The notes beneath the pieces are model-generated. The model had not been told where the DNA came from. It was given only the letters and a program-made list of their open reading frames with translations, and did not search any database. A stretch of 64,000 nucleotides of DNA, taken from assembly GCA_907163375.1 (NCBI GenBank), contig CAJQUW010001409.1, positions 1,178,001 to 1,242,000 on the forward strand, read 5' to 3'. The translations under genes and the position numbers were made by a program. Below, in pieces: positions 1-64,000 of the stretch (positions are counted from its first letter, which is position 1; each line of letters begins with the position of its first letter). Origin of the DNA: Prostheceraeus crozeri (taxonomy: Eukaryota; Platyhelminthes; Polycladida; Euryleptidae).

Positions 1-1
1 A

Positions 2-2389
2 GGAGATAGACTATCAAAGAAAGTTATTGAATTTCAAAAAGTTGATGACGGTACTACTAAAGCTCTTGGCATTGGTTGGGACATAAATAGTGACATGTTT
101 TGTTTCAGAGGAGCAGAAAAGCTGTTTACTCCTCTTGAACACATAACAAAGCGAAATGTATTGAGTAAGGTCAGTCAGATTTTCGACGTGTTTGGAATTT
201 GGGCTGCTTTTACTGTAAGAGCAAAAATAATGATTCAAAAATTTTGGGAATCAGACCTATCTTGGGACCAAATTATCCATGGAGATATAGTGAGAGAGTT
301 CAAACAGTGGGAAATAGAATTGATACAAATACAAACTATTCAAGTACCACGTCTCATATTGAAGAACTCTGATTACTCTCATACTGAGCTGGTTTCATTT
401 GCTGATGCCTCAGAAAAGGCATACGGCTGTATGGTACATCTTCGTACAACATACGGTAATAGTCACTTTGACGTACAATATATTATGGGGAAATCGAAAG
501 TCGCTCCTTTGAAAACCAAGTCTCTGGCTCGCCTGGAATTGATTGCAGTTCTTTTAGCTACCCGCTTAACTCAATTCATCATTGACAGCTTATCACATTT
601 GAATATAACAGAAGTTTCCTTTTTTACCGACTCCCAAATTGCTTTGAGTTGGATTGAAAAACCCAGTACCTAGTGGAAAGCGTTCGTTGCTAATCGTGTA
701 CAGGAAATTCACGATCGCTTTGACTCAACACAATTTCATCATGTTGCTAGCTGTGAAAATCCTGCCGATATGATTTCCAGTGGAGTGTCAATACAAGAAC
801 TTAAAGACAGCCAATTATATTGGTTTGGTCCGAGTTGGTTAAAAAATTCAAAGGATGAATGGCCAGAAATGAAAAAATCATTTCACAATGTTGCAGAGAT
901 TACAAGTGAAAGGAAAAAATCACATGCCTTACCCATAAAGTCTGAAGAATGCTTTATTGTCTCCAAATATGAAAAGTATTCAAAGCTGCAAAGAATTGTG
1001 GCTCAAATACTAAAGTGGAAGAATCCAACCTTACGGACAAAAGATGGAAGTATATCTGTTGAAGGGTATCGTCTTGCTGAATTTCAGTTGATCAGAAAAG
1101 CTCAAGCCCTGCGATATAGTGAGGAATTTGAAACCTTGAAAACCAAAAATCCAATCAATTCGAATAGCAAATTATTGTCATTAGATCCCCAGTTTGACTT
1201 TGAAAGAAATGTTCTTGTAGTTGGTGGAAGATTGAATTACTCGAATTTACCGGAGGAAACAAAGCACCAAATCATCTTACCTGATCATGACAATTTGACG
1301 GAAAAAATCATTACATATTATCATGTTTCATATAGCCATGCTGCAGTTGAAACTACTCTTTGTATTCTCAGACAGAAATACTGGATTGTGCATGGACGTC
1401 GTGAAGTTTCAAAAGCAATCCATAAATGTCTTCAGTGTCGTCATGAGCATACTAAACCTTGTGATCAAAAGATGGGATCATTGCCAGCACAAAGAGTTTG
1501 CATTGCTCCAGCATTTATGAATATCGGCCTAGATTTTACTGGACCTATTTGGATCAAAAGTGGAGAAGAAACCATAAAATCTTATGTTTGTCTTTTTACC
1601 TGCATGTCAAGCAGGATGGTACATTTTGAATTAACGCTTAGTATGAAAACGGAAGATTTTTTAGAGGCATTTAGAAGGATGATCAATAGAAGAGGAGTAT
1701 GTAAGTACATTATATCCGACAATTTTTGCAGCTTCAAGAAAGCTAAAAAACTGATCACTTCCAAAGGTTTGCGGAATTTCTGTGGAGAGAAAAATATAAG
1801 TTGGCAGTTCAATACAGAAAGAAGTCCTTTCCGAGTGGGATTCTATGAAAGATTGAATCAATCGTTAAAAAAATCGTTGAAACGTGTGCTCGGAAAATCG
1901 TTGCTGACCTATATGGAAATGTTTACGGTCCTTACCGATATAGAATGCAGTCTAAATCAACGACCGCTAACTTATCAAGGAACAGATCCAAAGGATTTAC
2001 AGCCAATCACTCCAGCTCATCTCGTTCTTGGCAGATCTTTAACTTCCTTCCCAGATATCAACACTACTAATACATCAATTCAAGGACGACTTCAATACTT
2101 ACAACAATTGCAAGAAGACTTTTGGAAGAGATGGACACGAGAATATCTACCAACATTACAAAAAAGACATAAATGGAAAACAGAAAAAACGCGATTGAAA
2201 GTGAATGATATTTGTTTTATGACTGACGATCAAGTGAAAAGGAGTCACTGGCCGTTAGCCAGAGTTCAGGAATTGATTCCTGGAAAAGATGGTGATATTC
2301 GAACAGTTCGCTTACAAAATCAAAAAGGAACTTACGCTCGACCTGTTCAAAAACTTCATTTGTTCGAATCATCTGAAACAAACGATTAA
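2..2389 (+). pseudogene. BEL/Pao pol fragment: RNase H and integrase, one in-frame stop
   Basis: One frame runs from base 2 to the TAA ending at 2,389, broken only by a TAG at 671-673. The start shows the RT-to-RNase H linker typical of BEL/Pao (TKRNVLSKVSQIFD), followed by an RNase H-like region (SFADASEKAYG, FFTDSQIALSWI). Then comes an integrase with an HHCC zinc finger at about 1,315-1,445 (YYHVSYSHAAVE and CLQC) and a core with LDFTGP (first Asp), ISDNFCSF (second Asp) and FYERLNQSLKK (Glu), then SLNQRPLTY. The second-Asp motif usually reads SDNGTNF, so FCSF is odd. The product would insert element cDNA into the genome. Apart from the stop the frame is clean, so the copy is fairly young or the stop is a polymorphism. 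Confidence 0.85.
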
Positions 2390-2479
2390 GCTCGAAAATT
2401 GATTTATTCTCTTGAACTATAAGTGGAACTTTGTATACGAGATGTTGAGATGCTTGCGCCTCTCAATGGGGGGGGAGGA

Positions 2480-2745
2480 TGTTGTATTAGTTCAATTGAC
2501 TGGTGTTAATACTACGGTATTGACATAGCTCTTGTACAGGTAGTGTTATATCTTGTATAATATGATCTCTTTTCTATGTTGGGATATCATGGTCAGTTAT
2601 CATAGATACGAATTGCCATGTATATTTGAAATTCTAGTTGCTGAATTCTTTACTCTGTATGCTATTTTCTAGCGTACTGTGCATTGTTGTGAATGGAAAT
2701 ATAAAATATTTGCCGATACACAACCTTTACCTACTTGATTTCGCT
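2480..2745 (+). repeat. probable 3' LTR of the BEL/Pao element
   Basis: The LTR should begin at TGTTGTATTAG directly after the polypurine tract. It holds TATA-like sequence near 2,550 and an A-rich poly(A)-signal-like stretch near 2,698. The right edge is uncertain (about 2,720-2,745) because the 5' LTR is outside the window. Confidence 0.5.
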
Positions 2746-4140
2746 AGCCTGTTTTTGTAAACGTCTTTCGTGTCGAAGCAGAATAGACGATTTACAACAG
2801 GCCTATTTAAGGCGGAAATTCAATAACATTCGAAGTTTTGCTGTTGGTGATGTTGATAGCCTACTGATAGGTATTGCTTTCTATTACATCTTTTCTTTCT
2901 TCGATACGGTTCAGAATGAAGGTTTCTTGTATCTCAGTCAACATTGTCATTCAGCGAATTGGCATAAAGTTGCATCCCAATGCCACAGTGGAAGGTTGTT
3001 GTCAACCGCAGAGTTCATCTTGCCTGTGATTGGCTTCACGTTAGGAACCGCATGCGTAGAGTGACCTTAAAATAACTCACGAGGAATCTTCATTGAAAAC
3101 CTAGGTTGCCTGTTGAACAACCGTGGTCGATCAAAATCACGCTTTCATCAAGTCAGAGAAGTCGCCGACCTCAACTCTGGTTTCGACCTGGTTGGCGGCC
3201 TGAGCAAAAATGACCAGACTTCATTCGATCAATCGACTGTTGGTGTCTTCCAATCATTGCTGGGGCACCTTCCGTAGCACATTGAATGGTGTCGTTTGTG
3301 GAATGTCGCAGTGTTTATTCTAAGCTTTTTTGGTGACTGCACAGATAAGATGTATCATATACACATGTACATGTATGATTTTGTGTATCAATAAAGGTCT
3401 GTAGCATTTACATGCATACCATTGTACCCCAATTACATATAGGCCTACACGTCTAAGCCTGTGCAAGAGACAGATTAGGCACAATTCAAAGGCCTATTAT
3501 CAAAGCATACATAGGCCTGAACTGAATACCTTTGTGCATAAAAAGTCCAACTTTCGTCTACCAAAAAGGACTCGCTAGTAGGCCTACCGTTTGAAGGTTT
3601 CCAGTAGGTCTAATAATGCAATACAGTGTAGAACTGTATTATACGGTATACAATGTAGGCCTATAGCGAGCACACAGTTATAAAACTATAGTACATGTAT
3701 TTGATTTACATGTAGTTCTGCCAAAATTATTTTCTTATTAATAAGCTGCTATGAGAGTAAGAGCTATTATGAGCGTATATCAATGGTTATAGTAACGAGC
3801 AAGTTTAGTTCATTACGTTTTCAGAGCTCGTTACATCGGTATTTGCGTATAAATTTCTACAATTTATTTAGGAACAATAATGTTCGAGTGAATGATGATA
3901 CATGTGGTTATTTATTATTCATTGTATTTGTTACTGCTTTTCATATGTCTAAAAATGAATACAACTTTTCATATGTCTTAAAAGCCTAACATCACATTTA
4001 GGCCTACAATGCTTTGTAAATGTATTATTGTACATGTAATTCCAAACAGGTTCTACCATAGAACTTCTACAATAGGGGGAGTCCTGCAGTTACATATTGC
4101 TGCAAAAATTGATGTTGTAGTAAAAAAAATCATTTACTGA
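2746..4140. other. no recognised gene; AGGCCTA-rich spacer
   Basis: A 109-codon open frame at 2,735-3,064 matches nothing I recognise and is probably chance. From 3,440 to 4,010 the palindrome AGGCCT recurs many times, mostly as TAGGCCTA or GTAGGCCTAC, mixed with ACATGTA palindromes. Confidence 0.5.
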
Positions 4141-4189
4141 TTAAAACAAGAGCAACAAGAACAACTGAATTTCAAAACGAGGCACAAAG

Positions 4190-6604
4190 TCAAAACTTTC
4201 GCTTTTTGTTCACTGCAGACTCAAGTTTTGTGTCATCCTCATTGTCAACTCGACCCCCTTCAGCCAAAATGCCTCGGAACCAGGCCTGCTGAGGAGCTTT
4301 TGGAGTGTCTTTCACACGATGCTGTCTGCTTGATATCCAGGCATGGACAGCCTTCCGAGGATTCCAGAGTGCCAGCGGCGGCATGTTGTGATAAATGTAA
4401 AGATATTCGTTTTCTGAATCCACTGATAATCTGCTGCGTATCGCATTCTTCAGGGTGTTACTGGTGCTTATTAGCCGTTCCACATCTGCAGAGTGAGGTT
4501 TTGCCGCAAAAATACGTGCCAGTATGATCAGCACATTCTTGAAGGATGAGGACGCGAAGCGAAACACAAGACCAGCAAGAGACAACTGGCGTAAGGAATC
4601 GATGTCATCTGTCGACAAAATTTCTTCATACTCAAGTGCCAGTGTTGCCAAATCAAGATCAGTGCCCAACAAATTGTGGATCTTCGGGATATTTGCCGAG
4701 GGCTGCAGTTGTACGAAGGGCTTGATCGTATCCAGCATTTCTTTATCGACACTGAATCTCTGATTCAAAAATTCAACCAAGCTTGTACTGATCTCGTTTA
4801 TTATCGCATCAACCGATCTTTCTTGGGACACATAGAGATGATGTTCTTTTCCTCTTCTCGTGCGTTTTGTGCTGAGCTTGATACTGTTCAATTGAACCGT
4901 ATCATCGGGCAGCTTTTGTACCTGGCTCTGGAGGGTCTCAACCCAACCTCCAACCAACGGAGTCTCCCGCATGGCTTCCAATCGGACTTGTGTTGTTTTG
5001 GTTGCCTGTTCCATATCAACAAGTGTTATGTCATTACTTTGAAGATTTTTTTGGTACCGTTTGAAAACGAACAAACAATCCGCAAGAAAGGACAAAAGAA
5101 GAAGGTTGTCTTCAGTCAAGAGGAATTTCAAAAATCCGCGACATTCGGAGTCAGACGATGATTTCATGTACTCGACAAGTACCTTCCAGGAAACAAGCAC
5201 TGCATTCAGTAGAGCATACGAAAATTCAGACCATCTCACTTCGAAAAGTTTGGGCAAATGGAGTAGCGGACACTTCGTTTCCTCGGCAACACCCTTCAGT
5301 TCTCGTGTTCTGATGCCAGAGGAATGGAAGTAGGTGGATATCGAAATGATAACTTGAAACATCTTTTTCACCTCAGGCAAAATGTCGCTTGTTGATTTCC
5401 ACGCCAAATTGGACCGATGCACTGCGCACCAAACGTTGAACAATGGGAGCGGTTGCTTGCTGTTCGAGTCTCTGTATTCCTGCCTGAAAAGCGTCCACAA
5501 ACCTCCTTTCTCACCGGTATTGACTGAAGCACCATCGGTTACAAGGGATGTCGATCTCGATAGAATTTGTTGTGCGCCATTCGGTCCCAATGTATTAGAG
5601 CAGGCTTGCTTCAATGCTTGAAGAACACCATTTGCACCACGAACTTTGGGCTCACTAGCACCCAGAAAGTACAGTTCGCTCTCACCTTCTTTTGTAATCA
5701 CTTTGGCCATGACGTAGATCTTGTCAATCTGGGTACGATCTACTGTTCCATCACATCGTAAGGATATGGCCAATGTTTCGTTCGTGAGTTTATCGGAAAG
5801 TTCACTGCTGTCACTCTGCACTATAAATGTTAAAAATTCCTTGTGGCTGCTGGGAGTAAGATATTGGAAATCAGTGGTTTCTGTCGCAGGCAGATGTTGT
5901 TTCGAATATGAAAACTGATTCGCAATTTCACAAGTCACAACTCTCGCAGGGAAAGAAAACTCGCTGTGGGTCAATTTTTTTGCGTCTGAGTAAGTATGCA
6001 ACATGAGACGTCCGATTTTATCAGCCAAATCGGCATTCATTTTAGAAATAGTCTTTCCAATAGCGGTGGCATGTGATTTCTCAACGTTTGAGAGAGTGTT
6101 GATCCTGCACGCTTTCACACATTCCCTATGGTACGGTTGGGCTAAATGGTTTGCTGCAGTTTCCTTTCGGAAGATTGCCCCATCTGCAGTGATTATCTGT
6201 GGAAACCGGCTGTGATCAGTGAATTTTTTCACGATATCAGGAAATTGTGCGCATGGTTTGCATTTTATGTAGTGGCGTCCATTTTTTCTTGTGTGTCGAA
6301 AAACAGATTCATCCGAAAAAATGTCTTTCGTTTGAGAGCTGGAAGTATCAGGTTGGGAGCATTGAGCATGACCGCTTTTTACCAAAGATTCAGGAAGTAT
6401 GTTGATTTGAATAGCTGTAGCGGCATCTTCAGACAGGTTGGTAGACGAAGGTTTCGGAGAAGTACTGGTATTGGATTGTAGGCCAATGGCATCTTGAGAC
6501 AGGTCTGCAGACGGAGATTCAGAAGAATGGTTTGATTTTTGTAGAAACTTATTCAAACAGCTTTGTTTCAACTTCTTTTTCTCTCTGAAATATAAAGTTA
6601 TCAC
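4190..6604 (-). CDS. hAT-superfamily transposase-like protein, intact main exon (KIAA1586-like zinc finger type)
   Basis: An 804-codon frame without stops. Near residues 100-165 is a zinc-finger-like block with CKPC and a downstream H...H..C set, of the TTF/BED sort that precedes hAT cores. The RNase H-like core shows RCDGTVDRTQ (first Asp, about residue 290), TDGASVNTGEKGG (second Asp) and CAVHRSNLAW (the CxxH motif of hAT). The C-terminal dimerisation region has HSADVERLISTSN with the catalytic Glu, RSRLS and a closing PPLALWNPRKA block. The first residues (MITLYF) probably lie in an intron: the minus strand reads TATATTTCAG immediately before the AGAGAAAAAG at 6,584, a good splice acceptor, so a 5' exon may lie beyond 6,604. 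It cuts and rejoins DNA if active, or is a domesticated hAT gene. I could not find convincing TIRs. hAT assignment firm, subfamily tentative. Confidence 0.8.
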   Translation of the reverse strand: MITLYFREKKKLKQSCLNKFLQKSNHSSESPSADLSQDAIGLQSNTSTSPKPSSTNLSEDAATAIQINILPESLVKSGHAQCSQPDTSSSQTKDIFSDESVFRHTRKNGRHYIKCKPCAQFPDIVKKFTDHSRFPQIITADGAIFRKETAANHLAQPYHRECVKACRINTLSNVEKSHATAIGKTISKMNADLADKIGRLMLHTYSDAKKLTHSEFSFPARVVTCEIANQFSYSKQHLPATETTDFQYLTPSSHKEFLTFIVQSDSSELSDKLTNETLAISLRCDGTVDRTQIDKIYVMAKVITKEGESELYFLGASEPKVRGANGVLQALKQACSNTLGPNGAQQILSRSTSLVTDGASVNTGEKGGLWTLFRQEYRDSNSKQPLPLFNVWCAVHRSNLAWKSTSDILPEVKKMFQVIISISTYFHSSGIRTRELKGVAEETKCPLLHLPKLFEVRWSEFSYALLNAVLVSWKVLVEYMKSSSDSECRGFLKFLLTEDNLLLLSFLADCLFVFKRYQKNLQSNDITLVDMEQATKTTQVRLEAMRETPLVGGWVETLQSQVQKLPDDTVQLNSIKLSTKRTRRGKEHHLYVSQERSVDAIINEISTSLVEFLNQRFSVDKEMLDTIKPFVQLQPSANIPKIHNLLGTDLDLATLALEYEEILSTDDIDSLRQLSLAGLVFRFASSSFKNVLIILARIFAAKPHSADVERLISTSNTLKNAIRSRLSVDSENEYLYIYHNMPPLALWNPRKAVHAWISSRQHRVKDTPKAPQQAWFRGILAEGGRVDNEDDTKLESAVNKKRKF

Positions 6605-7189
6605 AATCAGTTAATATGTATATAATCTAACAGTTAAACGTGTTTTAAATTTACTTTTCATTGCTTGTATTTATTCTCTTCATAGCACCGAAAAAAGTTA
6701 GGTTGTACGAGCGTATTACAAGTAGTCACGCAGTGGTCCGTATTCACTGAAAGAAATGTAGATACGTACGTACGTAAATGCTGCCATATATACATGTATG
6801 CCCAGGTCCAGTAGCGAGGGGTGGTCTGACGAGGTAGGCTAGCGTTTCCCTATAGATATAGACCCCTTATAGACAATAATTCGCGTATTTTGTGACTACC
6901 CATAGGCCTACTTAGGCCTAAGCCTAACTTGTATCTCATCACCAAATTCTACAATAGGGGCCGACAATAATTTAAACAGGTAATCAACCATACATGTAGG
7001 CCTAGTGTAAGCCAAATTTTAGCTAACCACAAGTTTGCATTGCTGCAGATTGTATGTATTTACTATTTACCTGCAGAGGAAACGATGACAAACGCGTAAA
7101 ATTTTCCTTACAATTCAACACAAATCAAATGCAAATTTAAAAAACTTCGAAAAGTTCATTACAGCAAATGATCTTTGCAATTTTTTTCA
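6605..7189. other. no gene seen; AGGCCT-rich spacer
   Basis: A second cluster of TAGGCCTA palindromes (6,900-7,000) mirrors the one on the other side of the hAT gene. A possible 5' exon of the hAT gene would lie here or beyond, but none is recognisable. Confidence 0.4.
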
Positions 7190-7429
7190 TTAAAACAAGT
7201 ACTTTTCTTCATAGAGTAAATATAAGTGAGCATACTTAAATTCATCTTTCAGATGCCGGAAATATCTATCCAATTTGAATCTAATTTTAGCAAAAACAAG
7301 AAAATACTTCAAAAAATAAAAAATGAAGAATAACATCTGAAGTTTTTGACGAGATAAATCTAAGTTTGGTAACTGCACAAAATTACTTTGATGACTGCAC
7401 AAAAAAATTGGTGACTGCACATTTTGTGC

Positions 7430-7565
7430 CTGGCTGCACGTTAGAATAAACCCTGGAATGTCGTTCTCTTCGTAATATGTTTTAGCTGCATTGAATACCG
7501 TACTGCCTTTTGTTTCGGTTGGAAGATTCAGAGCAAAGAGCATTTCTTCTTGAATTTCTGATTTG
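7430..7565 (-). pseudogene. hAT transposase fragment (ZBED5/SCAND3-like)
   Basis: Minus-strand translation gives EIQEEMLFALNLPTETKG followed by a residue run ending EENDIP. This is the conserved piece after the first catalytic Asp in the hAT transposases that gave rise to vertebrate ZBED5/SCAND3. The similarity stops after about 40 residues, so this is a relic. It belongs to a different subfamily from the intact gene at 4.2-6.6 kb. Confidence 0.5.
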
Positions 7566-8055
7566 AAGACGCACGGCTTATGATGACAATGAACAGCTGA
7601 ATGAATTCATCTACCTACGATACTATGGTATATATGATCAAATTCTAATGGTGGGGGCATATCTACCATGAATGTAATACTTGATATATTTGATTTCGAT
7701 TCTTCGACTGTTTAATGAAATTATGAGTATCAATTGTATATGTTTGCTATATATTCTGTCGTTCCTATTAAAGCACATAAATGCACGTACACAAACAATG
7801 ACCGTGAACTGAGACCATGAATTGAAAGTGATTTATCAGAGCTGTATCATAGCTTTGACTAGCATGCATAACCTACTTAAGAATGCTCCAATCATTTAGC
7901 TGCTTGCCTATTATTTGACTCAGGCGAGAACCGCACATTGAGCAAAAATTAATTGCTGGTAAAGCAAGAGTACTTCGTGTATGTGCTACCTAAAGAGGAG
8001 AGAAATGCTAAATTGAACATTCGATTCAATGTATGTACATGTACATGTTTTGATG
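7566..8055. other. no gene seen
   Basis: AT-rich sequence without a recognisable coding block. Confidence 0.4.
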
Positions 8056-8059
8056 GAAT

Positions 8060-8149
8060 CACGGAGAATCGAACGGATTCTGAAATTACGTCCGGTTAAT
8101 CGAAATCCGGATAATCGGTATCCGGATAATCGAAGATGCACTGTACTTA
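8060..8149 (-). repeat. pogo/Tigger-like terminal inverted repeat, single end
   Basis: On the minus strand, starting after a TA at 8,148-8,149, the sequence reads CAGTGCATCTTCGATTATCC, followed by three spaced (GA)TTA(T/A)CCGGA units. CAGT plus CGATTATCCGGA is characteristic of pogo/Tigger elements, which duplicate TA. I found no matching left end, so this is a truncated element or MITE relic. Confidence 0.5.
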
Positions 8150-8572
8150 ATAAGCTCGTATGATATGTCTACAAAAAACTTAAATAGCTGAAATGACAAA
8201 AAATAATGTGTTGGCTCTTCTTATATTATCTTATATCATCTTATTATCTTATATCTCGTCTTATATAATCTTATGACTAATCTTTAACTTATAACTACTG
8301 TAATTATCAAAAACCTGAAATAGTAAATGAATTTTAGGCATCACTTTCGAGTAAACAGTTTAAAAATCATTCATACGGAAAATAAGATTTATCTTTCGTC
8401 CAATATATTTCCAAAAATTCTGAAATATATTGATATACGAGTATCTTTGTCTTTTGAGAACAAATTTCCTCTTAGTATAGTTGTTTCATCCAAAAATACG
8501 GTATTTTTCCTGTCTGACCAATGACAGATATGAATTTTAGCTCGAGCATAATAAAAAAATAAATCACGTTTA

Positions 8573-8842
8573 TTGAATGAGTTAGTCCCAATAATGAGAA
8601 TCGTAGGACAAGCATGGCGTTGTAAGCTCACAAAACGACTTAAAGTCAATTTAATTTCTAACTCTGTTGTTAGGCAATTTAGTCTAGTGTGTCAAATGTC
8701 TATGCTAGTACAGAGTCAAACAGAAGAACAGATTATCTCCCAAGTATTTCTTCTTCAATATGTTGAGAACAAGGAAATTAAATTGAAAGTCTTGTTCACT
8801 ACTCGCATGAGACTTGAAAGTGAATCTACATTTATGCCCTAA
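8573..8842 (+). pseudogene. hAT transposase fragment (ZBED5/SCAND3-like)
   Basis: A short frame contains VNLISNSVVRQ and QYVENKEIKLKVLF, which resemble the LSNDTV and RYV...EIKE..LF blocks flanking the first catalytic region of these hAT transposases. The catalytic Asp block between them appears deleted. It lies in the orientation opposite to the 7.4-kb fragment and may come from the same family. Relic; moderate to low certainty. Confidence 0.4.
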
Positions 8843-9057
8843 ATGTTTAATCTATGTATTTTTTAAGTGTCAATTTTTGTCATCGCCCACCAACTGAGCA
8901 GCGTCCCTTTATCGTCCCCCCCCCCCAGAACCGCTTCATCGCCCACCATGAGAATAACTGATTTAGAGCCTACGATTCAGCACGCATACGGGACAATGGA
9001 AAGACTTGGGTTCATATGATTCATTGAAGGTGGCAGACAAAGAAAGGATAGAATCGT

Positions 9058-9420
9058 GTGTTATTCATCGACCGACATAGCGTTGACAATATTGTCAAGC
9101 CAAAAGTGTTCGGATCTCAGAAAGCATTGGCTACTCTCCGCGTGCCATTCAAGGGTGACCGAGAGCAAGACTGGCTGAAGAGGGCAGAAATGAAGAGAGC
9201 AATCTCTTCGGTGTACTCTTCTGTCGATATTTGTGTCCTTCCTATAGCGCGACAACTTTGGAGCCCCAAACTCAAAGACAAACTTCCCTGCGGCTGAATC
9301 CAATTTTGTGTTCCAATTTTGGTTGTGTCGGGCTGAATAGAATATTGCGGTAGGTGTAACGGAGGAGGCGTAGAGAGGTGGAAGGTCATCACAAGAGGTC
9401 AAGTAAAAGTGGCAAGCAAA
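9058..9420 (+). pseudogene. possible Penelope-like element C-terminal fragment
   Basis: The frame from 9,058 reads LRVPFKGDREQDWLKRAEMK, then a block ending KLKDKLP. In a neighbouring frame follow PAAESNFVFQF and EYCGR. The order of a basic PF/PY-G block, KDKLP, SN-VYQF, then a Y-GR block is that of the region around the GIY-YIG endonuclease of Penelope-like retroelements. At least one frameshift and one stop are needed. It could also be a chance resemblance; the 183-codon frame on the opposite strand is probably its shadow. Confidence 0.3.
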
Positions 9421-10366
9421 TGCATAGCCCTCAAGACAACTGCACGCACGAACGACTCCAAGCGACCCTCCAGCAGCATTTAACATGTCTACAGAAAAAC
9501 AGGGGGTAGCGAGTGCAAAGCAATAACAAAAACAGAGATCAATTGCGTAAATAATATCAAAATTGGCACCTGGCATTACGTAATTAGTAATTAAAGTTGC
9601 ATCATTGTGCATTTATTAGCATATATTAGAACATTTCGACGTATTTTTTAAACCAATAATTTAACTAAATTTGACATAACGTTTAAATTAAATTACTGCA
9701 ATAATTATATTTAAATTTTTTGCAGACACTATTAACACCGTTTTTTTATTTTTTTTAAGCCTGACAAGATATACGAAGACTGGTTTTTTTCTCTAGCGCG
9801 AGAACTTTCGGCCTGTTGCTTACTATGGCTTCGCCATTTCAGGTGACTCATAAGGGCTAACTATGTAGGCCGGACTGATTACGCGCCGCCCACGATGTTT
9901 TTTAAACACAAGTGTAAATTATAGAGGATCTTATTAACACAGAAGCATATAATTAGAATAAGACCTCAATGGACCTGGATGCATATTTAAACATAGAGTT
10001 GTACTGATGTTGAGAGATTTGAACCATGCCTACCGATCATTCCTGATATTGGATAAAATGGTAGCTATCGCACTGCATGAGCCGGAGAACCATCCTGTCA
10101 ATTTAAAATGACAGAATGATTATGGTGATCAGGTAATGTAAGTAGGCCTACAATCTCGGTTGACATTCTGGGTCCTGACCCTTTCCCAAGGCAATAAATG
10201 ACAACATTCTCTTATTAACAAATTAATTTACGAAAATTGCAAAAACAGAAGATAATAACCTCACTGCATCACTAATAATTTTGGATCAATAGAGCTTGCG
10301 AACTTTGCTTTTCGCAGAGTTTCCTCAAAAATACGCCTCGTACATCAGTGATCAGTGTCGATCATG
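9421..10366. other. no gene seen
   Basis: AT-rich, with a homopolymer T tract near 9,740-9,760; nothing coding is recognised. Confidence 0.4.
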
Positions 10367-10495
10367 CAGTCCGGTAGCCAGAACGAGTTTCTGCTGGAAA
10401 GGACGCTGCGCCTTATTCACAGAATGATGTGTACCTTATGGTTGCTACAAATCTGCGCACCTGCCGAGTTTTACCCGGTTCCTCTGCTTGTCTCA
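10367..10495 (+). repeat. TAGTCC-type terminal repeat, copy 1
   Basis: Starting at AGTCCGGTAGCCAGAACGAG, about 125 bp matches, with divergence, the reverse complement of 15,345-15,476 and the arms of the foldback at 31,307-32,054. Shared blocks include AGTCC..(A/T)AGC, GAA(C)GAG, CTTTCACA or TTCACAGAATGATGT, and CTGCCGA. Confidence 0.6.
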
Positions 10496-11849
10496 TTCAT
10501 TTTGTATTTAATTGTATAGATTCCTGGTAGAATTTTAGCAATTACACAGAAATCGGTCAAGTGTGGTGCATCACACTTGCAAAGAATTTCCATTTGTCAT
10601 ACTACCTGCTATTCTTGTCAGGCTCATAACTGTGGGCAGGCCTACTGGGTGCAAGTGAATTAGCACACGCTTAGCTGTGACTTTTATTATACCGTTACTG
10701 TGCGACAAGTGGGTCGAAGCTATGCTTCTGTGCGAGAAAATTAAAATGCGAAGACAGTTAACGTTTGTTTCGAACAATCAATCGACAATTCGGCACTGAG
10801 TCAGGAAATTAGCCGAGTAAACGCTAAATTTCACCGCTCGACAATCAAATTAAAGGACTTTTATTGCTATCTTTCTAGTGCGTGCGCGTCCTCAAACCAG
10901 CTACGCGGCGGCATACAGATAAACAATGACCATGACTTGTTCTCTGCCAAATGAAGTTCATTTGAACAATAGGTACTTGGGTAATGAGGCCGAAGAACTC
11001 GAATTCCCGCATTTGTCCACTGCTCATAAACGCGGACAGGTATGCAACTCTATTGAGATATTATAGTTCAATATTTATTAACCATGTAGGTCTACCAGTG
11101 GGAACGCTCCATCTGTCTTCTAAAGGGCAAACAGTAGCATAACTGAAATTAATTATAAAGATTAATTAAAATTGCGTGTCACATTTATAAAAGTATGATC
11201 GCTTCTCTGCATTAAGAATTGCAGGCATCTAATCCAGATATGTGATACATACTTTGTGACAGGATAAATTAGATTAATTGTGCTTCAATTTTAAGTTATG
11301 TCATAATGATGTCATAAGCCATATGCACACCTACATGATAAACTACATTTTGTAAGCATACAAATAGGATACAAAAGCATCAGCGAGTGACGTACCAAAG
11401 GAAAGCAACTGGTGCAGATGTTTCTTTTTAGTGCATGCTACAATAGTTTATCAGCAGCATATCTGCTGCACGGAAAGTCAAGAATATGCAGGCCCATTAA
11501 GAGGATGTGTTTTAGATCTTAATGCGTTGCTTCATTGCTTCTGAAAACTATTGATGTGATTGCGGAATTTCGGAAATGAAAGGATCTACAGATTCGGCGG
11601 CTTCAAGTCAAGGATGTTAAGGAAATTCCTAGTATACGATACAGAGCTGAAAGCAGACAGAGGCTATATTTCAGGTCGGCTTTTGCAATATTCACATAAT
11701 TTGAGTACAAACTTATAATAGTAGTTTGTAAGTGTCATGATAGTTCATTATCATAAATGTGATACATTCGGTCTTGCAAAAGAAGTCAGTCAGTCAGCCA
11801 AAATTATCAGAAATAGTCATTCACTTTATCTTTCAATAGCTATCTAGAA

Positions 11850-12707
11850 CAGGGTTGCCCAAACTTTATACGGGCGCGGGCCGCATTCGGCTGGGAAATT
11901 AGGCCGCGGACTGCAGCTCACATTATTCAACTTTTTCACTATCTTCCCCTACTAGACTAATCGCAAAACTGGCAAATGCTAACTTTTCTTGATATTTATC
12001 ATGAAAGCATTTGATGATAGCTTAAAAATATAAGAAATATATAAAAAAAATAAGAATTCTCCTAAATTCATTCGTATAGAGAAGTGTTTTATAAAAGCGA
12101 CACCGGATGCTTACAAGTTAATGGGAAGGGTGTGATTGTATTTTGGAGACAAACTACTTCCTGAGGTTAGGGCTAAACGAAGACAGGCATAAAGAGGTGC
12201 TTGATTCATATGATTTATCTCTCTTAATTTGATCGACTTCATTGCGGAAGATGTTCACCTACAGAGACAAGTATATAAAGAGAAACCTCCAAACATAAAG
12301 AAAAATTCAAAGCGGCGCAAATTTGGGTACTCTTCAGACATAGGAGATCAAAAATGATTTATTGGCAAAGTAGCTTTGGTTGGTAAAAAATGATCACTTT
12401 GCAAATCACACAATTCAAGTTAGAAAACTTCATCTGCTTCTGATAAAATTGTCGTCAGTGGAGTATTGAATACATTGAAGCTTTTCTCAAGGTGCTGGAA
12501 ATCTTGGAATCGCTTGCCCGAAGTCTTCAATCAAGTTTCCAATTTAAACTCGAAATATATAAATTAGAAAAATTAGAAAAAAACAAAAAATACTTTTAAC
12601 ATAGCTGCACAGATATAGGACCTACAGAATAAATTTAAACGATTTTCGAAAATTTCTAGAAGAGGAAGTGGGCCTGCGGCCTGTGGTCCCCACTTAGGAC
12701 AACCATG
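11850..12707. mobile_element. hAT MITE, 858 bp, perfect 8-bp TSD
   Basis: The left end CAGGGTTGCCCAAACTTTA with a following GCGGGCCGCA, and the right end GGCCTGCGGCC...CAACCATG, are classic hAT (Charlie-like) termini. They are flanked by identical 8-bp direct repeats ATCTAGAA at 11,842-11,849 and 12,708-12,715, the duplication length made by hAT transposases. No transposase frame survives inside, so it is non-autonomous. Confidence 0.85.
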
Positions 12708-12715
12708 ATCTAGAA

Positions 12716-13523
12716 TAATACATGAATATTTATTTAGTAGGCTTGTTCTCGGACTTGCGTCAAATGTCGATAAGCACATTTGAAAAATCAAATTTAAAAA
12801 AGCAAATGTAAAAGTATGCATAGGATAAGTAGACCTGTACAAGTTTTGGATGATTCGATTCACGGCATGTAGAACCCATATGGACTCACCTGATCCCTTT
12901 ATTTTCACGAATAGAGGGCCATTCGTATCGAGTGCACTCGATTTCGTGATGCACTGCACCCAGCATGAAAGTTTTCCTTTCCACTTAGGGGTCACGCCGC
13001 TCGACATGTAGGCCTGTGTACGCTCGTACATGTATGAAAAACTAAGGATTCATTTTCAAGGACACGACTCATGTAGTTCTATTCTTCCCACTTCCCACAT
13101 TTTCCAACTAAGTTTCATCAAACTTAGTCACATTGGATTTTTGGAATAGACTTCACTAAGTGACAGTACAGCACCACTGAGAAGTCTTACTTGAACCCTG
13201 AGATAAAGAATTGGTCCCTTCCCTTGGATACTCAGTTAGGATACAAGGTACAGCTGTGATCATGAACTTCGTGGGATTGTTGTCTACAGACAAATGACGG
13301 GTAGTTGTCTAATTCTGACGTTGTAAATGTTCTACAAGTTTGATAAGAGGATTATTACAAACTCAGCGCTTTTGCGTAGAGAGATTGCCATTAGGAGCAA
13401 GAGAAGATCGTTAACGATGCAACACCCCTAGGTGTCAACAACAGAAATGTGGGTGGGGAAGACTAAAAGAACCCACGACTCCTATCTTTTTCTGAAAGGA
13501 ATGTTTGATAGGGCAAAATGAAC
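12716..13523. other. no recognised gene
   Basis: A 152-codon minus-strand frame (12,573-13,031) overlaps the end of the MITE and shows no known motif; I treat it as chance. Confidence 0.4.
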
Positions 13524-13596
13524 CGTCCTGGAAGGGACTCGAACCCTCAATCTTCGGCTCCGGAAACCGACGCCTTATCCATTAGGCCACCAGGAC
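13524..13596 (-). tRNA. tRNA-Arg (anticodon CCG)
   Basis: The minus strand folds as a complete cloverleaf: acceptor GTCCTGG with CCAGGAC, D arm with A box TGGCCTAATGG, anticodon stem TCGGT/GCCGA (one T-G pair) around loop TTCCGGA with anticodon CCG, and T arm GGGTTCGAGTCCC. The discriminator base is G. A run of four T on the minus strand about 6 nt downstream (AAAA at 13,515-13,518 on +) can terminate pol III. There is no intron. It decodes CGG. Confidence 0.93.
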
Positions 13597-13958
13597 ACCT
13601 CATGCGCCGTTACACAAAAATATAGTAATGATAATTTTGTACTACTTTTATTTAGAAAGTAGTATACAATGATACCAACATTGTTGAAAGAATTATAATT
13701 TTGTTTCAGCTTCTGCCCAACTTTCACTCCATGGTTTACGATTATTTAAACACAATTATGAAAATGCTTCCAGGTTATCAGTTGTTAGACTGCTAGATAT
13801 AGTAAAGAATAATGGTGATTTCAAATTCTTGGTCAAAAATGTTTTATTGCCGACTAGTAACTAACATGAACACGATAAAATTACCGTAAAATAAAATTAA
13901 AAATACCTGAGCTACAGATGATTTGGATGAGTAGCTGCAATATTCAAATATTTCTGTC
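13597..13958. other. no gene seen
   Basis: AT-rich spacer between the tRNA gene and the 3' tail of the minus-strand LINE. Confidence 0.4.
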
Positions 13959-13980
13959 TAATAATAATAATAATAATAAA
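13959..13980. repeat. (TAA)n microsatellite, LINE 3' tail
   Basis: Seven to eight TAA units adjoin a reverse-strand AATAAA (TTTATT at about 13,986-13,991), which suggests the tail of the minus-strand LINE. Confidence 0.7.
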
Positions 13981-15344
13981 TTAACTTTATTGTCTAACAA
14001 TAATTCATATAGCCGGTGAGCACATCACGAGGAAATTCACAGAAATGCAATGGCATAAAAGTCACGACGCAGGAAGCACGAGCAGGAAAGCCATAATACA
14101 CTTACGGAACCTTATAAATGATCTGTTGACGTGCTTCGAGCGTACCAGGGGTTTTCGACAACGAAAGGAATGAGGCCACAAGAGCGTTTTATGTTACTAT
14201 TTATTCTCATTTGAAAAATTTCGCGCAATGGATGGTTGTCGAACCGCACAATATCATTGAAAAGTTTTTGACAAAACTGATTAAATCACTGTTGTCTCTG
14301 TGCTGTAAACCGATAATACGAAATGCTCGACGTTCAACACATATAAATCAGTCAAAAAGATTGCATGACAGTAAATCAAGAGAGAGAGAGCGGATGAAAA
14401 CATATTAGCAATGCAGGATCAAGTTTTTCGGACATTTGGCCCTCCGGAAATTCCGTAAAATAAACAGGCGTTTACATGCTTTTTGTGAATATGATCGACA
14501 TGAGAGTTCCACTTAAGGTTAGACAAGATACAAATACACAAAAATCTGATCTTGTCAACTTGCTAAAAATTGAATGGAACACGATGATGACGGAACATAT
14601 ACCGGTATGAAAGATGGAATGAGAGATAAACAATAATCAGTCAAAATGAAATATTTCGATAAGCAATAACATCAAAATGCAAAAGTGGATTGTATCAATT
14701 GACGGTTCATTCCTTTATTATACGTAGCTAATTCACGATAACTTTCCTGTCGGTGAGTCATCCTTATTCAATATTTTTTGGAAATTTAGTTGGAGAGAGG
14801 GTCGACAAAAACATGCAACATATACAAAGCGATTATCAGTTAGTATGTAATGTAGACGGTATCTCACCTGTAACGAATCACCTGATTGAAGTACAAGAGT
14901 ACAGAAACAAATGTTGACCCTCTCTCGATTGAAAGACATGTAAATTAGCAATTGACTTATCGGACGCGGATGGTTCTCTTAAACGGATGTGATTAAATCT
15001 CACTTGTCATGTCGTTGCCAAAGATTAAGTCATATTGTTTCTAATTTTCTATGTTTTTGTCAAATGACAAGACATTGATTTCAATTCATTCACTTGCACC
15101 GAATATAATCTTGAGATCCAATAATAGAGATCCTCCTCTCATCTATGAATGAATGGATGTACTTTCTCCTGATTTCCATATAGACTGAATGTTGCAATGC
15201 AGACTCACATTGCAATCCTGTTCATGAACAATGAAATGAAAAACATTCTCGATGTCAACGGCATCGAATCACATAATTTACAAATTTTGTTTTCTGCGTT
15301 ATCCCGATTTATACGATATCTTCCTGTTTTGTCTTCGATCGTGT

Positions 15345-15476
15345 CTGACTAGAAGAGGAACCCAGTAGAACTCGGCAGACGCACCGATTCGTCGTAGGCA
15401 TAGGGTGTACATCATTCTGTGAAAGACTCACTTTCGGTCTCGTTCCCTGCAGAAACTCGTTCTGGCTGCTGGACTA
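15345..15476 (-). repeat. TAGTCC-type terminal repeat, copy 2 (inverted)
   Basis: The minus strand begins TAGTCCAGCAGCCAGAACGA and runs parallel to copy 1 at 10,367 for about 125 bp, including TTCACAGAATGATGT and a CTGCCGAGTT block. The two copies face each other 5.1 kb apart, but the flanks show no convincing target duplication. Confidence 0.6.
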
Positions 15477-15516
15477 TTTGTATTGACAACACCAAAATGT
15501 CGTACATTTTTCAATG

Positions 15517-16137
15517 CTAAATATGATGCTCTTTTTCCACAATTATGTAAATATTCCAAATGCTTTTTATTCTGATTTGATATCCAATATCATAGATATT
15601 TGTAGCTATGTACAAATATTTACAACGCTTTGTATGTATGCTTCGTGAACAATGGTTTCTTGATCTGTAAACATTTTCTTTATCTGTCTTTTGATTGAAT
15701 ATCATTACTAGAGTTTTATCAAAGTTAATTTTGAGGCCATTTTCATTACAATACTTTTCTATAGACTATTTCTATTTGTTTGATCAGTACATTCACAGTC
15801 TTGCTCATCAGTAGGATGTCGTCCGGGTATGTTAAAGGTGATAAAGTAAAGTTACGAATTTCTATAGGATTTAGCTCGCTATCTCTTTCATTTAATGATT
15901 CGATCAGTTCATTCACACATATCGAGAACAGAGTTGGTGAAGTATCGCCTTGAGGTATTATGCTGATCTATGGCGTATCACATGGTAAGATATGGTATAT
16001 TATCGCCTCACAAATTATGCTCATCAGTCTTCAATTTGGAGAGCATATAGGTCTACTTTTGAAATTTTAACTTCAATATTTGTTTAGATATAGAATCAAA
16101 CGCTTTAGATAGATCAATATAGGCACTGTTACGGGTC
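15517..16137 (-). pseudogene. LINE reverse transcriptase core fragment
   Basis: Minus-strand frames give AYIDLSKAFDSI (RT motif with the first catalytic Asp), then QGDTSPTLFSICVNELIESL, then TYPDDILLMS, the catalytic box with YPDD in place of YADD. After a frameshift comes YCNENGLKINFDKTLVMIFN. Several stops and frameshifts make it non-functional. Only the RT palm is preserved. Confidence 0.75.
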
Positions 16138-17640
16138 ATTATTTTCTTAATATTCCCAAAACATATGATTGAAAAATGTAAATGAAAAATGTGGATAAAT
16201 TATGTTGTGAAAATATATAATTGGTGCAAACAGTCCTTACAAGGACAGATGGTACGTTCACAGTTATAAGACAGTCACAGCACCAACAGAGTCTCCAGAT
16301 TCTTCCAGGACCACAAGCCGTGGTGATCACGTCCGCAGCAGTTCGATGATAGTTCGCACATAGAAGATAGGCTGAAACACCATCAACGGCTCTCGCCGAC
16401 AACTTTGCTTGGAGAGACCAGACTGCGTGAGTGGGCGTTGTTCATGCCCCGTTAAATACGTCTGTGAAGATTCGCTCACGGTCAGCTACCAATTGTTTGG
16501 TCATCCATTGTCTGATGACATGACATGTCTGTTGTCAGTCATGTACCGTAGATAGCTGACAAGCTGGACTTTTGTATGACATTGGAACTTGAAATGCATG
16601 CCGCGGAAAAGTTATTGCTCTAACAATGGAATGGAGATTGTTCTCACAAAACAATAAAATGCATAATAAATGCATAATAAAGCAAGAAGACAAACTGCCT
16701 AGCACACAACAGCACACATATACTGGTTCTCTCTTGTTTTTGTGAATCTAATGCCTGCAGGATGAATAATATTTTGCCTATCCACAAATTTAGTCTTTCA
16801 TTAGAGTGTCATTGTAGTTCTATTGTTTACCTCCATTATCCACTTTCCACTTATCCACTCTTACTATTATCCACCATGTGTAGTGTCAGATATAGTTCAC
16901 TTGTAATCGGTGTAGTAGCATCGCTGTATTTCCATGTTTTACCTCCACTTTTCCAATTTTTATCCATCGGTCTCCTGTTGTTTTATAACATCCATTTTTA
17001 ATTTCCTTAACATATGGTGACCATTGTCCTATTCTATTTCCACTATCAGCATCTGTAGTCGGTACAGTATATTAGACGTCTGTTTTGAACGTGTATGCGG
17101 CAGTATTTGGAATCTATGGCATTAGCATATTAACAGTAAGAATGAGTAGTGTTACAAGTCTTAAGATTTCCATTTTTTCCGGATATTGGGCCAAAGCTGA
17201 TCAATTTCAATTCGTTGCCACGAGAAAGCTCCATTGAGTTCTCTTAAGAACTGATTAATCCAATGGTTACAGTAGCATTGCCTTTGTACACTTGCGGATT
17301 GGAGAACGCCATCAGTCCTCATTAGGACTACTTTAATTAATAATTTAAATTAGTAAGCATTATATTTTATTATAAATGGCTGATGGGATGATTTTCATCA
17401 TCGTATGAGAATTGATGATTTTTGTGAACATTTTTACACTAGAAGATAGCGTTACACAACGGCAGGAACTAGTGTTCTCTTTGTCAACCTTCTTATAAAT
17501 TAGCGTTATCCATAGAGTAAGTACTCTCAGGCGTCATCCAACTTTCCAGTAGGTACATACTCTGTGACGTTATCCAACTTTCTTTCCATCGAAAATCACC
17601 GTCCGATAATATATCATTAATCATTTATTTTAGTATTATA
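16138..17640. other. no recognised gene; sequence between two LINE-D pieces
   Basis: Short frames at 16,139-16,402 (-), 16,535-16,717 (-) and 16,762-17,001 (+) have no known motifs. The stretch may be an insertion into LINE-D, but I could not define its ends. Confidence 0.35.
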
Positions 17641-17880
17641 GCCGAATCCTCATTATTTTCTTTAAAAATGTCATGTAGGCTACTAGATGATCAGATTCAC
17701 TAGCTTTCAGAGGTTTAGTTTCTTTAATACATTTCTCGATTTCTAATGTAGTTGTATCCTTATCTAAGGCAGTATTTTTTGAATCTTTGTTATATTCATA
17801 GTTTCTGAACCCTGATGTAATTTTATTGTAAGGCAGGAAGTCATTAGCACTTAAATTGCTTTAAGATTTTACAATTTCTT

Positions 17881-18464
17881 AGGATTGCTTAGAAATATAT
17901 CCCGATCATGGTCGGTGGCACCTGATCGGGAAGTCTCATGCCAGAACACATGATTTTATCATGATCAAACTAAGTTATCCTCAATCCTGTGTGCGAATGA
18001 TTTTAATGTCTTTCTGTCAAACACATTGCGACTCTAGCAGCTTAAAATAGAAACTACTTAGTTATTATGCAGGTGGGTTGTGTTTTAAGCGATTGGTTTA
18101 AAACACGCTGAAAAACATGCTTTAAACGTTTTTTCAAGAACCAATTATAAATGCAACTTTTCAATGCCTTATCCGAAACATTATGACCTTGCAATCATAT
18201 GCCGGGATTGTTGCCATCGTCTGTGAGGAGCTGGACGCCGAATGCCCGTCTTGAAAAGTGAATTTATGAATGAAAATAATTTTCGACTAAAATTTTTGGA
18301 GAGTTTTCTTCATATTCACGTTGCATCAAAATGATCTCCCATCGAGTGCTCATATACCTAGTCTTGCATGCTTTTAATCCTCTTTCAGCTTCATAGACAA
18401 ATCAAAAGGACAATGGAACTATAGAAGTGAAATAATCTGCATGAAAGATGATGACGATTAGCAT
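17881..18464. other. no gene seen
   Basis: Contains a small palindrome around 17,899-17,932 (CCGATCATGG...CCTGATCGGG). Nothing coding is recognised. Confidence 0.35.
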
Positions 18465-18699
18465 GTGATCGAAAGACGAGCGACAAGTGCCACCAGCGAT
18501 ACTTGCTGCGAATCTGTGTCGACAAAATTGACGATGACCGCAATGCAAAAGAAACTTGCTCAGAATTTTATCATTGGTGCTGAGCCTGCTGACTGTGGAC
18601 CACTAACCCAATGCGTTCTGAATGCATCTCGTTGCACAGATCTTTTCGAAGATGACGTTCATCTCTCAACTTGGTAGAAGACGGCGGTGAAAATAGGTT

Positions 18700-18885
18700 T
18701 TGATATGGAACGATCTCGTAGTGCAAAAGCATCAGCCTACTCCTGCAGCACAGCAGCTTTCGAACGTCAATTTAGTGCAATGGGGTTGACGTATAAAATT
18801 TCGCGGACGAATCGGGGTAGAGGCGGGAGAACGTGACAAACCTGCTCTTTACAAGCCTGAGCAGATAAACTACAGAGAATTACTA
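18700..18885 (+). pseudogene. possible hAT transposase C-terminal remnant
   Basis: The + strand reads CSTAAFERQFSAMG, resembling the S(T/S)AA.ER.FS..G dimerisation block that carries the catalytic Glu of hAT transposases. A frame change then gives KPALYKPEQI, where hAT proteins have a K-ALYI/VYIK block. It lies just left of the hAT element starting at 19,035 but outside its boundary. Confidence 0.35.
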
Positions 18886-20366
18886 TATAGCAGTGATGCT
18901 GGATTTACTGCATCACCAATTTGTTTAAAAATATTTCAGCATCATGCACTTTGATATTTTTAAGAATACAAAGAATCACTCAATTTACTTCATAATCAAC
19001 ATTTCCATTATTTCTTAAATTCATCACTTTCATGCAGGGATGCGGAGTCGGAGTCCTATTAAATGATAGGACTCCACACTCAGGCCTATAACTATAGACC
19101 CGAAATAGCACAATACAAACAAATTATTTATCCTCGAACATAGCTGTCACTGTCTTGATGTCAACTTTCTCCGTCAAACAAAAGTACAGAGACACTGCTG
19201 CATGCAAAGCTTGTAATAGTTAAGGGAATGAACCGTGATAGTGAAAAAAGAATAGTCTTTTCACTCGGTGATTTAATAGAGAAGACAAGCCTTCCTAGCC
19301 TCGGTCACACCTACGCATCAAAGGTAACATCAGAGACAAAAATGAAAATATTAGTTTGTTTGAGAACACTATACCTCCTACCGAAACGTTAGTGATGAAA
19401 ATTTTCCGGAAAATTATGGAACATACTGGAAAATTTTGGAAATTTTGAAAGTTTTGATTTTTTGATAGGCCCTATAATTTGAGCGCTTCCACAGCCGAGG
19501 CAGCTACATACCAATAGAATGGGTCAAAAACTCTCGATTTCATCATTATTTCGATTAAAGCGATCTTATCAATACGAGTCCTGTCCACGGATTTTTGAAC
19601 ATTCCTTTGCCATCGGTGGCTTGTGCTAATTTGTTAGCATTTTTAATTATCACACAGACACCGTTTGGGATAACGTGAATCTTGCATTACAATAGGGTTA
19701 TAATTTCATGCAATGTGAAAGATCTGGAGCAAAAATCATATACTTTATTTTGGAGATTGCTTATTAGCTTGAAAGTTTAGCTTTATTATGCAGCGTTGAT
19801 CATAGTGATACAAATTCTCCATGTGTTGATGAACATGCGAAGTATATAGCACACAGTCCACGCAGCATTATACATGAGCGACTATATTGGAAGATATTAA
19901 AACTGAAAACTCGTGAGATATTTGGAAACTAAAAGTATCTGTGATGAGTAAAAGAATATCTATGATAGCTTCTAACTTCTGGCGTATTGTCCGAATCTTC
20001 GTTGAGGATACACATCTTCCATTTCTACAAATTGTTTCATAAAAAATGGATTACCCTTAAACATCGCCTTAACTTCAACTTTGTCTAACTCCGCCAAACT
20101 TGAACGAATTTCTCTGAAATTTGGAAGATATGTCATTTGTGCTTACTAATATCATTGTTGGAAATTTCAAGCATGAATATTGAGTTGTTTTCCTGTTGTA
20201 GATAAAAAAGTAGTAGATAATTTGATCTTCATTTAGCAATGTTTCACAAAATCATACCTCACTCTTATAAAATTACATTCGTTTCCTTTGTTATGTAATA
20301 TGTTGTTCTACAAGCCAAAAGCTATCAAGCAAAACAAAAATAAAGAAAATCGGTCAATCAGAGTCA

Positions 20367-21339
20367 GTACAGTATAGCACCATTATTCATCAACAATAAT
20401 GTAACTGCTACATGTGATTAACTGGACTTCATGTTCCATAGCTTCCTGACTTCGTTGCGGTGGTGTTGGCAGCACTCCTGATTGCTTTCAGCTAGAAATC
20501 TATCTCTTACCGGTTGAAAACAATACAAAGCACAAATGAACAATAACGAGATCGCATTCACAAAAGGCAAAGTGTCAGCCTTGCTAGAACTAAGGTTTTC
20601 TTTGCGAGCTACAAGCAAGCGACTAAATGTCCCTTACACAAATGTGCATCGATGGCATAATGATGATTTTCGACTCTGTCCCCAGGGGTAATGATACATC
20701 GTCCCCGGGTACAAGGTGGTGCGACTCTACTGATTTGGGCTGGCATTTGGACCAATGGCCGCTCTGAACTTCACATACAGCAAGGAACCATGAATTCTGA
20801 ACGCTATGTGAATGTTTTACGAATGAACATTGGCCAAATGACAGATCAACTTGGTGATCCATCGACTTGGTTATTTATGGATGATAATGCTACGTGTCAC
20901 AGGAGTAGTAGAGTCAACTTATGCAAGTCTCAATTAGGGCTTAGGACATTATCTTGGCCAGCTCGTTCTCCTGATCTGAATCCCATAGAAAATGTATGGA
21001 GTATTCTAAAACGTAACGTTCGTCGTTCACTGCTACCTACAGATGGCGTATCACAACTTACGTCACTGTTAAAAAGAGAGTGGAGGAAGTTAGATCAGTC
21101 AAAAATCAACGATATCACCGAATCAATGCCTAGACGAATTGGTAATGTCATTGACAATAAGGGTAGGGCCACAAAATATTAGCTTCTTAAGAACCGTTAC
21201 TGTATCATAGCTTATTAGATTATATAAGGACATTTAAATATATTACGGACATGAAATAACATGAAAAATGCTTTCTGTATCATACTTATGTTTTATTTAG
21301 TCAAATTTTAGGATGATCCACTTTTTATGAAACGGACTG
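20367..21339 (+). mobile_element. Tc1-like element copy 1, internally deleted
   Basis: The right end reads inward as CAGTCCGTTTCATAAAAAGT (minus strand from 21,339) and is followed by TA, identical to the end of copy 2 at 62,819. The left end is uncertain: TACAGTATAGCACC near 20,365 could be a diverged terminus. Compared with copy 2, roughly 360 bp encoding the transposase N-terminal half is missing. Confidence 0.8.
20691..21182 (+). pseudogene. Tc1/mariner transposase, C-terminal part
   Basis: The frame contains LFMDDNATCHR (second catalytic Asp) and WPARSPDLNPIENVW (Glu). Thirty-four residues separate Asp and Glu, the DD34E spacing of Tc1. The helix-turn-helix DNA-binding half and first Asp are lost through an internal deletion whose junction lies near 20,680, with filler-like bases CCCAGGGGTAATGA. 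Confidence 0.88.
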
Positions 21340-21709
21340 TAGTTCAGATGGTTCAGATAGTTCCAAATCGATTTCAGATATGATACAGATGAATTGGAGA
21401 TCTACAGTCGAAATTAAGAACTTTTCAAAGTTGAGTTTCTGACAGATATCTGAAATTCAGCTAGAGAAATCTGAAATCCATCTAATGTCTGAAATTCATT
21501 TGGAAAGATCTGAAATAGACATGGAAAAGGTGCAGTTGGTTCCAAAAGTTAACATGCATGGATGATAGATAAGTTTTCGGTCTTTGAATATTACATAGTC
21601 TTTTCAAACGGCTATAATAAGTCTCCAAAACAAAGGAAAAAACGTCAATTACCGAAAAATAAATTTCAAAATTTTCCATTTGCATCACTGTCAAACGTTA
21701 ATCTAGTGT
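21340..21709. other. no gene seen; body of the hAT element
   Basis: Contains short internal repeats of CTGAAAT/GATATCTGAAAT type at 21,350-21,520. Confidence 0.4.
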
Positions 21710-21900
21710 GATGGCTCCTCCAAAGCGCATATTAAAATCGAAAGTGTACTCACGTATTTTGAAGAAGGGAGAGGATTTTGCAGCCTAGTAGAGACTGGAG
21801 AAAAACCGTCTGAAGCACACATCAACAAGATGAGAGGAGCTGAGTCGTATGCATCCAACTTAAAACGACATTTGATAAACTTTCATCGAAAGTGATTGAT
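21710..21900 (+). pseudogene. BED zinc-finger-like remnant inside the hAT element
   Basis: From the ATG at 21,710 the translation starts MAPPKRILKSKVYSRI, and after stops and a frame change ends SYASNLKRHLINFHRK. That C-terminal half looks like a BED finger (L..HL..H), the usual N-terminal domain of hAT transposases. Its position near the right terminus, reading outward, suggests rearrangement. Confidence 0.4.
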
Positions 21901-22065
21901 AATTGAAACAGCAAAGATCACTAAAGATAGGTTCAGGTAATTAAGCCTTTAATGATCCATGATATAGGTCACCAGTTTGTTTTTAAAAAAACTAGACTAT
22001 ACATACTTGCCACCCGGAGTCGGAGTCCTATAAAAATGATAGGACTCCGCATCCCTGCTTTTATG

Positions 22066-22671
22066 GGATGGTAGCAGTAGTCCTACATTGCCTTGTGACA
22101 TTAGCGCGTATTGTTTTTGTAATCTTTCTTTAATGAAAATTTAGTGTCAGTTGTTTTGTGTTTAGCAAAGTAATACTATTCATTTAGGCTACAAACGGAG
22201 CATGGAGCATGACAAAAACATCCTGGCCTTACACTTTTCACATTTCATTTACTCCCACATAAGTCTATCACGATTTCGAAAAGCATTTCATCGAATTTTG
22301 ACAAATATAAATTTATTTTTCATTGTAAATGCTGAATCTATTTACTTAACGACACAGTTGATAAGCCTACAATGTTTCAATCGAATACAAGGACAGTAGA
22401 AAAACATGTTTTCTACCACCCTGGGTGAGATACATTAGCATTTACAGTAGGAAGCGACTGTCACTTCATATTTTGCAATTGTCCTTTTAACAGGGATTAA
22501 TATTGATGCAATTGTGGCTAACTTTCTATTAAGCCTACATTTTACATTACTTTGCTGCAGTTGCCGAGGTTGGCAGCAAGGCGATCAGGAACTTCTTCGG
22601 ATCAATTTTGTACAATGTAGATTGTATACGTATGAGCAGAGTTCAACACACTGAATTCGTTATTACAAGTT
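22066..22671. other. no gene seen
   Basis: AT-rich spacer; short frames only. Confidence 0.35.
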
Positions 22672-22845
22672 ATTCAGAAAGATATATTGATGATGTTACC
22701 CATCGAGTTACTTTTTGCAAGAAAAAGAGGCTATATTGCGGAACTCGTATGTTCTTTTATTAAGACTGTACCTTAACAAGAGTGCAGTCTCAATAAAAGA
22801 ACATTCGAGTTTCGCAATAACACCTTTTTTTCATTCAGAAAGATA
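22672..22845. repeat. hairpin element flanked by 13-bp direct repeats
   Basis: Arms at about 22,721-22,770 and 22,784-22,831 pair over nearly 48 bp (TATTGCGGAACTCG..TGTTC with GAACAT..CGAGTTTCGCAATA). The direct repeat ATTCAGAAAGATA occurs at 22,672-22,684 and 22,833-22,845, bracketing a 148-bp unit. Confidence 0.65.
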
Positions 22846-23829
22846 AGTTACCAGTAAACACAAAAAATCCACTAAAAATTGAAAATCTTACAGACTTACT
22901 GATAAGCTTGCATTATACACGCCATCAGAAAATTTGCTACCGCTAAACAACAAGTCAGCCCTTTTATTTGAGCTATTTCCGAATTTGTTACACACTTCTC
23001 AAGTCACGAAGCATTCAGTGTCTTGCCACAATCAATCTACGTCATATAGGGCCTAATCAAAAGTTACTGATACTTTACAGGATTACAGGATGCCATCAGA
23101 AAATTTGTTAATATCGCTAAAATTGTGCCAAATGTGGTCCTTTTCTTATCAAACCTATTGACTTCTGGGTATTCTTCATTCAAAGACCACAACACTTTTT
23201 GTTGAATAACCATGCCTCTGGGGCACTACACGTCATGCCTACGGAAGACTTTGGCGACTGGCTGTATTACAACGGACTACGAGGTAAGACGAAACCTTTC
23301 CCGTTGGAAGGATGTGAGTGATCGATTCAGAACTTTATCACACACTTATCATTTATACTTCATTAAAAATGTGAAAGTCGATCGTTTTTCTGCCTTTGTT
23401 AATTAAGTTCCTTTAGGCCTGTTGTGTATATTCATAAGTATTTCGCTAGAATCTAATTTTTCTGTTCCTCATATTTTGCTTCTTTGTTTGCGTCGAAAGA
23501 ATAGACCTAGTTTTTGTAAGTTAACTGACAATCAAAAATACGTCATACAATCGTTTATATTCCCACGATGCATTAGTTTTTCATGCCACTTTTTCTCTTT
23601 TGTTTACTATTTTCTTGACAAATTTGTCGACTTAGGGCCTACTTGATGTGTGATGACCACTTTTTCTATTTCATTGACACATTTCCACTGGGATACGGAA
23701 GTTTTATACCACTTTTTAAATTTTGTCAAAGGTTTCATATTGGCACATTTGTATATATAACCGCAGCATCAGTATTTCTGCAAGATAGCATAACAAATGT
23801 TACTTGACTTGGATGAAGTTTTTGGTGTC
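22846..23829. other. no recognised gene
   Basis: Frames at 23,212-23,406 and 23,422-23,646 show no motif. AT-rich. Confidence 0.35.
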
Positions 23830-24380
23830 CAAATATTTACCTACGACCTCGCAAAAGCTTTCGACATGATCGATCATGACATTATCTTACAACGTCTAAT
23901 TGATTGCAAATTACCGGACAATATTTTGTTAAATTAATGATTTAGTATCTCACAGATAGAAAGCAAAGTGTAAGAACTGATTTTGAAGTAAGCGACCCGA
24001 TTGTAGTGACCTCTAAGGCATCTCGTGGATCAGTATTTGGCGCACTTTTGTTCAATGCAGCCACTGGAAGCCAGAAACCTGTAAACTTTTTTTACTTTTC
24101 TTGTATAGCTTGTTGACGATATCTATAGGTACACCCATTTTTAGAAATTCAGGCAACAATCATATCCTTGAAGAGAATCAGAATTTTTGTGATTGGGCAG
24201 CTGTGCCTGTAACGAAGCTCACCATAAACACTACAAAGTCAAAGTGTATCGCTATTCGAAAATCACCCCCTTGTAACCCGGTCTGTGTTCCAGGAATCAA
24301 TTTTGTGACGGAACATAAGATCCTCGGGATTGTGTGGAGTGATGATCTAAAATTACATAAACATTTTTATATTAGGTAAT
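23830..24380 (+). pseudogene. LINE reverse transcriptase fragment (LINE-A)
   Basis: Scattered frames give TYDLAKAFDMIDHDIILQRL (RT motif with Asp), then SDPIVVTSKASRGSVFGALL (the G-PQGS-LGP box, degraded), then TKLTINTTKSKCIAI and HKILGIVWSDDLKLHKH (thumb). The YADD box is deleted. It differs from the LINE that follows, so this is a separate, older insertion. Confidence 0.7.
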
Positions 24381-24762
24381 ATTTGTTAAATTACCAATTC
24401 GAAGGTTACTATTACCCCGTTAATTCTCAACCCCAACCTTCCTTTCATCAGTCATCGGCAGCGGTTGTGTATTTTCAGTGCTCCGTTCGATCATTTTGTT
24501 TATCCTCGTATCATTCTTCCTGTGATTCTCTCATATCGGAAGTTTATAGCATCTGAATCGCCGTCGTCTCCTGCGTCTTTCTGTGGTTTTCAATTCGATT
24601 TTGGTTCAGCCGTTCTCAAGCTACACCGTTTTTGCGGTTTTTGTGAGTTTGTGACCGTGTGCGCATGCGCAGATCTTCGTGAATTGATATCCACGCCTCC
24701 TGACGCGCTGTATCTCTTTTTGATTTTGACGATAATCATGTGTATATCGCCTTATTTCGACG

Positions 24763-24845
24763 TTGTGTGCGTTGGTCTAGTGGTTAAAGCAGCTGACTAC
24801 TGAAGCCGAAATTTTGCTGTCTGTGCGCTCGAACCCCGATCAAGC
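24763..24845 (+). promoter_or_regulatory. tRNA-like pol III promoter segment in LINE-B leader
   Basis: TGGTCTAGTGG at 24,773-24,783 fits the A-box consensus at every position. GCTCGAACCCC at 24,827-24,837 is close to the B box (GGTTCGANTCC), 54 nt further on, a normal tRNA spacing. The acceptor and T stems do not close, so it is not a tRNA gene. It ends about 46 bp before the ORF1 ATG at 24,892. Confidence 0.6.
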
Positions 24846-24891
24846 CGATTTCCTTTTTTTTCCTCCGACCTGACCATTGTCCATTCTCACA

Positions 24892-25668
24892 ATGTCTGTG
24901 AATAATACCAAGACTGTCGACAGCTGCGATGCCAGTCCCTGTCTGATAACGCAAAAATCAAGAGATCGAGATAGATGTTCGATTGAGTGTAGCAGTCCAG
25001 GTTGTTGCAAGAAATTTCATGCACTCTGTGTTGGACATGGAAAATCAACTGACAAGGATTTAAACACGCTTTTCTTCGTGTGTCTCAAATGCGAATCATA
25101 TCTAAAGTATGGGGCCGAAATCGCACGGAAGTCATTCATGACTGAGTTAGATGAGAAACTGGAAACTCTCGCGACAGCTATTCATCAGACTATTGATGCA
25201 AAAATTGCTTTGACAACTGAAAATATCTTAGTCAAGACAAGTTCGATGTGTGAAACCAACAGCAAACACTTCGAAGTAAAGTTAAATGAAGTCAAAGCTA
25301 TTCATGAAAAAGAAATCAACGACCTAAAATCATCGTGTGAGTTAATGTCTAAATTTGTAAATCATATGGAGTTGGATAAGCGGAAGAACTGCTTTATCGT
25401 TAGAAATTTTCCTGAGAACCAAGTCAGTGTGAATGATCATGAAATATCTAGCTGTAAAGAGGCGGTCTCCGCTATTGCTAAGGACCTTGACCTCAATGAA
25501 GAACTTCCGAACATCCAAGATGTGCACAGAATTGGTAGAGCTCGGCAAGATGGAAAACCTCGCCTTATCAAAGTTCAAACTACACCGAAGACGGCTGAAC
25601 TGTTTTTGCAGAAAGCGCGGCAACTGAAATCGGCGGTCCATTCAGGAAGATTTACCTTTGGAGGTTAA
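24892..25668 (+). CDS. LINE-B ORF1 protein: PHD-type finger plus coiled coil
   Basis: The ATG at 24,892 (CACAATGTC) is the first in frame and gives about 258 residues. Residues about 10-65 have the C-C-C-C-H-C-C-C layout of a PHD-type zinc finger (CSSPGCCKKFHALCVGH, then FFVCLKC). A charged, probably coiled-coil stretch follows at about 80-165, then an RRM-like block starting RKNCFIVRNFPE. ORF1 proteins of this sort bind element RNA. The frame ends at a TAA at 25,666-25,668, but the next bases (from about 25,670) still translate to related basic sequence in another frame, so a frameshift may have cut the true C terminus. Confidence 0.75.
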   Translation: MSVNNTKTVDSCDASPCLITQKSRDRDRCSIECSSPGCCKKFHALCVGHGKSTDKDLNTLFFVCLKCESYLKYGAEIARKSFMTELDEKLETLATAIHQTIDAKIALTTENILVKTSSMCETNSKHFEVKLNEVKAIHEKEINDLKSSCELMSKFVNHMELDKRKNCFIVRNFPENQVSVNDHEISSCKEAVSAIAKDLDLNEELPNIQDVHRIGRARQDGKPRLIKVQTTPKTAELFLQKARQLKSAVHSGRFTFGG

Positions 25669-25827
25669 TAGACGATTGGCTGAAATGCGAAGGAGAGCCT
25701 TTGAGCACCGAACTCAGAATCCAGGTGAAACGGCATATGTCAAGAATAAGAAATTATTCATAAATGGAATCATCGCAGACGAGATTAAACTGGATTTTTA
25801 AATTCTGATTTTAACACAAGAAAATCT

Positions 25828-28417
25828 TTGAGAACGAGATTGCCTTCTATTTTCTTGACAAATTTGAGGTCCATTAATAACAAGTTTGATGATCTCCTTT
25901 GTCAAATATCTACTTCTAATGCTGATGTTGTGATATGCACAGAGACATGGTTGACTTCGAATATGCCCAATCAATCTATTAGCATCAAAGGCTACGACTG
26001 TCATCGAACTGATCGATACAATAATTCTGCTCGAGGTGGTGTGGCTATTTGGTCCAAAAAATTCCTACGCGCTGAGAAGTTGCAGTTTCCGTTATTCAGT
26101 TATGCTGAAGTGTGTTGTGTTGTGATCTCGAAGCTAAAGCTAATCATCGTTGGTGTATATTTACCTCCTGGTATTACTCAACCTGTTTTTAATGAGTTTT
26201 GCATTACTTTTCGTGATAGTCTTGATGACATACTCATTAAATTTTCTCACCATTGTCCTTTTGTCTCTGGCGACTTTAATAGTCATAATTGTCTTTTCCT
26301 TACGAATTTATTTTCTTTAAAGAATTTGTGTCAAAACCCACCCGAAATGACGCTATACTTGTTATGATATTTGTTGACTCAATTCTAATACAAAGATGCA
26401 GTCCCGAAAACGTTGAAGTTGGACCACCGATCAGTGGTTCGGACCATAATACAATTTTTGCCTTTCCATCAGACAGAAACGCTTCAACAGCTTCAAGGAA
26501 GCACATTTTTTATGACTTGCGCCTCTCGCACGCTCTTGCTTTTGAAAAGGAATTTCTGAGTCATCCCCATTTGTCAACTTTTCATGATGAGTCTGATGTA
26601 GATAAAAAATGTGATTTTCTCATTGATATGTTAACTGATTCGATGTCAATTATTCCCCAACACATTGTGTATCTTTCTGATGCTCCTTGGTTTACTCCAT
26701 TTTTAAAATATTTGATCAATGTGAGATGGGAGGCTTTTTGATTGCAAGATTGGGATAAATATAATTATCTTAAGGTAAAGGTGAAAGATGAAACAGTTCA
26801 GGCAAAGAAAAAGTACTTTCAAGAGAAAAGGGAGTCAGTAAAAGGACTTTGGTCTTATGTAGACATGGAACGGGGCTATTCTGAAAATGCGCAGTTCGAC
26901 GCTCTTTTGGATGATTCTCCTATTCATTCTGTATTGAACCAGTTGAACCAGAATTTCATTGCCAGTATGAATTCCCGGCCAACTACCCCCACTTTTGCAA
27001 ATTTTCAAGATGATGGATGGATGCCGTCTTTCACGGTAATTGATGTGTGGAAAATTCTCTCTGGGTTGCCATCTAAGGCTACCGGTAGTGATGGCGTTCC
27101 AACGAGTATCTAAAAGAAGTCTGCTCTTATCTTGGTTGAACCAATTTTTGATTTAATAATGTCATGCTTAAAACAAAGGAAGTTTCCTATATCATGGAAG
27201 ATCGCAGATTTATTTCCAGTACCGAAATCTGCAAAGGTATCTTTCGATAACTTCAGACCAATCAGCCTTCTACCTATTCCCGCGAAAATTGCGGAGAAAA
27301 TTATTCTGACTGACATGAGATCTCGTCTAACATCTTGTTTTGGTAGTGATCAATTTGGTATCAGGCAATGTCTTCAACGACTCACGCTGTCATAGCGGCT
27401 CATGATACTTTGACAAAGTTATTTGACGATCCATGTATTGGAGCTTCATTGCTTGTTAGTTTTGACTTCAGCAAAGCATTTGATAAGATTAGTCATGACC
27501 TCATTCTATCGCGAGCTTTGGAACTGAATTTACCTTCTGGTTTTGTAATGTTTTTAAACAGTTATTTAGAACAACGTCAACAGCGAGTTCGCATGTACAA
27601 TTTGAAGAGTGATCTCAAACTGATAACAAGTGGCGTTCCTCAAGGGTCTCTTTTGGGACCATATTTGTTCGGGATATTCATTTCCACGCTAAGTCCGATG
27701 TTCCCTTCTACGTATATGATCAAATACGTTGATGACTTGTGCATTATTGCTGGCATCAGGAAAACTCATCCTGCTGAAGATGCTAAGATGATCAAAAATG
27801 AATTAGAAAATATTTCTCAATGGTCTTCTTCCAATTCTATGTTGCTAAATAGTGATAAAACTGCAGGGCTTATCAATTACAGAATCTCCTTCAAAGAAAA
27901 TTTTGATGTTGAGAAATATATCAATGAAGTGACCTTCCATCCCTACATCCGTATTTTGGGTGTCTACTTTGACAGCGACTTCAGATGGAAAAGTCATGTT
28001 AGCCTTGTTGAGAGAAAATGTGCACAGAGACTGTATATTCTTCGACGTATGAAATCTATAACGACAGACTCTGAAGTTATCATGATTTACAATGCCCTGA
28101 TCAGACGTTTATTGGAATATGCCTCACCTGTTTTTATTGGTTTATCTACCGGAGATGAAAAACGTCTTCAAGTAATTCAGAACCGTTGCATTCGCATGAA
28201 AGGAAAAATTGACTTACCAAATCTTGCTGACAGGAGAAGACGCTTGGCAAACAGCCTATTCCAGAAGCTGCCTTATTCAGATACCTTTTTGAAGTCTCTC
28301 ATCCCTCCCAGACTCCAAAGTGGTCGTTTATCAGTGCCGTTTTGTCGAACAACCATTCGGAGAAACTCGTTCTTTCCGCGACTATGTATTATGTCTGCCA
28401 GTACTTTTTGTGATTGA
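25828..28417 (+). pseudogene. LINE-B ORF2: endonuclease and reverse transcriptase, broken
   Basis: Endonuclease motifs come first: TNLRSINNKFDDL, VICTETWL (Glu), ARGGVAIW, FVSGDFN and GSDHN. RT motifs follow: FPVPKSAKV, FRPISLLPI, FDFSKAFDKISHD, GVPQGSLLGPYLF and YVDDLCII (catalytic box YVDD instead of YADD). A thumb with LGVYFDSDFRWKSHV and a C-terminal domain ending in a basic RxxFFPRL-type block complete it. Lesions: a frameshift near 26,330, TGA at 26,739-26,741, TAA at 27,111-27,113 and a frameshift near 27,375. The protein would nick DNA and copy its RNA by target-primed reverse transcription; this copy cannot. Confidence 0.88.
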
Positions 28418-28528
28418 TTTATGTATGTGTTTACTTCTGTGTTTACTTCTGTTTTTATGAATCTTTCTTGTCAGTTTTGTACATATGCATCCATTATTTC
28501 GATTGCCATTTGAAGTTACAATAAAATA

Positions 28529-28545
28529 TCTCTCTCTCTCTCTCT
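28529..28545. repeat. (TC)n tail of LINE-B
   Basis: A run of TC dinucleotides directly after the AATAAA region; probably the 3' terminal repeat of the element. Confidence 0.6.
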
Positions 28546-29181
28546 TAAAAAATAGTTTTCTTAAGCGTAGTAAGGATAGCCTACTATGTAGAGTAGCAAC
28601 TCAGCATATATTTAATCCCCTACGTGTGCATACAGCTTCGATTTCATTAAATGATGAGTAGAGACAGCACCAACCAAATATGATATATGCAAACTTTTAC
28701 ACTTCTGGAGAAATGTATACGAATTTGATTTATTATAATAGCAAAATAAGAGAGAAAAGGTAATTTACAAATCTTCCATGTCATGATAACCTTGGAGAGG
28801 TAATATGGTTTGCTGAATTAACAATTCGATGGGTTACCATTGCTTTAAAGCTTTTCAAAAACAAAATTATTTTCTTAATGCGTGATCATATCACAAGCTG
28901 AAAGAGTAAAACATCATTATCAAATAAACTGATCATAATTAACTTAAAAGATTCAAATAAGTCCACATTGCTATTCAGACTCAAGAAATGACGCCTTCTG
29001 AATCACAAAATCATACCGCTGAAAATGAATTAAAAACATGAAATCTCATTATATATCTCTCAAATATGACTTCCCATAGATACTCCAAGGAGCTCTCAAT
29101 AAGATCTGAACTTTTCCATGAAGATTTGCAGGGACTTGCATTATAGTGCAGCTCATGAAATTTCATTGATAACCTGCTGAA
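28546..29181. other. no gene seen
   Basis: AT-rich spacer between LINE-B and the piggyBac-like element. Confidence 0.4.
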
Positions 29182-29619
29182 TTAACCTAGTACTGCCGAT
29201 CGGGTCAAAAATGACCCGAACGGACTTTCATGCATAAATCAACAAAGAAAGGAGAATCAGATGGACGTGAAATTTCGTGACTTTTATAATTTACCTCGAG
29301 TGTTTATTTTCATTTATTGCTCCACTTCATATCTATTGACCCAAGAGTACTACGTGTATTTCAAAATTTTACATAAGCCTACGCATAAGGTCGACCGGGT
29401 CATTTTTGACTCGAAGAAGTTTTGACCAGAGATGTGTCTGACGATAACTTCTTTACATCTTTTGATTTGGCGAACAGATAAAGTGAGCGACGATTGTTAT
29501 ACATGTACATAAGTGAGAAGCATGAAAAAAGAAATACCAAGCGCACCTCGCCAAAATCCCAATAGAAATGCTCGAGTAGGTCTACCGCGACCTATTCAAG
29601 CATGCTAACATGACAGAAT

Positions 29620-29907
29620 TTGGACATCGTCAGAATTATGCCACCATTGTATCATACAAGGTCAGAAACGTTGCCATCAACAATGCATTGCATTGGAACG
29701 TACGATGACCTATCCGAAGAAAATAAACCAGAAATCGCTTTGCATTACAACAAGCATAACCGCGGAGTATACATTCTTTACAAGATACGAGTTTCAAGGT
29801 TTCAAGGACATCGACGCGGAGAGGAACTCGAAGATGGTCGACAAAGCTATTCTATTCGATTCTGGATGTTAGATGTGTTGCCAGTTTTGTTATACGAGTA
29901 CTTGTAG
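29620..29907 (+). pseudogene. piggyBac transposase fragment, left of the P insertion
   Basis: The frame contains TRSETLPSTMHC, then IGTYDDLSEENKPEIALHYN and KHNRGVYILYKI. This is the KPEI..YN..K.GVD..D block that surrounds the last catalytic Asp in piggyBac transposases. The key D of GVD(x)2D is changed (GVYILYK), so this copy is dead. A WMLDVLPV-like helix follows. Confidence 0.75.
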
Positions 29908-30058
29908 TTCTGCTATACGTAGGTACTCGGTGCACCAAAACCATAGAGGTAGAATATCTTCCCTGTTATATCTAGAGTGCTGACTGTGCATGACTCGCAG
30001 GGCGAGGCAGAAAGATTGAGGGTCAGTTTATCTGCATCGTTTAAATGCGAGTGTTAGC

Positions 30059-32903
30059 CATGGTTGGCAGTTGTGCGGCTTACAATTGTACTAAAAGAGG
30101 AGGAAATTTACACAGACTAAACCAGCGCTTCTCCAAAAATGGATCAAAAATATTCGTCGTGTCGGCTTTAAGCCCGGTAAACACTCGCGTATCTGCTCCC
30201 ACATGCTAAAGTTAAAGCGAAATTTATTGGCCGAATACGAGATCCTTGCCCGTACAACTGGTGAATCAACTGAAAAAATTCGTTGGTTTTACATTCAAGA
30301 ACTACACAAATTGCAGATGAAGGATTCACTGATTTTAGCAAATAAACTTTCGGGACGTCATGTACATTATCGTAATCTTATAATGAAAGTAAATATTGTG
30401 GCACAGACTATGAGCTCGTCAGTGGCGACTGCCCTTGATTTTTTGCGAGACGATATGAAATTGCCGCAATTCAAGGTCAGCGAAGCAACTTGCCATTTTA
30501 TTCGAATAATTGATCGACTATTCGACACTTTGAAAAATCCGTTCGCTAAGGGGTTCAAGTCACCATTGAGAAAAGAAAATAAAATGCATTGGGACCCATT
30601 CCTTAGATACGCGAAAGACTATTTGCTGACTTTGAAGCGTAATGACGGTTGTTTCATCATCGATACGAGACGCAAAGTCCCAGTTGTCGGATTTTCAATC
30701 ACCATTTCTTCGATTCTTGAATTATCGAATCATCTTTTGAGTTATCCGCATTATGCATATGTCTTAACTTATAAATTTTCGCAAGATAAGACGTAGAGGA
30801 GGCTGGAACAATAATCCATCGAGTTCTCAATTCAGGTACGCACTTCGAACGCTTCTGATGACAAACTCAGGTAAGGCATCATCAGGGATGAAAACTCCGA
30901 TTCCGAAAAAAGTCGGAAAATTTCCGAACCCCTTAATACACCTATATTTGACGTGCAAATCAAGAAATAAAGGTTTGGTGTTATTAAGTAACCTGAACGA
31001 AGTATGTTACGTGCACTACGTATTCTGCTTCACTGCCAAACAACAGTCAAAAAGTTGTCTTACTTGTAAAACGGAAAGTTAAGATTCGTTATGATAACTG
31101 ATGTAGTCGGCTGTAAGGGGGATGACTTAGTTATAACACAGCCCTTTCTTTCTGAGTGTTACGGAAGAAATTTTGAAAAACCCCACTTTTTGAAAGAACC
31201 CAATAAAACCCACACTGGGTCGGTTTTATTGGGTTTTTTCAAGTCAAGTGGGTTTTTTGCCAACCCTGACTTTAAATCACTTTACCCTAAAGCTTGGTCG
31301 GACTGATAGTCCGGGAGCTAGCGTGAAGTTGTGCAGGGAACGAGGTAGTACATAAAACTTTCACATGGCATAGTACACCTCTAACCTACTGCAAAACTTC
31401 GCGTCTGCCGGATCAGATCATTTGCTTTTAAGAAATAGAGAGGATAACAAAATCCTATGTATTTCCAATGGTAAAATTGTGACATTTAAGGTGTTGACTC
31501 CATTTTTTCGAGTTTTTGCTCATAAAAGTTACACAAATTGGTATTTTGTTGAACTGGTTATTATAGAAATCATCTACAGATCATGATCTTTCAAATGAGT
31601 TATCATTCAGTGATAGAGGATGAAGTAAAGTGTACAAACAGACACTTTTCGTTGGTGTAACGTCAAATTTTAACATAGAAATTTCAGGAAAATTATTGAT
31701 ATACTTTAACGGAAAGTGTCTGTTCGTACACTTTACTTCATCCTCTGTCACTGAATGATAACTCATTTGAAAGATCATGATCTGTAGATGATTTCTATAA
31801 TAACCAGTTCAACAAAATACCAATTTGTGTAACTTTTATGAGCAAAAATTCGAAAAAATGGAGTCAACACCTTAAATGTCACAATTTTACCATTGGAAAT
31901 ACATAGGATTTTGTTATCCTCTCTATTTCTTAAAAGCAAATGATCTGATCCGGCAGACGCGAAGTTTTGCAGTAGGTTAGAGGTGTACTATGCCATGTGA
32001 AAGTTTTATGTACTACCTCGTTCCCTGCACAACTTCACGCTAGCTCCCGGACTATGAATAGTCACATATGTGAATAGTAATCTACACATTAAAATCAGCT
32101 TTATCCCCTTTATAAATTTCCCGATGATAGTTAATGGAAAAGTCATGCATTATTCATGCTTTTTCGTAATTATCAGAATAACAAATTACAAACTGGTAAC
32201 CATGTAACAATAAAATGTAACATTGGATATCTCGATAGGCCTAATGCGTTGAAAAATCAATCATCAGACATACATAACAACTACATAAAATAGGCCTACT
32301 TGTACGAGAGAATATTGACATAGTGAGGGAAACAAATTAAATGGTTACAAGAAGTTCATAACAAAATAATTAAATGTAAATTCAAATGCAGTGGCACAAG
32401 ACGATACTGCCGATATTCATCTACAGTTTGGAAGGAACAGCAACGGCGATAGCCGACAAGCTTTAACTGCGTTTGAGTCTGAGGAATCAGAATAAGATTC
32501 AGACATAATATTATCTAAAATGGACTCGGTGTTCGATCTTAATGGAGCTGATTGGCGCAGAGACGTTCTGTATTATATCGCTGGCTTCGTTTCACGAAAA
32601 TTGCGTAAAATGATTACATGTCCTTCCTGCAACCTTGCATTATTCAGGCAAGAAACTGAGGAACCTCTTTCTGATGTCGACTCCTTTTTGAAACGCAAAG
32701 ACAACGGCGGACTCCTGACTCCCTCAAAAGGAGTTTTTGAAGTAGTCTTAGCTGCAGAAAAAGCTTTCCGTAGTTACGTCCCTGCAAGCGTGGCGGCCGA
32801 AGTGCTTCCGTCAATTAAATACTTAGACCTCAAGATCGAGCACTCTGCATTGAAATATATCAATCCATGTGAAACATTCATAAGTCTTGGCCATAAGTCA
32901 TAA
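30059..32903 (+). pseudogene. P-element/THAP9-type transposase relic
   Basis: From the ATG at 30,059 a THAP-type DNA-binding domain starts (MVGSCAAYNCTK). After a frameshift in an A run near 30,130 it continues GFKPGKHSRICSHM, where one residue of the usual C-x2-H appears lost. The frame then runs straight into the C-terminal half of the transposase at 30,203-30,796 (AQTMSSSVATALDFL, KGFKSPL, YVLTYKFSQD), so the leucine zipper and most of the RNase H-like catalytic core are deleted. RGGWNNNPSSSQF follows near 30,797 in another frame. The terminal domain is at 32,520-32,903 (YIAGFVSRKLRK, CPSC, LKRKDNGGLLTPS). The foldback element lies between. It cannot encode active transposase. Confidence 0.85.
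31307..32054. repeat. foldback element, 748 bp, 3-bp TSD (TGA)
   Basis: The two halves are inverted copies of each other over about 350 bp with few mismatches, from TAGTCCGGGAGCTAGCG at 31,307 to CGCTAGCTCCCGGACTA ending at 32,054, with a central spacer near 31,655-31,700. TGA flanks both sides (31,304-31,306 and 32,055-32,057). No coding capacity. Its arms are related to the TAGTCC-type repeats at 10.37 and 15.35 kb. It lies inside the P element, so it is the youngest layer of the nest or a part of that P family. Confidence 0.9.
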
Positions 32904-33509
32904 CCCTATCCTGTGACCCTTATTCGTGCTGTAATAAACTGTTATTTGAAACTAAGACTGCATAAGTATGGTCGTCTATACAAAGAACGTCGCTTTTTGC
33001 TCAAAAGCTCAATCCGCCAAAAAAGCAATAAATTGGTTCTGTTCCGCGGCATGTAACAGTGGTGCTACTATCACACATGTTTTGGATGCTGTTGTCACAT
33101 CGGTAACCTGCATTTCCTACATATTTGCTTGAGTCATTTAATTATGTTGAAATTCATTCATTAGGGATCTGATGAGTATCAAATAACCTCAATTAACAGT
33201 TAATTATTCAAATACTCCCTGCCATTTTTTGAATGTATTTAAAAGGTTGAACATTCCTTAAATATTAATAAATGTTAAACTAATCGTAAACCTAAAATAT
33301 TGAATGAGCCTGTCACTCAATTACAGGTGCGATTTCTATTTATCATTTTGATTGTCACTTTCAGTCAATATTGTACTGTCCGACAAAACAGTCCATCTCT
33401 TGCCCCACATTTCGCGTGCGATAAAATCCTCATGCCGGTTACACTTCCCATAACGCCGTCCGCCCTCTAGATAATAGGGAAGATATATTCTACCTCTATG
33501 ACCAAAACA

Positions 33510-33630
33510 TGCAGAGTAAAAACTGGCGACGGTGGCATTTCTTATTGAAGCTCGGTGAAGAATTGATGGAAGCTGCGCAACCTTTTCGAGCGATCACATC
33601 TAACATCCCAGTGACGTCATGGGACATTCT
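33510..33630 (+). pseudogene. piggyBac transposase fragment, right of the P insertion
   Basis: Directly after the P-element duplication the + strand reads NWRRWHFLLKLGEELMEA, a match to the (R)R.FL..LGEELV block at the end of the piggyBac catalytic region. It continues the fragment at 29,620-29,907, which shows that the P element split this gene. Confidence 0.65.
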
Positions 33631-34200
33631 CTGTTATTTTAAACAGACATATCATATCACAGTACCATCCCTCAAACGTTAGCAACCATAAATGAGGTAC
33701 TACATTGGATTGATCTATCAGCATGGGATAACAAACGCGAGAGTAAATGTGAACGATGCAACAAATGCATTTGAAAAAATCGTTCCAAAAATAGTATATC
33801 CATTCTTTGTGAAAATAATTGTATTTTATATATGTAAAATCTAATATTTGTCATAACTGCAATCAAACTTGCAATTCTTAGCTGTGTTTTGATTTCGAAG
33901 CACTACTCAACCGATTTATTTTATTCAATTGCCATGTCGCTCTTGCGTGATAGTTTTGAGAACAGCAATAAACAAGTAAAATATATTCAATTACCTTTAT
34001 TCATCACAGTATATCATCACTATTTTTGCGTGTGACTTTGTCAATACATATCAATCATCTATTTATGATTTAAATGTCAAAAAGATAAAAAATAATCATC
34101 TCTTTATATATCTTTTGATATCTTTAAGTAAAAAGATTTGAGACACAAATTTTCAGGTATCTTTCCATGGGGGTTAGGAGAAAACCAAATAAACCTATCT
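33631..34200. other. no further coding; 3' part of the piggyBac-like element
   Basis: AT-rich sequence up to the right terminal repeat. Confidence 0.4.
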
Positions 34201-34625
34201 TTGGATCATTTTTGACCCAGTCGGCCGTTAACGTATGCAAAATTGTTTGGCAGTTAAGGCTAGACTTACCAGACGTCTCGGTCTTGCTTGCATGTCCCGG
34301 GGTTCCGGCCGGTTGTGACTTTTGTTCCGGTCAGTTTTTGATGAAATGAAATACTTTAAATTTTGATTTTTTCATCTGAATGCTATTTCGAATTTTAAGA
34401 CAATTGACCTTTGATTAAAGGAAGTCTTCTTGATAATAGCATGGCGAAGCATATTTGTTGTTCTTGCAAAGCAGTTGAATTTATTCAACAAAACTATAAT
34501 GCATAGAGAAAACAATGCTAGTGCCAGTGATTTTGACTTTTTTCAAAACTGCTCCAATAATTTTTTGGATCACGGGAACGTAATCTCCGCAAAAAACTGA
34601 ATCTGTTCATATAAAAATTTCCGCT

Positions 34626-35154
34626 GTATACAGATACTATTTGAGTCGACACTCTACCTATCCCTACTTTGTGATGTGAATCATTTACATCTTTTTAAGT
34701 CAATTGAAATCATTGTCTTTGATTATGTGATTTTGCTCTGCCAGTGGCATGATGCCTGTGATAGAATCACGCTTAAGAAAATGCTCTTGAGGTTGAACAT
34801 GAAAGTAATAGAGACTTACCGAATTGCTATTTTAACATACATTAAATCTCCAAAGCTGTCATGACACTGCGAATTTATAGAATACCATCATTCCTTCTGC
34901 ATTATAATATCATGATCAGTAATATTCCGTGGCAATTTCGTCAAAACTGCGAAAATGTGTACATCTCACATTTGGAAACAATTACCAACTGTATCCCCCA
35001 CGAGTTCATTTTAATAAAATCGAAATTGTTCACCAGTGGTGTATACACTTTGGGGATCCAATAAATGAGGAGTTACCACTCCAACAATCATAGAGTAGGC
35101 GTCGACCATAGATAGAGTAGGGATGGTGTCGACTCAAAAAAAGTATCTGTATAC
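34626..35154. repeat. MITE-like element, copy 1, 529 bp
   Basis: Ends match as inverted repeats: GTATACAGATACTATTTGAG then TCGACAC..CTATCCCTACT on the left, and their complement on the right (35,105-35,154). No transposase. An internal block of about 415 bp (34,670-35,085) recurs at 35,587-35,974. Confidence 0.65.
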
Positions 35155-35586
35155 AATGAAAATTTTCATATCAAAAGATTCAGTCATAGAGTACTACATC
35201 ATGGATTCAGTTTCTTGCGGAGGTTTTCGTTCCCGTGGTCCAAAAAATTATTTGAGCACTTTTGAAAAAGTCAAAATTTGTCAGTTTATATGCCACCGAG
35301 ATGACTCTCCTATATTAAGTAACATGAAACAAGTTGGATATCAAATTGCTAGAAGGCATCATAACCATAGAGTAAATATATATTCCTACTCTACATGCCT
35401 AACTAAGCGGAAATTAAGCTGATTATCCAGGGAATTTCATGAATTGTATTATAATGAAATTCTTCATGAAAAAGTCGCGATAATTCGTGCTTTCTTGGCT
35501 GAAATTTCAAGTTTTAATTCAAGTTTCACCGGCATGACTTCATGATTCGATCACTAAATTCATATTTCATTTCTAGACTGAATAGT

Positions 35587-35974
35587 GATGTGGAATCCAT
35601 TAAATTTAAGTAAAGTCATTGTCTTTGATTATGTGATTTTGCTACCGTTGGCAGGTTCCGTGTGATATGACCACGCTTAAGGAAATACTCTTGAGGTTGA
35701 GCATGAAAGTATAATAGGAACCCATCGAATTGCTAATTCAGCAAGCATTAAATCTCCAAGGCTGTCATGACACGGACGATCTGTAAAATACCATCATTCC
35801 TTCTGCACTACAATAATGATCAGTCAATTCCGCGGCAATTTCTTCAAAACTGCAAAACTTTGCGTCCCTCACATTTGGTGACAATTACACCTGTATCTCC
35901 CTTTCAGTTCATTTAATAAAATCGAATGTGTATGCACATTGTGGATTTGATAGATGCGGAGTTACCACTCAACC
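35587..35974. repeat. diverged direct copy of the MITE-like internal block
   Basis: Parallels 34,670-35,085 with many substitutions and small indels. Shared landmarks include GTCATTGTCTTTGATTATGT (35,616), ACGCTTAAG, ACCATCATTCCTTCTGCA and GGAGTTACCACTC. The TIRs are not both present. Confidence 0.7.
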
Positions 35975-36029
35975 TAATATACCTTCTCCATTCCAACAAT
36001 ATACCTACTCTATGCACTGCATGCAGACA

Positions 36030-39000
36030 CTTGCGTTAGTCGACACTGCCTATTTATACTTACTCTATGGCTACGTTCACAAGATTCTTTGCACGTTCAC
36101 AAGATGGAGCTACAACAGGAATGCCAATCAGCCAGTGTCACTGTTCAATTATGGGCATTGTTATCTCCAAAGATATTTAATTATTTGTTAATCCCTTTAT
36201 AATATTAAATATCTTTGGTTGTCTCTTTGAAAATGCTTCGTTTATTGACTAAGGCATGCAGATTTGTCACCAATTTTTCTTTTCAAAAGTCCATCAATCT
36301 CTGCGCTACAGTTGCTTAAAAATGTGGCACAAGGGAAGTAGTGCACAAACGTATTATTGATCAAGTGATTGCTGCGTTTTCATCAGACTATTCCTACAGA
36401 AAGCGGCAAGTGCATGGAGCAAAGTTATAGTACTTATCCTATGGGAAAAGAAGCTTTAGGTTTTAATACGCTAATTTACTATAGTGTATTAGCTTAAATT
36501 TCTGCCATATGTTGTTTCAATAAATCATGTAGAGGAGGCCCATGCTCATTCCTTAGCATGAAATGGCTAATAGCCTGACGTGCTTGTGACGCAATGTATC
36601 CTTCATTCTTTTTTGCTTATTTTATTTTTCTTTATTGAATATCATAAGCGCTATGTGGAATAAATGGGTAAAAAAATTGAAATTGAATCAAAGGACAAGT
36701 AATGGCTATCTTACAACTACAGTGCAAAGCTTTCTGAAAGACATCAAGAAATCGTCCATTGCCGATTCCATGTGAGTATTTTATATCCTCGTGGAGGGGG
36801 AGAGGGTGGGAGGTTCGTGACATTTTGTAACTTATTTGTCCATTATTAATGTCCACTTCGTATAACTATCACACCGAATTTTGGCATTATCTATCGTAAT
36901 TGACAAATCTTGGCTATGCAAGTTTTGTATTTTTAGTCTTGAGGTTTAGTCTTAGTGTTTGAGGGAGACATTCAAGTATACAGTGGTCTTTATCAGCGGC
37001 TGTACGACAAATGTATGAGTGACTTACCGGCTTTATTCAGTCAATGACACTTCTTGATTTCTAAAATACTTTACTTATGCAATGTAAAGGTTGGTTTGAA
37101 ATTTTGAATGACAGGCATGCCTTCATTGAATGCACTAAGTGGACTTAAATTCTACGGAAACAGAATGTGTGTAACGAACGTGTGCGTATGATGATAGGTG
37201 CAGGCCAGCTGCAGCCTTAGGGCTATGTGTACCTTGCGCATCAGTTACCGGTACTCATGGACTATTTCTGTTATACACACATCGATTGATTTCTGAAATG
37301 TTGCATTTTTTATGAACGTTTTGGTAGCAGCCAATGCTGAATGAGGCAGGTATATGATCCTCAAGAAGACTAATTCTGTAGAGGTGTTGTGCAAAATGAG
37401 TCTAAATATCACACTGGGACCTTATTTAATGTGGTGTATGATATTCCTACAGCTGCCGGTAATGATGTGATGTGCAGACTCGTGGATGCCGGCTCATTCC
37501 GCACAGGGTGTATGCCGCTGCAAGTCAAGTCAATAATTAATAACTACCTCAACCACCTATTTGGATGTGCGCATCTCGTCCTTGGCGCTTGATACTGTTT
37601 ATTTTTCGCGCAACTCGGCAGTTGAATGAAAAAACACGGGTACTGGTGGTGCTCGACAACTGTCCTCAACAGGTTAAATGAAATATCCAGTCACTATTAT
37701 TGGAACAATTTCTGAATTACACATGCGTTAATAGAAACTAGTCGCTAAAAATGCACAACCTACCTAGATCTAATTGATGTAATTTGATGTGTTGTCATAG
37801 TTAGTAAATTCAGTCTATGATCTACTATTGATTGCATCGAATTCATAACTGCAGCGTTGTCAGTACGGCGCTAAGACCTACTGACCACCATTCTATATTT
37901 GTGTCTAATATATATTCTATATTTCTATACCTCATATACCAGCATATGTGCAATCTCTTTGCCGAGGCCAAATCAGGTTTTTTACAAGTCCAAATCTGAT
38001 TCAGAAATGCAGTTTTGCTTCATTGTTTCGCAAACCAAGACTTTTATTTAAAAATATCCAAAAGGATTATCAAAGCTGCATTGACCATAAGTCTTGTAGC
38101 TCTAAGCATCTTAATAGCTCGACAACACTCAAGACAAAGCGGGGGGCAGGCAATTCATATCAAATACTGACGGTCGATGATTGCTTTCTTAATTAAAGGT
38201 ACGCTCCGATCAATTTTTTAAGTTGGTCCGCTTCGATGCTAGAGCATTATATAAGTTGATTTAGTGCCATCGGTGGGCAATTCGAGGCGCAGTTCTCTCG
38301 CTACGCGTCTAACTATTCTCTGTGATGACGTCAACTGTGATACAGTGTCGATAAGGGACGGCAGCCATACACAGCGCTGGCTGTAGCACTTAGGTCTCAG
38401 TCGTCTCAGTAAAGTCGCGTTTGCTCTGAACATTTCTCCGATAGCGACAAGACATTGACCAAGAAGTGCGAATTGTTCAAAAAGGTTATGCAAAGCAGAA
38501 CAATCACAGTATTTCTTAAAAAATGAAGCTTCTCCGATGTTGAACGAGGTTGCAAAGCTTTCACTGAGAAAAAGTCGCGCATTAGAAAAATTACATTCCT
38601 TGAATAATTGAATGTGCATGTTTTTTGTGTGCGCAATCGTAGTATCTAGCATGAATGCTAATAGTTTCGTCATTTGTTAAAAATAATCACATATCGAACG
38701 TTGTTCTAACGATACTAATACAGAAACTTGCATGAATGCTCTACAAAGAAGACATGGCTATAATGGCTTCAAATATTTGCAATACTCGTAAAAATATTTC
38801 TCCCAACAGCTCTAACAACTCTGCTCACAATGATAATTACTAGGGCTGTTCGAGGTGCACCGGTTCTCCTGCTTGCACGGTTTTCGGGTCACTGTACAGA
38901 AATGGGCGAATTTCTATCACTATGACTTATGTTTGAAGCTCCTACTGAACCTTTCTGCCACTGCTTATCCTTGTTGACTGATCTGCAAAAAGACCAACCA

Positions 39001-39665
39001 AATTGTGAAAATGACATGAAAATCGGTTTCATGTAAATCATACCAATATTTCATCAGTTTCACATTTCTAGCCTGCAGCAACAGCAGATAACGATATCCG
39101 TATATTTCATTGGGTATTTCTTTAACATTACAAGCGTTCTGATACTTATTCTTGGCATCTTGATTCACTGTGTTTGTTGCTGCTTATGTGCGGTTAAACT
39201 GAGATCCAGAATCATTGGACTCGCTTTTGCAGGATGGAGAAACGCAGACTATACAATATACAGCATAAATCTCAACATTATAATGAATCTCAGCAAATTA
39301 CTCGATACGAATCGAGTTTCGAGTCGAGCCTAGTTGAGTCGGTCGAGTTCTCGAACGGCAGACTTAAATTTTCGAGTCGAGTCTAGTACTCGACTCGACA
39401 TTTTCCAGTAGGTTACTAACAAGGACCTACCCCATTTGTAAATCAATTGCAGCTTTCGATATATAGATACGTATATATATCATTACGCCTAGGGTTACAT
39501 GCAATTAATTGCTTTCCGCATTTTTCAGATTTGCGATTAAATGAACAACTACTTTGATGCATGACTTTAAGATTAGAATTCATGCATTATACTACATATC
39601 ATAGTTTTTTATGTGATTTGCTGTTACAATAGGTGAATTATCTATCACATTTTTTTGTATCTTAG
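36030..39665. other. no recognised gene upstream of the first visible FNIP exon
   Basis: A 144-codon minus-strand frame (38,239-38,673) is the longest; it has no motif I know and no clear splice context. Degenerate ACTCGA repeats occur at 39,300-39,400. The FNIP start exon may lie here or further upstream but cannot be pointed to. Confidence 0.4.
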
Positions 39666-39771
39666 ATTTTCGGAAGATGATGCAGAACAATTACACATTA
39701 GTCTGCTTATTCTCGGTGAAGGCAAAGGAGCATCGAATAAATGGCTTTTCTACAACAGTAATGGAGATGTA
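39666..39771 (+). CDS. FNIP: FNIP exon (N-terminal longin strand region)
   Basis: The acceptor TTGTATCTTAG precedes the A at 39,666 and the donor GTAAGT starts at 39,772. The frame reads FSEDDAEQLHISLLILGEG and continues to NKWLFYNSNGDV, the counterpart of the F.P..IR..V.....R....FDS start of vertebrate FNIP. It begins with one base of a split codon, so an upstream coding exon exists. Confidence 0.7.
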
Positions 39772-42700
39772 GTAAGTTTGAATGAACTTCATTACTATCC
39801 TCCCTTCTTTCACCACCAGAGTAGGCCTACATAGACTAGTGGTCATTCACAGAAGTAAATGAATGACGTAAATTGCTATACCTACACTCAAATCTAGAGC
39901 TGAATTTTCTCTATGATGTGAATTTTTGACGCGGTGCGTCCGAAAGATGCTGACCTTTTATAGAAGTTTTTAATTGTGCAACATCTTAACGCACTGAGTT
40001 TCACATGATAGTGAAAATACTCATCAATTGCAGTTAGTGGCACTCCTCATGACATAACTTTGATGTCAGTTTTCTGTTGTGTTGATAAATTTATAGTACT
40101 AGGCAATGAAAAATTCCGTATAGGACTATTAGCCACTCACGTGCTTTATCATACGGAATGTAAGTAGACCTGATCACGTATTACCTCTCAGACTCCATTT
40201 GGTGAGCAACCTGTGCATCACAATGATGTTCCATTTGAGCAACCTGCCTTTGTGCATCATGCATGTATTTTCTTGTGCATCTACTGATGTTTACCATTTA
40301 TTAATACGTGTGAAAGCTTACATGCGTTTGTTTTGCAAGTGTTAGGTATTCTTATAGAATTGATAACTCAATACATTTAATACATGTAGAAAGCTAAATA
40401 CAGTATCAACAAGTTGCGATTCGTCCATTTTGGGTCGCGCTCTTGAATGTTTAAGAAGCTGTGCTACAATAACTCATTTTAACATTTTTTATCTTCAGAC
40501 CAGTAAAGAAGACGTTAAAGCCATTGCAGAACTGTGCTTCGGAAACTTTCGACTTGAAACACAAGCCAATGCATCAAAAGTTCATTTGTACAAGTTGAAG
40601 GGGTATGTTTCAGTGACCAGAGTTAATCATATTATTGCTATTGCATATTATCTTATTCTCCGTTCATTCAAATTTGTAGAAAACAATCGCATCCGCCATC
40701 TACAGGAATATTGTTATCGAGAGTTTGCAAGAATACCGAGCGTTCAAAGGCAATCCGTTGCCGAAATGACACTAGTCAATCAAGGTGAACATATTATTGC
40801 TTGTTTACATGGAAAACAATGACCTAGTTTACATGAACTTAATAGAATGGTTGTGCTGTTTCTCTTTTCATCTAAAGCCGCCTATTTGAGCTTGTAAACA
40901 GCTGTTGACCTATTTAGGTGGTGATCGGACGATTGATACGAATACTATTGGTTTACCGGACAATTGGTTTAAATTTCCTAGTGTACTTGATATTGAAACG
41001 TTTGGTGTTATTATTCGTGTTATAAAATTGCTAGCGCAAATTTATATACATTATTATCATAAATATTTTCGTCAATTTTCCTGTTTCCTAATCATTGACA
41101 GTGGCATTAGTTTGTCACTCGATAGCTGTTCGATAACGTAATTGTGTCAATAGATACGTTATGTTAATGAATAAGCGATTAAAATTCACTGTAAAGTGAT
41201 CCTTGACGAGGATAATTGCCAAATGTGATGAGTTTCATTCACTGTGCTGTATCAAAATCGAAATGTTTTGAATAGAATTTTCATATTGACATTCTGGTGC
41301 TTAGCAGACTTAATTCGATACCTCTGAATGATAATTTGATACTTAACGTGTTTTTCGTAAATCGGTATATAGAAACTGATTTACTATCAGTCTAAATTTA
41401 AATGATGGGTACAAATGGAGATGTCGAAAACCGAACGAGGCGGCAAAAAACTGCTGTTTTGCAGTGGCTGAGTAATAATAGATCATTTAGTTCGCAAATT
41501 TTGACTAGGTCTACATTCTTCCGTTAAACCAGTTGTCTTCTTACCTGGTGTGTTAAAGTCTGCTTTTCTAACAATTGTCGTTAGACCAATTGTCCTAGTT
41601 GCTAATAATATATTCTCCACATTTGCCTGTTATAATGTAGCATTCGATCACTTAGCTTGCTTATCATTATATATTGAGATTTCTGACATACCATGCATGT
41701 CAATTATATAATGTACTTAATAAAGTATAATAATATAATATTATGTACTTAATAATATGTACTTATAAATTAATATGCTATTAATATAATTATACTATAT
41801 TATTAATGTACTTAATAATATGTACATATAAATTATGTACTTAATATATATGTATATAGGTATTAAAGTATAAAACATCAATTGCATATAAATTCACTTT
41901 AAACTGCTTTATAAAGTTACATATTTGTAATTTAATATTGAATATTTTGAATGAAAATCCTATAAAGAAGCGATTTTCCGAGACATTAATTGTCAAAATA
42001 GTTGAATTTTCTGATTTCAGTGAAAATGATGATAGCGGTGATCGCAATTTAAATGGAGTACCGGTTGGCTCTCCAGGAAGAAACGAAGGTGGTAGTAGTA
42101 GTTCTCGCTCCTCCGCATATTTTTCCTCCACCGAGAGCATTTTCTCTCAATCTCCTGGAAGAACAGGCAGTTTACCTAGAGAGACGTTTCCTTGGTTAGT
42201 CAACAGCGTGAGTCGTAAAAGCCGCGTTGATATTTCAACTCGAAACTCGATGGATATGTTCTGCCTGACTCAATTCATGGAAGTGTTGGAACCAGATTCT
42301 TCTACAGAGCGACGGTCAAGTGAAAGTCGAAAGGTAAGATTACCTGCACCACTATCATTTTTTCCTTTCCCTGAAATTTTAGGTTATTTTGAATCCGATA
42401 TACCTATAGATAAAAGTGAATATTTTCAGAATTGGGTTAAGGATCGACTGAACATGGAAGTCACGGATAGGGAGTATGTAGATGAGATGGATCGAAAAAA
42501 ATCAGCAGATACAGCGTTGATCTACTGCCGCAGTTACGAGTAGGAGAAAGTAAACGAGCTAGGAATCAATCATCATATTAAACAATACAATTAATACAGT
42601 AATTGAACGAAGTAATTCATTTTAATGCATTATGTAGACTAATTGAATCTTTCTTAACCACCTCCAAAATCGCCAAATGTCCGTACATGAAGTGGATCAA

Positions 42701-45700
42701 GTATATTATTAAAACAGGAAGAAAATACTGAAGTGGCAACATTATAGAAGGACTATTGTAACTGTAACTCCAAATGCGTCATGTAGTTTTATCAATAACC
42801 TACAATACTATCTTGAATGTGATGATGCTGATTGATATGATGGAAGTGTGTTGATGGTTTTACTAGTCTTACTGACCTACAAAGTACTATGTGTTGAGAG
42901 ACTTAAGATTTTTTTGGCAGACTGTTTCGTCGTCTTGCTTTTTCTTTGAGTTGTATTTTACAACAGAGCGTTCAAGTTTGGTTTATACAAGTGATTACTC
43001 ATGAGCGCTCATTTACGTATAATTGATTCTTTAGTTAGTACATATCGCATCTTTAGGTTGGTGTATGTCAGGCATCTACATTCTGGGATTTGTAAGTTAT
43101 TGCGAGCAAAACGTCTAAATACTTGAAAGGTAGAATCAATGAACAATAAGCAATAGTTGCTGCATTTAGCAACTTTCTTCATATGAAATGTAATCGTTGT
43201 AATTGATCTACGTTCGGAAGACATGATTCTGCTACACATCGTCAAATGATTTCCTCAGCGGTGGACAAGTTGGTATATGTAAGCAGGGTGTTCGTGGTAT
43301 GGGAAACACTTGTTTTGCTTGAACTGTTAACAATAAATTTTTCAATGTGCAATACCTAATTCCTAGTCTAATAGCGGAAGACTTAGGATCACAGGACAGT
43401 TCTATGGATAATCCACCTAGAGAGATTTCACTCTATGTTCTCACATTTTACTCATACTCAACTTTTTATAAATAGGAACACGTTCTCATGATAAAGACCT
43501 ATCACATAAGTAACCACTTCATTGCTAATTTCTCACTAGGTACATGCAGCACTGACTAGTGACTATATTTGGCTTACAATTGTGTTTTAAATCAGATTCT
43601 TCTGACATGGTAAAATGGCGTCATTCAACTATCGGGCTGAGCATAATCCGATGAAGTGTATTGCTGAGTCTGGCCTATGGCCCGATTGATATATTCTATA
43701 CCTCTGTCAGGACTCAGAATAAAAGCAGACCGATCAAGATATGAGATTGAATAAGGCCACACCTGTTGATGATCTGGTTATCGCAATTAATGTGTGTTTT
43801 AAAGCTGACTTCCATTTTGCTGTCTTCTTTTTCTACGACCTAATCCTGTTTGCCACTGATCCGCTCAAGAAATCTTGACCCACGGATCAGGCTCATTGGT
43901 TTCTTAGAGAATTGAAACTTACTTGACTGTCTCCATGTGAGAACAGTTGATGCAGACGTATGTAACTTTCGTGCACATGACAATGCAATTGTATTATTGT
44001 CCTGTTAGGCCATGAAGCAGTAATAGGCCGTGCCTAGTATTGATATAAATGAATAACAGGATTCTAAATAAGGATCCGGATCCTCCACCCGTAGGATTCA
44101 TTTTTTATAACTTATTCAAATATTCAAGTATAATAGCCTGAACCAATATTCTGACAATTTTAATGAAAGCATCTGTAGTCATGATATTAGACATCTGCAG
44201 ACGTCAGCTGATCTATAAGTCACTGTGACCTTAACTAGTCTAATCACTTGAAGATTGTCAGTGCGCTACTGTTGAAAGCACGTGACAATCGGCCAGCTAG
44301 CATGTTTACATGTCTCCGAAATTTCTCGCGTGAGGTCGCACCAATTTTGATAGACTGAAATTCGCATTTGTCTGGCAGTTGTGAGACTTGTGACAAGATT
44401 GAGAAATGTTTTGATTCTTCCGCGTTCCATGATTATCAGTCAACCTTCATAATTCCTCAAGGGTGCCCTTAAATCTTGATAAATAAACTCAAAATTGGTG
44501 TGTTAAGTCTTCTTCGGATTAAGTTCAATCGAATGAACTGCTTTCTTGAGGTATGTTTTTTTAAATAATCGAGTTATGCGCTTGTTTTACAGATTGATCT
44601 TTGTTAGCATCTAGATCACTGTAGTCATAGGTCGCACAGGTCAGTGATGGTCATTAAGTCTGCTATGTAGTTAACAATTATGAGATTTAGTTTTGAGATT
44701 ATCTTCAGTTTAAATAAATATAAGTTAGAAAAATCAACTTTTTTCGACCGAAAATGTATTAAATTAAGTTTTTACAACTTGCTGCGCAACGTTTCGCTAT
44801 CGCTTCGGCTGGCGCAATAAAAATGAATGCCTACTGACCACGCACATTCAGAGAGGGAAATTGATAGTTGATTTTTCTGTCGTATATTTACTCTGTTCTG
44901 CCGACCGATGGCCAAAACCCAAAAATTATTATCTTCAGTGATTTTCTTTCAGGGATGTGTGACCTATAATTTAATAAAGTATCTCGATTGTTTGCAATAT
45001 TCTTCCTTTTGTTTTGCACATTCAGTTACAATTCAGTCTGCATCTTCGATTTTACCTTTTTTCACTGATGTATACTTTTATAATGGGGGAACCCGTTGAT
45101 GTGGACGCTAGCCCTCTTTATCATGCTCTGATTCAAAATGGAGACCCTCACTTAATGAACAGAAATAACATCATTGATTCAATACTCAAAATGTCTAAAT
45201 ATAGCTGAATAACGAAACTTTTTTGATCGGAAGAGGGGCATCTCTATCTGTGTTCTTCTGTTATTACTGATTTTTAAATTATCACTATTGAGGAAAAGAG
45301 TGGGAGTTGTGTATATTCTCATTCATTTCAGTCATGAAGTAGCGACAAGTGTAGTAGATATTGATCAGCTGTGCTATTTAGAGCTGCTCATTGACTAATT
45401 CTATTATTATACGCAGTGTTGACAACGTGTAACTGTCATAGAGCCAATGCGACAACAGCGCAGTGTGGTGGTGTTAAATAACATTCAAAGATGTAAAGTT
45501 CGCCGGCATGATGAACTGTCCATTACTCAGATAGATTCATGATTAAGGCGATGGTGCAGCTACTTCAACTCGACTTGAAATAAGAAACGTTACCACATGT
45601 AATAGATGGTTGCATTTTAAAACAGTGATGGCTAGAGCAGGAAGTGGGAAATTGAGACGAGTATTAAGCGTAAGGCTACTTATTCCTGCTGACATAACTG

Positions 45701-48700
45701 TAAATCGTCCATTTCCAACTTAAGTTTGAATTGTAATTTATGGAAGTTGATTTGATATTTTCAACGCTGGGAACGTTCAATAATTCATCAAAGGTTAATG
45801 TTCAGCAGCGATATTGCCGCAATGTATGTTTATTGCTAATTAAGTGATACATGCATTTCAGAGCCGGGAAAACAACAGACAACAAAGGCGTCCTGGTTGT
45901 GATCTCGGATTTGCAATTCTTTTTCAAGCTGAAGATGCTGATTTTGCTCGACGCTTCCGTGCTTTTTTCTTTGCTAATTTTGGATGCATTGAAAGTCGAA
46001 TGGTGGCGATGTGTGATTCGCTATCGCGTGTGGTTGAGGGCAACACGACAAGCAGATGTACTGCTCTTTGTGATGATGGATTTCAAAAATTCAAAACTGA
46101 AATTCGCGATTTAGTATTTGCTCCGCGATTACAACGTCCAATGTGGTTGGCTCTATCATCAGAAACTGGAGCAGCTCACCTAGAGCTCTATGATGTCTTC
46201 CTTCGCAATTGTTTGTTGGTGGCAATCGAGCATTTTAATTCAAAACAGTAAGTTTTACATGATGTCCCCTCTTAGTAGGCCTGTAAGTTGTATGATGGGA
46301 CTGATTATAGAGTACAAGTGACTTCATAGATAATAGCTCTCCTGGTCAGAATTGGAGTCAACAAATACTGTCGTTGTACCTGAGTTCAAGTGCAAATATT
46401 TTGAAATGTATATGTTATGATTACAAGTACAATGATCTGCGTTACATTAAATTTGGTAACAGTGCTCTTTTATGTCATGACATTAAAAGACCTTTTTTGT
46501 CAAATTCGCCCAGCGGCTTTGTAAGCGCGGTCATTTGAGGTCTTTATATGTTCCTTCATGTCAGCCAAAATCTTTTATTACTACTATAATGTAGAAAGCT
46601 TTTTGATTTTTCCGAATAGTGCTTCTGCTGGAAGAAATCTTTCAATCTCGGATTCATTAGCTTGTTCACTTCTCTTCTTCAATTCCCATCATCTTTCAAA
46701 TGCGCAAGTACGGAACAAAGTATTACATCAGGGTAGTTTCCTTAACATATCGGTCGACAAAGTAGTTCGACAACGCCTGGTGTATGCTGTGCATAGATTT
46801 TCGTGTTAGATAACGTTGAACATCAGGAAATAATGGGAAGGAATTTTCATAATGCTGTTAGACGCAGAATGTACAAGCCTAGTTTTTATACACATGGATG
46901 TGTGACAGAAAAATAATCTTAAAAAGAGATAATGAATAATTTGTTGTCCACGGAGGCAGCTGTGACAAAACTCATTTCCTTGTAGTTTCTTAGAGTCAGT
47001 GTCTCAGCAGAATTGATTTCCTCTTCGGATAGATGTATCTCGTCTGCTAACATTTTACGTGCCATTTACTTAACGCTACCCTACCTAGTCAAATTAAGGT
47101 TTGTCGTATAGTGTTTGCCTTGCTACTGTTTGTGTCCAAGAATTGCTATTGCTACATTATTGCACTTGCATACTGACACACTGACCACACTATCACTAAA
47201 TGAAAATAGCTAATAATAATTTCATTGACTAAAAATCGCAATTGTAGCATCACAGCATGGAAATAAAAGAAAAGATAGATGCAAGTGCAAAATTATACAT
47301 CTAATGATGAGCTTTAAATGTTCCTATGGCCTAGAAACGTACTAGAATTCACTTGATATTTTATTAATACAGATTTCATAAATATGACTACAAATGCAAG
47401 CACATAGCAAAATGATCAATATTGCAATCAGGAAGAACATATTTCCAAGCGTTTAGTCACATTCAAAAGAATGAACTGAGTCGACTACTGAGTTTTCACT
47501 TGTTTCTCTTCTGACGTTCTTTTAGATTTTGCTTGTTTTCCGTTTAGGATACTGTTTCAGATAACAAACATTGTTATGCAGCAATACAATTGTTCGACGC
47601 CGTTACTTCAAAGTCGGTTGAACAGAAAATCGCAATTTATTCTTTATCGTCTAGTCTCATTATTGATAGACTATCGTTGGCACCCAACTTAACTTCCGAG
47701 GCAGTTTGCTGCTATGATGCTGATAACGAGCTATAAACTGTTCGCTGAAAATTTAATGGAAGTCACATGCAAGCTTCGCTATTTCTATTATTTTATTTCG
47801 CATACATCTCTATACGCACGAGCTTCCTGTTTTGAGCATGTGATCCAAGGAAGATATCGAAAAAATCCATATTCAGGAAAGCACTTGAACGTTTAAGGAT
47901 CTCCGAGACTTTTTGGATGGGAACTATTGAAACCACATAATTAGATTAAAATTAATTAATTCCGTCATTGAAACAGTTTTGTTGAAGAGTTTCGACAATT
48001 TTGATTGCAGCATTATCTTCAGTGAATTTTGATAATTTGTGCTGAGCGAACTTAGGGGAAGCTAATCATTGTGATGTAAGCTATCCTAATTTCTGTAAAT
48101 TTATGGCTAGGTAAATTTCCTCAAATTAAGTTGAGCAGCTTTTTTTTATGATCATTTAGTAAGACCATTCTGATTTTGAGATAAGCTGTGACCAGGAGAG
48201 CATTAGACACCGTAAACTGAAAACCCCCTAACTTGTGATAGATGTGGTGCATCGTTTCGTGAGATAGTTTCATATGAAATTGTGCGTAGAGGATTGAGCG
48301 AAACAGCCCATGAAGCTCAAACATAAGTTTTTGTCGAACAATGGTCAAGCTCGCGATGCCGTTAACTGAATAGTCTTTTAAAATGAATTCTAGGCCGTGT
48401 TATCAAGTTACCTCAATAAAAAAGTTGAGACTACTCATAGGTAGTTCAAGACCTTTAGTCGAAGATTATTGGATTTACAGTGAGATTGTGGTGAAGTATC
48501 ATTGATTAAGCTGTTTTAAAATGCCTTTCCCGTTGAACATGTATTTGTGAGTTAGATAAAGAACATATATATTTATAAATTGGAACACGTTCTCATGAAA
48601 AAGACCTATCACATTAGCAACCACTTATTAGCTTGGCGTCCAATAATGATGTTCAAAGATTCAACCTTTGCATTTTTTCAATCAGTTGTAAAGAAGCACG

Positions 48701-51700
48701 TTTTTTTGCGACCATTTTGCAAGGTGTTTTAAGTTAGGAACATTCATCAGTGTTTCACCTGCACGGACTTTGTATACATACAAACAACTAAAGCGAACTT
48801 TAAAGTCCTAATGGAATAAAACTGTAGATATTCTTTTTTAAATAATAAGCTGGAGCGAATAAAAATAAGGTTGAGATAAAACAAATAGTTTAAACGTCAC
48901 TTTCTTACATTGCAGATTCGTGACTTCTCTGGTTACTTCAGTGCTTTGTAACCACTTGGCATGGATTTCAACGGTCGAGCCTGTTGGTACTCTTACTTCG
49001 GCTCATTCCTCTCACGCTTTGACGAAGCAATCCCCTGACTGGCAGGAGCATACACCCTACAACCCTCATTGTGCGCAGATCAACGATCTCTATGGCTTGC
49101 TAGGAAGCCCGGCTCGTTTGTCTCGGACGTTGATTGTTGGAAAAGACTGTGAAATTGTAGAATTTTTTCTGTTTTTGACTTCTTATTTCCTTAGATGTTC
49201 CAAAGTGACTCGACAGTTCGAAGAATTGCCAAAATGTCTACATCCACAAAGTCTTGAATTACTCTACGAAACGAAAAATGAAAACAGCAGATCGAATAAT
49301 TCTACCGTCAATTCAATCTCTGACTTCATCAATACTTCCTCCAATCGACGCGGGATTAATTCTCTAAGGCCGGTGAGTTTATGTGTGGCAGATAATCAAT
49401 TAAACCCTTGAGTCACTAGGGCGTAATTCAAATATGATTCATGGGAATTTGACGTGCTCGTATGTATTTATTTTTGCTTGTGTGAAACAAGTTTGTTTGC
49501 TTAAATGACAATAATTACTATTTTTCTCGTATTCATTAGAATTCAACGATCTTATTGTGACCGAGTTTGTTCGTAAATGTGGTTGAATTTCATGTTTGTT
49601 TAGCTTCGTGCTGATATCAGTAAGGGAAGAGTCCCGAAATCCAATTATCGAAGCTTTTTCCAACAAAGGCTAGACCTAAAGTGACAGCCGAAACGCGATT
49701 TTCTTTTATGTTGTTTGCGAAAGTTGCGCAACTTTTATTCACTCCTTAACGATGGCATTCTGCTTGACTTGCGCAATTAGAATCGATTTTAAGGACTTAT
49801 TTGGTAAGGATATCCGCTGTATCCGTCAGATGTTCAGTAGGTAATTTGCTCATTACCTATTTTCGTAATAATAAAAGTTAGTGTAATGGACTTATAAATA
49901 CTTTCGTTGAAAATTTTCAATATGTTAGTTTTGACGAAAGGCCTTATTGTTTCACCGTTAAGTCGTTCAAGATGCTTTCAAAATAGTGTCAGACTGGTCC
50001 TAAGTCAATCACAAAGCTGCATTTTGCGTACTTCCTACCATTATTTACTAATTAGGGAGCTCAGGAAAATAGTGCGCCATCCACATGTGCAGTCTTCAGC
50101 ATACTCTGAGAAACCATGTGATGTATTGCAACTGTCATTTGCATTAAGTCGATCCTTTCACGCATGCGTGCATGATGATGGATGGCTTCTTTCTGTCTAA
50201 AAAATGAAGCATGTTAATTACTGAGATGCTTCATATAGCATTGTGCTAAATAAACTCACTGTAGAAATAATGTCCATCTATAGTTATAATGGAGATTAAT
50301 CATGAAAGATAGAATATAACATTAGCTGTTCAATGATACATCGCGATTACATAGCTGTATTTGATGCTTCAAACAATGTGAACAAAGGATATTTTAATTT
50401 TCAATCATCACGCGGTCGTGCAATTTTCGCTCTATTATTGTGCTGCACGCTGAAATAATGAAATTCTGTAAAGTTTGTAAAATAAAATAAATTCTGTAAA
50501 GTGTCCTAGAAGTCCCTGTGATATAACGACACTCTAATAAATAATAAAGCTCATGAATGAATGCTACCATAAACTCTACATTTTGATACCGGAAATGCTG
50601 AAGAAAACCAACAAAATAGAAGTTCACTTTTTTGTTTACGTTTTGCAAATTTCCAGAGAATTTCCAAGAGAGTTTCCAAGGAATTTGAGCGCTCTATGTA
50701 ATCCGAGCTTCATATGACACGACTCCTCAATCTGTCTAGTTGGCCAGCAATATAACTGAAAATGTCAGTGCAACGCATAATGCTGCAAGCTGGCATTCAG
50801 GGCAGATTTACAGGTTGATGCATTGGACTATTCTATCTCTCGTATTTACCATACCTTAGTGTAATGATCATGTGACTCTTAACTTATTGACATGGACTGG
50901 CAATCCAGAAATAAGTCATCCAACTCTAGCAGCAATCAGAAAAATCATTGAGAGGAGGGACTTGACTGAAGCTCAAAAACTTCACGGCTCCTTGAAGCTC
51001 TACTCTCTGTCTCTGTACGACATCAGCGCCCTTGATAATGGGGAAAAAATCCTGTGCAGCCCTCAGACTTCAATAAGCTGATCGCACCACTTTTGCAGCT
51101 TGCAGGAGACAGATCGTGGTTTATGTTTTAACACATAAATAAGTGACAATAATATATATAAATATGATTTACTAGTACAAATGAGCTCTAACATCAGTCA
51201 TTTATTCTGAAAATTTTATCATAGCCAGACGACGCGGTTTCTGCCACGAACATCTATTGACGTGATGGAAAAAATGATCAAATTATCTTTTGCCAGTCAG
51301 TCATATCTAATAAATGATTGACAAAAATGCGATCATTTATTCAATTAGAAATCTATCAGCATGTTGCCATTACGAAATATGTGAAGGTCATCCACCATTA
51401 TCCCTTGTGTCATCAGCGGGCATGATATGTAAACAGTCTACTTGGAATAGTGACCTTGAAGTTGTGTAAGAAATGGTAAAATTAAATGTTGCGTAGCAGT
51501 GATGTAATGTCATAGTGGTGGTACCAGTAATTCGCTGATGTTGACGCTTGTCTGCGTTTAAGAATTCGATAATCAGACGTCATGTTTCTACCATCAAAGG
51601 ATTCGATAATTAGTCCTTGTATTTCTATCATCAACTTAAAGGTAGAAATTAGATTTAAATGCGAGTATATCGCCATCAGCCATTAGTCGTAAACCTCGCG

Positions 51701-54700
51701 TTTATGGAGCGTAGATAGACATAATCATCCAAAGAAATTATTCGCCTTACTGACAATAATACTGATCTGAAGCGTCACTTGGTAAAACCTTGTGAAATTA
51801 TCTTTTAATTGACGCTTATGGATGCATCAGTGTATTTTTTGTTAAGGTTGTCACTAAATATCTAAAGAGAATAACCGCCGCATGTAATTATCAAAAATAT
51901 TGACTCCCTTTAATTCCAGAATGAAGGTGGAATGCCGGTGAAGGATGAATCAGGATTATTAATTTCTATGTCATATGTATAAAGTAGTTTGTCTTTTTAT
52001 AATGGGCTGCGTCAGACAATAACTGATTATCAAAAATACAGCGAAAGTGAAAAAAAATAATCAAAAACTCCCCTTTTCAATTTGCAGCCGGTATAATAAA
52101 GTGAAAGTTGAAAGTTTGAGAGACATGCTTTCGGCGTCCAGCGCCTTCAACGGTCGCGGTTTGGAAGGCCATTCAAACATCGACCGTTGAAGTCGCTGGA
52201 CGCCGAAGGTCTGTCTCTTAACCTTTTAACTTTTACTTTAGTACATCGACCTGTAAATTGAAAGGGGAAGTTTATATTATTTTCTTTTTTCTCAGAAAGA
52301 TGATCTCCCGTCACTTGGTCAACTACATTAAGAATACTATTAACTTGTGCGGACCTTAAACTATTGATAACTGTTTCAGGCTACTTTAGATATGATGAAT
52401 TTTTAATATTTGAACTTTTGACTGCTGAAGAGATCAAACGTCAAGGATTCAACCCATGGAGACCCATGGTGTGGTTGGACAGATTGGGCAGATCGCCTGG
52501 GCAGATTTGATATCCATAAATTGAAATTGAATGTTTAAATTAGTATATTTTAATCCTCAATGCAATATGGATTTTGCAGGCCTTCATTAGAGAATCTGCC
52601 ATTATACTTTCTGACAAACTTCATGAAATCAAAAAGCTCATCATGCATGATATTCAACTTCGCAACTTCCATGGTTTTGACATCATGCATTCACAGACTG
52701 GGTAAAAATGGCACTCAGTCAGTGACCTCCGTACTACTCGTAGTGCATCGTATGTCATTTTGATAATTTGTAGACAATGTAGACCACAAGTGATTTTAGT
52801 ATTTGACAACACCTGGAGACTTCGATATTATCTGGTTGTTAAGATGCTGGTAAACGTGTAGGCGTGGATGTCATGTAATTATATGGTAACACTGATATAT
52901 CAGTGGTCATGAACTTTCGATATTGTTAACACTCAATTGTTCAGATTTGATGTCATTGTTGCAAGGAGTTGTTCGCGAATTTTTGATAGTAAAAGAATCA
53001 CGAATCGTCGCTAGATAGACAATGTCGGGTTGAACAATATTTCTTTTAAGTATCGGGTGCTAATTATGTTTATAAATAGCCCTTTCAGGATCTATTATTT
53101 TCCAGGGTTAAAGATACATTTGCTGTAACGATCACGATCTCAGGTCGTGATCGGCATTGTCTTGAATTTCTGAAAAACGTGTCCCATACGTTTAAGAGCG
53201 TGCAACAAGTATTGATTTAGCATACTGTGCTTTCTTGAATTGAAAAGGGTTTAACATTTCATTGATACGAAAGTGAGCGCATTCATGTTTGGTGAGATGC
53301 CGGTACTCTATTCTACTACACTCAATCCGCATTAATTCAAGTCTCGTCACCCTTCGCCGATCATGTAAATCTGAATATTTTTCGAATTTCATTTCTCCTT
53401 CATCAAAATAAATCTCTAATATATTTTAAATTCAAATTTTTTCGCTTACATTGCGCGGATATGCATGCAAGGTTATAAATAGTTGTCATTTAAAGCATAA
53501 TGAATGGATGCTTAATGATGTTGCATATGATGTTGCAATGATGTTGCAATGATGTTTTCCCTTTCTCACTCAACCTGCGGCCTCAAAGCGGTGAAAGGGT
53601 GAAAACGGAGTCGCAATAAGGCTGTGTCGTCTGAAGCTCATGCTTCTTTGGGTTCTACCTTGTCGGAAAGGTTTATTGTCGGCGGTTTGTGACCGTGCTC
53701 CGGCTAACTGGCAGGCTCTGGAATATTATTTATATTTTACTGGTCATTGAATTCATTTATGTTAGATTAATTTTTCATTCTTTTTCTCCACGTTTGTTTA
53801 TTTTAAATGTGTGGTAGGCTTCGGCCGTCCCAATTAACACCACCCCCTGATTTGCGAGATAAGAACAGTCATCAGATGTTTCATGTTGTTGAATCAGGTT
53901 TTTGGGCATGGCACTTATTTGGCTCATTTGTGATCGAACTTCCTTCCACTGCTCTCTTTTGCACTTCCCCATTTGTTGCAGGTTAAGGTGTAACAGATCC
54001 AACGTATTCACGGCATACGGGCGTCAGGTAGTTCGAGGGTCCCGAACCCACTGGTAATGCTTTGGGAGGCAGGCCCGGTCAACTGCTCGAAAAAAAGTGG
54101 TACAGTTCCACTGCCACGGACATGCGTGGGTAGCTTTACTGAGGGGTTTAGCCCGTGTGGCTGTATCCGGTTCATCTGTGGCCTACCTGACTTGTACCCA
54201 TTGTTACGGCAAAGGGGTTCTCATTTGGGTTTCTTCAAGCTTTTGCGACATGAACTGTATAAGTGTCTTTTTTGCGTATTATTTATTGCAGCTTTGTTGC
54301 TAATATTTACGTTTTTCTGATGCCTTCCAAAGTTTCTTGTATCACTTTGTTGTACAATATAATTTTCGTTTATTTGATTGATATTCTATGAGAAATTATG
54401 AAAATGAGAAAGACATACAAGAAACGTAGTCAAGCCGTCAAGCTCAAAACCCCTCTCAGGATCAGCTTCAGCAACGTAAGAGGACTGAGGTCCAATTACG
54501 ACGACATCAACATCTTCCTGCAAGGTAAGTCACCAGATCTTCTAGCCCTGTCGGAAACCAGGTTAGATCCCAGTGTGTCATCAAGCGACGTTACTCCTGA
54601 TGGATACATATTTCACCGGATGGATAAAGCACCTTGTCATGGTCTTGGAGTCTATGCCAAGACAAGCCTTCCCTTGAGAAGGCTTCGTAGCTCAGAGGAT

Positions 54701-57700
54701 CCAAGGCATGAGTATCTTGCCTTCATTGCGCCGCTGCAGAAGACCACTCTTCTTCTATTTTTCCTATACCGCTCTCCATCAACTAATGCTGATATTTTCA
54801 ATGTTCTTTCTGACAAGATCGATTCTCTTCTACAAGAGTATCCCAGCGCTGAAGTTGCCGTTTTTGGTGACTTCAACGTACACAATGTTGACTGGCTTGG
54901 GCACTCACGCACCACCGATCTCTCCGGTCAGGCAGCCCAGGATTTCGCTGTCTCTCACAACCTTAGTCAAATTGTCACTTATCCTACCAGAGTGCCTGAC
55001 CGAGCTGGGATACTGGATATCTCCTTAACCTGTTTCTCACCTCAAATCCAACTTGTTTTTCACACAAGGTTACTTCTCCCCTCGGCACGTCTGATCACTG
55101 TGTTATCACAGTTTCTGGCAAACAAATTTGCTCCACACCGTCTGCACCCTTCCATAGAACAGTTTATCAATTCTCCAAAGCAGACTGGTGTGGCTTCCGC
55201 ACTTTTCTTAGTCAAGTTCAAGCTGAGAATTTGATTCTGAGCGAGAATGTCCACAAGTCGGCGCAAGAACTGACAGAGTGGCTTCAGATAGGGATGTTGG
55301 CCTACATTCCTCACCGTACTTTCCAAATGAAACCCCACTCACAACCTTGGTTTACACCAGAATGTGCAGCTGCAAGTTGCCAGCGTGACTACTTTTTCCA
55401 TAAGTATAAGCGTGACAGTAGCGCTGGCAATCTTGAATTGTACAAAACCGCACGTAGACATTGCAAGGAAACCATACATCAGGCCAAAAGCCGTTACGCT
55501 TTTTTATGTACGGAAATCCATTGCTACCCAAAAGCTTGACTCTAAGGACTTCTGGAGGATTTACAACAGTGTCATCAATAGGAACAAATCCTCCATCCCA
55601 GCACTCCGTCATGCCGAAGTCAGTACTTCTATGGCGACAACCTCAGCAGACAAAGCCGAGCTTCTTTGCAAGGAGTTTGCGAAGAATTCGTCATTAGACG
55701 ATGGAGGTAGAATTCCACCTCCAATTCCCACGCGCACTGATGAGACAGTTAGTCCTCCTTCAGTCACAGTCCGAAACGTCAAAAAGATCATCGCCGGTCT
55801 CGATGGCTCTAAGTCTAGTGGACCAGATGGCATCCCGGTTTCGGTCTTCAAGCATCTCTCACCTGAGCTTTCTCCACTTTTATCTAAACTGTTCAGTAGA
55901 TGTGTATCCACCAGTGAGTTTCCCTCTTGTTGGAAAGTAGCTTCCGTGGTTCCAGTTCCAAAGAAAGGTTCTGACTCATCTCTTCCATCTAGTTACCGTC
56001 CTATCAGCCTGCTTCCAATTGCGGGCAAGATTTTTGAAGCAGTGATTAACCAACACATTGTTAACTTCCTTGAAACTCAGAACCTTCTATCAGAAGAACA
56101 GTATGGCTTCAGGCACTCTCGATCAACTGCAGATCTTCTTTCATATGTCACTGAACATGTGAGTCGTGTCCTTGACCGACAAGGTGAGACGAGATCAGTT
56201 GCCTTGGATATTTCCAAGGCATTCGATAAAGTCTGGCATCAGGGACTCCTTATGAAGCTAAAGTCCTATGGAGTTGCTGATCAACTCCACAAACTTCTTG
56301 CTTCTTTCCTTAGTGACCGGCAGATATCTGTTGTCTTAGATGGACAAAAGTTTTCCACCAAGTTTGTCAATGCAGGAGTTCCTCAAGGGTCAGTTTTGGG
56401 ACCCACTCTTTTTCTGCTGTACATCAACGACCTCCCAGACTGCCTAGTGAGTAAATTGGTGATGTATGCAGATGACACAACACTCTTCAATTCCAATGAT
56501 CGACTCGCTAAAAACACTCAGCAATGTCAGCAGTTATGCGACGCTCTTAATGAAGACTTAGGCAGGGTCTCAGAATGGGGCGCCAATTGGCTTGTTTCCT
56601 TCAATCCTTCAAAAACTCAGAGTATTCTGCACTCACGACTTAAAGGAGATGATGATGATCATAGCATTAAGATGTCAGATAATAGGATCAGAGAACAAGA
56701 TTCCATCTCCTTTCTTGGATTGTCGGTTACGAAAGACTTGTCATGGAAACCGTACATCCAATCCATTAGCAAGCAGGCAGCTCAACGCATTGGTAGTCTC
56801 GATCGTGCCAGCAGCTATCTTTCACCACAGACTGTCTGCTATCTTTACAAGTCCACTATTCGTCCTCTGATGGAGTATTGTTGTCATCTGTGGGCATGCG
56901 CCCCACAAACGCATCTTAACCTCCTTGAACGGGTTGAGAAACGTGTCAAGAATCTCATGGGTGAAAAACATGCTAGCAAGTTGCAGCCGCTCTCCGTCAG
57001 ACGGGATGTTGCTTCACTCAGTCTCTTCTACAGGTACTATTTCGGTAGAAGCAGCTCTGCAGTAAATGAGTGCGTACCCAAACCTAAGATCTTCTCCAGA
57101 AGCACACGCAGAGCTAATGCACTCACATGCTATAATGTGAGCTTAGAACGCGCACGTACTGTGAGTCGCTCGAAAAGCTTTTTTGTTCGCATGGCAGAGC
57201 TTTGGAATCAGCTTCCCCAGACCACTTTCCCTGACCAATGCAATCTTGGTAATTTCAAAAGGCGTGCGAATAGGTTTCTGATGGGGACTGCTTAATCAGA
57301 TTAGAAGATCTGTTTTTTTATTTTATTTATTTAAAATAATACAATTTGTTACTTTTCATTGAGTAACCCCTAGCTTCGTTCATGGCTCATAGCTGTGCTA
57401 GGGGTGAAAATTCAGTAAAAAAAATTTTTATCATCACGTCAAACTCCTTCTACTTTTCATACTACAGTATACAGTAGTTCTTTATGAAGTACAGATCTAC
57501 ACTAAATCTCACAGGCATCGACAGAATTTGATATCGTTAACTAAGTCAGTACTTGTACATAGAAGGAAACCTAACTGTCTGTACATCAGAGTCTAGCATT
57601 CAGAAACAAAATATTGTATCAGAAGACGTTGGCCGACGGACTGACCGGTTTAAATTTATCTCAACAAATGTTCTACCGAATTATGGGGACCAGAAATTCG

Positions 57701-60700
57701 TGGCTGAATGCATCTTAATGGTTTCATGATGCGCGACTCGAGTGGCACTTAATTGCGGTTAGCCGACTTTTCAAAGTCACGTGAATAAAGCAACTCGACA
57801 TTCCAAGGTTTTAGTCGTTCACACAATGTCTGATGCTGATGTGATGTGGACCCTTTCTGTAGGAATGTGACGTATGCAAGTCGATGGGGCGTCGTGTGTC
57901 CTTTCAGCTACTTGAATGATGAATTCTATTCTGCGGCACTTTGAAGATACTGCGTGAATTATTGCAAAATTTATGTGTTATATACATGCTGTGTATGTAT
58001 GGGCCTACTATGTTATGCACAAATGTTGTAATATTAAACTTGCTCTGTAGTCCATATGGTATTAAAGTGTCCATGCTCAGCTTCACTAGCACTCGCAAAC
58101 CACTTTCATAATTCACTCGATAAACCTGCAAGTAATAATAACTACAATATTTCCTTATTGATTAAGCTTTTATCTGCACATGGCATGATCACGAGAAGGA
58201 GGAGTATTTAACAATAGATTTGCAATATAGTATGGATTTCAAGGGCAATGGGAGAAGGATTCTTGAGTGTCTTATGTCATTCCGAGCTTCCCTCAACGAT
58301 AAAAAGCAAGACAGTGGATGTGAGTTCCTGTTTCAAGCATTTTTGTTCAAGTCGTAAATGAAGACGCGGTTTTTCATCTGACTTTGTCCAGCTAAGGCAA
58401 TATGATCAATGCGGTCGAGTTTGTTGAATTAGTGCTGACTGATGTCACACATCGCAGTATGGCAGTAGTAAGATATATTACGAAACACCATAATTTGATA
58501 ACTTTTTCAAACAATAGAATCTGAATTTCTGTTATAAAAAAGAGAAAAGACTTACAATACTTTTATTACAATTCAGACACTTGCGGAGTCCATGACAGAT
58601 CGTATGAGAAAAACATACATTTATCAATGTGATGATAATGTCGTACAAACTTCCATTTTCTTTTTTTAATTTTCAGAGCGGTGAGGACTATGATGGACCT
58701 AAAACCTCCATTGATAGCGGGATGGCATCAACTGAAGATATCCCAGCAATCCTGCAGATTAATCCGAAGTCTCCGGGTGAAATAAGCAACGACTCAGCAG
58801 AAAGTCCAGGACTGTCGAAAACTCTTCAGAATTCTCCGTGAGCATAACAATGCGATTTATTGAACGTAAATTTGTGCAGTTACTTGTGATGACTAGGAAA
58901 CATAATAAAAATAATTATAATAAAATAAAATAATACATAATAACATAATTAAAATAATTTTCACATCTCAAGGTATTTACTTGCGCAATACTGACTGTAC
59001 ATCATCACAGTGTACCTGTGTAACCTCTGTCTTAGGACATAGCACTGTATTGGATGCTGACTTACCTCAGTCAGTTTTGATGATTATTATCAATGTTACA
59101 TAAAAAAGTAAGAAAAGCGTAGATGTCGCGATGTCAAGGACGTTCATAGTGAATTATATCATATGATTAATTCTGAAAAGATGTTAGGAAAGAATCGGGG
59201 TATGATTCCAAACAATGGCTCCTTAACATTTATGTAATCAAAATGACTGGTATTTGAGTTTAGATTTGAATTTGAAATTTTTTTGATATGATTCTTAGGT
59301 AAGAATCAGGGAAAATATATGTCATCAGGATTTCCAGATATTCTAAACTTTAGGATGGATTTATGACTCAAATGAGAAATCAAGAACCAGTTTTAAAAGA
59401 AGTTATCTATCAGTTGCAGGGAATGTTTTTTGCACATGATAGACTGATGTTCAAAGGGAGAGGTGCTTTTCACTATTTGAATGTCGTAGGGTGAAACATC
59501 AGCTGGATAAAAGCAAAACATTTCCAATGATTGATACAATTGTGCATGAAGATAATAGATTGCACATCATCTTATATCCGGCGCTATTGCAAAGTTCTAA
59601 TATCGTCCTAAACGACATTTTGATCATAATGAAGTTGTATATTTCCATAATCTTAATATAAATTAAGCTCCATCGATCACACTAAGCAAATTGTCGCAGG
59701 CGCACTTGAACTCTTGGCGTATGATTTTTTGTTCTTTGTGACAGTGAAGGAACATGACTCTCGTGATCATTTATATTTTTGTTGGCAAATATGAATAAAA
59801 AAGTTATTGTTTGAGGATTGAAAGCATGCCATGTATATGGGGTCTTTTTCATTAATCTCTTTTTCCTATAATCTCTTTGTCAACAAAATTGAAATTTATC
59901 ATGGATCAAGTGATTAGATGACTTCAGCAGTCAGATAGCATCCCAAACTTAGTGGTGGGTGTTCTCATATATTTCATAGATCGACAAGCACTATTTTTGA
60001 AATTTTATTTAACACCCACCACTAAGTTTGGGATGCTATCTGACTGCTGACTGTTAGAACTGCCCAGGAGTTCTCTAAACAAGAGTTTATCAAACCTCAT
60101 GTCGGTCTGAAAGTTCCCAGGTGTTGATCGCTCATATCCTGCTGTTAGTGACATTTACATCCCAACAGATATGCTTCATGTTTTGCCATTCACTGTTTTC
60201 GACTGAAAGTGTAGTAACCGTTTTCCGAGACAGAAAGGCAGAAGGGCCATAATGGTCATGAAATGGCAATCAAACATGAAGTTGGCTAACATGGAGGATT
60301 TTGGAGGTTCGTAGTTGGCAGAGTCACGCGAATAAATGCTATGTTGTACTCCAAGATAATGTCCTAAGAGCGGACAGTTTTAATTCGGATTACGTAAGTG
60401 TCCCTTTTAGTAATGCGTGCATAATACGCATGATCTGGTTATACCGAGCACTTGATTTTATGAACGAACAGATTTTAAGTTTGTTATATCTGATAGCTTG
60501 TTGCAACTGAATTATATAGTATTTTGACATTAGCGGTGGGTATACCGGATAGGATTCATCACTGCGAGAATGAGATCCAAGTCAATCCGGAAAATTACTA
60601 TTTTTATTGCAAATGCGCTTCGGAAAGACAACTGTATGTGAACACGTCAATCATTTGAACTTCAGTTTCGAAATTGAAGGAATCATGTACATCGCGTGCA

Positions 60701-61429
60701 TAATCATCACATGTATGACATCCGCGTGGAAAAAGAAAAAAAATGATCAGCGACACGTTTGAGAAGTGAATGTCCTTAAACTAGGACGACTTTCTGATGT
60801 GCTACGAAGTAATCAAATTGCATGAGCAAACTTGTCACATGCTCGTATTAATCTCTGTCGATCTCGTTCAAGAGAAAGGCTGAGATAAGATAATATTCGC
60901 CACCCACGCTAACTTTTGGAGTGTTCATTATCAATGATCATTACTTGATTATCATGTGACATTGTGTGGTCCCACGGATGATCAAGACACGCGTGACACT
61001 TAAGTGCTGGGCTTGTTTGTCTGTCTCGCATATTCTCTGGAGGTGTAATTACAAAAATGATGTCCTCAAGCTAAATAGCATTCCATTTGCTAATCAAAGA
61101 GAAATGGATTTTATCATACTGCTTCATCACCTTGTCTGGCGATTTGTTCCGTGTTTGCAGGAGGTAGGATTTGTTGTTTTTAAGTTACAACTGGTGCATA
61201 CCATTGACCTGAGGTTTGAAACTTGAGAAAAAATGAAGATCGACGTTCCATTGTCGCATACCTGCTGTGTTCGAAACATGTCTATCGCATATTCACTTTG
61301 CATTTACAGGAATGATACTTCAGCACAACCAACGGATATCGGCAAGCCTGCACCAACGCGAAGAATGATCTGTCAAACGAAATACTTCGAATCAAAGAAG
61401 ACGCCATATTTAGAAATTCCTTTACTCTA
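39666..61429 (+). CDS. FNIP: FNIP-like gene (folliculin-interacting protein), seven internal exons
   Basis: Seven exons at 39,666-39,771, 40,499-40,602, 42,021-42,333, 45,862-46,247, 48,916-49,372, 58,677-58,837 and 61,310-61,429 join in compatible phases to 1,647 nt (549 codons). The strongest matches to FNIP1/2 are in exons 4-5: a FxxFFFxxF...ES block, then QFVTSLVTSVLCNHLAWIST, and TPYNPHCAQINDLYGLLGSP with a TYFLRCS block, all in the order seen in vertebrate FNIPs. FNIP binds folliculin and, through longin and DENN domains, takes part in Rag GTPase/mTORC1 and AMPK signalling at the lysosome. The first exon and the C-terminal DENN exons are missing; the latter probably lie beyond 64 kb. 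Sequence is divergent, and the middle region is shorter than in vertebrates. Confidence 0.88.
40499..40602 (+). CDS. FNIP: FNIP exon (AELCFGNF...KVHLYKLK)
   Basis: Acceptor TATCTTCAG, donor GTATGT at 40,603. The translation AIAELCFGNFRLETQANASK then VHLYKLKG matches the GEM(M/L)FGS...(L)KIH.I block of FNIP. Phase 0 in, phase 2 out. Confidence 0.75.
41700..41865. repeat. AT-rich low-complexity repeat in FNIP intron
   Basis: Irregular repeats of ATGTACTTAATAATATG over about 160 bp. Confidence 0.7.
42021..42333 (+). CDS. FNIP: FNIP exon (Ser-rich linker)
   Basis: Acceptor TGATTTCAG, donor GTAAGA at 42,334. It opens with ENDDSGDRN, like the EDRDSGI segment of vertebrate FNIP, then a Ser-rich, probably disordered and phosphorylatable region. 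Phase 2 in, phase 0 out. Vertebrate FNIPs have roughly 100 more residues before this point. Confidence 0.75.
43465..43523 (+). repeat. 59-bp dispersed repeat, copy 1
   Basis: TTTATAAATAGGAACACGTT and the following bases to AACCACTTCATT recur, with a few differences, at 48,572-48,630 in the next but one interval of the same gene. Confidence 0.8.
45862..46247 (+). CDS. FNIP: FNIP exon (end of longin, start of DENN)
   Basis: Acceptor GCATTTCAG, donor GTAAGT at 46,248. It contains LGFAILFQAED, FRAFFFANFGCIESRM and RLQRPMWLALSS, paralleling the IG-IF.L.., F..FFFSHFPLFESHM and PR(I)..PVWLTMMS blocks of FNIP1/2. Phase 0 in, phase 2 out. Confidence 0.88.
48572..48630 (+). repeat. 59-bp dispersed repeat, copy 2
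   Basis: Direct copy of 43,465-43,523 (shared core AACACGTTCTCATGA and AAGACCTATCACAT). Confidence 0.8.
48916..49372 (+). CDS. FNIP: FNIP exon (most conserved DENN block)
   Basis: Acceptor ACATTGCAG, donor GTGAGT at 49,373. The split codon CA|A rebuilds Gln of KQFVTSLVTSVLCNHLAW. The TPYNPHCAQINDLYGLLGSP segment, then RLSRTLIVGK and TSYFLRCSK, aligns with FNIP almost residue for residue. A Ser/Asn-rich tail follows. Confidence 0.92.
52067..52271. repeat. 205-bp foldback MITE in FNIP intron
   Basis: The left arm begins ACTCCCCTTTTCAATTTGCA and the right arm ends with its near complement. The inner arms (GGCGTCCAGCG.CTTCAACGG and its complement) pair tightly. The loop is about 30 nt near 52,155-52,185. 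Non-coding. Confidence 0.8.
54398..57295 (+). pseudogene. LINE-C ORF2: endonuclease and reverse transcriptase, two frameshifts
   Basis: From the ATG at 54,398 the endonuclease shows SNVRGLRSNYDD, LALSETRLD (Glu) and VAVFGDFNVHNVDW. A frameshift near 55,065 moves GTSDHCVITV to another frame, and a second near 55,500 restores the first frame. The RT then reads without stops: DGIPVSVFKHL, YRPISLLPIAGKIFE, EEQYGFRHSRSTAD, LDISKAFDKVWH, GVPQGSVLGPTLFLLYIND, VMYADDTTLF (catalytic YADD) and FLGLSVTKDLSWKPYI. The C-terminal block ends in RMAELWNQLPQTTF..NLGNFKRR. The protein nicks target DNA and reverse transcribes element RNA. Apart from the two shifts all key residues are present. Confidence 0.92.
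57366..57405 (+). other. 3' UTR stem-loop of LINE-C
   Basis: ACCCCTAGC (57,366-57,374) pairs perfectly with GCTAGGGGT (57,397-57,405) around a 22-nt loop. It lies downstream of the AT-rich stretch and just before an A-rich end, where LINE RTs recognise their templates. Confidence 0.6.
58677..58837 (+). CDS. FNIP: FNIP exon (Ser/Pro-rich linker)
   Basis: Acceptor AATTTTCAG, donor GTGAGC at 58,838. It encodes SGEDYDGPKTSIDSGMAS and a Pro/Ser-rich remainder. Phase 0 in, phase 2 out, compatible with both neighbours. The assignment to FNIP rests on phase, strand and position; linker sequence is poorly conserved in the family. Confidence 0.6.
59924..60050. repeat. perfect 40-bp inverted repeat in FNIP intron
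   Basis: 59,924-59,963 and 60,011-60,050 are exact reverse complements (left arm starts TCAGCAGTCAGATAGCATCC), with a 47-nt AT-rich spacer. No coding capacity. Confidence 0.92.
61310..61429 (+). CDS. FNIP: FNIP exon (linker, last in window)
   Basis: Acceptor GCATTTACAG, donor GTGAGT at 61,430. It starts by completing a codon with the previous exon and ends CQTKYFESKKTPYLEIPLL plus two bases of a split codon, so another exon must follow downstream. Assigned by phase and splice sites. Confidence 0.58.
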
Positions 61430-62818
61430 GTGAGTACCCAATGAAATATTTTGAATGTTGACTCTGGCTTGAAATAGATTGCCTTCATGTTAATGTATTC
61501 CGCAGATGACGAGACGTGTTTATATTGCTGAAATCTGCATGACAAAAGAGGTGTAGTGGGCGATTCAGCATTTTTGTTCCAGTTTTAGTTGAGCGTGCGA
61601 GTACATGTAGATACATACATGCGTACATCCGTAATATAACGTCCTGCCGTGTAATTTGCCACTTTAATTGAACTTTAGAACTTTATGATGACTTTCTATT
61701 TTCTCTATCAAATGAAGAACGGATTTCTGCTGACACTACTCGTTCATTTAGGGCTTGGATGGTGCTGACAGACAGTCAGTCTGACTTTTCTGAAGCGCTG
61801 TAATACTTGCACGTACTACTAGTTTTTGTCCGGATGACCACCAGCCGAATTCCAGTGGCAGATCAGCCACGGAAACGTCTGCAAAAAAAATAGTAATTTA
61901 CAGTTGCTGCATTTTCTGCAAAACAAAAATTTGAGTATTATGCAAAATTGCAGAAAGACGTCCAGAAGACAATGCCATGTGGTCATATACTTCAGGAAAG
62001 TTGATATGAGTGACATAATTTGTTCCCGTTGGATCGCAACTCAAATTGTTACATTTGGATTATAATTTTTGATAATGTCTGAATAATATCAGCGGTTCAG
62101 AAAAGTCTGACCTTGTCATTGCTGTCCAAGCATTCGTTGAAGAGAACTTGCAGATTCAGTGCTCGTGATATAGGTCAATGCCATCCCCACCCTAGGTTGG
62201 TATAGATTATTCTCCTACTTAAATGCACCAAATGTTCTGCGTATCGGCTTCAAATATTGTTGTCATCTTTTTGAATAATGCGAGTACAATGTAGGATTAT
62301 CTTGCAATTGAATGATGATCACATTATGCAAAACAATTTTATTGTTCTATTCTATTATCAAACTGATGCAATGGATTAAATAGATCTCCATGCCTTACTG
62401 TGATTCAGACCACCAAACTCACACTTTCAATTGAGGATTCCTAGCAGAAGTCATGTGACGGTCTGATGTTGAATCATTCGAACATCGTCCTGATATTCTG
62501 ATTTACCAGTATTCCATCATCTTTTAGAGTGATAATTCCACTCTTTGACATTTTTCCATTTTATTTTCTTTCAATGAAATATCCCACATTTTGAGGTTTC
62601 CGAGTAGTTTCGATTACTCCAATTAATTTTACTTTTAAGATTTAGTGTACGTATTACCATGTTCAGCTTTTCGCTATTTTAATCATCGTCTAGTCGTTCT
62701 TCAACATAACTACATGAATTCGGTTTGTTTTAATAATGCGAGACATCAGACAAATACAAGGATAGAATCAACCATGTATGTGAGGACCATATTCACATTC
62801 ACATTCATACGAATTATA

Positions 62819-64000
62819 CAGTCCGTTTCATAAAAAGTGGATCATCCTAAAATTTGACTAAATAAAACATAAGTATGATACAGAAAGCATTTTTCATGTT
62901 ATTTCATGTCCCTAATATATTTAAATGTAATTATATAATCTGATAAGCTATGATACAGTAACGGTTCTTAAGAAGCTAATATTTTGTGGCCCTACCCTTA
63001 TTGTCAATGACATTACCAATTCGTCTAGGCATTGATTTGATGATATCGTTGATTTTTGACTGATCTAACTTTCTCCACTCTCTTTTTAACAGTGACGTAA
63101 GTTGTGATACGCCATCTGTAGGTAGCAATGAACGATGAACGTTACGTTTTGGAATACTCCATACATTTTCTATGGGATTCAGATCAGGAGAACGAGCTGG
63201 CCAAGATAATGTCCTAAGCCCTAATTGAGACTTGCATAAGTTGACTGTACTACTCCTGTGACACGTAGCATTATCATCCATAAATAACCAAGTCGATGTA
63301 TCACCAAGTTGATCTGTCATTTGGTCAATGTTCATTCGTAAAACATTCACATAGCGTTCAGAATTCATGGTTCCTTGCTGTATGTGAAGTTCAGAGCGGC
63401 CATTGGTCCAAATGCCAGGCCAAATCAGTAGAGTCGCACCACCTTGTACCCGGGGACGATGTAAATGTCTCGGAATTTCCTGATCAGATTTTATCCATAA
63501 TCTAATCGACCATCACTATCCTTCAGACGGACTGATGCCTCATCAGACCAGACAACCCGATCCCATTGATTTCGCCAGTGACAATGATTCATTGCCCATC
63601 TGAGACGTCTTTTTGTATGCTGATCTGATAATTCGATCTGAGAGGGCCTCTTACAGCTCTTGAAATTCGACTCAATACGTCTTCTACGAATAGTGGACTT
63701 AGAAATAGACGAGTCTAGTGCAGCCATCTCAGTTAACGAGAGACTTGGATCAACTTTAACAAATCTCAAAATTAGGCGGTCTCTACGTTTGGATATTCTG
63801 CGTGGACGGCCAGAGCCCTCTTTGCGACAGAGTCGAAAATCATCATTATGCCATCGATGCACATTTGTGTAAGGGACATTTAGTCCCTTGCTTGTAGCTC
63901 ACAAAGAAAACCTTAGTTCTAAGAAGGCTGACACTTTGCCTTTTGTGAATGCGATGTCGTTATTGTTCATTTGTGCTTTGTATTGTTTTCAACCGGTAAG
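62819..64000 (-). mobile_element. Tc1-like element copy 2, cut by the window end
   Basis: Begins after TA at 62,817-62,818 with CAGTCCGTTTCATAAAAAGT, identical to the end of copy 1 at 21,339. It keeps the N-terminal transposase region that copy 1 has lost. The other terminus lies beyond 64,000. Confidence 0.92.
62976..63870 (-). pseudogene. Tc1/mariner transposase, frameshifted
   Basis: The N-terminal part (63,491-63,862) has a basic GSGRPRRISKRRDR AT-hook-like motif, a helix-turn-helix-like segment and WSDEASVRLK with the first catalytic Asp. The C-terminal part (62,976-63,368) has LFMDDNATCHR and WPARSPDLNPIENVW (DD34E). The two parts are in different frames, joined by about 120 bp (63,369-63,490) with stops. 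Tc1 transposase excises and reinserts the element at TA. This copy is inactive but less damaged than copy 1. Confidence 0.9.

Follow-up and report, generated by a model that had tools for sequence, protein, structure and literature searches.

A nest of four mobile elements in Prostheceraeus crozeri, probably formed by four successive insertions

Foldback elements of the Drosophila FB and Mutator type generate target duplications of about 8-10 bp. In foldback and MITE elements nearly the whole element consists of two inverted arms, and this is also true of the innermost element described here. P elements of Drosophila and the P-like/Pdre2 elements of zebrafish have 8-bp target duplications (PMC7776569, PMC10983969), as does the P-type element of this locus; for zebrafish THAP9 an excision assay is reported (PMC10983969). 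The window, a 64,000-nucleotide stretch of contig CAJQUW010001409.1, contains at 29182..34257 a nest of four mobile elements, one within the next, as established by sequence comparison with other copies in the same assembly. Copies of each family were sought in this one 2.05-Gb assembly, and three of the four insertions were tested against them; the compared copies were found through searches with window sequence, among the matches listed, and are not a random sample of any family. We assign a probability of roughly 0.93 to the explanation of the nest by four successive mobile-element insertions, probably all of the cut-and-paste kind. Their relative order follows from which element interrupts which, and for the last three steps (P, third element, foldback) this interruption order is observed; the dates of the insertions we infer. 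An earlier sequence-only reading had claimed three ordered events, to which a fourth must be added, because an extra insert (30883 to ~32385) lies between P and the foldback.

The outermost element (level 1) is piggyBac-like, internally deleted and ~1.5 kb long without its inserts (29182..34257). Exact matches to the motif GGGTCAAAAATGA lie at 29202 and, in inverted orientation, at 34206; when one mismatch is allowed there is a single further site, inverted at 29400. The left transposase remnant (29425..29895, + strand), which runs from TRDVSDDNFFTS on, contains stops and frameshifts. In a hand-joined read it matches a single PDB entry within an E limit of 10, namely 6x67 (E 6.6e-6), and homology to piggyBac transposase is given by this match, the Pfam score lying below that database's own threshold (DDE_Tnp_1_7, 17.2 bits, cut-off 22.4). 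An NCBIfam search with the piggyBac read returned nothing. Transposase blocks had been proposed on both sides of P. The left one is supported by homology, and the right one (RRWHFLLKLGEELMEAAQ, 33527..33580, + strand), for which Pfam gave no profile match of its own, was recognized by eye and, in other copies, forms uninterrupted DNA with the left one.

The element had also been described as TTAA-bounded. This holds for the left end (29182-29185), but the TTAA proposed for the right end (34228-34231) is internal and is not the family terminus. The right end could be recognised in 14 of the fetched copies; 12 are homologous on to 34252-34255, and in the remaining two homology ceases at 34228 and the end is different and shorter. 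The window copy has another TTAA at 34254-34257, after an eroded end, and its right boundary is placed ~26 bases beyond 34231. Among the piggyBac-like copy ends inspected, 8 of 16 left ends and 6 of 14 right ends carried TTAA. Although the window copy has TTAA on both sides, its right end has lost the family's terminal bases, and the TTAA pair is therefore only suggestive. Flank searches found no empty site for this insertion: up to the TTAA the left flank is similar to a repeat in L039, and the right flank matches only the window itself. C8983 was considered as a fuller copy and rejected, with ~2.0 kb between the pieces that match query 2-168 and 250-713; in 1.1 kb read within this gap we saw by eye no piggyBac frame and, on the minus strand, coding-like frames of other kinds, and the gap is probably another insert.

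The insertion point of P is spanned without P by 17 of the 20 fetched piggyBac-like copies, 15 of which were aligned, with two more (L046, L047) also spanning. Both sides are present in all 15 aligned copies, with 0 to 22 bases between the compared blocks, and 41 bases separate the same blocks in the window copy joined after removal of P. About 31 bases (29896..29926) are private to the window copy, being absent from 15/15 aligned copies. At the site itself these copies have a single ACCAAAAC in six cases, an altered one in seven and a deletion in two. In the window ACCAAAAC is present as a perfect 8-bp duplication (29934..29941 and 33501..33508), immediately flanking the inverted ends CATAGAGGTAGAATAT (29942 and 33500); identical pairs of random 8-mers arose in 8 of 200,000 draws. 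The sequence-only reading had asserted both the perfect duplication and the splitting of the piggyBac-like element by P, and both are borne out, the latter by genomic copies contiguous across the insertion point, the very observation on which that reading had staked its claim.

The P-type element itself (level 2; 29942..33500, + strand) comprises ~2.06 kb of its own sequence plus inserts and has terminal inverted repeats of 43-45 bases (29942-29984 and 33458-33500) that are 84% alike in a gapped comparison. Two coding remnants exceed the profile cut-off, those of the P-type GTP-binding insertion domain (30200..30568, + strand; PF21788, E 5.7e-37) and of the THAP9/P C-terminal domain (32496..32903, + strand; PF22824, E 4e-7); a longer read of the latter with X at stops gave PF22824 at E 3.3e-7 and PF12596 at E 1e-4. 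THAP (20.8 vs 23.9) and the C-terminal part of RNase H (23.9 vs 24) fall just under the cut-off, and the RNase H N-terminal part was absent in the profile search. Coding sequence for some of THAP, for the HTH and for the N-terminal part of RNase H is gone at about 30196-30199. Through its relative L065 the family has a THAP, RNase H and GTP-binding transposase: seven P-type models (THAP, HTH, RNase H, GTP-binding, C-terminal) are above cut-off there, THAP matching from profile position 20, as the fetched stretch starts within it.

Of the whole nest, the P family holds the most interest. Its relatives show a mean pairwise K2P of 0.028 (range 0.0035 to 0.063), and of 13 with both ends, 12 have perfect 8-bp duplications, the other, L063, matching at 7 of 8 bases. 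Many copies are internally deleted. Open frames in L064 (1-2598) and L065 (2-2629) encode at least 866 and at least 876 codons, lower bounds since the fetched sequence breaks off within both; in L066, complete at both ends, the longest frame is only 674 codons. The family seems to have moved recently. That the family, in a 2-Gb genome outside the flies and with an intron-free transposase frame, fuller copies and recent insertions, is still mobile is possible but doubtful, slightly more so because L064 and L065 are edge-cut and the L066 frame has 674 codons. As a by-product, this recently expanded family with long open transposase frames is more useful than the nest, and it might serve for studying how P behaves in the absence of the introns by which Drosophila P is controlled.

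Within P lies the third element (level 3; 30883..32385, - strand), a terminal fragment of a repeat with the end CAGGGATG, whose right side is cut off. Eight of the 20 fetched P copies are without that part of P and are uninformative; the stretch from 30883 to ~32385 is absent from 12/12 informative copies, in which 30882 is joined to 32377 (with 3 bases missing in L068) and which have GTTAAGG in place of the window's GGTAAGG. At the right junction, CAA (32383-32385) is common to the third element and P, and 6 P bases (TAAATG) are missing. Counting the window, its end CAGGGATGAAAACTCCGATTCCG was found 31 times, 27 of them exact and 4 with one or two mismatches, and a reversed control not once. 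The constant end is CAGGGATG, with varied flanks, and on this ground a Helitron reading of 30883-32385, suggested by a hairpin and a CTGA-like end, was dropped. No far end was found, a 1.5-kb stretch of C13137 showing no recognisable one. Pfam searches with three frames of L090, L092 and L093 (E 1 or better) gave two unrelated weak matches and no hAT model; the third element's own frame gave nothing meaningful in PDB and only short, chance-like pieces against window 4193-6610. By eye we judge the element hAT-like, in that its frame VLSCFSGPKVEGAFSIMNAIKTEQRPQMSVSSISASL resembles what we take to be a hAT dimerisation region.

It may be asked whether this repeat is instead a 5'-truncated retroelement, the constant end being its 3' end. 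The window copy does stop inside the repeat at 32385 without a clear duplication, the coding strand reads towards the constant end, no inverted partner of the 23-bp end was seen near its other places, and the hAT match in Pfam is missing. However, the five copies read (L090 to L094) run on for ~2.1 to 2.2 kb, counted from the constant end, up to the fetched edge with no varied truncation, and the constant end starts CAGGG; together with the resemblance of VLSCFSGPKVEGAFSIMNAIKTEQRPQMSVSSISASL noted above, these observations lead us to regard a retroelement as rather unlikely and to retain a DNA transposon.

The fourth element is a foldback of 748 nt with ends TAGTCCGGGAGCTAGCG (31307..32054), whose arms are 99% complementary and which is flanked by TGA at 31304..31306 and 32055..32057; no frame of more than 70 codons was present on the strand read. 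Length, arms and duplication agree with what had been claimed for it, but its host is not P. In 5/5 copies of the third element the empty site CGGACTGAATAGTC contains a single TGA, and the foldback therefore sits in the third element. Target duplications in this family are 3 bp (TGA, TCT, GTA), being present in the window copy, L084, L085 and L086; L087 agrees at 2/3 bases and the right end of L088 is eroded.

Near-identical repeats and palindromes are prone to misassembly, and the locus combines young, near-identical repeats with a 748-nt palindrome, so that an assembly artefact joining unrelated repeats deserves mention. The perfect 8-bp (P) and 3-bp (foldback) duplications, however, fit empty sites in other copies, and every component differs from all copies compared, which makes an artefact very improbable. 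A nest of three levels only, in which 30883-32385 would be native P sequence such as an intron lost by other copies, has a donor-like GTAAGG near the left edge and GCAG near the right in its favour, but is refuted by the 12 informative P copies that lack the insert and differ at GTTAAGG, by the open frames of L064 and L065 that cross the site, and by the insert's copies outside P.

Four insertions most probably built the nest. An internally deleted, non-autonomous piggyBac-like element would have inserted first, in the TTAA manner. Probably much later, an internally deleted P, presumably moved in trans by fuller relatives, entered the piggyBac-like transposase remnant, duplicating ACCAAAAC, and P in turn received the CAGGGATG-ended element, hAT-like by eye. 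That element's far end, any second target duplication and the 6 P bases were lost in a deletion, probably through end joining at CAA. The last arrival was the 748-nt foldback, a member of a large family with 3-bp duplications, which inserted into the third element; it may have preceded or followed the deletion. Mean pairwise K2P among the piggyBac-like copies is 0.30, a value inflated by the early ends of the alignable parts of L044 and L045; divergence is 0.019 to 0.029 among third-element copies and 0.008 to 0.016 among foldback copies, and the P and third-element divergences overlap. These divergences among other copies suggest one old host and three young guests. Such nests are usual in transposon-rich genomes, and this one is biologically ordinary; what it provides is the relative order of four transposon families, with three steps verified against uninterrupted copies in the same genome.

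Among known systems, the third element is like the hAT superfamily in its CAGGG end and, by eye, in its C-terminal frame, and differs in the missing Pfam hAT match; its far end and an 8-bp duplication are unseen, the window copy being cut. The foldback departs from Drosophila FB and Mutator-type foldbacks in the length of its target duplication, 3 bp here. The 16-base P pattern occurs at 20 places in viral contigs, which we take for chance; a protein scan of these contigs gave one pattern match and no relative, and the 32-base foldback pattern was not found in them. The host resembles the piggyBac superfamily in its TTAA at the left end and its inverted GGGTCAAAAATGA-type repeats near both ends, and the window remnant matches residues 341-485 of the Trichoplusia ni transposase (PDB 6x67). 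It differs from piggyBac in that the window copy is without the amino-terminal part, with no break there in the 20 fetched copies, and in that, beyond the shared core, the right end exceeds the left by ~26 bases. In contrast to known P elements, the window P lacks the HTH, the N-terminal part of RNase H and some of THAP, and it has a terminal repeat of its own, CATAGAGGTAGAATAT, unlike those of Drosophila P and zebrafish Pdre2. Drosophila P has introns, whereas in L064 and L065 a single long frame is open; the Pdre2 ends CATACCTGTCAAC begin with CATA, as do the P ends here, and the likeness to the P elements of Drosophila and zebrafish lies in the domain matches of L065 and in the many internally deleted copies.

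The nest comprises four elements, each lying within the one before it: a piggyBac-like element (29182-34257), a P-type element, P (29942-33500), a further repeat referred to here as the third element (30883 to about 32385) and a foldback (31307-32054). Because each later element interrupts an earlier one, the order of insertion is piggyBac-like, P, third element, foldback. In outline, the divergences within the families agree with an old host that received three young inserts, with overlapping ranges for P and the third element; these divergences are not dates, as the clock is uncalibrated and the copies compared are the best-ranked among the matches listed. The searches for copies were of the assembly, window included (2,048,925,868 bases in 14,165 contigs), in which the window is C1140:1178001-1242000; its size and the types of transposon present suggest an animal. 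Among the papers listed for P elements, for piggyBac and for nested transposons we recognised no account of this nest, which does not imply that none exists.

The two parts of the host, 29182-29942 and 33501-34231, gave at least 44 and at least 60 match rows, respectively, with the window counted and the best candidates scored. Twenty copies were fetched, all by means of the left-part query. With P removed by script, both sides of its insertion point align in 17 of these 20 copies and are present in all 15 that were retained in the alignment (L039, L043, L046, L047 and L048 were left out). The expectation of the sequence-only reading, that copies of the host would be contiguous across this point, is therefore borne out. 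The alignments of L039, L043 and L048 end short of it within the fetched stretch; on the contig of L043 a match to the right part lies about 1.9 kb away, and therefore another insert may sit between its two parts. The target site of P is a single perfect ACCAAAAC in 6 of the 15 aligned copies, altered in 7 and deleted in 2. The mean pairwise K2P distance among these copies is 0.30, and 0.28 against the window copy, both means being raised by L044 and L045, which run out of alignable sequence early. About 31 bases of the window remnant near the P insertion (29896-29926) occur in none of the 15 aligned copies. The right flanks of L042 and L047 are almost the same, and this pair may therefore be the product of the duplication of a larger segment.

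The left transposase remnant, with its frames joined by hand, matches residues 341-485 of the T. ni piggyBac; the Pfam score of the same read is under Pfam's cut-off. The amino-terminal part of the transposase is absent from the window copy. No break at the corresponding point was seen in the 20 fetched copies, which were found through the deleted form, and the deletion therefore probably predates the spread of this group. A copy on another contig, C8983, in which 2.0 kb separates the piggyBac-like pieces, was considered as a fuller version and rejected, as the part that was read looks like another insert. Within a piggyBac-like copy, C8983:76800-77900 (L096) contains unrecognised, coding-like frames of 120, 87 and 72 codons on the minus strand.

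By eye, the family's left end reads TTAACCCATGTACTGCC, and that of the window copy TTAACCTAGTACTGCC. The TTAA at 34228-34231, previously taken as the right terminus, does not hold as such, since homology continues past it to 34252-34255 in 12 of the 14 copies whose right end could be recognised; in the other two, L037 and L041, that end is shorter. The family goes on, by eye, as GGCAGTACATGGGTTAA, compared with GGCAGTTAAGG in the window. The terminal bases at the right end of the window copy are lost or altered, and a TTAA at 34254 is only suggestive as the terminus.

The sequence-only reading had placed the foldback directly in P, in a nest of three levels. This must be revised, as the third element lies between them: in 12 of the 20 fetched P copies position 30882 joins 32377 directly (32380 in L068), and the remaining 8 are without that part of P. 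A query with 32040-32400 returned 34 match rows, 33 excluding the window, all 89 to 98% identical, and 29 of the 33 stop at 32384-32386. The end sequence, CAGGGATGAAAACTCCGATTCCG, was found at 31 places including the window (27 exact, 4 with one or two mismatches) and its reversed control at none. At five of these loci (L090 to L094) 30883-31306 and 32055-32385 form one repeat with some internal gaps, which is still running where the fetched sequence stops, about 1.5 kb past the break in the window. At this break CAA is common to P (CAAATGCAG) and the repeat (ATTCAAC), and the TAAATG of P is gone. The third element would thus have inserted into P and have lost its far end to a later deletion; this far end was looked for and not found. 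A CAGGG end and a frame resembling the hAT dimerisation region suggest a hAT element, an uncertain class assignment that Pfam did not support. An 83-base palindrome within the third element (31176-31258) has matches in its other copies as well.

The empty site of the foldback, CGGACTGAATAGTC, was present in each of the five third-element copies read. A query with 31290-31700 yielded 1557 first-look candidates, and among the 40 of these that were scored, full-length matches outside the window were 97 to 98% identical. Five foldbacks fetched with their flanks (L084 to L088) measure 748 nt end to end, with altered right-end bases in L088. Their duplications are TGA, TCT and GTA at three loci, agree at 2 of 3 bases in L087 and are unreadable in L088. 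Of 748 bases, 11 to 15 differ between the window foldback and these five copies, and 6 to 12 between one of the five and another.

Elsewhere in the window, three diverged copies of one repeat (66-77%) lie on both sides of the nest, at 28582-29048 (inverted), 34674-35081 and 35500-35979. Inverted arms (34530-34660 and 35118-35277; 81-89%) surround one of them, and 34530-35277 is another small nest. An 806-codon open frame on the minus strand (4190-6610) is hAT-like by eye and matched no Pfam model up to E 1. Also by eye, open frames at 24874-28417, with a TC-rich tail after them near 28530, and at 54392-57295 have the look of LINE endonuclease and reverse transcriptase, and 20667-21182 and 62976-63898 contain two similar mariner/Tc1-like frames. 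ARAGORN reports a tRNA-Arg (ccg) on the minus strand at 13523-13597.

Of more interest than the nest itself is the P family, which, as represented by L064, L065 and L066, is one of recent expansion. The query 29942-31305 gave 62 match rows, 88 to 97% identical in the internal part (99% for one short piece) and mostly 76 to 81%, with gaps, at the left end. An alignment of 17 of the 20 fetched copies, with L070, L076 and L079 left out, has a mean pairwise K2P distance of 0.028, and the window copy differs from the others by 0.032 (range 0.020 to 0.061). Stop-free frames reach at least 866 codons in L064 and at least 876 in L065, both truncated on the left by the limit of the fetched sequence, outside which their starts would lie; in L066, complete at both ends, the longest frame has 674 codons. 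In L065 the models for THAP (from profile position 20), HTH, the two parts of RNase H and the GTP-binding part, together with two C-terminal models, all match above the cut-off. The window copy carries a deletion at 30196-30199 of up to about 1.1 kb that removes part of THAP, the HTH and the N-terminal part of RNase H, and it was probably mobilised by the transposase of another copy. The deleted stretch is mostly present in 5 of the 17 aligned copies and less so in the others. L063 has the same deletion, yet by substitutions another copy is closer to that in the window. Both ends of P lie inside the fetched stretch at 13 of 20 loci, and the 8-bp duplications are perfect in 12 of these 13 (7 of 8 bases in L063). 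Published work on P elements (PMC7776569, PMC10983969) describes both 8-bp duplications and copies with internal deletions, and this family resembles them in both respects.
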